Assembly (NCBI RefSeq): GCF_026151205.1
Contig: NC_087082.1
Location: forward strand, 20,236,494 to 20,300,493
Length of the DNA: 64,000 nt
DNA from: Bolinopsis microptera
Lineage: Eukaryota > Ctenophora > Tentaculata > Lobata > Bolinopsidae
Direction of reading: 5' to 3'
Positions 1 to 64,000 of the stretch are shown in pieces. Below the pieces are notes generated by a model, which was not told where the DNA came from, did not search any database, and worked only from the letters and a program-made list of their open reading frames with translations. Position 1 is the stretch's first letter, and the number at the start of each line of letters is the position of its first letter. Both the position numbers and the translations under genes were made by a program.

Positions 1-1185
1 ACTTAAGGGTTAGACGGTATCCTGCTAGTAAATTATAACAGTCATAAGTTTATTAAGTGAGAGCTTTATTTTTTAAGGGATATCATAATTGTTGGTTTAC
101 CATGCTTGGTATGCATTTATTGACGTAAAGCATATCATTCAACGAATATTTAGAAACCATTGAAGTGTAAAATAAATTTAAATCTAAATCGATGCCATGG
201 CTCATGAGTCATGATGTACTTTAATTAAGATAATATTAATAGGCATGACTCGTATACAAGGTTACCCGTGTGTTACCCGTGTGTCAAGTGTAAACTGTAC
301 ATAAACTTAAAATGTCCGTTATGTCGTTAAAATAACCGAATAATCAGCACCCCTAACCACTGGTAAAGACTAAAGGCGTCTTCAAGAAGTTGGTGGACTC
401 TAGTAGTGCAATTTATCAAACTGATCAGCCAATTATCGTTAAAGGGAAGCATCCTGAATGATAATTGATAAAGCATTTTGAAAGGAAGAAAGAAACCTAA
501 TTTGCCTGTCTAATAGTAATTTATTCTTGAGGTACTTTGAAAAAACCGTCCCGCAATTTGCTAACATTTATTATTCATGATTTTCCTCCTTATTAAACGA
601 TGATTGCCTAATCAGTTTAGCTAAGAAATAGTGTCTTTAAGACACTATTTAAAAGCTACATTCGAGTACTGCTTGAAGAATTATTTACCCTAGCCATAGC
701 CAGATTAGCCACTGCAACTGATGAGTGATATTATAGCTAATAAATAATTATTTCTACAGAGAAATGTCAATATTTCTCCTATTGACGCTTCACCTACTCT
801 TCTCTCCTGCTCACTGTGGTAAGTTTCATAAGTTTAGTTATTACAGTCTTCAATAATCAGTTTCTTACTTAAAGTCCTTTAGCTAAATAGTCCAAATCGT
901 GGAGCATAAATAGCTGTTTGTGATCACTGATCCACAAAATGAGTTAACATTCGACACAGTGCAGTCTCGTAATATTATGATCTAACTTACAGATCGTGAT
1001 TTCCTTGTCGATGGGCACGTTAATACCATGTTATGTCTCGCCTGCTGAGACTTAATAACTGCTTGTAGGGATAGGGTTGCAGTTAGATTCAGAGCAAGGA
1101 CATAGTCTATCATATTTTGCTCCCGTATTTGTAACATCTTGAATCTTGGTGGACCATCCCTATGTAACATGCTATATAGATTAGC
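1..1185. other. left flank, no gene recognised
   Basis: AT-rich sequence with short unconvincing open frames only. A small palindrome around 627-651 (AAATAGTGTCTT and its complement) is the only structure noted. I see no domain, splice pattern or RNA gene. Confidence 0.5.
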
Positions 1186-4100
1186 AGGTATTTAGTGTGC
1201 CGGCAGTTAGTCTCATGTCTAGGTGTCTAAGTGTATATTCTATATGGGCAGTACTGGAAATATCATGGTGAGCATCCCTTTTAACATCAGTATTTAGTGT
1301 GCCGGCAGTTAGTCTACTGTCTAGGTGTCTAAGTGTATATTCTATATGAGCAGTACTGGAAATATCATGGTGAGCATCCCTTTTAACATCAGGTATTAGT
1401 GTGCCGGCAGTTAGTCTCATGTCTAGGTGTCTAAGTGTATATTCTATATGGCAGTACTGGAAATAGCATGGTGAAGCATCCCTTGTAACATCAGGTATTT
1501 AGTGTGCCGGGCAGTTAGTGCATGTCTAGGTGTCTAAGTGTATATTCTATATGGGCAGGTACTGGAAATATCATGGTGAGCATCCCTTTTAACATCAGGT
1601 ATTTAGGGTACTGGAAGTTAGTCTCATGTCTAGGTGTCTAAGTGTATATTCTATATGGGCAGTACTGGAAATATCATGGTGAGCATCCCTTGTAACATCA
1701 GGTATTAGTGTGCCGGGCAGTTAGTCTCATGCCTTGGGTCTAAGTGTATATTCTATATGGGCAGTACTTGGAAATATCATGGTGAGCATCCCTTTAACAT
1801 CAGGTATTTAGTGTGCTGGAAGTTAGTGTCGTCATGTCTAGGTGTCTAAGTGTAGATTCTATATGGGCAGTACTGAAATATCATGGTGAGCATCCCTTTT
1901 AACATCTAGGTATTTAGTGTGCCGGCAGTTAGTCTCATGGTCTAGGTGTCTAGTGTATATTCTTATTGGGCAGTACTGGAAATATCATGGTGAGCAACCC
2001 TTTTAACATCAGGTATTTAGTGTGCCGGCAGTTAGTGTCATGTCTAGGTGTCTAAGTGTATATTCTATATGGGCAGTACTGGAAATATCATGGTGAGCAT
2101 CCCTTTTAACATCAGGTATTTAGTGTGCCGGCAGTTAGTCTCATGTCTAGGTGTCTAAGTGTATATTCTATATGGCAGAGTAATGGAAATATCATGGTGA
2201 GCATCCCTTTTAACATCAGGTATTAGTGTGCCGGCAGTTAGTCTCATGTCTAGGTGTCTAAGTGTAATTTCTATATGGGCAGTACTGGAAATATCATGGT
2301 GAGCATCCCTTTTAACATCAGGGTATTTTAGGGTACTGGCAGTTAGTCTCATGTCTATGTGTCTAAGTGTATATTCTATATGGGCAGAGTACTGGAAATA
2401 TCATGGTGAGCATCCCTTTTAACATCAGGTATTTAGTGTGCTGGAAGTTAGTCTCATGTCTATGTGTCTAAGTGTATATTCTATATGGGCAGTACTGGAA
2501 ATATCATGTGTGAGCATCCCTTTTAACATCAGGTATTTAGTGTGCCGGCAGTTAGTTCCATGTCTAGGTGTCTAAGTGTATATTCTATAGGGGGGCAGTA
2601 CTGGAAATATCATGGTGAGCATCCCTTTTAACATCAGGTATTTAGTGTGCCAGGCAGTTAGTCCTCATGTCTAGGTGTCTAAGTGTATATTCAATATGGG
2701 CAGTACCTGGAAATATCATGGTGAGCATCCCTTTTAACATCAGATATTTAGTGTGCCGCAGTTAGTCTCATGTCTAGGTGTCCAAGTGTATATTCTATAA
2801 TGGGCAGGTACTGGAAATATCATGGTGAGCATCCCTTTTAACATCAGGTATTTAGTGGCCGGCAGTTAGTCTCATGTCTAGGTGTCTAAGTGTATATTCT
2901 AATGTGCAGTACTGGGAAATATCATGGTGAGCATCCCTTTAACATCAGGTATTTAGGGTACTGGAAGTTAGTCTCATGTCTAGGTGTCCAAGTGTATATT
3001 CTATATGGGCAGTACTGGAAATATCATGGTGAGCATCCCTTGTAACATCAGGGTATCTTAGGGTACTGGCAGTTAGTCTCATGTCTAGGTGTCCTAAGTG
3101 TATATTCTATATGGGCAGTACGGGAAATATCATGGGGAGCATCCCTTTTAACATCAGGTATTTAGTGTTGCCGGCAGTTAGTCTCATGTCCTAGGTGTCT
3201 AAGTGTATATTCTATATGGGCAGTACTGGAAATATCATGGTGAGCATCCCTTTTAACATCAGGGATTTAGGGGACTGGCAGTTAGTCCATGTCTTGTCTA
3301 ATGTAATTTTTATGGGGGAGTATGGGGAAAAATTTTAGGTGGCATCCCTTTTAACACAGGATTTAGGGGGGGGAAGTTTCCATGTCTAGTGTCTAAGTGT
3401 ATATTTATATGGGGATACTGGGAAAAATCATGGGAGCTCCCTTTTAAATCAGGATTTTCGGTATGGAATTAGTTTTCATGCTAGGGACTAAGGTATATTC
3501 TAAATTGGGGATACTGGGAAAAATCATGGTGACATCCCCTTTTAACTTTAGGTATTTAGGGTATGGAAAAGTGTCGTTAGGGGTCTAAGTGTAATTTTAT
3601 ATGGGTAGTACTGGAAATTCATGGGGGCATCCCTTTTAACATCGGGATTTAGGGGACTGGGGTTAGTCCATGTCAGGGGTTAAGGGATATTCTATATGGG
3701 GGTTGGAAATTATGGGGAGCATCCCTTTTTCTCAGGTATTTTGGGTACTGGGGAAATTAGTTCATGTCTAGGGGCTATGTTATTTTATGGGCATCTGGAA
3801 ATATCGGGGGCTCCTTTTTTAAAAAGGGATTTAGTTCCCCGGGATTCCCCCATTCTAGGTGTCTAAGTTTATTTTAATGGGGATACTGGAAAATCATTGG
3901 GGGGGCCTTTTTAAAATAGGTATTTATATAATTTTGTCTAATCTAGGGGGGCTAAGTGTATATTTATAGGGCGTACTGGAAATATCTGGGACATCCCTTT
4001 AACATCAGGGATTTGGGTACTGGAAGTTAGTCTAATGTCTAGGTGTCTAAGTGTATTTCTATTGGGGATCTGGAAATGTTTATGGGGACATCCCTTTTAA

Positions 4101-7100
4101 CAGCAGGGGATTAGGGGCTGGAAATTGTCAATGTCTGGGGGCTAATGTATTTCATATCAGTACGGGAAAAATATTGGGGGGCATCCCTTTTAAATCAGGT
4201 TTTTAGGGTCGGGGTTGCTCGTCTAGGGGTTTAAGTGTATATTCTATATGGCATTACTGGAAATATCATTGTGAGCATTCCCTTTTAACATCAGGTATTT
4301 AGTGTACTGGCAGTTAGTCTCATGTCTAGGTGTCTAAGTGTATATTCTATATGGGCAGTACTGGAAATATCATGGTGAGCATCCTTTTAACATCAGGGAT
4401 TTAGGGGGCGGAATTGTCTCTGTCTAGGGGTTAAGTGTATATTCTATTGGGCATACTGGAAAATATCTGGTTGGGATTTTAAAAACGGGATTTTTTGCCG
4501 GCATTTTTCTTTTTTTATTCGGTTCCCTAAGGTAATTCATTGGGCTCTGGAAATAATGGGAGCATCCCCTTTTAACGCAGGTTTTTGTGTCCGGCTTAGT
4601 CTCATGTCTAGGGGCTAAGTGTTAAATTTTAATGGGGATACTGGAAATATCTGGTAGCATTTTTTTAAAGGGGTATTTATTTTCCGGGGTTATCTCATTT
4701 CTAGGGGGGGTTAAAATTATATTTATTGGGCAGTACTGAATTCATGGTGACATCCTTTTAAATCCTATTTTGGGTTCTGGGGAATTATCTCATGCTTTTT
4801 TAAGTGATATTTATAGGGGATACTGGAAATATCATGTGGCTCCCTTTTTTAAATAGGTATTTAGTGTACTCAGTTAGTTCATTCTAGGGGTCTAAGTTTA
4901 TTCTTATGGGCATACGGGAAAAATTTTTGTGACATCCCCTTTTAAAACAGGGTATTTGTTTGGCCGGCGTTGTTCATGTTTGGTGTCTAAGTGTTATTCA
5001 TATCGTACTGGAAAAATCATGGGGACACCCCTTTTAAAAAGAGGTATTTAGTGTGCCGGGAGTTTGTCTCAGTTAGGTGTCTAATGTTATTCTAATTTTG
5101 GCAGTACTGGAAAATCAGGGGAGATCCCTTTTTTAAAATCGGGGATTTAGGTACGGAAGTTATCCATGTCATGTCAATTATATTCTTATGGGCATTAAAT
5201 GGAAAATCATGGGGGCAACCCCTTTTTTCTTTAGGGTTTTTTTTACGGGAGTTTTTCGTCTGGGGTTTTAAGTTAATTTTTTATATGGGCATATGAAAGT
5301 CATGGTGACATCCCCTTTTAACACAGGGTTTTTTGGGGGCTGGAAATTAGTTAGTCTAGGTTCTAAGGTAATTTTATATGGGCATATGGAAAACATGGGG
5401 AACCCCCTTTAAAATCATATTTGGGGATGGGGTTAGTTCAAGTCTAGGTTCGTGTTTATTTTTGGGCAGTCTGGGAATATCAGGTAGCAAACCCTTTTAA
5501 ACACAGGTATTTTGGACTGGGGTTAGTCTCTGTCTAGGGGTCTAATGAAAATTTTTATATCGTACTGGAAAGTCTGGTGACATCCCTTTAAATCAGGTAT
5601 TTTGGGGCGGGGAATTAGTCTCATGTCTAGGGGTTAAGTGTATATTCTATATGGGGCATACGGGAAAAATCATGGGGAGCATCCCTTTTTAAAAATCAGG
5701 TATTTAGTGTGCCGGATAGTTTCTTTCTAGGGGTCTAAATGATATTTATATGGGCATACTGGAAAATTTTTTGGGGGAGCATCCCTTTTAAAAAATCAGG
5801 GATTTTGTGTACGGGAGTTTCCTGTTTTGGTGTCTAAATGTTATTCTATATGGGCATCTGGAAAATTTTATGGTGAGCAAACCCCTTTTTAAAATCAGGT
5901 TTTAGGTATGGCGTTAGTCTCATGTCTAGGTGTTAATTATATTTTATATGGGGATACTGGAAATGTCAGGTGAGCACCCCTTTTAAAATCAGGGATTTAG
6001 GGTGCGGAAATTAGTTCCTTTAGTTCAAAAAGTAAATTCTATATGGGGAGTACTGGAAATATCATGGGGAGCAAAACCCCTTTTTAAAACATATTTTTTG
6101 TTGCCCGTTGTCTCATGTCTAGGGGTCTAATGTATATTCTTATGGGGGTACTGGAAAAAATCTGGGGAGCATCCCTTTTTAAAATCATATTAGTTGCTGG
6201 GAGTTAGTTCATGTCTAGGGTTTTTAAGTTATATTTTAAAAGGGGAGTACTGGAAATGTCATGGTGAGCATCCCTTTTAACATCAGGTATTTAGGGTGCT
6301 GGAAGTTAGTCTCATGTCTAGGTGTCTAAGTGTATATTCTATATGGGCAGTACTGGAAATATCATGGTGAGCATCCCTTTTAACATCAGGTATTTAGTGT
6401 ACTGGAAGTTAGTCTCATGTTAGGTGTCAAAATGTAATTTTTATATGGGATTTCTGGAAAAAATATGGGACATCCCTTTTTTAAAATCAGGTATTTAGGT
6501 ATGGAAGTTAGTCTCTGGGCTGTTTCTAAGTGTATATTTATATGGGGATATGGGGAAAATCAGGGGAGCATCCCTTTTAACTCAGGTATTAGGGTACGGA
6601 AGTTAGTCTCAGTCAGTGTCTAAGTGAATTCTATTTGGGGAGTACGGAAATACAGGGACATCCCTTTTAACAGCAGGTATTTAGTGTGCCGGCAGTTAGT
6701 CTCATGTCAAGGTGTCTAAGTGTATATTCTATATGGGCAGTACTGGATACTATCATGGTGAGCATCCCTTTTAACATCAGGTATTTAGTGTGCCGGCAGT
6801 TAGTCTCATGTCTAGGTTCTAAGTGTATATTCTATATGGGCAGTACTGAAATATCATGGTGAGCAACCCTTTTAACATCAGGTATTTAGTGTTTTTGGCG
6901 TTAGCTCTGTTATGTCTAATGTAATTTTATTGGGGGTACTGGGAAATTTTATGGTGATCCCTTTTAAAAATCAGGGATTTAGGGGGCGGAGTTATCTCTG
7001 TCTATTCTAATTTTATATTCTTAAATTGGGGGACTGGAATATCTGGGAGACCCCTTTTTAAAATAGGTATTTAGGGTGCGGGAGTTAGTCTCATGTCTAG

Positions 7101-10100
7101 GTGTCTAATGTATATTATAGGGGGGTCGAAATACATGGTGAGCACCTTTTTAACACAGTATTTAGGTACTCGTTTGTTCATGTTAGGTTCTAATTTTATA
7201 TTCTATATGGGGGAGTACTGGAAATTCATGGTGACACCCTTTTAAATCAATTTAGGGGGCTGGAAATTGTCTCATGTTTGGGGCTAAGTGTATATTTATT
7301 GGGGATATGGGAAAAATCATGGAGATCCCCTTTTTAAAATAGGTTTATTTTTTCTGGCAGTTTTTCATTCTAGGGGTTTTAATTTTTTCATAGGGCAGTA
7401 CTGGGGAATTAGGGACACCCTTTTAACATCAGGTATTTTGTGTATGGGATTTGCTCATGTCTAGGGTGCTAAGTTTATTCTATATGGGCATACTGGAAAA
7501 GTCTGGGACACCCTTTTAACATCAGTATTTTGGGGGCGGAAGTTAGTTCCCTGTTTGTTAATGTTATTCTATAGGGCCCTCGGAAATTTCATTGGCAACC
7601 CTTTTAACTCAGGGTTTTTTCTGGGAGTTAGTTCTGTCTAGGTGCAAGTGTATATCTATATGGGCATATGGAAATACATTGAACCCTTTAACATCGATTT
7701 TTGTACTGGGAGTTACTCATTCTAGGGTTTAATTTTTTATTCTATATGGGCATACTGGAAAAATATGGTGACATCCCCTTTTTAAAATCAGGTTTTTTGT
7801 GTTCCGGCAGTTGTCTTTTTGTCTAGGGGTTAATTATTTCTTATGGGGGTATGGAAAATCATGGTGGCATCCCTTTTAAATCAGGATTTAGGGGACGGAA
7901 GTTAGTGTCATTCTAGGTTCTAAGTGTATATTCTTATGGGGGTACTGGAATATCATGGGGACATCCTTTTTAAAATCAGGGATTTAGGGGACTGGAAATT
8001 ATCTCTGTCTAGGGGTCAATGATTTTTTATTTGGGGATCTGGAAAAATCATTTAGCAACCCTTTTTTCATGTATTTTTGTACTGGGAGTTATTTCATTCT
8101 GGTGTTAATGATTTTTCTATTGGGGAGTACTGGAAATATCATGGTGAGACCCCCTTTAAAATAGGGAAAATTTGTTGCCGGCAGTTTGCTCATGTCTAGG
8201 GGTCTAATGTATATTTATATGGGAGTACTGGAAAAACATGGTGAGACCTTTTTAAATCAGGGATTTAGGGGCTGGAAATTAGTGTCATGTCTAGGTGTTA
8301 AGTGATATTCTTATCCATACTGGAAATTCTGGTGGAAACCCCTTTTTAAATCAGGTATTTAGGGTACGGAAATTAGTCTCATGTCAGTGTCTAGTGTTTT
8401 CTATAGGGCGTCTGGAAATACATGTGAGCATCCCCCTTTTAAAATCATATTTAGGGTACTGGAGTTAGTCTCATGTTTTGCAAGTTATATTCTTTTTGGG
8501 CATACTGGAAATTCTGGGGGACATCCCCTTTTTTCATCAGGGATTTAGGGACCCCCAGTTAGTTATGTTAGGTGTCAATTTATTTAAAATGGGCCGACGG
8601 AAATATCATGGGGGCATCCCTTTTTTAAATATATTTAGTGTCCCGGGGTTAGTCTCTGCTAGGTTCTAAGTGTATTTTCCCCATAGGGCAGTACTGGGAA
8701 AAACATGGGGGATCCCTTTTTTAAAAGGTTTTGTGTGCTGGAAGTTGCTCATGTCTGGGTCAATGTAATTTTAGGGCAGTACGGGAAAAACATGGGGAGC
8801 ATCCCTTTTTAAATAGGTATTTTGGTGCCGGCAGTTTGTCTAGTTTGGGGATAATTTTATATTCTAATGGGGGTACTGGAAATTTTTCTGGGGGCATCCC
8901 CTTTTTAAAATCGGGATTTAGTTGCCGGCGTTTTCATGCTAGGGGTTAAGGTAATTCTAATGGGAGTACTGGAAATATTTATGGGAGCATCCCTTTTTTC
9001 TCGGGATTTATGTCCCGGGAGTTTCTCATTCAGGGGTTTTTAAGTGATTTTTTATTGGCATACTGGGGAAAAATCATGGTGGCATCCCTTTTTAACCAGG
9101 GATTTAGTGTCCGGAGTTTGTCTCAGTTAGGGGTCTAAGTTTTTTCTAAGGGAGTATGGGAAAAATCATGGGAGCATCCTTTTTACATCATATTTGGGCC
9201 CGGGATTTTCATGTCTAGGGGTCAAGTGTTATTCTTATGGCAACTGGAAAAACTGGGGACCCCTTTTAACAAGGTATTTGTGTGCCGGCGTTAGTCTCAG
9301 TCTTTGTATAATTATATTTTATATGGGGGTACTGGAAATATCATGGGGAGCACCCTTTAACATCAGGATTTAGTGTGCGGCATTATTTCATGTCTGGTCT
9401 AATGTTATTCTATATGGGCGTACGGAAATATCATGGGACATCCTTTTTTAAAATCAGGTTTTTGTGTCGGGAGTTAGGGCTCATGTCTGGGGTCTAATGA
9501 TATTTTTATGGGGAAATACTGGAAAATCATGGGGGGCATCCCTTTTAACATCAGGTATTTTTGTGCCGGGATTAGTCTCATGTTAGGGATAATTATATTC
9601 TTTTGGGGGGTTTTGGAAATTCATGGTGACACCCTTTTTAAAATCGGGATTTTTCCGCTTAGTCCCTGTTAGGGTCAAGTGTATATTTTTATGGGCATAA
9701 TGGAAAATCATGGTGACACCCTTTTTAAATAGGTATTTGTGTGCTGGGGGTAACTCATGTCTAGGTGAAATTATATTCTTATGGGGGAAAGGGGAAAAGT
9801 CATGAGCATCCTTTTTAACTCGGTATTTTTGTCTGGGAAATTTGTCTATGTCTAGGGGTTAAGTGTTAAAACTATATGGGGATACTGGAAATATCAGGTA
9901 ACCCTTTTAAAATCATATTTGTGTGCTGGAAGTTATCTCAGTCTAGGGGCTAATGTTATTTTTTGGGCATCGGAAAAATCATGGGGAGCCCCTTTTAAAA
10001 ATCAGGGATTTATGTACTGGAAGTTAGTCTCAGTTAGGTGTTAAGGTATATTCATAGGGCAGTATGGGAAAAATCATGTGAATCCCTTTTAAAGGGTTTT

Positions 10101-13100
10101 TTGGGGCCGGGGTTTGTCCAATTTAGGTGTTAAGGAAAAATTTTATTGGGGATACTAAATATCATGGTACTTTCCCCCTTTAAAAATAAGGGATTTAGTG
10201 TGCCGGCAGTGCTCATGTCTGGGTCTAGTTTATATTCTATAGGGGGAGTACTGGAAATATCATGGGGACATCCCCTTTAACATCAGGATTTTGTTCCCAT
10301 TTTCCCATGTTAGGGGTCTAATGTAAATTTTTTATTGGCAGTAAGGAAATATTTGACATCCCTTTTAACATAGGGGATTAGTGTACTGGAAGTTAGTTCC
10401 CTGTCTAGGGTCTAAGGTATTTCTATAGGGCATATGGAAATTTTTTGTGGCATCCCTTTTAAAAAATATTTTTGGGGGCGGCAGTTAGTCCATGTCTAGG
10501 TGTCTAATGTATACTTATGGGGGATACTGGAAAAATCATGGTGAGATCCCTTTTACATCAGGTTTTAGTGTGCCCGCGTTATCTTTCCCAGGGTCTAAGT
10601 GTATATTCTATATGGGCGTATGGAAATACTGGGAGCACCCTTTTTAAAAATAGGTATTTAGGTACTGGAATTATTATGTCTAGTTCTAGGTTTTTTTCTA
10701 TAGGGCGTATGGAAATATCATGGGGAGCTCCCCTTTTTAACATGGTATTTAGGGTATGGGAGTTTGTCTCATGTCTAGGGTTAAGTGTATATTCTATATG
10801 GGGAGTACGGAAAAATTTATGGTGAGCATCCCCTTTTAAAAATCGGATTTAGGGGGACGGCAGTTATCTCTGTCTAGGTGGTCTAAGTGTTATTTTATTG
10901 GGAGTATAAATCATGGGGGGCATCCCTTTTAAAATAGGTTTTTTAGTGTGCCGGATTTGTCTCATTCTAGGTGCTAAATGTAATTCTATATGGGCAGAAA
11001 TGGAAAAATTTATGGTGAGCATCCCTTTTAACATCAGGGATTTAGTTCGGAAGTTGTCTCATTTATTTAAGTGTATTTTTATGGGGATACTGGAAATATC
11101 ATGGGGGACATCCCTTTTAACTCAGGGATTTTGTGTCCCGGGAGTTATTCTGTCTGGTGTATAGTGTATATTTTTATATGGGCGGGCTGGAAAAATATGG
11201 TGACATCCCTTTTACATCAGGTATTTGTTGGGCCGCTTTTTGTCGCTAGGTTTGTGATTTCATTGGGGGGTCTGGAAATTCATGGGGAGCTCCCTTTTTT
11301 AAAATAGGGTTTTATGGCCGGAGTTAGTCTCATGTCTAGGTGTCTAAGTGTATATTCTATATGGGCAGTACTGGAAATATCATGGTGAGCATCCCTTTTA
11401 ACATCAGGTATTTAGTGTGCGGGATTGCTCTGTTAGGTGATAAGTGTATTTCTATATGGGGATTTTGGAAATATCATGGGGAGCATCCCCTTTTTCTAGG
11501 ATTTAGTGTGCCGCATTTTCTGTTAGGTTTAATGTATTTCTAATGGGGAACTGGGAAAATCAGGGGAGCTTTTTAACATCATTTTAGTTTGGAAATTAGT
11601 TCTCAGGGCTTGCTAAGTGTATTTCTATAGGGGATACTGGAAATTCATGGGACATCCTTTTTTAAAATCATATTATGACTGGAAATTAGTCTCATGCATT
11701 ATAAGGTATATTCTATATGGGGGTTGGAAATTCTGGGAGCTCCCTTTTAAATCAGGGATTTAGTGTGCCGGCATTAGTTTATTTGGTTCTAATGATATTC
11801 TTATTTGGGGATACGGAAAAATCTGGGGGACATCCCCTTTTTTATCAGTATTTAGTGTGCCGGGCCGTTAGTCTCATGTCTAGGGGTTTTAAGTGTTATT
11901 CATATGGGGGTACTGGAAAAAACGGGGACTCCCTTTTAACATCAGGTATTGTGTCCGGGGTTATCCCTTTAGGGGTTTTAAATGTATATTCTAATCAGTA
12001 TGGGAAAAACATGGTGGCTCCTTTAACACAGGTTTTTTTGTACTAATTTCCAGCTTTCCAAGTTTATTTTTATGGGCATACTGGAAATTCATTTAGCATC
12101 CCCTTTTTTCATCATATTTGGTCCGGCGTTTTCTCATTTAGGGGTTTTAAGTTATATTCTATATGGCATCTGGGAAATCTTGGCTCCCCCTTTTAACATC
12201 AGGTATTTTGGGGCCGGGATTTTTTTCATGCTAGGTTCTAAGGTATATTATAGGGCAGTACTGGGAAAAATCATGTATTCCTTTTAACTCAGTATTTAGT
12301 TGCCGGCATTAGTCTCATTCTAGGGGGTTAAGTTATATTCATTGGGATACTGGGAAAATTTAGTGGCATCCCCCAAAAATATATTTTTGGCGGAGTAGTC
12401 CTGTCTAGGTGCTGTGTTTTCTTATGGGGGGTACTGGAAATACATGGGAGCATCCCCTTTAACTCAGGTATTTAGTGTCCGGGAGTTATCTCTGTCAGGG
12501 GTTATTATATGGGCAAAATGGGAAAAACTGTCTCCCTTTTTAACTTATTTATTGCCGGGAGTTGTCCGTCTAGGTGTCTAATGTAATTCTATTGGCATAC
12601 GGAAATATCATGGTGACATCCCCTTTTTAAAACGGTATTTGTGATGGAATTGTTCAGTCAGGGGGCAATGTATATTCTTAAAGGGGGTATGGGAAATACT
12701 GGGGAGCATCCCTTTTTCTCAGGGATTTAGTGTCCCGGGATTTTGTCTCATGTTTATGTGTCTAGGTTTATATTCTTATGGGCTACTGGGAAAAATTTTG
12801 GGGGCTCCCTTTTTAAAATCAAATTTTTACGGGAATTAGTCTCATTCTATGTTTAAATGTATATTCTTATGGGAACTGGAAAAAAATTTATGGGGGACAT
12901 CCCTTTTAACAGAGGTAATTGTGGCCGGCAGTTATTTGCTAGGGGCTAAGTGTATATCTATATGGGCAGTACTGGAAATATCATGGTGAGCATCCCTTTT
13001 AACATCAGGTATTTAGTGTGCCGGCAGTTAGTCCTCATGTCTAGGTGTCTAAGTGTATATTCTATATGGGCAGTACTGGAAATATCATGGTAGCATCCCT

Positions 13101-16100
13101 TTTAACATCAGGTATTTAGTGTGCGGCAGTTAGTCTCATGTTAGGTGTCTAAGTGTATATTCTATATGGGCAGTACTGGAAATATCATGGTGAGCATCCC
13201 TTTTAACATCAGGTATTTAGGGCCGGGAGTTTTCCCATTTAGGGGTTCTAATGTAATTTTATTGGGGAGTACTGGAAATACATGGGACATCCCCCTTTTA
13301 AAATCGTATTTTTGTGCCGGGAGTTAGTCTAGTCTAGGTGTCTAATTGATATTCATATGGGCTACTGGGAAAATTTTATGGTGACATCCCCTTAAAATCA
13401 GGATTTATTACTGGAAATTATCTCAGCTAGGGGTTTTAAGTGTATTTCTATATGGGGGTTGGGAAAAACATGGTGAGATCCCCCTTTTAAATCAGGGATT
13501 TAGGGGACTAAAATTACCTCATGTTGGTGTTAATGTTTTTTATGGGCCTACGGAAAAATCATGGTGGCATCCCCTTTTAAAAAGGGATTTTTGGGGCTGG
13601 GAGTTTGTTATGTCGGGGTTTAATGTATATTCTTTTGGGCCTACTGGGAAAATCATGGGAGCATCCTTTTACTCAGGGTTTTTTTGCCCAGTTTTTAAGT
13701 TAGGGGTCTAAGTATTTTTATATGGGCTACTGGAAAAAATATGGGGGCATCCCTTTTAACATCAGGTATTTATGTATGGGGTTTGTTATGTTAGGTTATA
13801 AGGTATTTATATGGGGAGTACGGAAAAAAAAATGGGGGCATCCCTTTTAAAAAATCTATTTTTCCGGCTTTTTTTCATTCTAGGGGAATTAATTTTTATG
13901 GGCATAGGGGAAAAACATGGTGGCACCCCTTTTTTTCATCAGGTATTTAGTGTGCCCGTTATTCTCATTTAGGTGTTAAGGTATTCTATATGGGGATCTG
14001 GAATATCATGGTGAGCATCCCTTTTTAAATCATTTTAGTGTGCCGGGGTTAGTCCCATGTTAGGTGTCTAATGTTTTCTATATCATCGGAAAAATTCATG
14101 GTGGATCCCCTTTAAATCAGGTATTTAGTGTCTGGAGTTTTCTCATTCAGGTTCTAAGTGTTATTTTTACATACTGGAAAAATCATGGGGGGCATCCCTT
14201 TTAACACAGGGATTTTTTGGGGCCGGGGAGTTAGTTCCTGTCTGGGGTTTAATTTTATTTTAATGGGCATCTGGAATTATTTACCCTCCCTTTTAAACAT
14301 CAGGGATTTGTGTCCGGGAGTTAGTCTCATGTCTAGGGTCTAAGTGTATATTCATATGGGGGTTCGGGAAATACTGAGCACCCTTTTTAAAATCAGGGTT
14401 TTGTTCCCGGCAGTTTTTGTCTCATGTCAGGGGTCTAAAATTAATTTTTATGGGCATACTGGAAAAATATGGTGACATCCCTCTTAACATAGGTATTTTG
14501 TGTGCCGGCAGTTAGTCTCTGTCTAGGGGTCTAAGTGTAATTCTATATGGGGATAGGGAAAAATCATGGTGGATCCCTTTTACATCAGGGATTTTTGTGT
14601 GCCGGCAGTTAGTCTCATGTCTTGTATATTCTATAGGGGATACTGGGAAAAAAAAATTGGGGAGACCCCTTTTTAAAAAAGGGATTTAGGTGCCGGCAGT
14701 TGTCTCATGTCTAGGGGTTAATTATATTCTATTTACAGTACCCGGAAATATCATGGGACATCCCCTTTTAAAATCAGGGATTTTTTACGGAAGTTAGTTC
14801 TTCTAGGTGTCAAGTGTATATTTATTGGGCAATGGAAATATATGGGGGCACCCCTTTTTAAATCAGGATTAGGTTCCGGGAGTTAGTCTCATTCTATTTT
14901 GGGGTTTTAATTTTAATGGGGAATGGAAAATCATGGTAATCCCTTTTAACATCATATTTGGGGCAGTTAGTTCATGTCTAGGGTTAATTAATTTTTATAT
15001 GGGCAGACTGGAAATTCATGGGGCATCCCTTTTAAAGCATTTAGTGTGCGGGAGGGTTTTTCATTTAGGGTTAAAAGTATATTCTATTTCCCCCCTACGG
15101 AAATATCATTTTGCCATCCCCCTTTTAAAACAGGTATTATGTCCGGGATTAGTCCAGTCTAGGGGTTTTAAGTGTAATTTTAATCGTCTGGGGAAAAAAA
15201 ATGGGGGCATCCCTTTTTAAAATAGTTTTTTATTGCCGGGGATTGTCCCCTGTCTATGTTAAGGAATTTTATGGGGATACTGGAAAATATCTGGTTTAGC
15301 ATCCCCTTTTTAAAATCATATTTTGTGTGCCGGGAGTTAGTCCCCTGTCTAGTTAAGTGTAAATTTTTAGGGGGTACTGGAAATATCTGGTGAGCTCCCT
15401 TTTAACATCGTATTTAGTGGCCGGCGTTATCTCTGTTGGTTCAATTGTATATTCTATAGGGGTTGGAAAAATCTGGGGGGCATCCCTCTTAACATCAGGG
15501 GATTTTGTGTACTGGGAAATTAGTCTCATGTTGGGGGTTTAAGTGTTATTCTATTGGGGGTAAAATATATGGTGACATTCCCCCTTTTAACATCAGGATT
15601 TAGGGGGTTTAAGTTTCTTCATGCTAGGGGTCTAAAGATATTTTTTGGATACGGAAATATCAGGTGACTCCCTTTTAACATAGGATTTTGTGTCGGGGTT
15701 ATCCATGTTAGGGGTTTTTAAAATTATATTCTATAGGGGGGTACTGGAAATATCATGGGGCTCCCTTTTAAATCAGGGATTTTTGTGTCCGGCAGTTGTC
15801 TAAAGTCGTGTCTAAGTGTATATTTTTTGGGAAATTTCTAAATATCAGGGGAGATCCCCTTTTAAAATCAGGGATTTAGGTGCCCCAGTTAGTCTCATGC
15901 TAGGTGTCAATGTAATTTTATATGGGAGTATGGGAAAATCATGGTGAGCACCCTTTAACCAGTATTTTGGTGCCCAGTTTTTCTCATTCTAGGGGTTTTT
16001 TAATTTTTTTCTTTGGGCAGTACAAATTCATGGGGGACATCCCTTTTAAAAACAGGGATTAGTGTGCCGCAGTTAGTCTCACTGGTTTAAGTTATATTCT

Positions 16101-18968
16101 ATATGGGCAGTACTGGAAATATCATGGTGAGCATCCCTTTTAACATCAGGTATTTAGTGTGCCGGCAGTTAGTCTCATGTCTAGGTGTCTAAGTGTATAT
16201 TCTATATGGGCAGTACTGGAAATATCATGGTGAGCATCCTCTTTTAAACATCAGGTATTTAGTGTGCCGGCAGTTAGTCTCATGTCTAGGTGTCTAAGTG
16301 TATATTCTATATGGGCAGTACTGGAAATTCATGGGGAGCATCCCTTTTAACATCAGGGTATTTTAGTGTGCCGGCAGTTAGTCGCATGTCCCTAGTGTGT
16401 CTAAGTGTATTTCTATATGGGCAGTACTGGAAAGATCCTGGTGGACATCCATTTTAACATCAGGTATTTAGTGTGCCGCCAGTGCAGTTAGTCTCATGTC
16501 TAGGTGTCTAAGTGTATATTCCTATATGGGCATGTAACTGGAAAATCATGGTGGACTCCCTTTTAACATCAGGTATTTAGTGTACTGGAAGTTAGTCTCA
16601 TGTCTATGTGTCTAAGTGTATATTCTATATGGGCAGTACTGGAAATATCATGGTGAGCATCCCTTTTAACATCAGGTATTTAGTGTGCCGGCAGTTAGTC
16701 TCATGTCTAGGTGTATATTCTATATGGGCAGTACTGGAAATATCATGGTGAGCATCCCTTTTAACATCAGGTATTTAGTGTGCCGGCAGTTAGTCTCATG
16801 TCTAGGTGTCTAAGTGTATATTCTATATGGGCAGTACTGGAAATATCATGGTGAGCATCCCTTTTAACATCAGGTATTTAGTGTGCCGGCAGTTAGTCTC
16901 ATGTCTAGGTGTCTAAGTGTATATTCTATATGGGCAGTACTGGAAATATCATGGTGAGCATCCCTTTTAACATCAGGTATTTAGGGTACTGGAAGTTAGT
17001 CTCATGTCTATGTGTCTAAGTGTATATTCTATATGGGCAGTACTGGAAATATCATGGTGAGCATCCCTTTTAACATCAGGTATTTAGTGTGCCGGCAGTT
17101 AGTCTCATGTCTAGGTGTCTAAGTGTATATTCTATATGGGCAGTACTGGAAATATCATGGTGAGCATCCCTTTTAACATCAGGTATTTAGTGTACTGGCA
17201 GTTAGTCTCATGTCTAGGTCTAAGTGTATATTCTATATGGGCAGTACTGGAAATATCATGGTGAGCATCCCTTTTAACATCAGGTATTTAGTGTGCCTGG
17301 CAGTTAGTCTCATGTCTAGGTGTCTAAGTGTATATTCTATATGGGCAGTACTGGAAATATCATGGTGAGCATCCCTTTTAACATCAGGTATTTAGTGTAC
17401 TGGCAGTTAGTCTCATGTCTAGGTGTCTAAGTGTATATTCTATATGGGCAGTACTGGAAATATCATGGTGAGCATCCCTTTTAACATCAGGTATTTAGTG
17501 TGCTGGCAGTTAGTCTCATGTCTAGGTGTCTAAGTGTATATTCTATATGGGCAGTACTGGAAATATCATGGTGAGCATCCCTTTTAACATCAGGTATTTA
17601 GTGTGCCGGCAGTTAGTCTCATGTCTAGGTGTCTAAGTGTATATTCTATATGGGCAGTACTGGAAATATCATGGTGAGCATCCCTTTTAACATCAGGTAT
17701 TTAGTGTACTGGCAGTTAGTCTCATGTCTAGGTGTCTAAGTGTATATTCTATATGGGCAGTACTGGAAATATCATGGTGAGCATCCCTTTTAACATCAGG
17801 TATTTAGTGTGCTGGCAGTTAGTCTCATGTCTAGGTGTCTAAGTGTATATTCTATATGGGCAGTACTGGAAATATCATGGTGAGCATCCCTTTTAACATC
17901 AGGTATTTAGTGTGCCGGCAGTTAGTCTCATGTCTAGGTGTCTAAGTGTATATTCTATATGGGCAGTACTGGAAATATCATGGTGAGCATCCCTTTTAAC
18001 ATCAGGTATTTAGTGTGCCGGCAGTTAGTCTCATGTCTAGGTGTCTAAGTGTATATTCTATATGGGCAGTACTGGAAATATCATGGTGAGCATCCCTTTT
18101 AACATCAGGTATTTAGTGTGCCGGCAGTTAGTCTCATGTCTAGGTCTAAGTGTATATTCTATATGGGCAGTACTGGAAATATCATGGTGAGCATCCCTTT
18201 TAACATCAGGTATTTAGTGTGCTGGCAGTTAGTCTCATGTCTAGGTGTCTAAGTGTATATTCTATATGGGCAGTACTGGAAATATCATGGTGAGCATCCC
18301 TTTTAACATCAGGTATTTAGTGTGCCTGGCAGTTAGTCTCATGTCTAGGTGTCTAAGTGTATATTCTATATGGGCAGTACTGGAAATATCATGGTGAGCA
18401 TCCCTTTTAACATCAGGTATTTAGTGTGCTGGCAGTTAGTCTCATGTCTAGGTGTCTAAGTGTATATTCTATATGGGCAGTACTGGAAATATCATGGTGA
18501 GCATCCCTTTTAACATCAGGTATTTAGTGTGCCTGGCAGTTAGTCTCATGTCTAGGTGTATAAGTGTATATTCTATATGGGCAGTACTGGAAATATCATG
18601 GTGAGCATCCCTTTTAACATCAGGTATTTAGTGTGCCTGGCAGTTAGTCTCATGTCTAGGTGTCTAAGTGTATATTCTATATGGGCAGTACTGGAAATAT
18701 CATGGTGAGCATCCCTTTTAACATCAGGTATTTAGTGTGCCGGCAGTTAGTCTCATGTCTAGGTGTCTAAGTGTATATTCTATATGGGCAGTACTGGAAA
18801 TATCATGGTGAGCATCCCTTTTAACATCAGGTATTTAGTGTGCCGGCAGTTAGTCTCATGTCTAGGTGTCTAAGTGTATATTCTATATGGGCAGTACTGG
18901 AAATATCATGGTGAGCATCCCTTTTAACATCAGGTATTTAGTGTGCCGGCAGTTAGTCTCATGTCTAT
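1186..18968. repeat. tandem satellite array, 103-bp unit, about 170 copies
   Basis: A 103-bp unit repeats head to tail over 17.8 kb. Fixed landmarks in each unit are GTATTTAGTGTGCCGGCAG, TCTCATGTCTAGGTGTC, TATATTCTATATGGGCAG and GAGCATCCCTTTTAACATC. The spacing of CTTTTAACAT between 17581 and 17684 gives the period directly. Variants at one site (GTGCCGGCAG, GTGCTGGCAG, GTGCCTGGCAG, GTACTGGCAG, GTACTGGAAG) mark sub-families. Units from about 16080 to 18968 are nearly identical, units from 1186 to about 3290 differ by scattered single-base indels, and the middle is heavily degraded. The open frames inside it are by-products of the repeat. A centromeric or heterochromatic role is possible, but only the array itself is seen. 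Confidence 0.95.
3290..16080. repeat. degraded interior of the 103-bp satellite
   Basis: The same unit is still traceable every 90-105 bases, but with dense small deletions and with homopolymer runs such as GGGG, TTTT, AAAA and CCCC replacing mixed bases. Islands of near-perfect units lie inside the noise (about 4220-4390, 6245-6420, 6670-6890, 11330-11420, 12945-13215). This pattern looks more like poor long-read consensus than ordinary divergence, although real decay cannot be excluded. Confidence 0.75.
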
Positions 18969-19340
18969 GGGCAAAGTTTAAAAGTTTACAATATAGTGGA
19001 TCTTCCCTTCGAACAGCCTATATTTAGCACCTCGCTCTCCCTTGCTCTCTGTCCAGCTGGTAGGATCATAATTTCATAATGTTATTGAACATTTGTTTGA
19101 GAGTTCTTATCTGTTGCGCCTTGGGTTCAATAACCACAGTGTTCAAAACACACAAGCTCTCTCAGCTTAAGTCACTCTATGTGCTGTCCGTTCATTTCTT
19201 GTCCATTCATTGCTGTTTTGTTGTTTGCATATTATGGCGGTATTTTTTGATCCATTAAGTAAAATATATGTTTTGAGACTTTTATGTGATATTATGTTAA
19301 ATTACAAATTCAGGATGAGTTGTAAAACGTAACTACCGAT
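18969..19340. other. spacer between satellite and secreted-protein gene
   Basis: Unique-looking sequence that must hold the promoter and 5' untranslated region of the gene starting at 19341. I see no clear core promoter element. Confidence 0.4.
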
Positions 19341-20610
19341 ATGGATAAGATGTTTTTGCTCTTAACTGCTGTCTGTTTCTTGAGCTCGATGCATGCCAAC
19401 ACAAACGGTGAGTGGAAATTAAATAATATAATATAAGAATATCATTTATTCCCGAACTTCCTATGTTATTCTTTATCGGTTATTTCCTTATGAACATTGT
19501 GGTATTCCCAGGGCTTGGGGAATGTCGGCAACATCTGGGTTGCTGGCAAGATGGCGCCAATCGGGCAATCAAAGGGGGCCAGGTCATTTTCGTCAACAAT
19601 CCTGTAAAAGAATGCAGAGATTACGCAGCTAGCAAAGGTTACACTGTATTTGCAGTCCAGAGTAGTAATGAGTGTTTCACGGCTGCTGATGCTGGGGAGA
19701 CGTATACGACGTATGGGAGAGCTAACAACTGCCAGAACGGAGTTGGAGGGAGCTGGACTCAGGATGTGTACGAAATTGTACCCTGTCCAGCAGGTATCTT
19801 ACTATCTTAAAAACTTTCATAACACACATGATACATTATCATTATTTTAACTGGATATTCAAGTCTGAGATTCAATTAACAACCAGACGAGTACAATGTT
19901 AATATTTGATCAAACTTACATTTTCAGAGACTGAGATTTTGTTGTATACTCACTACAAACAAATGGATTCTAATTTCGAGATAACTTGCAACGTCATCGG
20001 AACAGAAACCCCATCTTCAGTAAAGTGGTCTCATAAAGCTTCCGGTCAGTCAGAATCACAGGACATCAGCGAGGAAACAGACAACAACTTTGAGCTCCAA
20101 CTAGAAGGAAAGGAAGCGATCTTAAAGAAGTTACATCCGGATCTGAACGATGCTGGAGAGTTCACCTGTCAGTTTCAGATGGACAGTGATCCTGATGAAG
20201 TTCCCTCTGCTGAGATAGTTGTACCAGGCCCGAGTAAGTAATGAATTCCAAAATAGGAACACTAACTTTTCAAGTGATTTAAGCGTTATATAAATTATAT
20301 GCGATCGTCTGAAATTATTGCTATCAAAAGACAATAATATATAGTACCAGATAGAGTAACTTATATCAGGTACTATATAGGTTAAGCTGATATAATAGCG
20401 CAGTAATAATCAGGTGATTGTAACGAAGTAGATAAAGACTGGACGGACATCAATGAAACAGTCCCTACACTACCAGTATTACATGATACTAAAGTGAATA
20501 TTCTCTGCCCACGGAAGTATATAAACTTTGGGGTGAAGCATGTGTACTGCAGGGACGGAGATCTCATGATATTTGGAGGAGAAGTTCCGAATTGTAGGAA
20601 AATAGGTTAG
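19341..20610 (+). CDS. secreted cysteine-rich (WSC-like) / Ig / sushi domain protein, 4 exons
   Basis: Exons 19341-19407, 19512-19793, 19928-20233 and 20414-20610 join in phase 1 at every border, each intron GT-AG, giving 283 residues. Exon 1 is a signal peptide (MDKMFLLLTAVCFLSSMHA). Exon 2 is a GCWQD...NRA-type cysteine-rich domain with six cysteines and the landmarks KECRDYA, GYTVFAVQ and CFTAADA; it resembles WSC/PAN-like domains of invertebrate secreted proteins. Exon 3 is one Ig domain (ITCNV, VKWSHKA, DAGEFTCQF). Exon 4 fits a sushi/CCP module (four cysteines, ILCPRKY, YCRDGD, PNCRK). One domain per exon with symmetrical phase-1 introns is the classic exon-shuffling layout. No membrane segment follows, so the product is probably secreted. 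Role unknown; adhesion or immune recognition would fit the domains. A Naiad element begins 78 bases after the stop and may affect the 3' untranslated region. Confidence 0.8.
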
Positions 20611-20894
20611 TTAGGGAGGATTTTAGATCTTTAAGTAGCTGTAAAGTTAAAGTAATGGTGCTAGGTTTGTTAGAACTAGTAAAACATTCTCATTAAACTA
20701 TATAAAAAAATAAGTATAAAGAATAAGGAAAAGGAACGGGAATGAAGCCAATACCAGAAGTGAAACCCCACCAAAGAATAATTGATCCTTAGGTAGACCT
20801 GGTGAAATAAAGTAACTGAACTGTAAGTTTAAGAAAAGACGGAAGGAATAAAGGAGAGAGGAAATAATGTTATGTGAACATCATCAGCAGATGA

Positions 20895-20974
20895 CTTGGC
20901 ACACCGGTTTCGGGGGTTTAATACCTGTACCGGTTTAATGTGCCAAGACCCCCTAGCAATCACTCGTCAGTGAT
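20895..20974 (-). other. two stem-loops in the Naiad 3' untranslated region
   Basis: CTTGGCAC at 20895-20902 pairs with GTGCCAAG at 20940-20947, and two ACCGGT blocks lie inside the same stem. A second hairpin, ATCACT-CGTC-AGTGAT at 20959-20974, ends at the stop codon. Copies 2 and 3 carry the same structures (24414-24493 and the mirror position near 55328-55409). They may be recognition structures for reverse transcription; that is inference. Confidence 0.55.
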
Positions 20975-23607
20975 CACCTGTTCACGTTAAATGTGATGTC
21001 AAGGATGTCGCTGACATCAAGTATACTGTATTTGTACAGAATACTAGGTCGGTCTTTCAGAAGCTTTCTGAATTTACTCTTCAGGAGTCTGTCATTATAA
21101 CATCTTGAAAGAAGTGTCCTATAAAGGGTGTTGGTAGAACACAGAAAAGAATCAAGGTCAGAGATAATGGAAGAGTAACGAAGGACCTGACCGTAAAAAA
21201 CATTATAACCAACAGAAGAGGAAATATTACTGTTAGGAAAGGTGTACATGACCACAGGAAAGTTGAAGTCATCAAGTTTGTTGTAAAGCTTGGTGGCGAC
21301 GTGTCCGGAGTTATTCATCGAGATGTTGATGTCGAGATAGTTTACGGACTTATTGTCGTCACCACTCCTCTCCATAAGCAGGTCAGGTGGATAAATGGAC
21401 CTGATTAGGTTAGAGAAATGCAAATAGTTCATGGTGTTGAGGTCGTCGACATATCTGCAGTTTCTTGAGAGGAGCTTAGCGAGACCGAACTTCTTTTCTT
21501 TGATTAGGCGTGTCATGTAGTTGAATTCACACTTCCCTAGCGAAAGATCAGCGAACTGGCTACTAGAATTCCCTCCCATGGGAATGCCTTTCGTTTGTCT
21601 TAAAATCTGATCCCCAAAACAAACAAAAGTGTTAAACAGAATAAATGTAATAGCTGTTTTGAGTTTATCAGCAGAAAAACATAAGTATCCGTTATATTCC
21701 TTTTTAGAGAAAAAATTGTTGTTCTTATACAGAGAAACACAAATAAATTTATTCGTATTACTAAAGAGGAGATCTATTAGCTCGAAAAGCAGTGACTGTA
21801 CAACCTGAAGGTCTAGATTGGTATACAGAGTGGTAAAGTCGTATACCTGCATATTAAAAATCTCTAGTCTAGGCAGCCTTTCCAGGAACTGTTTAGAGCT
21901 GTTAATGCTCCAGTCGCAGTTAATTCCAGTATTGTTGTAGATAGAGTTGCAGTATTTGGAAAAGTATTCTTTTAAAACTTTTAAAGCTTTGTTGACTACA
22001 ACTGATATCTGCTTAGTGGTACATTTACTGGCCCCAGCTATAAATCTAGACTTATAAGGATTCTTGTGAAGTTTAGGAATCCAAAAGATTCTCGGTAGAC
22101 AAAGGTTGTCCTCGGAAACACGAATATTAAAGTTATCTTTAATGAAGTTCACATGTTCCTGAATAATATCATCCTCTACAGAGTTAACCGGATGATAAGT
22201 AGAATTGCCACGACACTCTAGAGAAGTGAGATCGTAGCCAAGTTCGTTGAGAAGGGTTAAAAGATAAAACTTCTTGCAGACAAAAACATAATTATTTGAA
22301 GCTTTATCTACGGAGCAAATAATAAAAGAAGAAGAAAGACTGTCGAGATAAGATTTAACATCATCCCTTTGTAGAATGGAATTGTAGGGAGTGAAGTTAT
22401 TAGGGGAGGAGGAGAGGAAGTTAAGGCGATTGGTGAAGATCCGGGAGACCTCATCTTTCCAATCCTGGAATTCCAAACATGAAAGTCCATGCTTCCTAGC
22501 CATACGGGTGGCGAAGTTGGCTGAACACTCGTTGAGGCTCTCCAAGATTTGCTCAGGAGGAACAGACACAGGTTCCCTAAATTTGGTACCGTAACTCATG
22601 ATGCCTCTTAAATCCTCGTGCTCAATGAAAGCAAGGTCACCGGTGATGATGTGGCCTCGAGGCTGATAGCAATAAGGGTTACTGGAACAGGGGCAATCAC
22701 CTTCCAGGATGGAGGAAATAGTAGTATTATCAAGTGATTTAAGGAATCTATTATAATTAAAAAGCTTACGCCCGACAGGAATATCGTACTTATAGTAAAC
22801 TTTTAAGGGAAGGAAAGGCGTAAGGTTTGGAGGGAGAAGAGTCAAGATCCTAGAGTCACGAATGACTGATTCTATTCGGAGTTTATCAAATATTTTAGAA
22901 CAATAGTGAAAAGTGATAAACTCGCTATTAACAGAGGTGATATTAGGAGAAGAAGTGCTGTCTTGGCCAGCAAAAGATTGTATAACAAGGAAAATGGCTC
23001 CAGATTTGCAGAGGGAATGAGAGCTAAGTTGCTTGAGCTCGCCTTTTTGAAGGCTACTTATATCTTTATAAAAGCTGTATTTGCTTTCAGACATTTTTCT
23101 TTTTAAACTTTCATATTTATTGTCAATCTCTCTTAAAGTGAGAGTCCTTTTGTATATTCTATCTTCATGGCTTTTGTTTTTCTTTTTTCTGCCATGTCCT
23201 CTTTTATATCTTTTTATTTTATTTTTAAAATAAATATCGTTAAAGTTGCTTTTAGAAATATTACCAGAACCTTTTATGTTGTCATTGAGACCTAGAGGGT
23301 GAGCAGTGCTCAGGAGATTAATCCAAAGAAGTTCCCTGTCAGCTAAGGCCAGACGAGGGTCTTCAGTAGAGGAAGGGTCAATAAAATCAATAATTTGAAT
23401 GGAGGCGTCATGAAAATTATGACCGGGAGTATTAAAGTGGTCATGGACAAAGGAGGATTTGCCGGCTTTAACCGAAGCACGGTGTCCATTCATGCGTTCA
23501 TTAAGGCGCTGTTCTGTGAGCCCAACATATTGAATACCACAAGAACAAGTGAGGAGGTAGATAATAGAAGAAGATTTACAAGAAAAGGATTCAGAGTGAG
23601 TTAACAT
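20974..23607 (-). CDS. Naiad polyprotein: N-terminal GIY-YIG endonuclease plus reverse transcriptase
   Basis: 877 residues from the first ATG. Residues 14-110 are a GIY-YIG endonuclease: IIYLLT, CSCGIQYVGL, NGHR, RELLWI with the catalytic Glu near 92, and the HPLGLND tail. A basic linker follows (about 121-155). CPC at 305-307 is the CxC motif characteristic of permuted, N-terminal-endonuclease Penelope-like elements. The reverse transcriptase runs from about 430: VDKASNN, PKLHKNP (511-517), RFIAGASK, YDFTTLYTNL (motif A, 589-598), GIPMGGNSSS (674-683), and the catalytic YVDD at 719-722. The frame stays open 55 codons upstream of this ATG and includes CNKSRCITC, a cysteine cluster expected in the family, so the true N-terminus is probably longer. 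No stop or frameshift lies inside the ORF; the C-terminal 292 residues are identical to copy 3, which argues for recent activity. Confidence 0.9.
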   Translation of the reverse strand: MLTHSESFSCKSSSIIYLLTCSCGIQYVGLTEQRLNERMNGHRASVKAGKSSFVHDHFNTPGHNFHDASIQIIDFIDPSSTEDPRLALADRELLWINLLSTAHPLGLNDNIKGSGNISKSNFNDIYFKNKIKRYKRGHGRKKKNKSHEDRIYKRTLTLREIDNKYESLKRKMSESKYSFYKDISSLQKGELKQLSSHSLCKSGAIFLVIQSFAGQDSTSSPNITSVNSEFITFHYCSKIFDKLRIESVIRDSRILTLLPPNLTPFLPLKVYYKYDIPVGRKLFNYNRFLKSLDNTTISSILEGDCPCSSNPYCYQPRGHIITGDLAFIEHEDLRGIMSYGTKFREPVSVPPEQILESLNECSANFATRMARKHGLSCLEFQDWKDEVSRIFTNRLNFLSSSPNNFTPYNSILQRDDVKSYLDSLSSSFIICSVDKASNNYVFVCKKFYLLTLLNELGYDLTSLECRGNSTYHPVNSVEDDIIQEHVNFIKDNFNIRVSEDNLCLPRIFWIPKLHKNPYKSRFIAGASKCTTKQISVVVNKALKVLKEYFSKYCNSIYNNTGINCDWSINSSKQFLERLPRLEIFNMQVYDFTTLYTNLDLQVVQSLLFELIDLLFSNTNKFICVSLYKNNNFFSKKEYNGYLCFSADKLKTAITFILFNTFVCFGDQILRQTKGIPMGGNSSSQFADLSLGKCEFNYMTRLIKEKKFGLAKLLSRNCRYVDDLNTMNYLHFSNLIRSIYPPDLLMERSGDDNKSVNYLDINISMNNSGHVATKLYNKLDDFNFPVVMYTFPNSNISSSVGYNVFYGQVLRYSSIISDLDSFLCSTNTLYRTLLSRCYNDRLLKSKFRKLLKDRPSILYKYSILDVSDILDITFNVNR

Positions 23608-24206
23608 GAAAGAATTATTAGTAACGTAACTGGTGAAAATATTACTTGACCTGAATGGTTTACAGGTGATACATCTTGACTTATTACACGGTGTTATATC
23701 AGGGGAAATAATACTGTTGGGATGAATCCAAGTGTTGGATGTGATGTTATATATTTTATTTCCTTTCTTAAGTCAAGAATTTACAGGACAAACTTAACAG
23801 CCGACTCCAACTGAAAAAGCCCTGGGAACCATCACCAACCAGATGCCTTGGGGCTGCCAAGGTTAAGCGGGCGTTAGGTGACATGAACTAATGTTCTCCC
23901 ACTGTCACAGTGCAGCCAAGCAGAGTGCTGTTGTTCCAAGAACACTCTTTATAACCGGATCACACACTGCCGCTGCTTCTCGTACCGTAGCTAGGGCGGG
24001 CAGCTCACGCCCCTGTTTGGTCTAAGGAACAGAAAACATGAAGGGAAACACTCCTGAAGAACTGTGCAAAAGGGGGTAATAATATCATAAAAAGGGCCAA
24101 CTAGCAAAAACTAAGGACGTAAATCATATAATAACAAGCTATCACTTGGCGCATCCGGCAGGGCGGAGGAACCGCCACACACTTTCAACAGTGATACAAA
24201 TTGCAA

Positions 24207-24903
24207 TCTCATTAAACTATATAAAAAAATAAGTATAAAGAATAAGGAAAAGGAACGGGAATGAAGCCAATACCAGAAGTGAAACCCCACCAAAGAATAA
24301 TTGATCCTTAGGTAGACCTGGTGAAATAAAGTAACTGAACTGTAAGTTTAAGAAAAGACGGAAGGAATAAAGGAGAGAGGAAATAATGTTATGTGAACAT
24401 CATCAGCAGATGACTTGGCACACCGGTTTCGGGGGTTTAATACCTGTACCGGTTTAATGTGCCAAGACCCCCTAGCAATCACTCGTCAGTGATCACCTGT
24501 TCACGTTAAATGTGATGTCAAGGATGTCGCTGACATCAAGTATACTGTATTTGTACAGAATACTAGGTCGGTCTTTCAGAAGCTTTCTGAATTTACTCTT
24601 CAGGAGTCTGTCATTATAACATCTTGAAAGAAGTGTCCTATAAAGGGTGTTGGTAGAACACAGAAAAGAATCAAGGTCAGAGATAATGGAAGAGTAACGA
24701 AGGACCTGACCGTAAAAAACATTATAACCAACAGAAGAGGAAATATTACTGTTAGGAAAGGTGTACATGACCACAGGAAAGTTGAAGTCATCAAGTTTGT
24801 TGTAAAGCTTGGTGGCGACGTGTCCGGAGTTATTCATCGAGATGTTGATGTCGAGATAGTTTACGGACTTATTACGGACTTTACGGACTTATTGTCGTCA
24901 CCA
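24207..24903 (-). mobile_element. Naiad copy 2, 5'-truncated (3' end only)
   Basis: Same orientation as copy 1 and directly upstream of it. It keeps the last 114 codons of the ORF (24493-24837) plus the full 3' untranslated region to the shared end at 24207. The truncated side shows a short local duplication of TTTACGGACTTATT (24860-24893) before similarity ends at CACCA (24903). Such a partial copy ahead of a longer one is the pseudo-LTR configuration of Penelope-like elements. Confidence 0.85.
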
Positions 24904-25023
24904 TCTAGGACTGATGTGTTTTTCTACTTTATAGCAGAATCACCAGAAATTCCTTATATTATTCGATGAGAAATATAACCGGAAAAACATAAGAAACTCT
25001 CAAGTATTGACACACAGGATTTA

Positions 25024-25368
25024 CTCCCTCTCCCTCTCCCTCTCCCTCTCCCTCTCCCTCTCCCTCTCCCTCTCCCTCTCCCTCTCCCTCTCCCTCTCCC
25101 TCTCCCTCTCCCTCTCCCTCTCCCTCTCCCTCTCCCTCTCCCTCTCCCTCTCCCTCTCCCTCTCCCTCTCCCTCTCCCTCTCCCTCTCCCTCTCCCTCTC
25201 CCTCTCCCTCTCCCTCTCCCTCTCCCTCTCCCTCTCCCTCTCCCTCTCCCTCTCCCTCTCCCTCTCCCTCTCCCTCTCCCTCTCCCTCTCCCTCTCCCTC
25301 TCCCTCTCCCTCTCCCTCTCCCTCTCCCTCTCCCTCTCCCTCTCCCTCTCCCTCTCCCTCTCCCTCTC
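25024..25368. repeat. (CCCTCT)n hexamer array, about 57 copies
   Basis: Uninterrupted hexamer over 345 bases. Its two sides carry near-identical copies of CTCTCAAGTATTGA(C/T)ACACAGG (24997 and 25364 onward), so the hexamer expanded inside or between a duplicated unit. It is not the TTAGGG telomere repeat. It lies about 120 bases from the truncated end of Naiad copy 2. The frames reading RG, SL or RE repeats here are artefacts. Confidence 0.95.
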
Positions 25369-27407
25369 AAGTATTGATACACAGGGCTTACTTGAGTATG
25401 TATATCTGCAAGTGGAGCTATGCTGTTTCATAACATCAATGTAATGTAAGTAGAATAATGTATTTTTTTACATTCTATTACCCTATTTCTATACGACATG
25501 TTGTAATAAATGAGTTATGGACTCGAGTTTATCATTTTACTTAGTCATTTAGAAGGTTTAGTTAATAGTATGGTAGTATGATCTATTCAATATTCAGAGT
25601 TCTGATGGCAACACAGTAAGAACTACCCAGTCCACACTACCCAGTACACACTAGTACACAGTTAGAATTTCCTAACTACCCAGGTTTGAAGAGTTTTAAA
25701 GGAAATAAAATAACAAAAACGTAAATTATTATACTTAATCCGGAATTATATTTGTTCAAAATTTCTCCCGTGTTTGAAATAATTCTAGTGAAATAGCATA
25801 ATTATAATTGTGACTTTTAATAATAATTTAACACAAATTATTTCAGGAGTAGTATCTTATCTCTGAAGTAGTGTAACTAGTAGTGTAACTATGGTAACTA
25901 GTAGTTTAATTGCACTTCAGCACACGCTAAACCACTATCTCGGAACAGTGCCACTAACTGTCAAGAGACAATTCGTATCATGGAGGACAGTTCGGCAGAG
26001 GGCACTACCATGATGGACACTAAGGTGGAAATTTCGGAAACAAATGGCCGAAACACATTAACAATAACATTACTATTTTCATAGATTATATCGAATTTCT
26101 TTCTAGATTTAGAGGCAATATTTCGTTACATTGTAATTAATATCGAAGTTGTTTTTCTTCTTAATGGAAATCTTCCTTCTCTAATCGACTAGAGACTAGA
26201 CAGAACCAGACACCGCATTAATATTCACACTATACATATATAATATACACTACAAACGTTCAATACCCTCACATTTGCTCCACATGAAATATACGCTCTT
26301 ACAAATTGAAAGTGTGAATGAAAGTTCAATATCATTTAAATTATCTTACTGTTTAATCACTATTACAACGGATAATGACAAACTCAAAGACGAGTGTAAA
26401 ATTATCGTGAAAATCTGAAACAATATTACCTTCTCAGAGACGATACTCCGCTATTAAATTGAATATTTTCCGTTTTTGGACTGCTGATGTGTTTAAATAA
26501 AGGGCTAGCCATTGTAAACTGAGCTTAAAACGAACTGCCAGATCTAGAACTTGGTATTCACTATTTATTCAAGTATACTAAAACAAGACACAGCGATCTA
26601 ATTACACATATTATAGTAGCACATAGCACGACTCATGTGGACAGTGAAGACACGTACAGAGTCTCAAAATGAACATTTGTTAAATCTGTACCAGTATTAA
26701 CTTACTCAGTATAGTAATAGTATTAACTTACTCAGAGTTTGTTAGGTATTTGACAAGTGATGTGATTAGAAGGGGACGCGGCCCCCCTGCCCCCCTCCCC
26801 TGGCTACGTGCCTGACGCTAGGGATACCGGCTTCTTGTCGTGATTTTTATGTCTTTACTGTTAGATGAACACTTTGAATGCCGTCGACTTAATTTGTTGT
26901 TGCCATGTTGATAAGTCACTCAAATAATAAAGAGCTTTGCCACTTACATAACCCATACTCAACTTACTTCATTTGATTAATAAGATCAGTTTTGAATATT
27001 GATTATCACTTATCAGTTAATTCGAGAAATATATATACCTCTGTTGTCTGCTACCTGACAATAGTGTTAATTATAGAGCTCCTATTTTTTCGTTTCAATG
27101 AAAAGTCCATTTGAACCTCTAGTCACTTCCTGCTGGCGACACAGCACCTCCTGATAACTACACTAGATATTACAATTAACAAGGCAAGGAACAGGCAGGG
27201 TTAGGTAGGTAAAACATAAACTGGCGCCATTGTAACGACAAAGTCAAATTTCAAACTAGAAACCTTATCTTCAAGGCCTTGGAAATGTATTTTAGCGGCT
27301 ACAAAATTCATCACCTAAACTGGCTAAACAGTGTGTTTCTAGTGAGTTTCAGTCTGAGTACATCATACGGTTTAAAATATGTTTTATCATTATTCTAGAC
27401 CGATAAA

Positions 27408-27509
27408 CCCATTTTATTAGTATTATTTAAACGAGTTGCACAGATAATAAGGTTTAAACCCATTTTATTAGTATTATTTAAACGAGTTGCACAGATAATA
27501 AGGTTTAAA
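27408..27509. repeat. 51-bp tandem duplication
   Basis: CCCATTTTATTAGTATTATT begins at 27408 and again at 27459, and the two 51-bp units are essentially identical. It lies about 420 bases upstream of the HMGL-like start codon. Confidence 0.85.
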
Positions 27510-27530
27510 CTCACTATGGTAACTAGTAGT

Positions 27531-27544
27531 GTTACTATGGTAAC
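27531..27544 (-). promoter_or_regulatory. X-box-like motif upstream of the HMGL-like gene
   Basis: The minus strand reads GTTACCATAGTAAC, an exact fit to GTNRCC-(0-3)-RGYAAC, about 385 bases upstream of the start codon. Near-matches lie at 25884-25897 and 27772-27785, and an exact match GTAACCATGGTAAC at 27990-28003 inside the coding region. Confidence 0.35.
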
Positions 27545-27925
27545 ACAGATAATAGAATTAGTATGCTAGTGCGACTGTGTCCCTGAAGTTATGTGTAAGT
27601 TATCTGAATAAAAGGTTAAAGGTGAGCCAGCAGTGAATTTTAACAAGCTTACGTTAAACATACTAACAAATACTCATGTACGTATTTCCTAGGTTTCTGT
27701 AATCTGTAGGGGTGTTTTTGTAGTTTAAACAGATTGAACACGGAACAAGTGTGCTATATTAGCTGTAGCAGGTAACTATGGTAACTGCATATTTTATATT
27801 TTTCTATATTAGCCGCAGCTCCTTAATGTTATTTATAACTTTAGTTTGTGATCAGCTGTTTTAGTCATGCACAGTTAAACATTGTAGTTTTTGTTTGAAT
27901 CTTAGTTTAAACTTTTCAGATAACC

Positions 27926-29740
27926 ATGGCCATGTTGATACTGTCCGGCTTGGCAAGCAAAAGAGAGGGAAGCGCGCAGCACGTGCAAAGTAACCATGGT
28001 AACCAGCTCAGCGCACAGCAGGTGGGTATGACATCATCAGACCCAGAACACTTCACTGCAGATGTAGATAAATACACCAGACTAGGGTACGAGAAGATAG
28101 AGCGACTAAAGGAGCTGGACCTGTTCGTAATAGATAACTCCATCAGAGAAACTACAGTGGGAGCTATCAGAGGGCACACCCTGGACAATAAGCATCTCAT
28201 ATACCAGGAGGTCAAGAGGTGCGGGTTCAAGTATTTTATAGTGGGGGCCTTTAATAATCAGACAAGAGTGGAGGATCTCTTTCTAGCGGATCTCATTGAC
28301 AAGGGAGAGGATCTAAGAAATGCGGTGTCTTTCTCTGAGACCTGGGAGAGTATTGTAGATGGTGTACCGCAATGTGAGCCCGTCCCTGTTGGCCTGCTGA
28401 AATGCAAGCGTTTTAAGATCAATCACGTTCTATTTGAGATAGATCTTGTCAACTACAAGGTAGATTATGAGAAGTTTACAATGGATCAAGTCTGTACACT
28501 TGTCAAACGCAGAATAGACTGGGTCAGAGAAAACTTGTCAAGCGACTCCTTGATTTTCTTTAATCTGAGAGACTTCTCAGACACCATGACCCTTCAGCCT
28601 CAGAGGATGTGGAAGATCGTAAACTTTCTCTCAACACTACCTCAAAAAGATAAAATAGCTGGACTAGCATACGAAGATGTGGGAAAGTACGAGAAAGATC
28701 TGTTGGGAGGGTGGACGAGAGCGGTGCGGAACGAGATGTTACGAGGAGGATGGGAGGATGGGGAGTTGCTTTTCCATCAACACGAGCAGTGGGGCACGAT
28801 GCACAGTGACGTGTTGGAGGTGCTGGCTATGGGCAGCACTGGAGTGTGGGCTGGAGTGTGTTCGGAGGGTGCGGCTATGGGACATGCTGACTCAACCACA
28901 ACCATTCTCAACCTCATAAAGTTGGGTAATACTAAGGTACAGGAGAAGTATAATTGTAAGTATCTCCGACAAGCTGCTATAAATGTTACTCAGGTCGTGA
29001 CTGGTTCACCACCCAAACCAACTACTGCTATCTACGGAGAAAGAGCCTTGGATATGGTGTTTGGGTTTGTTCTTGATGCCATCTCCGACAAAAACCCAAT
29101 AGACATGAACAGATTTGACTTGGCAGAGTTTCTGGGATTAGAACACGAAATGCGTATATCAAACATGGCTAATACAGAAATGTTTCTGTTAAAGCTAAAA
29201 GATGATTTCGGGGATCATCCGCAGTTTAACATGGAAATGGCAGAGGCGATGAAAGAGATGATGCTAGAAAACACACGCCAAGGCCGGAAGGAAGACTACA
29301 ACAGCAAAGCAGGACTCGCTATTCTATTCGATAACTGTGGGGGACACATGACACCACAAATGGCGGAATCAGTGATCGAAGCAACCAAAAACGAACCATA
29401 CATCGATAACCTTATCTCGGAGATAAAGGAGAACTGGGACGTGCTGGACATTGCAGACGGAGATAAGGACGACCAGCTGTCCTACCAACTATTCCATGAG
29501 AAGTACCTGGGTCGCTACATAGGCTGCTACACATGCGAGGACAGTCAGAGAGCACTGTCTGATCTTGATATGGACAATGACGGCATGATCGACTGGTTTG
29601 AGTTTAAGACTTATCTGGTTTGGGCGGGAAGAGAGTACCCTACGGTGGGAAATAGTGAGGAGCTGATGAACAAAGCTTTTAGAAACGGGCTCATGCCCTG
29701 TATGGTGCAGAACATTGTCAAAATGAAAGCAGAGTTGTAA
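27926..29740 (+). CDS. DRE-TIM (HMGL-like) barrel protein with C-terminal EF-hands
   Basis: Uninterrupted 604-residue frame starting at a good Kozak context (AACCATGGCC). Residues about 60-390 look like the pyruvate-carboxyltransferase/HMG-CoA-lyase-like TIM barrel: LFVIDNSIRETTVG stands where the family has D-x-T-L-R-D-G, LLFHQHEQWG carries the H-x-H metal site, and the stretch WAGVCSEGAAMGHADSTTT resembles the glycine-rich C-terminal barrel loop. The signature Asp-Gly of the first motif is replaced (RETT), so catalysis cannot be assumed. Two EF-hand loops follow: DGDKDDQLSYQL near 512 (poor last position) and DMDNDGMIDWFE near 550 (canonical, Glu at position 12). No signal peptide or membrane segment; probably cytosolic. 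The fusion suggests a calcium-responsive enzyme or a pseudo-enzyme; substrate unknown. A single exon among intron-rich neighbours may mean retrogene origin or intron loss. Confidence 0.75.
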   Translation: MAMLILSGLASKREGSAQHVQSNHGNQLSAQQVGMTSSDPEHFTADVDKYTRLGYEKIERLKELDLFVIDNSIRETTVGAIRGHTLDNKHLIYQEVKRCGFKYFIVGAFNNQTRVEDLFLADLIDKGEDLRNAVSFSETWESIVDGVPQCEPVPVGLLKCKRFKINHVLFEIDLVNYKVDYEKFTMDQVCTLVKRRIDWVRENLSSDSLIFFNLRDFSDTMTLQPQRMWKIVNFLSTLPQKDKIAGLAYEDVGKYEKDLLGGWTRAVRNEMLRGGWEDGELLFHQHEQWGTMHSDVLEVLAMGSTGVWAGVCSEGAAMGHADSTTTILNLIKLGNTKVQEKYNCKYLRQAAINVTQVVTGSPPKPTTAIYGERALDMVFGFVLDAISDKNPIDMNRFDLAEFLGLEHEMRISNMANTEMFLLKLKDDFGDHPQFNMEMAEAMKEMMLENTRQGRKEDYNSKAGLAILFDNCGGHMTPQMAESVIEATKNEPYIDNLISEIKENWDVLDIADGDKDDQLSYQLFHEKYLGRYIGCYTCEDSQRALSDLDMDNDGMIDWFEFKTYLVWAGREYPTVGNSEELMNKAFRNGLMPCMVQNIVKMKAEL

Positions 29741-30233
29741 GACAATTATTACAACAACCGTTGTAACGTTAGAATGAAGATGACTTATGAATTAGAAGTA
29801 TGATAGCCCAAATAACTTCACAGGAAGTTCAAAAACCTCCTTGTGCACCAGACCATTTCACACTATTTTCGTAATCGGGAATTTTTAAATTACGGTTTTG
29901 CTTCAATATAGAGCTTTAATTTTGCACAGAATCTGTGTGTTTTTCTACATCCGTATAAAATTTCAATTTCGTAGCTCGGAAAGCTGTTAATGTCAGGGAA
30001 CAGCGGATTGTTTTGGTACTTGCACTTCTGGCGCTGTTTTTCTGGCGCTGTTTTCCCCCAGCCGACTGGAAAGTTGATTTATTGGCCAGTTGCCACACAA
30101 GTCACAAAAAATATGAATTGAAAATAATGTAAGATACAAATCAGTAAAGTTATTGTCTTGTTTTGCAGAATAGTGCTAACTAGCATGTAGCTGTAATTAT
30201 AGCTGAAGGAGACTAAACACTACATCTCATAAC
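29741..30233. other. 3' flank of the HMGL-like gene
   Basis: Presumed 3' untranslated region and spacer. No further gene seen. Confidence 0.4.
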
Positions 30234-30590
30234 GGCCAGGTAGCGCAGTTGGTTAGAACGCCTGTCTTACAATCGTTAGGTTGCGAGTTCGAAACCCACT
30301 GACTGCCTGGTCGTGGGGTGAGCGTCGTCGACGTTCAGCTAAGGATCATGAGTGGTCTATGCAGCCCCCCGGTCTACTCAGCCGAATACTCGAGAAATCG
30401 GGTGTGAGGGTTAAATGAGGAGCTGCACATTGCAGCAAAGTCTCGGACGAAGAAAGTATGGTACACACTACCTTAACCGTCACTGGCCAAAAAGATCCTT
30501 CGGCTTCCTGTAATTGGCTGGTTGCACTTGTGTAACATTGTGGCTGTTGGAATACACCGAAGTAAAATAAGTGTCTAGATAAAAAAAAAA
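30234..30590 (+). mobile_element. tRNA-derived SINE
   Basis: The head is tRNA-like: GGCCAGG at 30234-30240 pairs with CCTGGTC at 30307-30313 (one G-T pair), box A TAGCGCAGTTGG at 30241-30252 and box B GAGTTCGAAAC at 30285-30295. The anticodon arm no longer folds well; CTTACAA could be a relic valine (UAC) loop. A non-tRNA body of about 265 bases follows and ends in a ten-base A tail at 30581-30590. Pol III transcription from the internal promoter is expected from the family. Confidence 0.85.
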
Positions 30591-31822
30591 TATGATATTA
30601 TGATTACTGTGTGCGAAGTGCTGACATTCAGACCCTGAGGGCTTTATCCACTGCGAGTGTAACCACTCCTATTACTAAGGGGGACGTGTAACGTAGGTAC
30701 CAAATGATGGCATTACGTAATACATAACAAGAATAATCATGATGCAATCCTTTGTGTTCGTCATACCTCGTTATGTTTACTAGTTGTCGTTTAAATGTAC
30801 ATCATACAGTACACTATGAGAGAATACAACTTTTAGGTGTTGGTAACAAGGAACTTGTATAATGAAATAATGAGAGTATATCATGTAAATCATGTACCAT
30901 CCTGGTTACCCGGAACATGAAGGAAACGTAGCATTTGCTTTACATAAACATGACATCAATTGTTCTCACATGGTTATGTTTCCTTCAGCTACAGTATATT
31001 CATGTTGCAGGGTGTAAATGGGCCTGCTTCCGTCAAACATAAAACATGCTGCGAAATTGTAATAAATTAAAATGGTCTGAACAATGAAGTGTTGAACATC
31101 CCCTTTTTTACACCCGTACAAGGCGGATCCATCATTCTTCCTTCTTTGAGCCTGCTCTTGTTCGATTTAATCACGTGCGTGTTCGTACGCCATTTTAATG
31201 AGCTAGTTCAGTCGCTGTTGCGGGCGGTATGTGACTATTGGCCTAACGCGCGCACGTGTTACTCAAATGCGCGTCAATACAACAATGCATACCCTCCAAA
31301 TATACCTCCGCGCGTGCGCTCAGGTAGATTATTTACAGAAACTCTGTGAAGATATGCAGAATATGCACATATCATCTTGACTGTCGTATTGTTTTGGTCA
31401 AAATATAAAAACTACACAAAACTTTGTAAGGCTTCCTTTTATAACTCAGAAAATAATATCACATACTTGGTAACTACGCCAAAGTTATTCTACTCGACTG
31501 TTGACAACAAAATCATTTAACAATTTTATGCATTATCGTTCTGTCCTAGTACAGCGTCAATAAACAATGACCAGGAGTCTTGATACTATAAATAGATTTA
31601 AGTGATTAAGGTTTCGTTGGGTGAGTACCAAGCTGGCACAAATCCAACTACGTAGATCCTTTATCACGAGTTTACTGTAACACAATACTGTGCTCGTGTT
31701 TACTCATTACTTTAGTGATTGTTTAATACCCGCAACATATTGCTGTCAGACTAAAAGGATATTAATGATTCATTAGGGAGAGTGACTAGTGGCCTAACGT
31801 TGCCTGTTGGCTAGAAGCTCAC
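30591..31822. other. gene-free interval
   Basis: No coding exon recognised. A CpG-rich patch at about 31165-31320 (several GCGCGC and CACGTG words) stands out from the AT-rich surroundings and could be regulatory. Confidence 0.35.
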
Positions 31823-34380
31823 TTAAGGGGGGGGGGGGAGGGGGGGGGGGGTTCACCCTGATTTTTTTGTGAAACTTGTTTTCGAGATAGCAGTTGACCA
31901 ACAAACTAAGACCGGTGACCGAACTTTTGAGGGGGTCCCGGACCCCAACCGCCAAACGGTGCCCGCGGGGCAGCCACGCCCATATTTTGTCCAAATTAGG
32001 CCCAATTTAGCCAAATACCCTGAACATGCCTAAAACACATATTTTAGGTGCTCTACTTGTAGCTAGTGGTCCCCTGAACCCGTATATGAATTTTCATCAA
32101 GATTGGACAAAAATTGGCTGAGTTATGAGCCAAAAACCATATGACCATATTTGGGCATACGCACCAATTTTGATCGATTTTGGCCCATAAATTGATCAAA
32201 TATCAATATTTTTGAATGAAACCAACTTTATATGGAAGGTAAGCCTATACTTCACATTCTCTATGAATATCAGCTCAATATCTACCTAACTGTGGATTTT
32301 GTGTTCAAATAATCGCAAAAAATGAACAAAATTGCCCATATCTCAGTTCGCGATATTTGCAAAACTGACTTCACTCAAAACAATAGTTCACTCAATAGGG
32401 TTTCAATATTTTTACATGAAATTTTCAGAATCAACGTAGAATCGCATTTTGACCTTAAGTTTTGGGACAGAATTTTGAGTTAGGCCTTTAAAAAAATTTG
32501 GCGGCCAAATTCCAAAATTTGCCGGGCATTTTTCAGAATTTGGCCGCCAAATTTTTTTAAAGGCCTAACTCAAAATTCTGTCCCAAAACTTAAGGTTGAA
32601 ATGCGATTCTACGTTGATTCTGAAAATTTCATGTAAAAATATTGAAACCCTATTGAGTTCTATTGTTTTGAGCGAAGTCAGTTTTGCAAATATCGCGAAC
32701 TGAGATATGGGCAATTTTGTTCATTTTTTGCGAATATTTTAACACAAAATCCACAGTTAGGTAGATATTGAGCTGATATTCATAGAGAATGTGAAGTATA
32801 GGCTTACCTTCCATATAAAGTTGGTTTCATTCAAAAATATTGATATTTGATCAATTTATGGGCCAAAATCGATCAAAATTGGTGCGTATGCCCAAATATG
32901 GTCATCTCGTACCCAAGATCTTTACGGTAACCTTAACGAGCAGGATGTGAACTTGATTAGACTTTCATGCTCAACCATCAGAGAAATGTACAGTCTGAAC
33001 CTCAAGCACAAAGACAGCCTTCGTGATGAAGATGGAAAGTAGTCCTTCAGCTCTTTTTTGCTTTTCTCGTTCTTCCTTTCCTTCTCCTCTTGCTTTGGAT
33101 CTGTGACGGATGCTATGAGCGACTCTTGGGACTTTCCGTCCCTACATGGGCTTCCGGCCGTGCGTCCATTTAGGAACTGTGGGGCCTTCAGAGTGATAGG
33201 GTTACAATGGTTGTCAGTACAGCAATGGATCGCTCCATTGGCCCGACCTCCGAGACGGGGTATCCGAGAGGACCCTGGTCGTGACCAGCTCTGCACCAAA
33301 AGGTGTATTCTGGCGCCTGAAATCTTGGACCGTAGTCTGCGTACGGGGTAGACTGCCACGGACGATTATGTTACATGGGCCGCTCACTGCATTCTGATTT
33401 TAGCCAGACCTCAGCAGGTGGTTTGTCTCCACTCTTGTTTCTTTTTTCTTGTCCCCCTGCATCCTGTCCTTCCCCTTTGCTTCCCCCTCTTTCAGTCTTC
33501 ATTTTCAGCATCAGCCTCATCAGTTTTAGTATTCAGAGCCACTTGCTCCTACAACCGTACCTTACTGGCTCACTGCATTTGGCCCAAACGGCATTTTAAT
33601 TTTCCGTTTTTTAACTTGCTTACTGTACATTTCACTTTTTTGCCCTAGCGACTAGCGCGCGTTCGTGTTCCCGAGCCTGTCCCCTTATTCTCTCAGAACA
33701 CCTCGGGTACACTTGTTCGTTCAAGTACCTAGTGGTAGACACTTTGACAGTCATCACACTGTTATGGATTTGGCACAGTTGACATGAAAACTTTTTCTTA
33801 TCAGTCATTATCATGTCACCCATCACAACATTTTGAACTTCGATAGTACCTCACATGAATTTATCGACAGTTAACTCTCTTTCACTACGACATACTTAAC
33901 TTTGTCACACAGTATCACATTTTCATTAGACACCTACATTTTGAGAATCATTTAATTTTCGAATGGAATTTTACCGAATTAAAACCGAGTGTGTGTGTTT
34001 GAGCGATTTGTACAACATTTCTGTAATGTTTCAAATTATATTCAAATGTTCTAAAAATGTTCTATGGTTTTTGGCTCATAACTCAGCTAATTTTTGTCCA
34101 ATCTTGATGAAAATTCATATACGGGTTCAGGGGACCACTAGCTACAAGTAGAGCACCTAAAATCTGTGTTTTAGACATGTTCAGGGTATTTGGCTTAATT
34201 GGGCCTAATTTGGACAAAATATGGGCGTGGCTGCCCCGCAGGCACCGTTTGGCGGTTGGGGTCCGGGACCCCCTCAAAAGTTCGGTCACCGGTCTTAGTT
34301 TGTTGGTCAACTGCTATCTCGAAAACAAGTTTCACACAAAAATCAGGGTGAACCCCCCCCTCCCCCCCCCCCCCCCTTAA
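31823..34380. mobile_element. long foldback element bounded by TTAA and poly-G, interrupted by a 1.16-kb insertion
   Basis: TTAA followed by a G tract at 31823 is mirrored by a C tract followed by TTAA ending at 34380. The two halves are near-perfect inverted copies: 31827-32510 matches, inverted, 32538-32905 plus 34064-34376. The centre lies near 32511-32537 inside GCGGCCAAATT...AATTTGGCCGCC. The right arm is broken between GGTCAT (32905) and ATGGTTTTTGG (34064). TTAA ends suggest a piggyBac-type target site, though TTAA could also belong to the repeat. No transposase is present, so it is non-autonomous. Confidence 0.85.
32906..34063 (+). mobile_element. unclassified retroelement fragment inserted in the foldback arm
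   Basis: This 1158-bp block interrupts an otherwise continuous inverted arm. It opens with a frame (32908-33042, 45 codons, landmarks LNEQDVNLIRLS and STIREMYSLNL) that ends at TAG and looks like the C-terminus of an element-encoded protein. The rest is GC-richer than its surroundings up to about 33420, then pyrimidine-rich. I do not recognise the family; no poly-A tail is seen. No long target duplication is visible at the borders. Confidence 0.45.
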
Positions 34381-35085
34381 AGATATTACGTTATTTGTAA
34401 ATAAAACTGTAGTGATCCCTTTTACAGGCATGATCTTGTTATAAAAACATTTGCGGTTGTGTTAAACTGTTTTGCGACAGTGGCCTTGAGTCATACGAGC
34501 AACATTGCTGTGGAAACAGGAAATATAAAACAAGGAATTAGAGATAGCAGTAATGGGATTTGATAAGATCAAAGGAAAAAGGCCATGTTGCAGATCACGT
34601 CGTGACACACCTTTACTCTAGTAGTTAGTGCATATTTGAGTAAGCTACTAAAGTACTTGCAACTATATCTTAGTAGTTAGTATACAGATTACACACCTTC
34701 TGTAAATACGTTAGAATTTGAGAAAGCCTTGTAAACATCATAAGGGAGAAAGTACTTAGATGTGCAGTGAAATCAATTATTTAGTTAATTGAAGGGGATG
34801 AACATTAAATTTAAGAAAAATGTATTACAATTTTATGACTGATTATAATAAAATATAATAAAATAGCAATATTTGAACCTTGATACTCCTCTAAAAGGTT
34901 ACTGCCCCAGCTAACATTATAATAACACGTGCAGCAACCTTTGCCCGAACTCCAGACACCTCAGAACAACATTTACTTTTTCACAGACAACGGAAACTTC
35001 AAATATCCGCTCATTTTATTTAGAGCTGTCTGCTGATGTGTACAACACACTACACGAATCACGTACCGTACAGACTACTGGCGTG
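34381..35085. other. gene-free interval
   Basis: AT-rich, no domain or splice pattern recognised. The repeated word TAGTAGTTAGT near 34617-34681 is the only local structure noted. Confidence 0.35.
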
Positions 35086-36049
35086 AGACGAATCACGAAC
35101 TGCATTTAACATTGCAACATAACGCTATGATATTAGCTGAGTGAATCACGTACTGCATTTAACATTGCAACATAACGCTATGATATTAGCTAACTGAATC
35201 ACGTACTGCATTTAACATTGCAACATAACGCTATGATATTAGCGGAGACGAATCACGTACTGCATTTAACATTGCAACATAACGCTATGATATTAGCGGA
35301 GACGAATCACGTACTGCATTTAACATTGCAACATAACGCTATGATATTAGCTGAGTGAATCACGTACTGCATTTAACATTGCAACATAACGCTATGATAT
35401 TAGCTGAGTGAATCACGAACTGCATTTAACATTGCAACATAACGCTATGATATTAGCTGAGTGAATCACGTACTGCATTTAACATTGCAACATAACGCTA
35501 TGATATTAGCTGACTGAATCACGTACTGCATTTAACATTGCAACATAACGCTATGATATTAGCGGAGACGAATCACGTACTGCATTTAACATTGCAACAT
35601 AACGCTATGATATTAGCTAACTGAATCACGTACTGCATTTAACATTGCAACATAACGCTATGATATTAGCTGACTGAATCACGTACTGCATTTAACATTG
35701 CAACATAACGCTATGATATTAGCGGAGACGAATCACGTACTGCATTTAACATTGCAACATAACGCTATGATATTAGCTGAGTGAATCACGTACTGCATTT
35801 AACATTGCAACATAACGCTATGATATTAGCTGAGTGAATCACGAACTGCATTTAACATTGCAACATAACGCTATGATATTAGCTAACTGAATCACGAACT
35901 GCATTTAACATTGCAACATAACGCTATGATATTAGCTGACTGAATCACGTACTGCATTTAACATTGCAACATAACGCTATGATATTAGCGGAGACGAATC
36001 ACGTACTGCATTTAACATTGCAACATAACGCTATGATATTAGCTGAGTG
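35086..36049. repeat. 53-bp tandem repeat, about 18 copies
   Basis: The core AACATTGCAACATAACGCTA is invariant in every unit. Two sites vary: the linker after ATTAGC (TGAGTG, TAACTG, TGACTG or GGAGACG) and ATCACG(T/A)AC. The same linker types recur in runs, for example two TGAGTG linkers followed by the GAAC form at about 35345-35410 and again at 35775-35850, which suggests multi-unit duplication. Confidence 0.95.
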
Positions 36050-36908
36050 TACGACTTAAGTTACAACTGTTATTTACACGGAATGTATTTAAGTATGTGT
36101 GATATTTGTGCTGGTAAGCTCTACATACTCACATATTTGTACTTATAAAGCACGTGGAAAATGGAAATATGTTACTAAATATGCGGGTAATAACAAGTAC
36201 TTAATGTTACTTCTGATAATATCAGTATGTGGTAAACTGAATGTGACAACTTATTGTGCAACAATTTGCAGAATAACTGTTAGTTGGTAATTACTTTGAA
36301 GACGGAATACTAACAGTAAACACTATAATACATGAACTAAATACCATTATTGCAGGTCCCAACTGTTACTGTATGAGTGCAGCTAATTTTAGCTGACTTT
36401 TAAGTTTTAACTATAGTGACATTTTACAAGTTACCGAGACAAGACACTAGTATATGTTACAAGGTGTCAGGTGATATCATTATAACCACAATACTGTAGT
36501 ATTTATTAACCGCTCATTTACTTAAGACAGATGACAGGTAACATATTTAACATATTCAACATATTTAACATAGTTACATAATATTTAAATGTTTCGTTAA
36601 ATTAACAACTACTATATACTACTAACTATACGTAACTAAATAGCTACGTGTCACCCCCGCTTACTTCTTTACTTACAGACACAAAATCTCACTTTAATTA
36701 TATCCTTTCATTTATCACAGGTTTCAACTTTTAAAAGATAAGATAAACTCAGCTTGCATTGCAGTAGAGTATAGTAGTCACTACTCACACTAGTAGTCAC
36801 TAGTAGTCACTAGACACATAACGATACATTGTAAGTTATCGAAATAAAGAACATTGTGTGTACTTGGATTAATATCTTTATCTTGCTGCTACTGTGCTGG
36901 GAACCGGT
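36050..36908. other. gene-free interval
   Basis: AT-rich sequence with short repeats (ATATTTAACAT near 36541-36580, TAGTAGTCACTAG near 36775-36810). No gene recognised. Confidence 0.35.
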
Positions 36909-38041
36909 CACTGCGGCGGAAGTCACTGCGGCGGTGGACGGTACAGCGGAGGACGGTACAGCGGAGGACGGTACGGCGGTAGTTTCCAAAAAGGTTGGAC
37001 GGTACGGCGGATCACATGACACCCACTTTACTTTGGACAGTACGGCGGTACTACTACTACTAGAAACTGTACCTAAGACAGAACTTACACATTCAACTTG
37101 TTTCTAAGTTTTGTTCTAGATTCGCATTATAAGTTTTATTTTTTATTTTCTCTTTATCATTTTGTATAATTCTTGTTAGTTTAGTTGTTCATTTTTTATC
37201 TAGAGCAGTCTGGGACAGCGAGCCAGTAACGGAGCAGTAGATTCTGTGGTTCTGAGTAATCGTAGTCGCAGCCAGATCGTGGACTTGGGAGAGGGTTTCT
37301 CGGACATCGCAGTCAGCTATGTCGGCACTGTGGTTGTGAGGCTGGGTGACTGACACCAGGGATCCGTTGAGGGTGTAGAGTCGTCCCTTGCATCTGTCGT
37401 TCTTCTTCACGCACCTCCAAGCCTGTCGTCCATCCAGAGTCGGCTTTTCATGTCTTTGGAGTAGAAGGTTCTGATCGTTGTAGCTGTTGTACTCAAGTTG
37501 TAGTGTTGCAGTACTGGAGATGGTAGTGCTAATGAGATACTCTCCTCAACTTTGATCCGCTTTATATACTGTTTGCCTCTATCATTATCTACGTTTCACT
37601 GAGCAACCTCTCTTCTTGGCTACGGTTGATCAGATTCCTGGATGCGATCCCTCGTGACGTGTTCTCATGCCCTTGTTATTACCCATTGCATCTCGGCGCA
37701 GTGATATGAGATCTCACCATAACCAGAAAGTGGAACAAGAACTGTTCTTAGCAATGACATTGTATATGTTAAACTTTATCCAATTTAATTTTAATTAAAA
37801 TTAATTTCGAAGTAACGAAGATGAAAATATAACTTTTTAAAGCTAATCGATTTTGTTATATTAGCAGTGCTAGGTCTATCTTATAGGTACAGTTTTTAGT
37901 GCCGCCGTACTGTCCAAAGTAAAGTGGGTGTCATGTGATCCGCCGTACCGTCCAACCTTTTTGGAAAGTACCGCCGTACCGTCCTCCGCTGTACCGTCCT
38001 CCGCCGGACTGTACACCGCCGCAGTGACTTCCGCCGCAGTG
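36909..38041. mobile_element. foldback DNA element with about 160-bp inverted ends and a FLYWCH fragment
   Basis: Left end 36909-37076 and right end 37887-38041 are inverted copies starting CACTGCGGCGGAAGTCACTG. The ends carry internal sub-repeats (GGACGGTACAGC, GGACGGTACGGC). The interior encodes a FLYWCH-type zinc finger on the minus strand and no complete transposase. FLYWCH fingers are often associated with Mutator-like (MULE) transposases, so a non-autonomous MULE-like element is likely. No clear 8-9 bp target duplication was found. Confidence 0.7.
37189..37545 (-). pseudogene. FLYWCH zinc-finger fragment inside the foldback element
   Basis: The open frame on the minus strand shows the FLYWCH pattern in order: LQLEYNSYND, then AWRCVKKNDRCKGRLY with the two cysteines, then a hydrophobic strand and PHNHSAD with the two histidines. 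It ends at a stop (37189) about 45 codons after the finger, and upstream it is closed by TGA before GEYLIS, so no full gene is present. A splice acceptor (CTCCAG) lies just 5' of the finger. FLYWCH domains bind DNA or protein in transposases and in animal regulatory proteins. Confidence 0.6.
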
Positions 38042-38077
38042 TCCTATACCCACTGTGCTATACTAATATAATGTCTT

Positions 38078-38144
38078 TATGAAGGAGCAAGATATTTGCA
38101 GTGTTATTTATTTCAGTACACTTCAAATATCTTGCTCCTTCATA
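38078..38144. repeat. perfect 21-bp inverted repeat with 25-base loop
   Basis: TATGAAGGAGCAAGATATTT plus one base at 38078-38098 is exactly complementary to 38124-38144. It lies 37 bases beyond the FLYWCH foldback element. Size and shape resemble a small hairpin precursor or a very short MITE; no proof of either. Confidence 0.8.
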
Positions 38145-38360
38145 CAGCTACCACATTCCAACAACACTAGTCTATTATCACTACAATAAACTACTGCACT
38201 ACAACTGATCACATATCAGCGGATAATAGATATGAAGTGACATGATATGGGCTACTGATAAAGTACACTGTCACTATATTATCATATATTCAGTTTAAAT
38301 GTTATCAAATATAATGTAATGATGAACTATAGTATTATGATGTAATGAAGTTAAGGTTTA

Positions 38361-38533
38361 TACTATGAGCGGTATGACGTAGGTGATTTGTTGTTACTAT
38401 TAGCGGTATGACGCAGGTGATTTGTTGTTACTATTAGTGGTATGACGCAGGTGATTTGTTGTTACTATTAGCGGTATGACGCAGGTGATTTGTTGTTACT
38501 ATTAGCGGTATGACGCAGGTGATTTGTTGTTAC
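38361..38533. repeat. 34-bp tandem repeat, 5 copies
   Basis: GGTATGACGCAGGTGATTTG begins at 38371, 38405, 38439, 38473 and 38507. Copies differ by one or two substitutions. Confidence 0.95.
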
Positions 38534-39336
38534 GGCAACTCTCTGTATTGTAATGAGCCCATTCCTGCAGGAATCCAAATATCAGTTAGACTCACGACTC
38601 ACACCTGCTGTAGGATCAGGTGATTTAGTTTAGGTAGGTACACTAGATTCTATAATGTATTTTTAACCTGGTTTCAGTCCAATAGTCTGAAGTTGAAACA
38701 GCACTGTGAGTAGCTCATATTAATTATATTACAATTCCTTCAATACACTGGTATTCCTGTATTGTTGAATATTGAGCTGCTAATCAATAAACATTGCTCA
38801 ACCAGATGCGGTCATTGTTCGTTTAAATAATACTCAGTTTTATGAAATGACACAGTATCTGTTTTAAGAAGGTGAGCAGATGGGATAATTGTGTAAAATT
38901 TACTGATCTGAGTTACTTGTTTGAAGTTTAACATGGTTTGTAATTTAATACCCTCTTATTTTGCAGGCACTAAAAATACGAATTACGGGGCACTGTGTTT
39001 GGCACCTATCATCAGAGGTGAACATACCTCCAAAATACAGAGATAACTTTAATTATACGTTATTATAAGATTTCATATTCATTACATTGATATTATGTGA
39101 AGTTAATCATTATAACACTTATATAATGTGATCAGGTAATCTCTATTTTCTATAATCCAATAATTTGAACTTCCCCCGTAATTTACCTCTACATTGAGAT
39201 GTATTGTCATTGGAACCGGCGTGGGGGTTAATAAACCTCAAGTTAGAGGACTGTGTAATAGACAAATAGAACACACAAAAACATGGTGTCAGTAATTAAC
39301 AGCAATAAAACCTGTTAGTTTACCTCGGGAGAAAAT
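38534..39336. other. gene-free interval
   Basis: No supported exon. A possible plus-strand exon near 38967-39016 with GT-AG borders was considered and rejected for lack of partners. Confidence 0.35.
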
Positions 39337-39683
39337 TCAAGATCCAGAGGAAGCGGAGTTTCTTTTCTTCTTTGGTCTTTCTTTGGGAATGTGAACTTTA
39401 GCAAACTTTATCCGCAGGGCCATCAATTTACCTGGAAATATTATATTTAGTTATTATCAGTTTTTCTCTGGATCTCTTCTGGCCATGAAATTGTGCTATA
39501 TTAGTTATCACTTTTTTAAGGCAGAACATTACTAAAACTTACCTTCAATTGTTTGTTTCTGCCTCGGACACACTTCCCTTATCATTAAGGGTAAGTTTCT
39601 GACCAGAAAAGGTTTGCGGAAATGTTCCGATTCTGTCAACGGGTTCCTTGGCACAGCTTTCCCTTGCAATATCGACATAAACA
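39337..39683 (-). CDS. two terminal exons of an unrecognised small basic protein
   Basis: Minus-strand exons 39543-39683 and 39337-39431 join in phase (GAA G / GT AAA) across a GT-AG intron. From the ATG at 39678 they give 76 residues: landmarks MSILQGKAVPRNPLTES, FLVRNLPLMIREVCPR and, after the intron, KLMALRIKFAKVHIPKERP and a lysine-rich tail KKKRNSASSGS before TGA. The 5' border at 39683 follows a good acceptor (TTGCCCAG), so the ATG may instead be internal to a longer gene with exons further right that I could not find. I do not recognise the family. A chance frame is possible, but two in-phase splice sites and a codon-like composition support it. Confidence 0.4.
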
Positions 39684-40333
39684 CTGGGCAATTTAAAGGT
39701 TAGTAATACTTTACATATTTAAGTAATACAATACAATATATCCAATATGATATATTTTAAACATAAAGAAATCTCCCCGGTGACAGCTTAAAACATGCAA
39801 AAAAATAGCAGCGGGTTTCCAAAGAACATTGTACATAAAGGTTTCATTAAACATGGTAGTGTACCCCAAATATAAATATAATTCGGACACTAGTTGCATC
39901 AATAGTAAACAATTTTAAAATTAGTATCATTACAAAAATTTGTAACAAAAGTATAATTCACTATCAATACATGTATTAAGAGACTGGAGACTGCTACCTA
40001 TTGCGAAGACTATTCCATAAATCAAATAATTGTTAATGATAATTGATGTGTCTATTCTTTATAAATGGCCATTGCAATATTGTTGAAAGACAAAATCGAG
40101 CAGTTCTTACACAATTTCTGATACTCCACTAGCTAAATTAAGATCAGTATTTCAGTATTATGTGATTGGAATTTCGTGTTTTTTACCCTAGATAAATTGT
40201 ACATCTTGTAAAATATATTCGATTTTGAAGAGAAATCTAATTAGATGCCACACATGCCAAACACTACGAGGGAAACTATCATGATATAGCATCAGTGATA
40301 TCTTTAAAGGAAAACAAATTTTTTTTTGGAAAA
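39684..40333. other. gene-free interval
   Basis: AT-rich; could contain upstream exons of the small minus-strand gene, but none was identified. Confidence 0.3.
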
Positions 40334-40553
40334 CAAATTTAAATTTTGGTAATCATTAGTAACAATCAAAACATATCATATCATAAAAATAAAGCCGCGC
40401 GTTGGTTGACTGCCTCAGTAAGGTGAATAATATAAGCTCGAAGGTGCCCTGCGCATTTACAGAACCTCATGCGGCGATCACATGATCATGAGGACCTGTG
40501 AGCGCCAAATTTAATTTAAAGTTTCTAGAAATCATACATCACTACGAGTTACT
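40334..40553 (+). repeat. left member of a dispersed inverted repeat pair
   Basis: Matches, inverted, 44648-44972. Shared landmarks include GTTGGTTGACTGCCTCAGTA, GGTGCCCTGC, TTTACAGAACCTCATGCG and AATTTAATTTAAAGTTT. This copy lacks about 105 bases that the right copy carries around GCCGCGCAC hairpins. Confidence 0.85.
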
Positions 40554-41999
40554 CATGCTTTTTAAAATTTTTATAGGAGTGTAGATTGTCAGGTATTTCA
40601 TTCATTCATATAGTCGGTTTAAAGCTGTATATTTAGAACTCACTATTGTTTAAACTATGAAAGCAGAACGTAGGTAATGGACAATTAAATCGACCTCGAC
40701 ATTGTACTGCATTGCATCAACAAAGAGATAATCTTAGCTACAAATAAACGAGATAGAACAGGCTACTCAAATCCCGATCACATCGACAATACATACCATT
40801 TCAACAACTAAGAACTTACTGAAATAATTATTTGAATTTTTGATAGAAATATTTTTAGATCATGAATACGATGTTGTGACATTGAAACGTTGAGTAATTC
40901 CTTTCCTGATAAAAGCATTTTTCCTTGTCGTATCAAACGGGATCAATACAAATTTACACAAGAATACATTGAAACAATAAGGCATACAAAAGAGTTCCAA
41001 TTCGACCACCTTTACACACAGAAGGTAGCCCGGATAATCAGAAAAAAAATACACATAATATAACAATGACCCTATATAAAATCTACCCTTTAAGAATTAA
41101 AAAAGTTTCCTAAACAATCAAAAATATTCGACCAAACGTTGACATGGAATACAGTGTTAATCCAACAGTACCAGAACGAAAATTTGATAAATAGCGCTCG
41201 ATTCGAACTGGAAGGATAGATTATGGATATGCGCGGCGTGATCTTATTTCTTCCACAGATAAAATATGATATAAAAGTTCTAAGTAGTTTCATTTATGCA
41301 ATACACTTTCATCTTCCAATACACTTTCCATAGATGAACTGCAAAATTCGTAACCTTTAGACAGGGCCAGGGACAGCCCAAGAAATGAATAAAGCGCTCC
41401 CACTAAATTGATCGCCCAAAGTTTAACAAAATTCTGATTTTGTGAAAGATAGGTGTAAGTATGAAAGCAGTCTGATTTGGTGTATTTTGCATGCTGATTC
41501 CAAATCACCATCCCCCGGCCTCAAGCAATCATAATTTCCTAAAAATCCTATTTGCTATTGAAAAAAAAACAAAAAACAATGAGGGTTACACAGTTAAACC
41601 TTTTTTACACTGAAGACTTACCTGGGGACCTTATGTTAGGTAGGGGTAGAGTGAATTGAGGGTGAACTGGTTTGCAATATCTCAGGTTTGCAATATCTCA
41701 GGTTTGAAATATCTAACGGCCTGTATTATAATTATAGTAATTTATAGAATAGTTTTACTAAAAGACTGGTAGTCGGTCTAGACTGGTAGTCAGATTAGTT
41801 TTGAAGTCTTTATCGGTAGGGTTGCAATGTCCCACGGCGTGAAGCTGTAGTTAGTATTTTAAGCCGTTGTAAATTAGTAGTTATTTGGAATTGTGACGTT
41901 CCCGGTGGGAAAAGTAGTGGCTTGAAGATTGTTAAAGTTTCAAATTTATTAGAACTTATAGTTAAAAGAATACTTACAATTATTTTAACAGCATTGATT
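40554..41999. other. gene-free interval
   Basis: AT-rich sequence. Short frames on the minus strand (around 40860-41511) show no domain, splice pattern or family resemblance. Local duplication of TTTGCAATATCTCAGG at 41671-41704. Confidence 0.35.
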
Positions 42000-43648
42000 T
42001 TTGATTATTGTGTTGACGAACTAGCCGAGGTGTTACAAGAGTGCCATGAGAATCAACTCCCCCTTCAACTCCCCAAAGACCTGTCAACCAGCAGTCTACA
42101 AAAAGGGGAGCTCGCCTGCTGCTCGCCGCCTTCCGCCTTTAGCCTTTCTGCCTTTTCCCTTATCTCCGGCCCGGGGTCATGTTCTGCTGTGCCCGGTCTC
42201 TCTCCACTCGTTACTAATTTTCATTATAGGTTTGTAGTTTTAAAGTTAAGTTTTTGGTCATATTGTTATCGTTGCTTCAAATCGTATCAAAATGTTGATG
42301 TTAAGATTAGTTCATACTTAGGTTAAGTTCTGTTGCAAAATGCATAATATGCGGTTAAGATATTTATACATAATACCTCACCAGATTGTCTCGCCGCTAC
42401 TACTTGTTCCCGATTGATCTTTCCAGCAACTAGGCTAAGCTATGGAGATCTATTCCCGAGGTATTGTTTTTATATTAAATATTAATTAAATGTTCATAAA
42501 AATAGTATTTTCCACTTGTTTAATGTTGATACACGTTTTGAAGATAAAATTAGATTCATTTATTGTCCGCTAATTATTTGGTTCCTAATAGTTTATTAAT
42601 TCCTAGGTGATATTACGGTGATACCCATCCCACCTGCTCTGTTTGTCCTTACCTAAGTTCCACCCGTAGTATTGCATCACCGTTCCTAACCGTTGTAAGA
42701 CTAAGTCTATGAGTATGATATGAGAGAATGGAGCCTAATCACGAGAGAGAGACAACTGGCACTGCAACCTCGTGAAACATCATCCAATCGACCGATCGTC
42801 CTTACTAATTGCTTTCCACCTCACCACATTCGCTACCTCTTCAATTATTGGGGTAAATGGACATTAAGATTAAGTTATGAGATTGGGAAGAGGGATGAGC
42901 TCCTTATAATCCCAGTCTCTAACAGGGGGAGGCGGATCCACGAGGATCCGGGGACACGTTAAACAACTATATAGTGCTGGAGAGTAACTGAAGGCTCCCG
43001 TGTCTAACGAAGTGTGAATTAACACACTGCCTTGGTACCCTCTAGTCGGCCGTGTTTTCGGGCTACCTGGTGTTCAGTACCTGGAGCTTGTCACCCCCAG
43101 GACTGGACATACGTCCCCAGGCAAGTGGAACACGGTGGTACGTGGACGACAGTCCACACCTAGCTAGTATCTTATCTTTTTGAACCCCACAAAGGTGGAA
43201 AATTACCCAGAAAGGGAGTAAATAAAAATTTGGAAGATAAGATCTAGTGAACAGGCAAGGCAAGAGAAAACGGTCAAAGTTCATAGTTGTGACAGCTAAG
43301 TCCTCTATGGATAAGACCGTCGGTGGAACCTAGGAGTGCCAATCCCACTTACTGGTCATCCATCGCTACAGACTGGGTCCCTTGCCGGTAGGTTCACATA
43401 TGCGTAACATCCTTTTATGTAAAAGGTTGCGTGATCTGCTCAATGTACAGTCGGGCCTACATAAGCTAAAAGCGACTTGGTCTTTATGATCGTCCAGTTA
43501 GTAAGCGAATGTAGCTGTTGTGATCGAGGGGATTAAAAAGTGAACCTCGGGAAGCAATGGGCAGTTCTTTAAACTGCGGGAATGGGGTCAGCTCAGACTG
43601 CGCCTGGTTACACATAATGATTAAGTAAGAATAAGTAAGTAAGTAAGG
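42000..43648 (+). mobile_element. GC-richer retroelement-like remnant ending in (AAGT)n
   Basis: Base composition rises relative to the flanks, with blocks such as GCTCGCCTGCTGCTCGCC and GGTACCCTCTAGTCGGCC, no intact frame, and a microsatellite tail AATAAGTAAGTAAGTAAG at 43630-43647. A short 3' microsatellite is typical of some non-LTR retrotransposons. The family is not recognised and the left border is uncertain. Confidence 0.35.
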
Positions 43649-44208
43649 GTGCATAAAATGAAAGTTATGATTGAATAGAAGCAGTTGAAATGTAACAGGA
43701 GGTCGAAGACCAGAAGTGATGAGAGTTAAATTGATATTGTAGTCCTATTTAACCCAATTATTTTACAACCCTTTATTAACTTGTTTTAATTGGTTATCTT
43801 CCAGATATAAATTCACATTAAATTCTGAAGTCCATAATTACAATAAAAATTACTGTCCTAAAATTGTATCTGTACAAAGAGAGTTTGGGTTTGAACTGTG
43901 CCCTGAGTGTGTCTCAAACCGGGAGGTATTCCATAATATCGGAACCTGAATTTCCATACTCTAGTTAAAAGGAGCCCATTATACGTAGTTAAATTAATGT
44001 CATCTAAATTTAATGAAATATAATAAATAAATAATCTCTAGAAGTCATGGAAAATTGAAGCATTAAATAGGGCGTTAAGTAAGTTGTCGTGCTGAAACCC
44101 GAGTACGCCTCTTAACACCTTAGGCTATCATGTTCATCAATAGAGATTAGGCGGAACGACAGGCTGAGCGCGGTCCAGTAAGCTGATCAAAAGTACGCAT
44201 TTTATTGA

Positions 44209-44647
44209 TCTAACGAAGGTGGTTCTGGGTTCGTGGTTGCGAGAAGCATTATTGGATGCGCGGCGCGCGCGCGGCCCAGTAACACATCGCGCTATAAAAA
44301 TTACACTTTACAGCTAGTCGGCGCGGCCCACTGGCTTAGTTGCTAGTGCAGTGATCATGATGCATTTCGCCGATCTAATAAAGGTGTGGTTGAGACCCAA
44401 TGGTGTATATCGTGTTATATTGCAATTGTATTACGTCGTGACCCCCATTGTCGTTTCAATTTCGCTATTATAGTGTAGAGTTTCTATTAACAGGTGGTAC
44501 TCGTAAAATATTTGTTTAAAACTCGGCGCGAGCCCAACTCGGCGCGCGTCCTGGTAAGTTATAAACCTACAAAGTTTTTACGATACAGGGGGAGCCGCGC
44601 ACTCGTGCGCGGCTGATCGTACATACAACGTACGACAAATTTTATGC
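44209..44647. other. GC-rich spacer with partial repeats
   Basis: Contains GCGCGGCGCGCGCGCGGC near 44259-44276 and degenerate copies of a motif seen again at 44720-44770 (GTCGTGACCCCCA). No gene seen. Confidence 0.35.
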
Positions 44648-44818
44648 ACGCCACTCGTAGTGATTTATTATTTTTAAAAACTTTAAATTAAAGTTGGCGC
44701 TGACAGGTCCTGGCCTCGTTATCATTTGTATCACGTGGTGACCCCCACGGTCGCTTCACTATACAGGGGGAGCCGCGCACTTCGTGCGCGGCGGGTCATA
44801 CAACGTATGACAAGTTAT
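44583..44818. repeat. two copies of a short GC hairpin repeat
   Basis: ATACAGGGGGAGCCGCGCAC followed by its complement GTGCGCGGC occurs at 44583 and 44761, each followed by a second small palindrome (TACAACGTA core). The second copy lies in the extra block of the right inverted repeat. Confidence 0.75.
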
Positions 44819-44972
44819 CATGTGATCGTCGCATGAGGTTCTGTAAATGTGCAGGGCACCTTCAAGCTTAAATTATTCACCTTACTGAGGCAGTCAACCA
44901 ACGCGTGGCTTTATATTTATGACCATATGATATGTTTTGATTGTTATTAATAAATACAAAAATTTAAATTTG
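44648..44972 (-). repeat. right member of a dispersed inverted repeat pair
   Basis: Inverted counterpart of 40334-40553. It carries an additional block (about 44709-44820) containing one GCCGCGCAC hairpin. The pair could be the ends of a composite element of about 4.6 kb or two independent opposite insertions. Confidence 0.8.
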
Positions 44973-45469
44973 TCTTTTAAAAAAATACATTTGATTAACG
45001 ATGTTAACCCTTTGGGCCTTCCAAATCGTCGCTTTGCGAATTAACAGAGCAACGCATTTTACTTCGATTTTATTTTTATATGACTAAAGGGTATGACTAG
45101 CATGCTAGATAAAAGCTAAATATAAGTTTGTTTGAACGACTAACGAATTTTAATGTTATTGTTTTTGTTAAAACATGTTTATTCAAAAATGTTCTTTGGC
45201 TGTTTAAGTTACTTCTTTTATTTGAATATTTCCATGTAAATTTGTGTAATAAATCATAAACTAGTAAGTTTATGTTACAAGGTCAAGGAAAACAAAATTA
45301 GCGCAAAAACTTTTCCTTCTTGAGCAAGGTAATCTTTCTTTCTTAATCCATTTTTCAATTGGTGATATTATTATTATTATAAAATAGGATCTTACCGACA
45401 AAAATGATTCTTAAAAATACCTTAATGCGGTAAACTGTACCCTTGAAAAAGATTTTCCCAGCATCTGTT

Positions 45470-45916
45470 TCATGCAGCTATATCTCTAATTTCGTTCAAT
45501 TCATGCAAGTTGTCCATTTGCAAATTTCTACAACTTAAATCACTTCTTAAAACCGATAACACGTTCATTCTCCCCAATCTTCCAATGAATAAATTATCTG
45601 ATTCAATAGCAAAAGAGAGAGCCGTTTGGGCTGGGGTGTTCTCCATACTCCTGAGAATGTGTCCAAACATCTTCCACCGCTGGTGTTCAATACGCTTGGA
45701 TAACTTTTCAACTTTGCACCTTTCATACAATGCTTTGTTGCTTATCATACCTTTAGGCCATTTGATGTTTAAAATGGACCTGAGGTGTCTACGATGGAGT
45801 GTGTCCATTTTCTCCATGGTTGCTTTCTTAGGACTCCAACTATTTGAGTTGTAAATCAATACAGATACAACTTGAGCATCATATAACATCAGCTTTCTTT
45901 CAAGGGAGATTTAAAG
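45470..45916 (-). pseudogene. C-terminal fragment of a LINE (non-LTR) polyprotein
   Basis: The minus-strand frame has the usual tail of jockey/RTE-like elements: KLMLYDAQVVSVLIYNSNSW, MDTLHRRHLRSILNIKWP, MISNKALYERC and HQRWKMFGHILRS. An in-frame TAA stops the frame about 6 codons upstream of this match, and no reverse-transcriptase core is visible, so it is a 5'-truncated or decayed copy. Confidence 0.75.
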
Positions 45917-47484
45917 TCGGAAAATCAAAGTATGTAGCGTCGATACCAAACCAATTATTGAGCGATGATAGTTAAATAGTTGGTCCCTGGGATACAGAGT
46001 CCTCCTGATTCCTCAGTCTTTGATTGTGGTTTTTGTTCTTTTTCAGTTTTGTGAGCTTGGTGTCATTTGAACACGAAATAAATGCCCTTCGTAACCTTTA
46101 TTCCTCTGAATTAAAAACGACATAGCCGTAGGTGTAAAGTATATAAATTTGTTAGAAATTGTCTGTTAGCAATCGTAGTTTTTGATCTCTAAGATTTATT
46201 GTTAATAAAATGCTCATTGTAGCCAGTTATTTTAAGATTTTCATCATCATAATGACAATTTTGGAACATTTCCAAATCTCTCTAATCTCGTAACAATTTA
46301 ACAACATCAATGTATAGTATAATCTAGTGTACATATGTGTATGTACATTTCTAACATAGCATCTGCTAGGGATACAGAACTCTGGCGGTGAAACTACTTG
46401 ATTAAAATCTTGATCCGTTTACTGATCTGGTTGAGATGTCATGAAAGTTGACACTGGGCGAGGCCCACACAGACAATGCTCATCCCTCCCCCACAGGGAT
46501 GTGCTCGAAGTCTATGTTCTACTTAGATCTTCATGCTGCAACTGGGAATATGAAGCTCAATGAAACAATAAAAGCTGCTGTGCTAGCTTTGACAAAGTAA
46601 CTAAGATAGCAGAGGCTTTTTCGAAGGGTCCGTTTATTTGCAACCAAGGACAATGCGCCAGGCAATATATTGAACAGTAGTGCTGGATAATTATCAAAAG
46701 AATAACATGAACAACATGTTACATGAAGCTATATTGTGTTTTATCTCAGGGATCCTACCAAAATTAGTGAGTCTCCAATCAAGAATGAAATGGATACGAA
46801 GGATTTACATCCAATGAAAAGTTGTCTTTCTGTTCTATCATGAATTCTATACATAATAAAGTGTAGTTATCATACTTCATGATAGAGCAACAAACGTACA
46901 CTATGAGCCTAACAGGCAAAAACTTTCCCAGTGATTGTACTAATGTACCACTGCTCATCCAATAGTTAATTTCATAACTTAGATAAAGGGAAAACAGGTC
47001 AGAGAAGGCACAGGGTAGGCCAAAGAAGGAATGGGGCTAAAGGTGGCTGATGGTGAGGGTAAATAATTGAGTAGTACTGTCAAGGATACACTCACCCATC
47101 TCAGTTGAACCTTTGCTCAACAGAATCTGAAATATATCTGATATATCCTAGTCCAAAAGTGAACGGAAAATTGTTTGATTGTGACGTTCAGTCTTCATTA
47201 CAAATCGATTAGTCATTAATATATTCCCCATTATATATATTATATGGCTCAATATGGCTTTGTGGATAATCTATAAAAGTATAATCAGATTCATCATTAC
47301 ATGAACTGTTCGTGCAGACCAACCTACCTGTGGCTAAAGCTCTAATATACAAAAACAATACACTATTCATAAATATTGAATAGTAACGAATCTAGATGAG
47401 TAGATAATTGATGAATGATCAGAAAACATTCAACATAATATTATACTATATTAATCATAGAATTCTCTTCAACTAGTGGTTACA
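45917..47484. other. spacer upstream of the RIB43A gene
   Basis: No exon recognised. Part near 46380-46640 may be transposon-derived but carries no usable frame. The RIB43A promoter should lie in the last few hundred bases; no X-box was found there. Confidence 0.35.
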
Positions 47485-50400
47485 ATGTACAAGTTTGACC
47501 TACCTCTTGATACGAGAGAGGCAAATGCCATTGCCAGGAGGAGGAACTGTGAAGAGCAGAGAAAATCCAGAATATTTGATGCTCAAACTCGACAAATAGG
47601 TTTGTTTAAAAGCTCTAGGTCTTTTTACAATCCATAATAGAACGATAAATATCACCAAAATTCAATTTTTTAAACCTTAAATTTAAAATTTTTTGTCAAA
47701 ATTGAGAAAAAGAAAAATAGCAAATGAAAATAATGATCCGCCATTTTGCTTCTTCTAGATTTGTTTGGATGATCTCATGGGTTCTAGATTCATTTCAATT
47801 ACAAGATTTTATCAGGAGTTGACACAGCTGGTCTTTCTACTCAAATTGAAGAGAAGCGCCTCCGAAATCAGATAGAAAATGAGCGCAAGAAGGCATACGA
47901 CGCAGAAATGGTAAAGAATTCTCAGATTTGCACTCTGCTGGACACGCGCCAGCAAAACGACACAATGAGACAAAATGTCGAGCTCAATAAATTTAGGTTT
48001 GTTGAGCATTATGTTTTTATGGGAGAAGATACAGTAACATTTCGATTTATAGAAAAAGAAATAGATCCGGTGATGTAGATGTGGGAGCAACTGCTACCGT
48101 GATTCAAGTAATCATGCTCAAATTAAAATGTAAACACTTGCACTGTTTATAATATGTCTTCAGGTCAGAACAACAGACAGCCGCCAGTCGACGTGAGTTT
48201 GACCTTTATGACCCAGAGAGCAAGAAGAAAGACCAGCCTGCCCGAGTTTCTGACGACGACCCCAGGTGCCAAGTCTCTGGGCTCCAGCTATTCCAAGGTT
48301 AGTGCCAAGTCTCTGGGCTCCAGCTATTCCAAGGTTAGTGTTAGTTCAGATTACAGATCTTTATCTACATATTTTGCATAAATTACGCAAAATATCACTG
48401 CTAAAGTTTAGTGATGGATTTGAAAATATTTGAAGATGCAAAATTGAATATAATGGATGAGTGGATGGTTTCGTTGGCTGATGAATTATCGCCATATTTA
48501 CAATTCGACAACAAACACTTCACCTTACTTCAACTTGAACTAGTAATCTCAAAGATGGTTTATTTTGTCAGTGATGTATCGATGGTCACCGTTAGTTAAT
48601 AGATATTTGATGATGTTTGACATTACTTACCATATAATATGTATATGAGTTTAAATTCCCAAATAGTCAGACTGAGCAGGTTGAGCTGTAGTAAAACACA
48701 TATGTATATGGTTAAGTATTGTATGCATATATTATGGCAATGTTTGTCACTCTGCAAGTTCCTATTTGTGAAGATAAAAGCATTAAAAAAATCAATTTCA
48801 GGCGAAGATTTGTCAGCCAAGGAACGAAAGAAGCTTCAGCAAGAGCAGATGAGAGAATGGATAAAACAACAACTGTCAGAGAAAAATAGAGAAAAGGAGG
48901 CCTCTATGCATGCTGAAACGTGAGTCTGCTCACCTTTTCAACGAAGAGAACATTTCATGAATAACCATGTTTGTATCAGGTCTGAGGGCGTATCCGGTTT
49001 CTAGCTTTCGTCCATTTTGAAACAAACCCTATATTTAGACTGTACCAGAGGAAGATGATGCAGTTGGATCAACGTGCAGTACTGCTGGCAAAAGAAGAGG
49101 ACGAGTGCAGGAGGAATCTGAACGTAGCAACAAAGAGTTACAATGCAGCTCTGGATGCTGAGAGGAAGGCTAAGGAAGCTATTGATAAGCAGAAAGAACT
49201 TGATGATAACTTCACTGAGCTGTCTAACCAGGTACTTATTGATTTTACTACGTACTATTATAACAATAACGATTGTAACTATAATTAATAATAATTAATA
49301 ATACCGGGGGGGGGGGGGGGGGGCCAAAAGTCAGTACCCATACGTTGGGTCTCATACCACTGCCGTGTTTTATATTTGAGAGTTGTTGCTTTGCAGATGG
49401 CATACTGTACCTACTTGTTCGAGGATTCCGTCACCAAAATTTGAAAATTCGATTTTTGGGAGCCACACCTGCACCCTATGAACATTGAATTGCTTAAACG
49501 AGGTGTTTGTGAACATGTTGGAGACTCCGTTGTAACATATCGCAATAGATGGTGCGAAACGGATTTAAAATGACGAAGTTATCAAGCAATTTGTTTATCT
49601 CGTTAGCAAAATTGATTGGGTACTCAATGATTTCCCAATTACGACACTGTAATTGAGCTCTCTGCGGATCTAGCCTCAACCTAATCATCACGCAATGAAC
49701 AAATCGTTATGCTTCATATCTCGGTCATCTGAGAAGCTAGAACTCTCATTTTTTCAGGACAAACGTAATTTAAATGACCAAACGTAACACCATTCATCAA
49801 TATTTGGCTCGATCCGAAAATGAACCTTCATTTGAAAAAAATGAACACGAATATTTTTCGATTTGAAAAATTCCTCGGTGATAGTAAGTCATACCAGAAA
49901 GAGTTATTTCAATTGGGCACTCAGTGACTGAGTTATTAAGGCCAACGTATTGGTACTGACTTTTGCCACCCCCCCCCCCCCCCCCCCCGGCCCCCGTACT
50001 TTGATAGGACTAAATCGGATTGTGATAGCATATGTTATTAAAATATCTCAATTTATGCGATTATGAACCAGATAATTGTGATTTGGTTCTAGAGCCAAAA
50101 GCGAACTATAATGAAATGTTTTTTATTAGGTTTACGGAGACACGTTGACAGAGAATCCAGGAGTAGCTCAGAGCAGCTTTGGGGGCCACCGAGTTATTAC
50201 TGATCGATGGAAGGGTATGAGTGATGAACAGAAGGTTGAAATCATGAGGATAAGAGAAGAACAGGTAATTATTATTTACGATCTCTTTAGTTGAGAAATG
50301 AGGAGTTATCCTGAAAGTTGGGTCACTTGTCGTATTGGCAATTTCACGACATTTGTTTCCCAATTAGACTTAGCGCGGAGCGCAATAAATATTTTGTACA

Positions 50401-50715
50401 TTAAGCCGCGCGCTTTATTGATTCCCTTTGGTAACCATGGCAACACTGCAGCAAGCCGAGAAACAGCGCAAGACTGAGGAAGAAAAGGAGCTCCAAAAAG
50501 AGTATGAAAGGAGCCAGCTCCTGCAGGCAAACGCTGCAATCCTCATGGAACGAGAGATGAACAGGAAAGCTGCTGAAATTGAGAAGAAAATTGCTGAAGA
50601 GAACATGAGACTGCAGAAAGAACAGAAAGATACTCTGACTAAATTGGCGAAGGAAGTTTACACCAACCCTCCAACTGATGCCTACTTCACACAGTTCAAT
50701 ACTGGCACGAGATAA
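47485..50715 (+). CDS. RIBC2: RIB43A-like ciliary microtubule protein, 7 exons
   Basis: Exons 47485-47599, 47816-47996, 48164-48297, 48802-48919, 49039-49231, 50130-50264 and 50452-50715, all GT-AG and in phase, give 379 residues, the usual length of RIBC1/RIBC2. Landmarks match the family in order: MYKFDLPLDTREANAIARRR at the N-terminus, EEQRKSRIFDAQ, REFDLYDPESKKKD, DDDPRC, TENPGVAQSSFGGHRV, DRWKGMS and the C-terminal AYFTQFNTGTR. Most of the chain is charged coiled coil. Known members are microtubule inner proteins on the protofilament ribbon of axonemal doublets, so the product should act in motile cilia or sperm flagella. Intron 3 starts at a duplicated donor (see repeat at 48266). Intron 5 holds a poly-G MITE. 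The symbol is by family resemblance; RIBC1 versus RIBC2 orthology is not settled. Confidence 0.92.
48266..48337 (+). repeat. 36-bp tandem duplication across a RIB43A splice donor
   Basis: GTGCCAAGTCTCTGGGCTCC begins at 48266 and at 48302. Each copy ends in TTCCAAG/GTTA, so two donors (48298 and 48334) exist. The reading frame closes at TAG (48299-48301) just after the first one; only the first donor joins in frame to exon 4. Confidence 0.9.
49304..49995. mobile_element. MITE with poly-G ends inside RIB43A intron 5
   Basis: Left end is a G tract followed by CCAAAAGTCAGTACCCATAC; the right end is the inverted match followed by a C tract. The inverted ends are about 28 bp plus the G/C tract; the interior is not self-complementary and has no transposase. 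Target duplication unclear. Confidence 0.7.
50431..50444 (+). promoter_or_regulatory. X-box-like motif in RIB43A intron 6
   Basis: GTAACCATGGCAAC fits the RFX X-box consensus GTNRCC-(0-3)-RGYAAC exactly. It overlaps the polypyrimidine/acceptor region just before exon 7 rather than a promoter, so function is uncertain, although the gene is ciliary. Confidence 0.35.
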
Positions 50716-52142
50716 GACGACTCACAATTTTGGAGACTTTATAGATTAGAGTTATTATTTATCTGTGTGCATTGTGGACAGATCTGAGATCATACTTAAT
50801 GGTTAACTTAGATACAATCTGATTAAATTCAGACAACCAATATCAGGTTAAGTAATCTTTTAAAAGTGATAAAAATACTATACAATTGTAAATCATTAAA
50901 CTTCCGAATATATTCTCTAAAGCTTTTTTGTGCTTAGTGTAAATAATTTCTGGTCCATTTTACCAAGTTTTGTCATTTACCCAGCTGCCGAAAGGATTTT
51001 TATAACGCAAAGTATGTACAGTATGCAGTGCTATGTTGTGATATATAATTCATGTGAACATCTGTTGCAATTGTTCCACAAAAGTTAAAATCCCAAAACA
51101 GAAACCGACTAAGATGAGAGTTCAATCTATTTAAATTTTTGAAATTTAGAAGACGTCAATTTGATAAAATCAAGTTCCTGTAATATTCTCAGGAAGAGTT
51201 TGAGTCAGTGTGTTCCGTTCTGTTTCATACTTTGATTCGGTGATCTTGTCTCCTCGCTGAGTTGTAATGGGATTTCGGGCTCTTCAGTCCCAGCTTGGAC
51301 ATTATCGCTGAAAACAAATATTGAAATAAAACAATTATCTTTATAAACTGAACTTCCAATCTGAATCACCACATTGCATTTCTCAGAAATTAAAAAAGGG
51401 TTTGTTAACCTTCAGTTTTACACTGACTTTTAATTTTGGGACCATTAATCCACTCGGACCAGCTCGCTGACTTGGCTTGGAATTTCTTCTCTCCAGTTTC
51501 TTCATGCTCCCGATTGGTGCGATTATAAGTCCGGTCGTTTCCATTAACGTTTCTGTCAGTCCATTTTGTCTGTCGTTATGTATCATGTCAAGTTTTTGGT
51601 CAGAAAAGATTTGTTTTGTCAATTTTCTTCAAGATTAGGAAGCGTTCAGACTACCTCACCCCGATTTAATACTGCCCTCTTTCCTTGAATCTGTTATTTC
51701 AACTCCACTCATCTTCTGAATGTCCCAATTTCTGCTTAGTTTCTTAACCCCTCTCCCGAAATATTATGTATCACCTCCCTAATACAGTGAGGGGTTGGCG
51801 TTCTGAATAAATTACCGAATTCATGTCAGTTGCAGGGTACACTTTGGTTAATCACGACACTTTAAACACTTTAATCACATTGCGGGTAAATCTGGTCGCC
51901 ATTATCGTACCACATATAATAGGCCTGCAAAGCCTCCCCTGCCATAGCCTTCCCTGCCATAGCCTCCCCTGCCATAGCCTCCCCTGTCATAGCCTCCCCT
52001 GCATAGTTTCCCCCGCCGTTCAAGGACGCGAACACTCCCTAATTCTAAAGAATTCATGTCCAGAATTTATCATCGTCCTACGTGAAAAGTGAATTTGTGC
52101 TTCTCATTCACAAAAAGGCTTTATGATTAGATGTGTTGGGAA
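50716..52142. other. spacer between the convergent RIB43A and CaV-beta genes
   Basis: The two genes converge here. A minus-strand frame at 51383-51622 (landmarks GLIIAPIGSMKKLERRNS and GLMVPKLKVSVKLK, followed by a GT) looks somewhat coding but has no partner exon in phase. A 15-bp repeat (AGCCTCCCCTGCCAT, 5 copies) lies at 51931-52006. Confidence 0.35.
51931..52006. repeat. 15-bp tandem repeat, 5 copies
   Basis: AGCCTCCCCTGCCAT repeated with one or two substitutions; last copy shortened. Confidence 0.85.
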
Positions 52143-55100
52143 TTACATGTCTCTTTTGACAGTAGGACTTCTACGTCCGATGGTTAGGTCCCCGACTGTT
52201 GCTATAAGTGTGCCAATGTTACTTTTACGCCGGGTTTTAGTTTTGCTATTTCTTTGTTTCAAGAAATCTTCTAACTCCTTATCCTGCTCATCCATAAACT
52301 TGTCCAGGATCTTTTTGTTCATCACGCCTAGTTACGAGGCCTAGTTACGCCTAGTTACGAGGCCTAGTTACGCCTAGTATACACATTCGTGGTGGTACAT
52401 ATAGCTTGCAGTTTTCATCACCAAGCACCAATTTGAATATTCAAGAGAATGTAACTGAAGTCTGACATATTGAGTAATTATCACATTTACTTTTTGCAAA
52501 TGTGTCATTTCCTGAAATTAAAGCACGACGAACTGATACTGTCTAACAATAACTAGATATTATTGAACATACCTGGTGTATTGCGGAGGAAGGAATCATT
52601 GACCCGTTTAGAGGCTTGTAGAGGTCTACTCGCTCTCCAATATTTCTCCAGGTAATTTATCAGGTGCTCGGCCGCGTCATCAAAATCATGCTCGTTCAGA
52701 ACAACATCAAATTGTCTCTAAAGAAATAACTGTCAAATTATAAGTAGTACTGCTAATAGACACTTTAAATCTTACACAGAATGTTTAGAGGGTGAAAGCT
52801 AAGATAAAACTAGCGGGAGGTCCAATTTAGAGAATTAAGGCACATGTATTATACAGCTCGAGGCTTACACAGTGATTAGTGATGTATAAGATTTGAAGGA
52901 CTGATTATGATAATATCTCTGATCCTATGCAACCCTCTGAGGCCTACTTACCCTGTCCAGGTCGCAGAGTTTAGTTGCAGCGTATAACTGAGCTGTCAGC
53001 CCTCTCTTTTGGTCTGCCCCACGCTGCTTAATCAGATTCGTCAATACCTGTGGAAATTAAGTGGTGGAAATTTAAGAAAATTCGCTAGGTTGTTACACTT
53101 TAAATCTGTGAACATAATCTGTAATATTTAAACAGCGAACTACTCCACATATCACATAATATATATATATATACACACATATAATCTGTGTCATTCTAGA
53201 ATATCTGTCAGAGAATAATCCTGCTCCCAATAAATGTATTAAATTGGCATAATTGAACGCTGACCTTTGAGTTAGATATCTTGATATGAACGAGTATAGG
53301 ACCCATAGCACTGTTCTTCAAAGGGACCGGACTGTTGATCTTCAGATCCACAAACATGAGTTTAAACTTCTTCGCCTCCTCGTAGATGTTATTCGTTATT
53401 TCATCTAGACCCTCAGGGTTGATGCTGTACTTGTTTGAAGCTATTGAGGAGTGAAGCAGCTTTAGAAACCTATCTTGCACTGGATACGATTCGAGTCTAT
53501 CCTCAAACTGTCTCTTTAAAGCGTGTACCAGAGCTTTGTGCATGAGGTCTGTTATCTCAAAGCCTCTCATTGAGGGCCCACACAGGATAATAGGTCGTAT
53601 AACCGGGACACTCTCGTAAGGACCCTGTGCTCGGGTCTCTATCTCCGATACTCTAGTGGGAGCGATGGTGCACAGACTCTCTATACTTCCCATGTCCTCC
53701 ATCTTATCCACCTGCTTTTCTGGTACTTGCAACTTTTTCTCGTCCTTCATTCCTCCCTTTTTTATCGGACCTAGCTGAGCAGATGCTTCTTCAGCCAGCT
53801 TCTTTAGCTTGGCTGGAGCTGGAATGAAACCTATTGGAGCGTCCACTTTAACCACTCGTCCGATCCACCAATCTTCATTATATTTAGCTTTTACATGCAG
53901 ACAGTCTCTAGCTCTGAAGGTTACTGCTTTCCCGTGTATCGGAGAGTCGTCGTCATGGAAACCATTAAAAGTAAGATTTGTTCTCACAGCAAAGGCTACG
54001 TCCATCTTCTCCGCAGAAGATATGATTTCCCAGGCTTCTTTGAGTCCGTATTGATTAGTTGGCAGCAGTTCCCCGCTCCAAACATCCTGTTGAATAACAG
54101 TTTAAATCAGAACATGGAAAATACTCAATTAGTTGGCAGCAGTCCAAACAATAACCCACTCTACCAAGATTATTTATTATCATTAAATCATACTTATAGT
54201 TGCGGGATAGCCTGTAGCAGGCAACGCCCGATACTAATGTATCTACTGACTTACACAAGTGCAAGTAAGTATGTAAATATTATGCCAGGCATGTGGCACC
54301 CATTGCGGTAACCATCTTTTAAAAGTTTTAAAAGAATACTTTTCCAAATACTGCAACTCTATCTACAACAATACTGGAATTAACTGCGACTGGAGCATTA
54401 ACAGCTCTAAACAGTTCCTGGAAAGGCTGCCTAGACTAGAGATTTTTAATATGCAGGTATACGACTTTACCACTCTGTATACCAATCTAGACCTTCAGGT
54501 TGTACAGTCACTGCTTTTCGAGCTAATAGATCTCCTCTTTAGTAATACGAATAAATTTATTTGTGTTTCTCTGTATAAGAACAACAATTTTTTCTCTAAA
54601 AAGGAATATAACGGATACTTATGTTTTTCTGCTGATAAACTCAAAACAGCTATTACATTTATTCTGTTTAACACTTTTGTTTGTTTTGGGGATCAGATTT
54701 TAAGACAAACGAAAGGCATTCCCATGGGAGGGAATTCTAGTAGCCAGTTCGCTGATCTTTCGCTAGGGAAGTGTGAATTCAACTACATGACACGCCTAAT
54801 CAAAGAAAAGAAGTTCGGTCTCGCTAAGCTCCTCTCAAGAAACTGCAGATATGTCGACGACCTCAACACCATGAACTATTTGCATTTCTCTAACCTAATC
54901 AGGTCCATTTATCCACCTGACCTGCTTATGGAGAGGAGTGGTGACGACAATAAGTCCGTAAACTATCTCGACATCAACATCTCGATGAATAACTCCGGAC
55001 ACGTCGCCACCAAGCTTTACAACAAACTTGATGACTTCAACTTTCCTGTGGTCATGTACACCTTTCCTAACAGTAATATTTCCTCTTCTGTTGGTTATAA

Positions 55101-56570
55101 TGTTTTTTACGGTCAGGTCCTTCGTTACTCTTCCATTATCTCTGACCTTGATTCTTTTCTGTGTTCTACCAACACCCTTTATAGGACACTTCTTTCAAGA
55201 TGTTATAATGACAGACTCCTGAAGAGTAAATTCAGAAAGCTTCTGAAAGACCGACCTAGTATTCTGTACAAATACAGTATACTTGATGTCAGCGACATCC
55301 TTGACATCACATTTAACGTGAACAGGTGATCACTGACGAGTGATTGCTAGGGGGTCTTGGCACATTAAACCGGTACAGGTATTAAACCCCCGAAACCGGT
55401 GTGCCAAGTCATCTGCTGATGATGTTCACATTACATTATTTCCTCTCTCCTTTATTCCTTCCGTCTTTTCTTAAACTTACAGTTCAGTTACTTTATTTCA
55501 CCAGGTCTACCTAAGGATCAATTATTCTTTGGTGGGGTTTCACTTCTGGTATTGGCTTCATTCCCGTTCCTTTTCCTTATTCTTTATACTTATTTTTTAT
55601 ATAGTTTAATGAGATCTATTGAAATTTTTGATTTTCGCTGATTATTTATCAAGACTATAAGTTAGTTTCATCAAGATGTTTCCTTGCTAGTATGCAGATT
55701 TCCCATCGTACACCCGTACCCCTATAATAAACAGTGAACTAGGAATTGTTCTTGATTCTCTCTGTTAACTCTAACCTGTATTTCCTTGTAAAGTCTGGCT
55801 ATTACCTGTATTTCCTTGTAAAGTCTGGCTATTACCTGTATTTCCTTGTAAAGTCTGGCTATTACCTGTATTTCTTTGTAAAGTCTGGCTATTACCTGTA
55901 TTTCCTTGTAAAGTCTGGCTATTACCTGTATTTCCTTGTAAAGTCTGGCTATTACCTGTATTTCCTTGTAAAGTCTGGCTATTACCTGTATTTCCTTGTA
56001 AAGTCTGGCTATTACCTGTATTTCCTTGTAAAGTCTGGCTATTACCTGTATTTCCTTGTAAAGTCTGGCTATTACCTGTATTTCCTTGTAAAGTCTGGCT
56101 ATTCCGTCATCTACTGCTATCTTTCCTGACTGATCAGTTGCATAGAGGAGCTGATCCAACAACTGAAAGTTATACAAAATTATACAAACTTATAGTTACC
56201 ATAGTTACACTACTAGTTACCATAGTAACACTACTAGTTACCATAGTTACACTACTAGTTACCATAGTTACACTACTAGTTACCATAGTTACACTACTAG
56301 TTACCATAGTTACACTACTAGTTACCATAGTTACACTACTAACTTATACAAACTTATATTAACTGCAGAAAGAGATAGGAAAGATTCTGAACATTTCCTT
56401 TTTATATCTGCCTCTCTAAGCCTATCATATTATTATCATGGCACATTGCCAATAATAATATACCGAGGTTTAAAGCGATTTATGACTAAAAAATATCAAG
56501 GTATCGAGATCACCCGATAGAAATAGAGAATATATAAACTTACTGCGTCTTTGTCCATAGCTAGTGCCAT
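52143..56570 (-). CDS. CACNB: voltage-gated calcium channel beta subunit, 6 exons
   Basis: Minus-strand exons 56544-56570, 56076-56162, 53265-54086, 52952-53047, 52573-52717 and 52143-52327 join in phase, all GT-AG, for 453 residues. The large third exon holds the SH3 domain (VAFAVRTN, KYNEDWWIGRVV, GFIPAPAKL), a HOOK linker, and the start of the guanylate-kinase-like domain (VIRPIILCGPSMRGFEITDL, MFVDLKI, GPILVHIKIS). Later exons continue it: KVLTNLIKQRGADQKRG, then FDVVLNEHDFDDAAEHLINY and LEKYWRASRP, all in the order of known CaV-beta. The subunit binds the alpha-1 I-II linker and controls channel trafficking and gating at the inner membrane face. The region between SRMRG and the KFKL strand is divergent. 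Exons 1-2 (MALAMDKDA, LLDQLLYATDQSGK) are assigned by phase and splice sites, not homology. Exon 2 ends in an 11-fold repeated donor; intron 2 contains Naiad copy 3. Confidence 0.88.
52321..52378 (-). repeat. repeats containing the last CaV-beta splice acceptor
   Basis: A 23-bp unit (CCTAGTTACGAGGCCTAGTT plus 3) is repeated about 2.3 times at the intron side of the last exon. On the gene strand each half-unit supplies an AACTAG/GC acceptor look-alike. Only the acceptor nearest the exon (exon end 52327) avoids an in-frame stop. Confidence 0.75.
54128..54151 (-). repeat. partial copy of the CaV-beta exon 3 start
   Basis: ATTAGTTGGCAGCAGT followed by CCAAACA repeats the exon 3 border sequence at 54055-54085 with an 8-base gap, 72 bases inside the intron. 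It looks like a decayed duplication of the acceptor-side exon end. Confidence 0.55.
54318..55615 (+). mobile_element. Naiad copy 3, 5'-truncated, in CaV-beta intron 2
   Basis: Begins at TTTAAAAGTTTTAAAAG, equivalent to about residue 542 of the copy 1 ORF, and runs to the shared 3' end (TTTAATGAGA, 55615). The frame is intact to the stop at 55329 and its last 292 residues equal those of copy 1, including the YVDD motif. It lies opposite to the host gene's direction. Endonuclease, CxC linker and the start of the reverse transcriptase are missing, so it cannot act alone. Confidence 0.9.
55774..56105 (-). repeat. 30-bp tandem repeat, 11 copies, each carrying an exon end plus splice donor
   Basis: On the gene strand each unit reads as the codons for IARLYKEIQ followed by the donor GTAATA, so exon 2's last 27 bases and its donor are copied 11 times. 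Units are identical except one synonymous change (AAG to AAA Lys, near 55875). The last unit continues into GTTAGAG. The unit is a multiple of three and stop-free, so splicing at any copy keeps the frame. Confidence 0.92.
56193..56343 (+). repeat. 21-bp tandem repeat of X-box-like motifs in CaV-beta intron 1
   Basis: ACTAGTTACCATAGTTACACT is a 21-bp unit repeated about 7 times (first 20 bases: ACTAGTTACCATAGTTACAC). GTTACCATAGTTAC differs from the RFX X-box consensus at one base; the copy at 56216-56229 (GTTACCATAGTAAC) fits exactly. The flanks TATACAAACTTATA are themselves repeated on both sides. The array lies about 230 bases downstream of the first coding exon. Confidence 0.7.
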
Positions 56571-56688
56571 GATGATCCGCTAAGTGTTATACATGATATT
56601 CGTGTAGATCTAGATAAAGGTTCGTTAAGGAAAGTAAACTAACAAATAACGGAGTAGTTCGCTGTTTATTAGTCTCATGATTGAAATA

Positions 56689-56799
56689 CTGATAGTTGGA
56701 TAATATCCGGTTGGAAGAGACAAGGACAAGTTGTTTGTTTCACTTGTCCTTGTTTCACATGTCCTTGTCTCTTCCAACCGGATATTTTCCAACTATCAG
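56689..56799. mobile_element. 111-bp hairpin, MITE-like
   Basis: CTGATAGTTGGATAATATCC and the following 20 bases pair with the block ending at 56799 (GGATATTTTCCAACTATCAG), a stem of about 40 bp with few mismatches. GAAAGTAAACTAA lies on both sides (56630 and 56799), so the hairpin sits within a direct duplication of its surroundings. Confidence 0.65.
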
Positions 56800-58492
56800 A
56801 AAGTAAACTAAACTTTAACAATTATACTTGAATACGTTAAGACTAAATCTACGACCTGCGACAGATAAAATAAAAATATCAGCTAAAGCTAATAAACCTA
56901 CACCCTGTTAAATAGAAGAACACTAAAACTTTTACTGTTAAATAGATTTCAATGATGTTGAGATCGTGTTTTTAACAATAGTTTCAAATTACTCCGAGAT
57001 AAAACTAGTTGCATTTAACTGTTCACACACGATAAAAGAAGTAACTGCAAGCTGCAACTAGTTAACTAGTAATTGGATACCACTATCAAGGACTCAGTCG
57101 ATCACTGGCCCCTTCAATTATAAATATGATTACAGTAAAGTATCTACCATGAGGGTTAGACCTGATTCCGATAAAACATACAATAAACGGCTCGTCAAAA
57201 GTCAATCACCGACTATATCAATCACAAAGATGAATTAGACAGGCCTGCATTAAAGGTAGGTGCTTCCCAATAAGCAGTACCACAATAATGTGACACACAG
57301 GCAGTAAGGCAGTGCACATGTCACTAAGGCGGTGCACGTGTCAAGTATTAAAGAGCACGTGTTAAGTATTAAAGGGCACGTGTCAAGTAGTATACAGTAG
57401 TGAGTACAAATCAACACATGTTCCCTACTATATACACATGTTCCCTACTTGTTCCCTATCTCGCAGTGTAATTGCTCCTCTCCTCAAGCCAGCCTGAACA
57501 ATGGGCTCGCATTATAATACAGGACAAATCCCCAGTGTGGACTGTGGAGGATGTGTCATTGTTAAGTTTTTAATTCAAGCAATGAAGAGGCGGGGTAATC
57601 CCCAGGTTCAAGTACAGCTGCTTAAAGATCATTATTCTTAAGTATAAGAAGATTGAAATCAACCTCGGAACAAGAAAACAGAGCCAGTAACTGGTGCATA
57701 TCTAAAGAAAGGATCTGGATATTGAAGTAATGTATGCGTAAAAATGGCTGAAGACGAAATAATTGCTTGCTCTCATTTTTGAATTAAGAAATAGTACTTA
57801 TAGAATTCAAGGCAAAAATAAATAAGTTTATCCAAGACAGTGTTAAGTGGCAATCCTATAGTTATATTAACACATTAATTGAAAGAGTATAAGTGCCTTG
57901 TGTAATTAATTGCGTACATTCGCATAATCATATGTATTCTGCAGTATTATAGTACTATAGATGTATAACACAAGCAATCCGGGAACGCATGATAATGGTG
58001 TGGTCTAACAATATAGCTCCTTTGTCACCATGGTGATAATCACAGTCACCATGGTGATAATCATGAGGTCACGTGTCTCATTGTATTGTTGATCATTACG
58101 AGGTATCAGGGCTAGCTGATTGGCGTACCCAAGCAATACCTTTATACACGTCTCTACATGTTATCCACGTCTGGTAGTAATAACAAGAAATCTTCAGCCC
58201 AGATTGAATCTAAAAGTCGGTTTGTAGCTGAAGCGAGGTCCGAGTCTTTCTATAGCAAGCAAACACATCACAACAAACATCAAATAGACAATAATATTAA
58301 ATAGTTTCAAAAACCGGGTAAAATTCAGCGGAACCGACTCATTTTGATAAAACGGAATGTTTAGCCCCTGTTTACAGTTTAGCTATAGCCGGAATGCAAG
58401 AAAAAAGACAGTTTTCTTAGTTTAATCAGCACATTCCACTCGGTATCTTCTCCGGCAAAGAAATAAGCTGGTCGTAAAAACGACCGTCCACC

Positions 58493-58635
58493 TGGTTAAC
58501 TCAAGCTGGCACAGATATTTAAGTACTATTTGTGACCAAGTCTGCTTGGTTAACTCAAGCTGGCACAGATATTTAAGTACTATTTGTGACCAAGCTGGCA
58601 CAGATATTTAAGTACTATTTGTGACCAAGTCTGCT
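58493..58635. repeat. 54-bp repeat, two full copies and one partial
   Basis: GGTTAACTCAAGCTGGCACA begins at 58494 and 58548; a third copy starting CAAGCTGGCACAG begins at 58592. Confidence 0.85.
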
Positions 58636-59570
58636 CTGCGCTGGTATGGTAGGACGCGGTTCCGTTACAACAATCAGGGATTTCTGGTCAGTAAATGATC
58701 CTTATAAACATTAATGATTTGGTAATGTTAATAAAGAGGTCATAAATCGTAGGAGAGAATGGCCGGGTCAAGTTATTTCAGTGTCTGTTTAAACTTAAAA
58801 CTCATTTAATCTTTAATTTGCTGACGATTATGAACCTCAAGAATGTCCTGGTAAAATGGCACCTGTCAGATATCACGATTTGTAATGCAATTGCAGTTGT
58901 CCATTTATTATTATTTAATTATCAAACTCAGTTATATTCAAGCTGTGGCCGTGGGTGAACGATTTAAACCATCAAACTGAAACAGTTTTTCGCAATCCAT
59001 CAAGTATAACGAAACTCAGTGGTGGAACAGGGGGCAAGCAATAAAGTGCAATATTTTTCATGTTACTGAAGAAAGTTGTGACAAACTCCGATCCAAAAAG
59101 GAACTGCGAACCCTGATGCGGGATATGGGTATTTTTTTAAAACAGGCTGACCCACGAAAGGATAGCATGAGGATGCTCTGCCTGCCTCTGGGATATGGCA
59201 ACCCTTAAAGAGGTTACCGGAGTTATCTATGTGAAATGTGGAGGTGAAGTGAGGGGGCATGAGTAGCTCAATTGCCAAATGGATTCGATGACCAGAGATA
59301 ATGAGCTAAGCCAACACGAAAGGCTCTAAGTCACCCCTGTCTGGTCCAGCTTCTCGGGCACGATTAGGCATTTAGAGCGATTTAGGAAGTTGACGATAGT
59401 GGAGATATGTTGGTTGTCAAAGATATCTCCACTAAAGATATCGTTGACAGGGAGGTAATAATCCTGAAAGTATTGCCCTCTCTCTCCCTCCCTCCCTCCT
59501 TTAGTTGTACTTGTACAATAGCTGTGCACTGTCCGAAAATATGGATAATGGAAATGGTTTATCTGGCGTG

Positions 59571-59690
59571 ATACTAGTACTACTAATACAGTAATACTAT
59601 TAGTAGTATTGGTAGTAGTAATAGTAGTACATTACTAATACAGTAAAACTATTAGTAATATTGGTAGTAGTAATAGTAGTACATCGGTTT
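59571..59690. repeat. tandem and inverted TAGTA-rich repeat
   Basis: ACTACTAATACAGTAATACT is followed by its approximate complement and the whole block is repeated once (59628 onward). It can form two adjacent hairpins. Confidence 0.7.
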
Positions 59691-61562
59691 AGAACACGTT
59701 AGAAACTCGTTAACACCACGTGGCTTCTTATAACAAAATGAAATATAACAATTAAACAAATAATCGTAAATTGAAACACATTTTAACGCAGCAAATTATC
59801 ACAAATAAATGTTGTCGGGTCGTGATTTGATAACGTGAGGATACATAATTGGGATGTCCGACCATTTCCTTACCAGCCCGGTGAGGGTGAACGTGTTTGT
59901 CGGTTAACAAGAAAACCGACCGATAGGACAGCCTCATCATGAGTAAAATTTGAAAGGCAAATATTTGGAAATGGATCCGAAATATCGGGAAATGGTTCCG
60001 AAGTAAGAGGAAAAATTGGGAAATGTTCTCGAAATAAGAGAGAATTGGGAATTATCAATTAACACCCCCAAAATAAGAGGAAACAATTGCTGAGATTGGA
60101 AGTAAGGGATTTGTCTAACGTCTGTCACGTTATCGTCATACCAAACAACAAAGTTCATTAATAATAACTGTGACTTAAATATCGTGGTGGTGACCGTGAT
60201 TCAGATTGTATCGCGAGACCTACCTTTAATAAAGCACGTGCACGGACCAAATATTATCTATTTGTAATGCAATTTTAGCTCAGATATTGATATTATATAG
60301 TTACCTCCGATATTAATTATTATCGTATTTTTCGATGACGGTCATCAATTTTATCAAAGATAAAGCAAAATTCAATTGTATTGTAATTGTTCTAAAATTA
60401 GCCTTGGATCGCCCAGCTGATTTGTAACGTAGAAATCAGCGTGGAAGTAAAACAGTCCCAATAAAGCCAGGTTCTGAGGTCCACGGTAAACCGTAGTTTG
60501 ACTGTACACAGCACAAGCGGAATGATGGTCACTAAATAATACTCCTTTATAAATACCTTTATTGATAATAATAATATCTTTGCAAAACTCCAGTTTCTTT
60601 TTAGTGACAAGCGCTGTCATTGTCTATCAATTACACACTGTTTACCAATAACAAAACTTCAACAATAAGGAAAGACATGCGTCAAAGCAAAATAACATAA
60701 TATATTGTAGCGAGAACTGTACAACAAAGCAATTACATACACCGTGCTGTACAATATACAGGCAGATTGCGCTGCTAGTGCACGCCAGATTGGTATACAG
60801 TGATATCAGGGAGAATGCAAAGAGCTTTTCCTGTTTTGGTCCTACAGAGAGAGAGAGAGAGAGAGAGAGAGCTGGTTACCCCCCGCGAAGGAGAGTTTGT
60901 GCGTGTGTGCGTGTGTATGTGTGTAAAGCTAAGATTTAGTCTGGAATTATAGGAGGAAATGAGGGATTTATTACCAGCAATATAACAAGAGCCAATATAA
61001 ATATGCTGCATGTCACTATAGTGCCTTTTTGTTAATTTTCTTGGCCTGATTTTACCGGGAAATGGTCTCGAAGTAACTGGCACACGAATTAAGATGTTGC
61101 CAAAGAATGCACAGCTCTACCAGCTCCGCAAGCAATCCTCAGCTCTACCAGGACGCATGAGAGCAGGAAAGACAGAGTATGTAAGTTAGGTTTGTTAAGG
61201 ATGGAGACTAAGAGGAGAAAGTTAGGCCGGTTAGTCAACCGGTTGATCCAGCTATTATGTACATGTCTGGGTGATCCTATTAATTATTTAATTATTTAAT
61301 TAGTTAATTATGAGCAACAATTAGGAAAGCAATTAGGAGTAACAATTATCTGCCGTCTTTGTAGGCTTCTCGGGGTGATTCCTCTTCATTACCTCACAAT
61401 GTTGAAACGGTCCGGCGTTTTCCCTAGATGTAGTAGCACTAGTCACTACTTGATTGCTGGCCGGAGATTACTCTCTTCGATACGCGATATTTTACACCGT
61501 GCCCTAACGTGTAACGATAATTGGCAACCTGGACTGTTTCTTAATTCTTTTTACATACCTGA

Positions 61563-61780
61563 TACCTTATCAGACATGATTGTCACGGACAAGTTTTTCA
61601 AGGACCAAATTTTTTACGGACATAATTATTCACGTAAATAATTATGTCCGTAAAAGTACGCTCATGACCGCCCAAAAATTGTTAGTGATCATATTTGTCT
61701 TAGTATACTAATAAACTAATACAGTAATCGGCTACTCACATAGCCGATTACTGACCGTGATAATTATGACCGATAAGGTA
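61563..61780. mobile_element. 218-bp MITE with nested hairpins
   Basis: Imperfect 26-bp inverted ends (TACCTTATC-G-CAT-ATT-TCACGG) at 61563-61588 and 61755-61780 enclose a perfect 18-bp hairpin (TTTACGGACATAATTATT, 61613-61654) and a 10-bp hairpin (TAATCGGCTA, 61725-61750). No coding capacity. Confidence 0.65.
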
Positions 61781-62169
61781 GGAAATTCACAGAAGCAGGT
61801 ATTTTAGACGGGTGATCAGGGGTATCCACTTCAAATACCAATTTATGTCAAGTTGGCAGTTTTCCGGGGAATTTCCTTAGAAACCATAATTGCAATGACA
61901 AACGCAATGTGCTAGGAAAGTTGCAAATTGGCCAATTAATTAAATCTGTCATGTAATCGACAATTTGACATTGATAATGATAATAGAAATTTGATAACGA
62001 ATTTGTTGATTGATTAGGACAGCTATTAATTAATATTTAGTCTCGAAAATCTAAAGCAAAGCAAGGTCGTCTATCAAATTGCGCCTGTACAGTGTACTCA
62101 AAATGGCTGTCGAGGTAGACTAATCTACGCAGCTGTATTTAAAAGTAACAAAACCAGACAAAGCTCAAA
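61781..62169. other. gene-free interval
   Basis: AT-rich; nothing recognised. Confidence 0.3.
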
Positions 62170-62497
62170 ATCACACTTTACGTTACAAGATCACACGTTA
62201 CAAGATCACACATTACGTTACAAGATCACACGCCACAAGATCACACTTTACGTTACAAGATCACACGCCACAATATCACACATTACGTTACAAGATCACA
62301 CATTACGTTACAAGATCCCACATTACGTTACAAGATCCCACATTACGTTACAAGATCACACATTACCTTACAAGATCACACGCCACAAGATCACACATTA
62401 CGTTACAAGATCCCACATTACGTTACAAGATCCCACGTTACGTTACAAGATCACACATTACCTTACAAGATCACACGCCACAAGATCACACATTACA
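62170..62497. repeat. 20/15-bp mixed tandem repeat
   Basis: CACATTACGTTACAAGATC (20-bp period) alternates irregularly with a shorter form CACGCCACAAGAT. About 17 units. Confidence 0.9.
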
Positions 62498-62570
62498 GAG
62501 GGTGAGAGAGCTAGTACAAGAAACCCCTACCTCCGCGTGAATAGTATCAAACCGCGTACAATCATTAGTA

Positions 62571-62671
62571 CACTCCGCAAGCAATCATTACCTCATTACC
62601 CCGGCTAATTGATCCATTATCTGGTGATTATACAGACCTGGAGTGTACTAGTGAGGATTGCTTGCGGAGTG
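62571..62671. mobile_element. 101-bp inverted-repeat element, possible MITE
   Basis: CACTCCGCAAGCAATC at 62571-62586 is exactly inverted at 62656-62671. CTCCGCAAGCAATCCTCA occurs again at 61125-61142, so the end is dispersed in the region. Confidence 0.55.
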
Positions 62672-63842
62672 TAGCAGAGGTGTAGTTGAGAGCGTGTGTT
62701 ATAATACACTTGCTCTCAATTACACTTGCTCTCTTGCTTGTACCAGAGGAGCGGAACTATCCTGGTTACTAGTAGTAGTACTGTATCACAAGGAATGGTT
62801 GCTGGTACTGGGTCACAAGGAATGGCTACTAGTAGAAATATTATATTATCAATACTACTATACTAGTGTAACCCTGAGATTTTTATCAAATATGTGAATT
62901 TCGACAGCCGCGGACGATTTGAAAAGATGAAGCTTCTATTCTGATGATTTACCGGTTATCAAAGTTTTCTTTGGTAATCTGACTTTCAGTACCTCAATCG
63001 TGTCTTGTGCCATCCTCAGTGACCTTGTAAGATGGTCATTCAAGAATTAATATTCAATCAAAACAACGAAATTTGGGTCGCGGAAAGCTGAAATTCGAAT
63101 ATGTCCCACCGGTAGGACATATTCAACATTTTCATTGCATCAACGTTTCCTCCAGATATACTGCTTTCAGCACCTTGATGGCGACTTGTGTCACTCTCTC
63201 CGACCTCACTGATTGGTCAATGGTCAAAATTTCAGTCAAAACCGCGAAATTTCTGTCAAGGGGACGGCAGAACAGCTCCTCTTCAAAAATCTTCCAAAAT
63301 CTCTTTTTTTGATATTCTGATGATTTTACGTTTATCGAAGCTTTTTTTGGGAATAGAACTACTTCAATAGGGTAATCGTACTGTAGTGCGACACGTACTC
63401 TAGTGCGACACGTACTCTAGTGCGAAGTCCGACAAAAACACCCTCTGTCGCACTAGGGTACGTGTCGCACTACGATCCAGGTAGCGTACTCTACTGCGAC
63501 AAAATATCCTGACTTATTTCCAAGTTCAGGTCACATCCTATCCTTCTTATGGATCATTAAGTGATTCGTCGGGTCGGTTCACGTCACTTATTTCGAAGTG
63601 ATCTTGCGAACATGATTCGTCGGTTCACATCATGTATTTCGAAGTGATCCACTGATCATAATTCCTTCGGGTCAGTTCAAGCGACGTATGTGATCCACTG
63701 AGTAACTCGTAAGCAGCATAAGATCCTCATTCCTATCACACGCATCGTATGAAGGTATATCTCCGATCGGGATAACAAGTTCATATGCTTGGGCCATACA
63801 TAAGGTCACGATGATTCTACCAAAGCATCGAACAACATCAAT
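62672..63842. other. interval with small repeats, no gene recognised
   Basis: Contains an inverted repeat at 63376-63476 built from GTGCGACACGTACTCTAG and its complement, and diverged direct repeats with TATTTCGAAGTGATC at 63588 and 63637. These may flank or belong to the FLYWCH element at the window edge. Confidence 0.35.
63376..63476. repeat. inverted repeat of CACGTACTCTAGTGCGAC type
   Basis: Two direct copies of CTAGTGCGACACGTACT are followed by an inverted copy (GGGTACGTGTCGCACTAC). It could be the end of a DNA transposon; 370 bases downstream a FLYWCH frame begins. Confidence 0.6.
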
Positions 63843-64000
63843 ATGTCTTCTTCAATCACCTTCATTCCTGGACGCACTACTGGTTCAAGAAACGTTATCC
63901 ACGACGGATACCGCTACTGGCTGGATAAGAAGCGCGACCACAAGACCTAGTGGCGATGCACTGAGAAGATCTGCTCCGGACGTCTCAGTCTGATGAACGA
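63843..64000 (+). pseudogene. FLYWCH zinc-finger protein start, broken by TAG and cut by the window edge
   Basis: From the ATG at 63843 the frame reads SSSITFIPG, then VIHDGYRYWLDKKRDHKT, then TAG (63948-63950), then WRCTEKICSGRLSLMN. This is the FLYWCH layout (G-Y-x-Y, then W-x-C and C-x-G-R-L) with the stop directly before the conserved Trp. It is probably the N-terminal finger of a MULE-type transposase or a domesticated relative. The stop makes this copy a likely pseudogene unless it is a sequencing error; the histidine half lies outside the window. Confidence 0.65.

Follow-up and report, generated by a model that had tools for sequence, protein, structure and literature searches.

How is an intron removed when the end of the preceding exon, together with its 5' splice site, stands eleven times in a row? 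This question is raised by a gene for a calcium-channel beta subunit (Cav-beta) in the ctenophore Bolinopsis microptera. The gene lies in the window, the whole stretch of 64,000 nucleotides of contig NC_087082.1 that was analysed; coordinates are those of the window unless a contig is named. If more than one of the copied donors were used, the protein would vary in length just ahead of its SH3 domain. If only the first were used, the array would be without consequence for the protein.

The structure of the array was determined by TRF and by direct reading. A 30-bp unit is repeated 11 times, as described in the sequence-only reading; the copies run head-to-tail on the minus strand from 56103 to 55774, and TRF gave the repeat as 55774-56103 with a period of 30, 11.0 copies and 99% matches. 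The register that fits both flanks is AATAGCCAGACTTTACAAGGAAATACAGGT (AATAGCC...CAGGT), with GACGG before the array and TAGAG after it. In this register, the unit consists of the final 28 bases of Cav-beta exon 2 and the GT of its donor, so that the tandem duplication crosses an exon-intron boundary, the status of the exon being taken from a paralogue. CAG/GT is present in all 11 units. A synonymous change had been named as the sole difference between units, which is correct: copy 8 has AAA for AAG, both Lys, and the other 10 copies agree. A search of the assembly (264,652,675 bases in 232 contigs) for the exact unit only returned nine matches, every one inside the array. The idea of a dispersed repeat was therefore rejected.

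The donors themselves are of two kinds, which the sequence-only reading had missed. Donors 1-10 (55804-56075, minus strand) occur once per 30 bp and read CAG/GTAATA, with the GT of donor 10 at 55805-55804. Donor 11 (55770-55778, minus strand; GT at 55775-55774) reads CAG/GTTAGA and is followed by unique intron sequence. Because of the register that fits both flanks, donors 1-10 are seen to be hybrids in which the GT is joined to the exon bases AATAG. The edges of the array suggest that donor 11 is probably the original donor with its native intron after it and that donors 1-10 were made by duplication.

Since the 30-bp period is divisible by three and the unit is stop-free, every donor keeps the frame. 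The earlier description of the units as in frame and free of stops thus holds; the donors are in phase 0 and the array frame is open for 155 codons from stop to stop. This openness is weak evidence of function because exon sequence supplies nine of the ten codons and GTA is the tenth, and because a period divisible by three has a chance of about one-third. It was rejected as proof of function, given that the unit consists almost wholly of exon sequence and that the few comparable arrays lack a clear frame bias. Recursive splicing through AG/GT was also considered and rejected, as the bases before each AG appeared by eye to be too purine-rich.

The assignment of the gene to the Cav-beta family and the model of its second exon were both supported. 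The predicted protein matched Cav-beta chains in PDB (phmmer, best E 1.6e-36) and the Pfam family Guanylate_kin (E 7.3e-16); Pfam listed no SH3 match for it. Known Cav-beta proteins have SH3 and guanylate-kinase-like domains, and the phmmer and Guanylate_kin matches place the protein among them. Exons 1 to 5, all on the minus strand, splice together in frame. Exon 1 (56544-56570; MALAMDKDA), found by sequence reading, ends in phase 0 at the donor GCA/GTAAGT; it has an in-frame stop upstream, and its intron position agrees with that of paralogue intron 1. Exon 2, when ended at donor 1, spans 56076-56162 (LLDQLLYATDQSGKIAVDDGIARLYKEIQ), follows the acceptor TATAACTTTCAG and is homologous to a paralogue exon. 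Exon 3 (53265-54086) encodes the linker, the SH3 domain, the HOOK and the start of the guanylate-kinase-like domain, which continues in exon 4 (52952-53047) and ends in exon 5 (52573-52717). The positions given in the sequence-only reading for the first donor (GT at 56075-56074) and for the exon base at the acceptor (54086) were correct.

The paralogue is a Cav-beta gene on the same contig, about 2 Mb away, and its exon VLEKLMYE...ILRLCKEIKEKWSG...NQAE runs uninterrupted across the position of the array and intron, with a single copy of the motif and no intron or repeat at that site. The alignment of the two genes is free of gaps at the junction of exon 2 with 54086, and because of this both exon 2 and the junction look real. 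The junction alignment scored 179 without any extra block; one block lowered the score to 159, and 2, 5 or 10 blocks lowered it to 151. The array-bearing intron 2 is present in the window gene and absent from the paralogue, and three introns in or beside the SH3 region, apparent in the paralogue, are absent from the window gene. The paralogue has an array of its own in intron 1 (L014:2344-3013; G000:C11:18302344-18303013), in which a G-rich unit of 19 bp with GGGTGAG occurs 35 times, starting about 21 bases past the donor of paralogue exon 1.

The array donors were compared with 16 other donors from three genes, several of them read by eye from the sequence and one paralogue intron with an unclear exon end being omitted. 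G at +5 was found in 13 of the 16 and T at +3 in seven; GTTAGT served as the donor in two, one of which is a duplicated donor in the gene for RIB43A. Donors 1-10 are without the +5 G, which donor 11 has. Predicted U1 pairing was -8.1 kcal/mol for donors 1-10 and -7.1 kcal/mol for donor 11. The donor of RIB43A intron 5 (CAG/GTAATT) nearly matches donors 1-10, and on paper, by U1 pairing and by this likeness, donors 1-10 would be usable. In mammalian extracts, when a 5' splice site is duplicated without change, the intron-proximal copy is often favoured. For a 68-bp boundary duplication in human CBS, a strong preference for the more distal of the two copied sites is reported (PMC2630376). By analogy, donor choice could be nearly exclusive, and the CBS case gives no winner for the Cav-beta array. 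Sequence alone is indecisive between the donors; the paralogue, the RIB43A gene and the reports from amphioxus favour donor 1.

The RIB43A gene, about 7.5 kb from the Cav-beta array, has a similar arrangement. A donor-spanning duplication of 36 bp x 2.1 lies at its exon end CAAG/GTTAGT (48266-48340, plus strand), as seen by TRF, sequence and Pfam. When spliced from donor 1, the predicted protein aligned to the Pfam RIB43A profile over 253 residues and 253 profile positions (E 1.8e-85). With donor 2, GGT TAG would be read instead, giving an in-frame stop.

The Cav-beta array is not a lone case, as donor-containing arrays were also found elsewhere in the Bolinopsis microptera genome. Among the matches listed there were 17 such arrays, of which 16 were sampled; the one left out, at C4:9763334, has a 13-bp unit. 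When the TRF start was compared with the donor position, eight of the 16 held an apparent coding-exon end with at least 13 bases within the repeat (L027, L029, L031, L032, L034, L037, L038 and L039). With at most one mismatch allowed, five of these eight keep at least 13 exon bases in the unit and L031, L032 and L034 keep 4-6, so that the strict count of arrays spanning apparent coding-exon ends is 5/16. About 3-4 exon bases are in the unit of a further three (L030, L033 and L042), and no clear coding exon was seen at the other five sampled arrays (L028, L035, L036, L040 and L041). Open frames are the main basis for calling these exon ends coding. Of the 11 apparent exons, all except L030 were submitted to Pfam; four of these 10 gave a fitting match with E below 0.01 (two Sushi, EF-hand and AMP-binding), just one of them over the family cut-off. 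Both Sushi cases fall within the eight exon-end arrays; the L031 exon had no PDB match. The period is divisible by three in four of the eight and the unit also stop-free in two, with L034 counted at its 35-bp TRF period (69 to the next exact donor motif). Since these counts, from few cases, are compatible with chance, the comparable arrays show no sign of selection for frame or for ladders. A separate 10-bp array of CAGGTAAGTA at G000:C13:4658415-4658958 contains dozens of consecutive donor sites that fit the consensus perfectly.

Pattern counts with controls were used to ask how far donor motifs are enriched in such repeats. Pairs of MAGGTRAGT spaced 24-54 bp numbered at least 1797 vs at least 87 for the reversed pattern, at least 228 for one shuffled pattern and at least 143 for that shuffle reversed. 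Pairs of AAGGTTAGT numbered at least 663 vs at least 52. The acceptor-like YTTTCAGG gave at least 820 pairs vs at least 150, one large array and one dispersed element being prominent among the matches listed. Pair counts overstate the donor excess because pairs inside one array are not independent. Counted by places on C1 up to 17.65 Mb, there were eight donor arrays vs four reversed and none shuffled; at a spacing of 30-31 bp genome-wide there were nine places vs two, and four of the nine are arrays of shorter period. Some arrays found with the shuffled pattern hold the donor-like GTAAGTG. By places, therefore, the excess of donor motifs is roughly two- to fivefold, which is suggestive only.

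Structures of this kind have been described before. In amphioxus, minisatellite-like duplications of intron-exon boundaries, called mirages, occur in the Adh3, globin and TnC genes, and similar repeats are carried by PGBD5 (PMC3087553, PMC3902484). The Adh3 and globin data suggest that mirages leave regular splicing undisturbed (PMC3087553; see also PMC3902484), and two globin haplotypes differ in the number of units (PMC3087553). The boundary-spanning tandem duplication, AG/GT in many units and the likeness of units within a cluster, as reported there, are shared by the Cav-beta array, which is a further member of this known kind. The amphioxus cases are cephalochordate and come with transcript and haplotype data, whereas the Cav-beta array is from a ctenophore and known from genome sequence. 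It is notable for its frame-keeping donors: unlike the amphioxus mirages as described, it has a period divisible by three, is stop-free and keeps the frame at every donor.

Human genes offer two further comparisons. The 31-bp VNTR of CBS, c.1444_1467+7(16_21), comprises by its name the last 24 bases of an exon and the first 7 of an intron in 16-21 repeats (PMC2630376). Its unit, again by name, joins an exon end to an intron start as in the Cav-beta array; it differs in having a length, 31 bp, that does not divide by three, in being known to vary in people and in belonging to an unrelated gene. In human segmental duplications, internal tandem repeats at exon-intron boundaries are reported to alter splicing, with 27 intron modifications (PMC2812944). 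These repeats resemble the Cav-beta array in their position and in units that average 30 bp, and differ in having four copies on average, in lying in recently duplicated genes and in their transcript evidence (PMC2812944). Among the papers listed by a literature search for ctenophore minisatellites or splice donors, none had the word ctenophore.

We consider it probable that the Cav-beta array is a donor-spanning minisatellite, that is, a mirage, in which donor 1 is the one most likely used and the other copies leave with the intron and drift freely. A tandem duplication of 30 bp, taking in the 3' end of exon 2 and the initial GT of the intron, would have come first, followed by expansion to 11 near-identical copies, each with a potential 5' splice site. 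The spliceosome would most likely take donor 1 (GT 56075), giving the ancestral protein with one IARLYKEIQ, and the remaining copies would be spliced out with the intron, leaving copy number to drift. Of the two interpretations in the sequence-only reading, a ladder of protein lengths and a neutral array spliced solely from its first donor, the second appears the better because the paralogue has 0 extra blocks, the few arrays sampled are without a clear frame preference, the second RIB43A donor would give a stop and amphioxus mirages are reported not to disturb splicing; the ladder gained no positive evidence. The lack of a +5 G in donors 1-10, the intron-proximal preference in mammalian extracts, the cryptic-site caveat of the amphioxus authors, the strict array count of 5/8 and the reliance on open frames for the sampled exon ends count against the mirage with donor 1 used.

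Use of several donors is an unlikely explanation, though one that could tune channel inactivation if true. The protein would then carry between 0 and 10 additional blocks of ten residues, placed some 30 residues ahead of the SH3 domain. Every one of the 11 donors keeps the phase and brings in no stop, and the identity of donors 1-10 makes competition among them plausible. In mammalian Cav-beta1b and beta2, differing N-terminus lengths correlate with altered inactivation, and two Lymnaea N-termini of similar length showed no measurable difference, both according to PMC3972191. The amphioxus authors allow that splice signals in the copies might serve as cryptic sites, with alternative transcripts as the outcome (PMC3087553), although normal splicing is what is reported for the mirages themselves. 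The extra blocks are absent from the one paralogue found, and among the few comparable arrays no frame is clearly preferred. A broader version of this idea, in which 5' splice sites seed a class of Bolinopsis minisatellites and the Cav-beta array, in frame by chance, has become a real N-terminal length ladder varying with copy number between individuals, is doubtful. Similarly improbable is continued use of the native donor 11 (CAG/GTTAGA, GT 55775), with ten extra blocks (100 residues) in every protein. Donor 11 is the intron-proximal site, it has the +5 G of 13/16 other donors and the +3 T of 7/16, and the related GTTAGT serves in 2/16; against this, its predicted U1 pairing is the weaker (-7.1 vs -8.1 kcal/mol), the 100 residues are absent from the paralogue and the intron-proximal donor would give a stop in the RIB43A case. 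Minisatellites are often unstable and the window also contains a long satellite with 15% indels (1185-18967), which would fit a copy number that is an assembly artefact or an atypical assembled allele. We regard this as very improbable, as the array is just 330 bp long and clean, and the exact unit occurs in one place only.

Arrays of this kind are natural experiments on splice-site choice where the spliceosome meets many identical 5' sites, a question of long standing. They are also a proposed route to new introns. Several in one ctenophore genome would extend the amphioxus structure to a distant animal phylum. In-frame and out-of-frame cases together allow a direct comparison of splicing outcomes.

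The introns around the array contain other repeats. Just 5' of exon 2, intron 1 holds a 21-bp x 7.1 minisatellite (56193-56341, minus strand; TRF). Near the acceptor, intron 2 holds a second copy, now decayed, of the beginning of exon 3 (TGTTTGG + ACTGCTGCCAACTAAT; 54128-54150, minus strand). Its local alignment score was 34, and the highest score among 500 base shuffles was 27. Because of this copy, exon-boundary sequence seems to be duplicated at both ends of intron 2. The same intron carries an antisense insertion with a reverse-transcriptase-like ORF (54318-55614, plus strand; blastn and ORFs), which we take to be a Penelope-like element; Pfam gave no match for the ORF. The insertion is probably recent, since it is 99.85% identical to 20688-21985 (blastn). 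Besides the intron copy, the window has copies of the element at 20974-23772 (minus strand), with a 932-codon open frame, and at 24206-24873; where they align with the intron copy, the former shows 99.85% identity and the latter 99.7%. GC content in the window is 37-43% in 4-kb steps. A glutamate-receptor ligand domain encoded in the genome had Mnemiopsis ML032222a as its best match (E 1.8e-32), ahead of the next kind of chain (E 1.3e-20). The satellite at 1185-18967 is about 18 kb of a diverged 103-bp repeat, and its indels may reflect true decay or uncorrected read errors. Farther along, at 25024-25368, a CTCCCT hexamer array is perfect over 57.5 copies.
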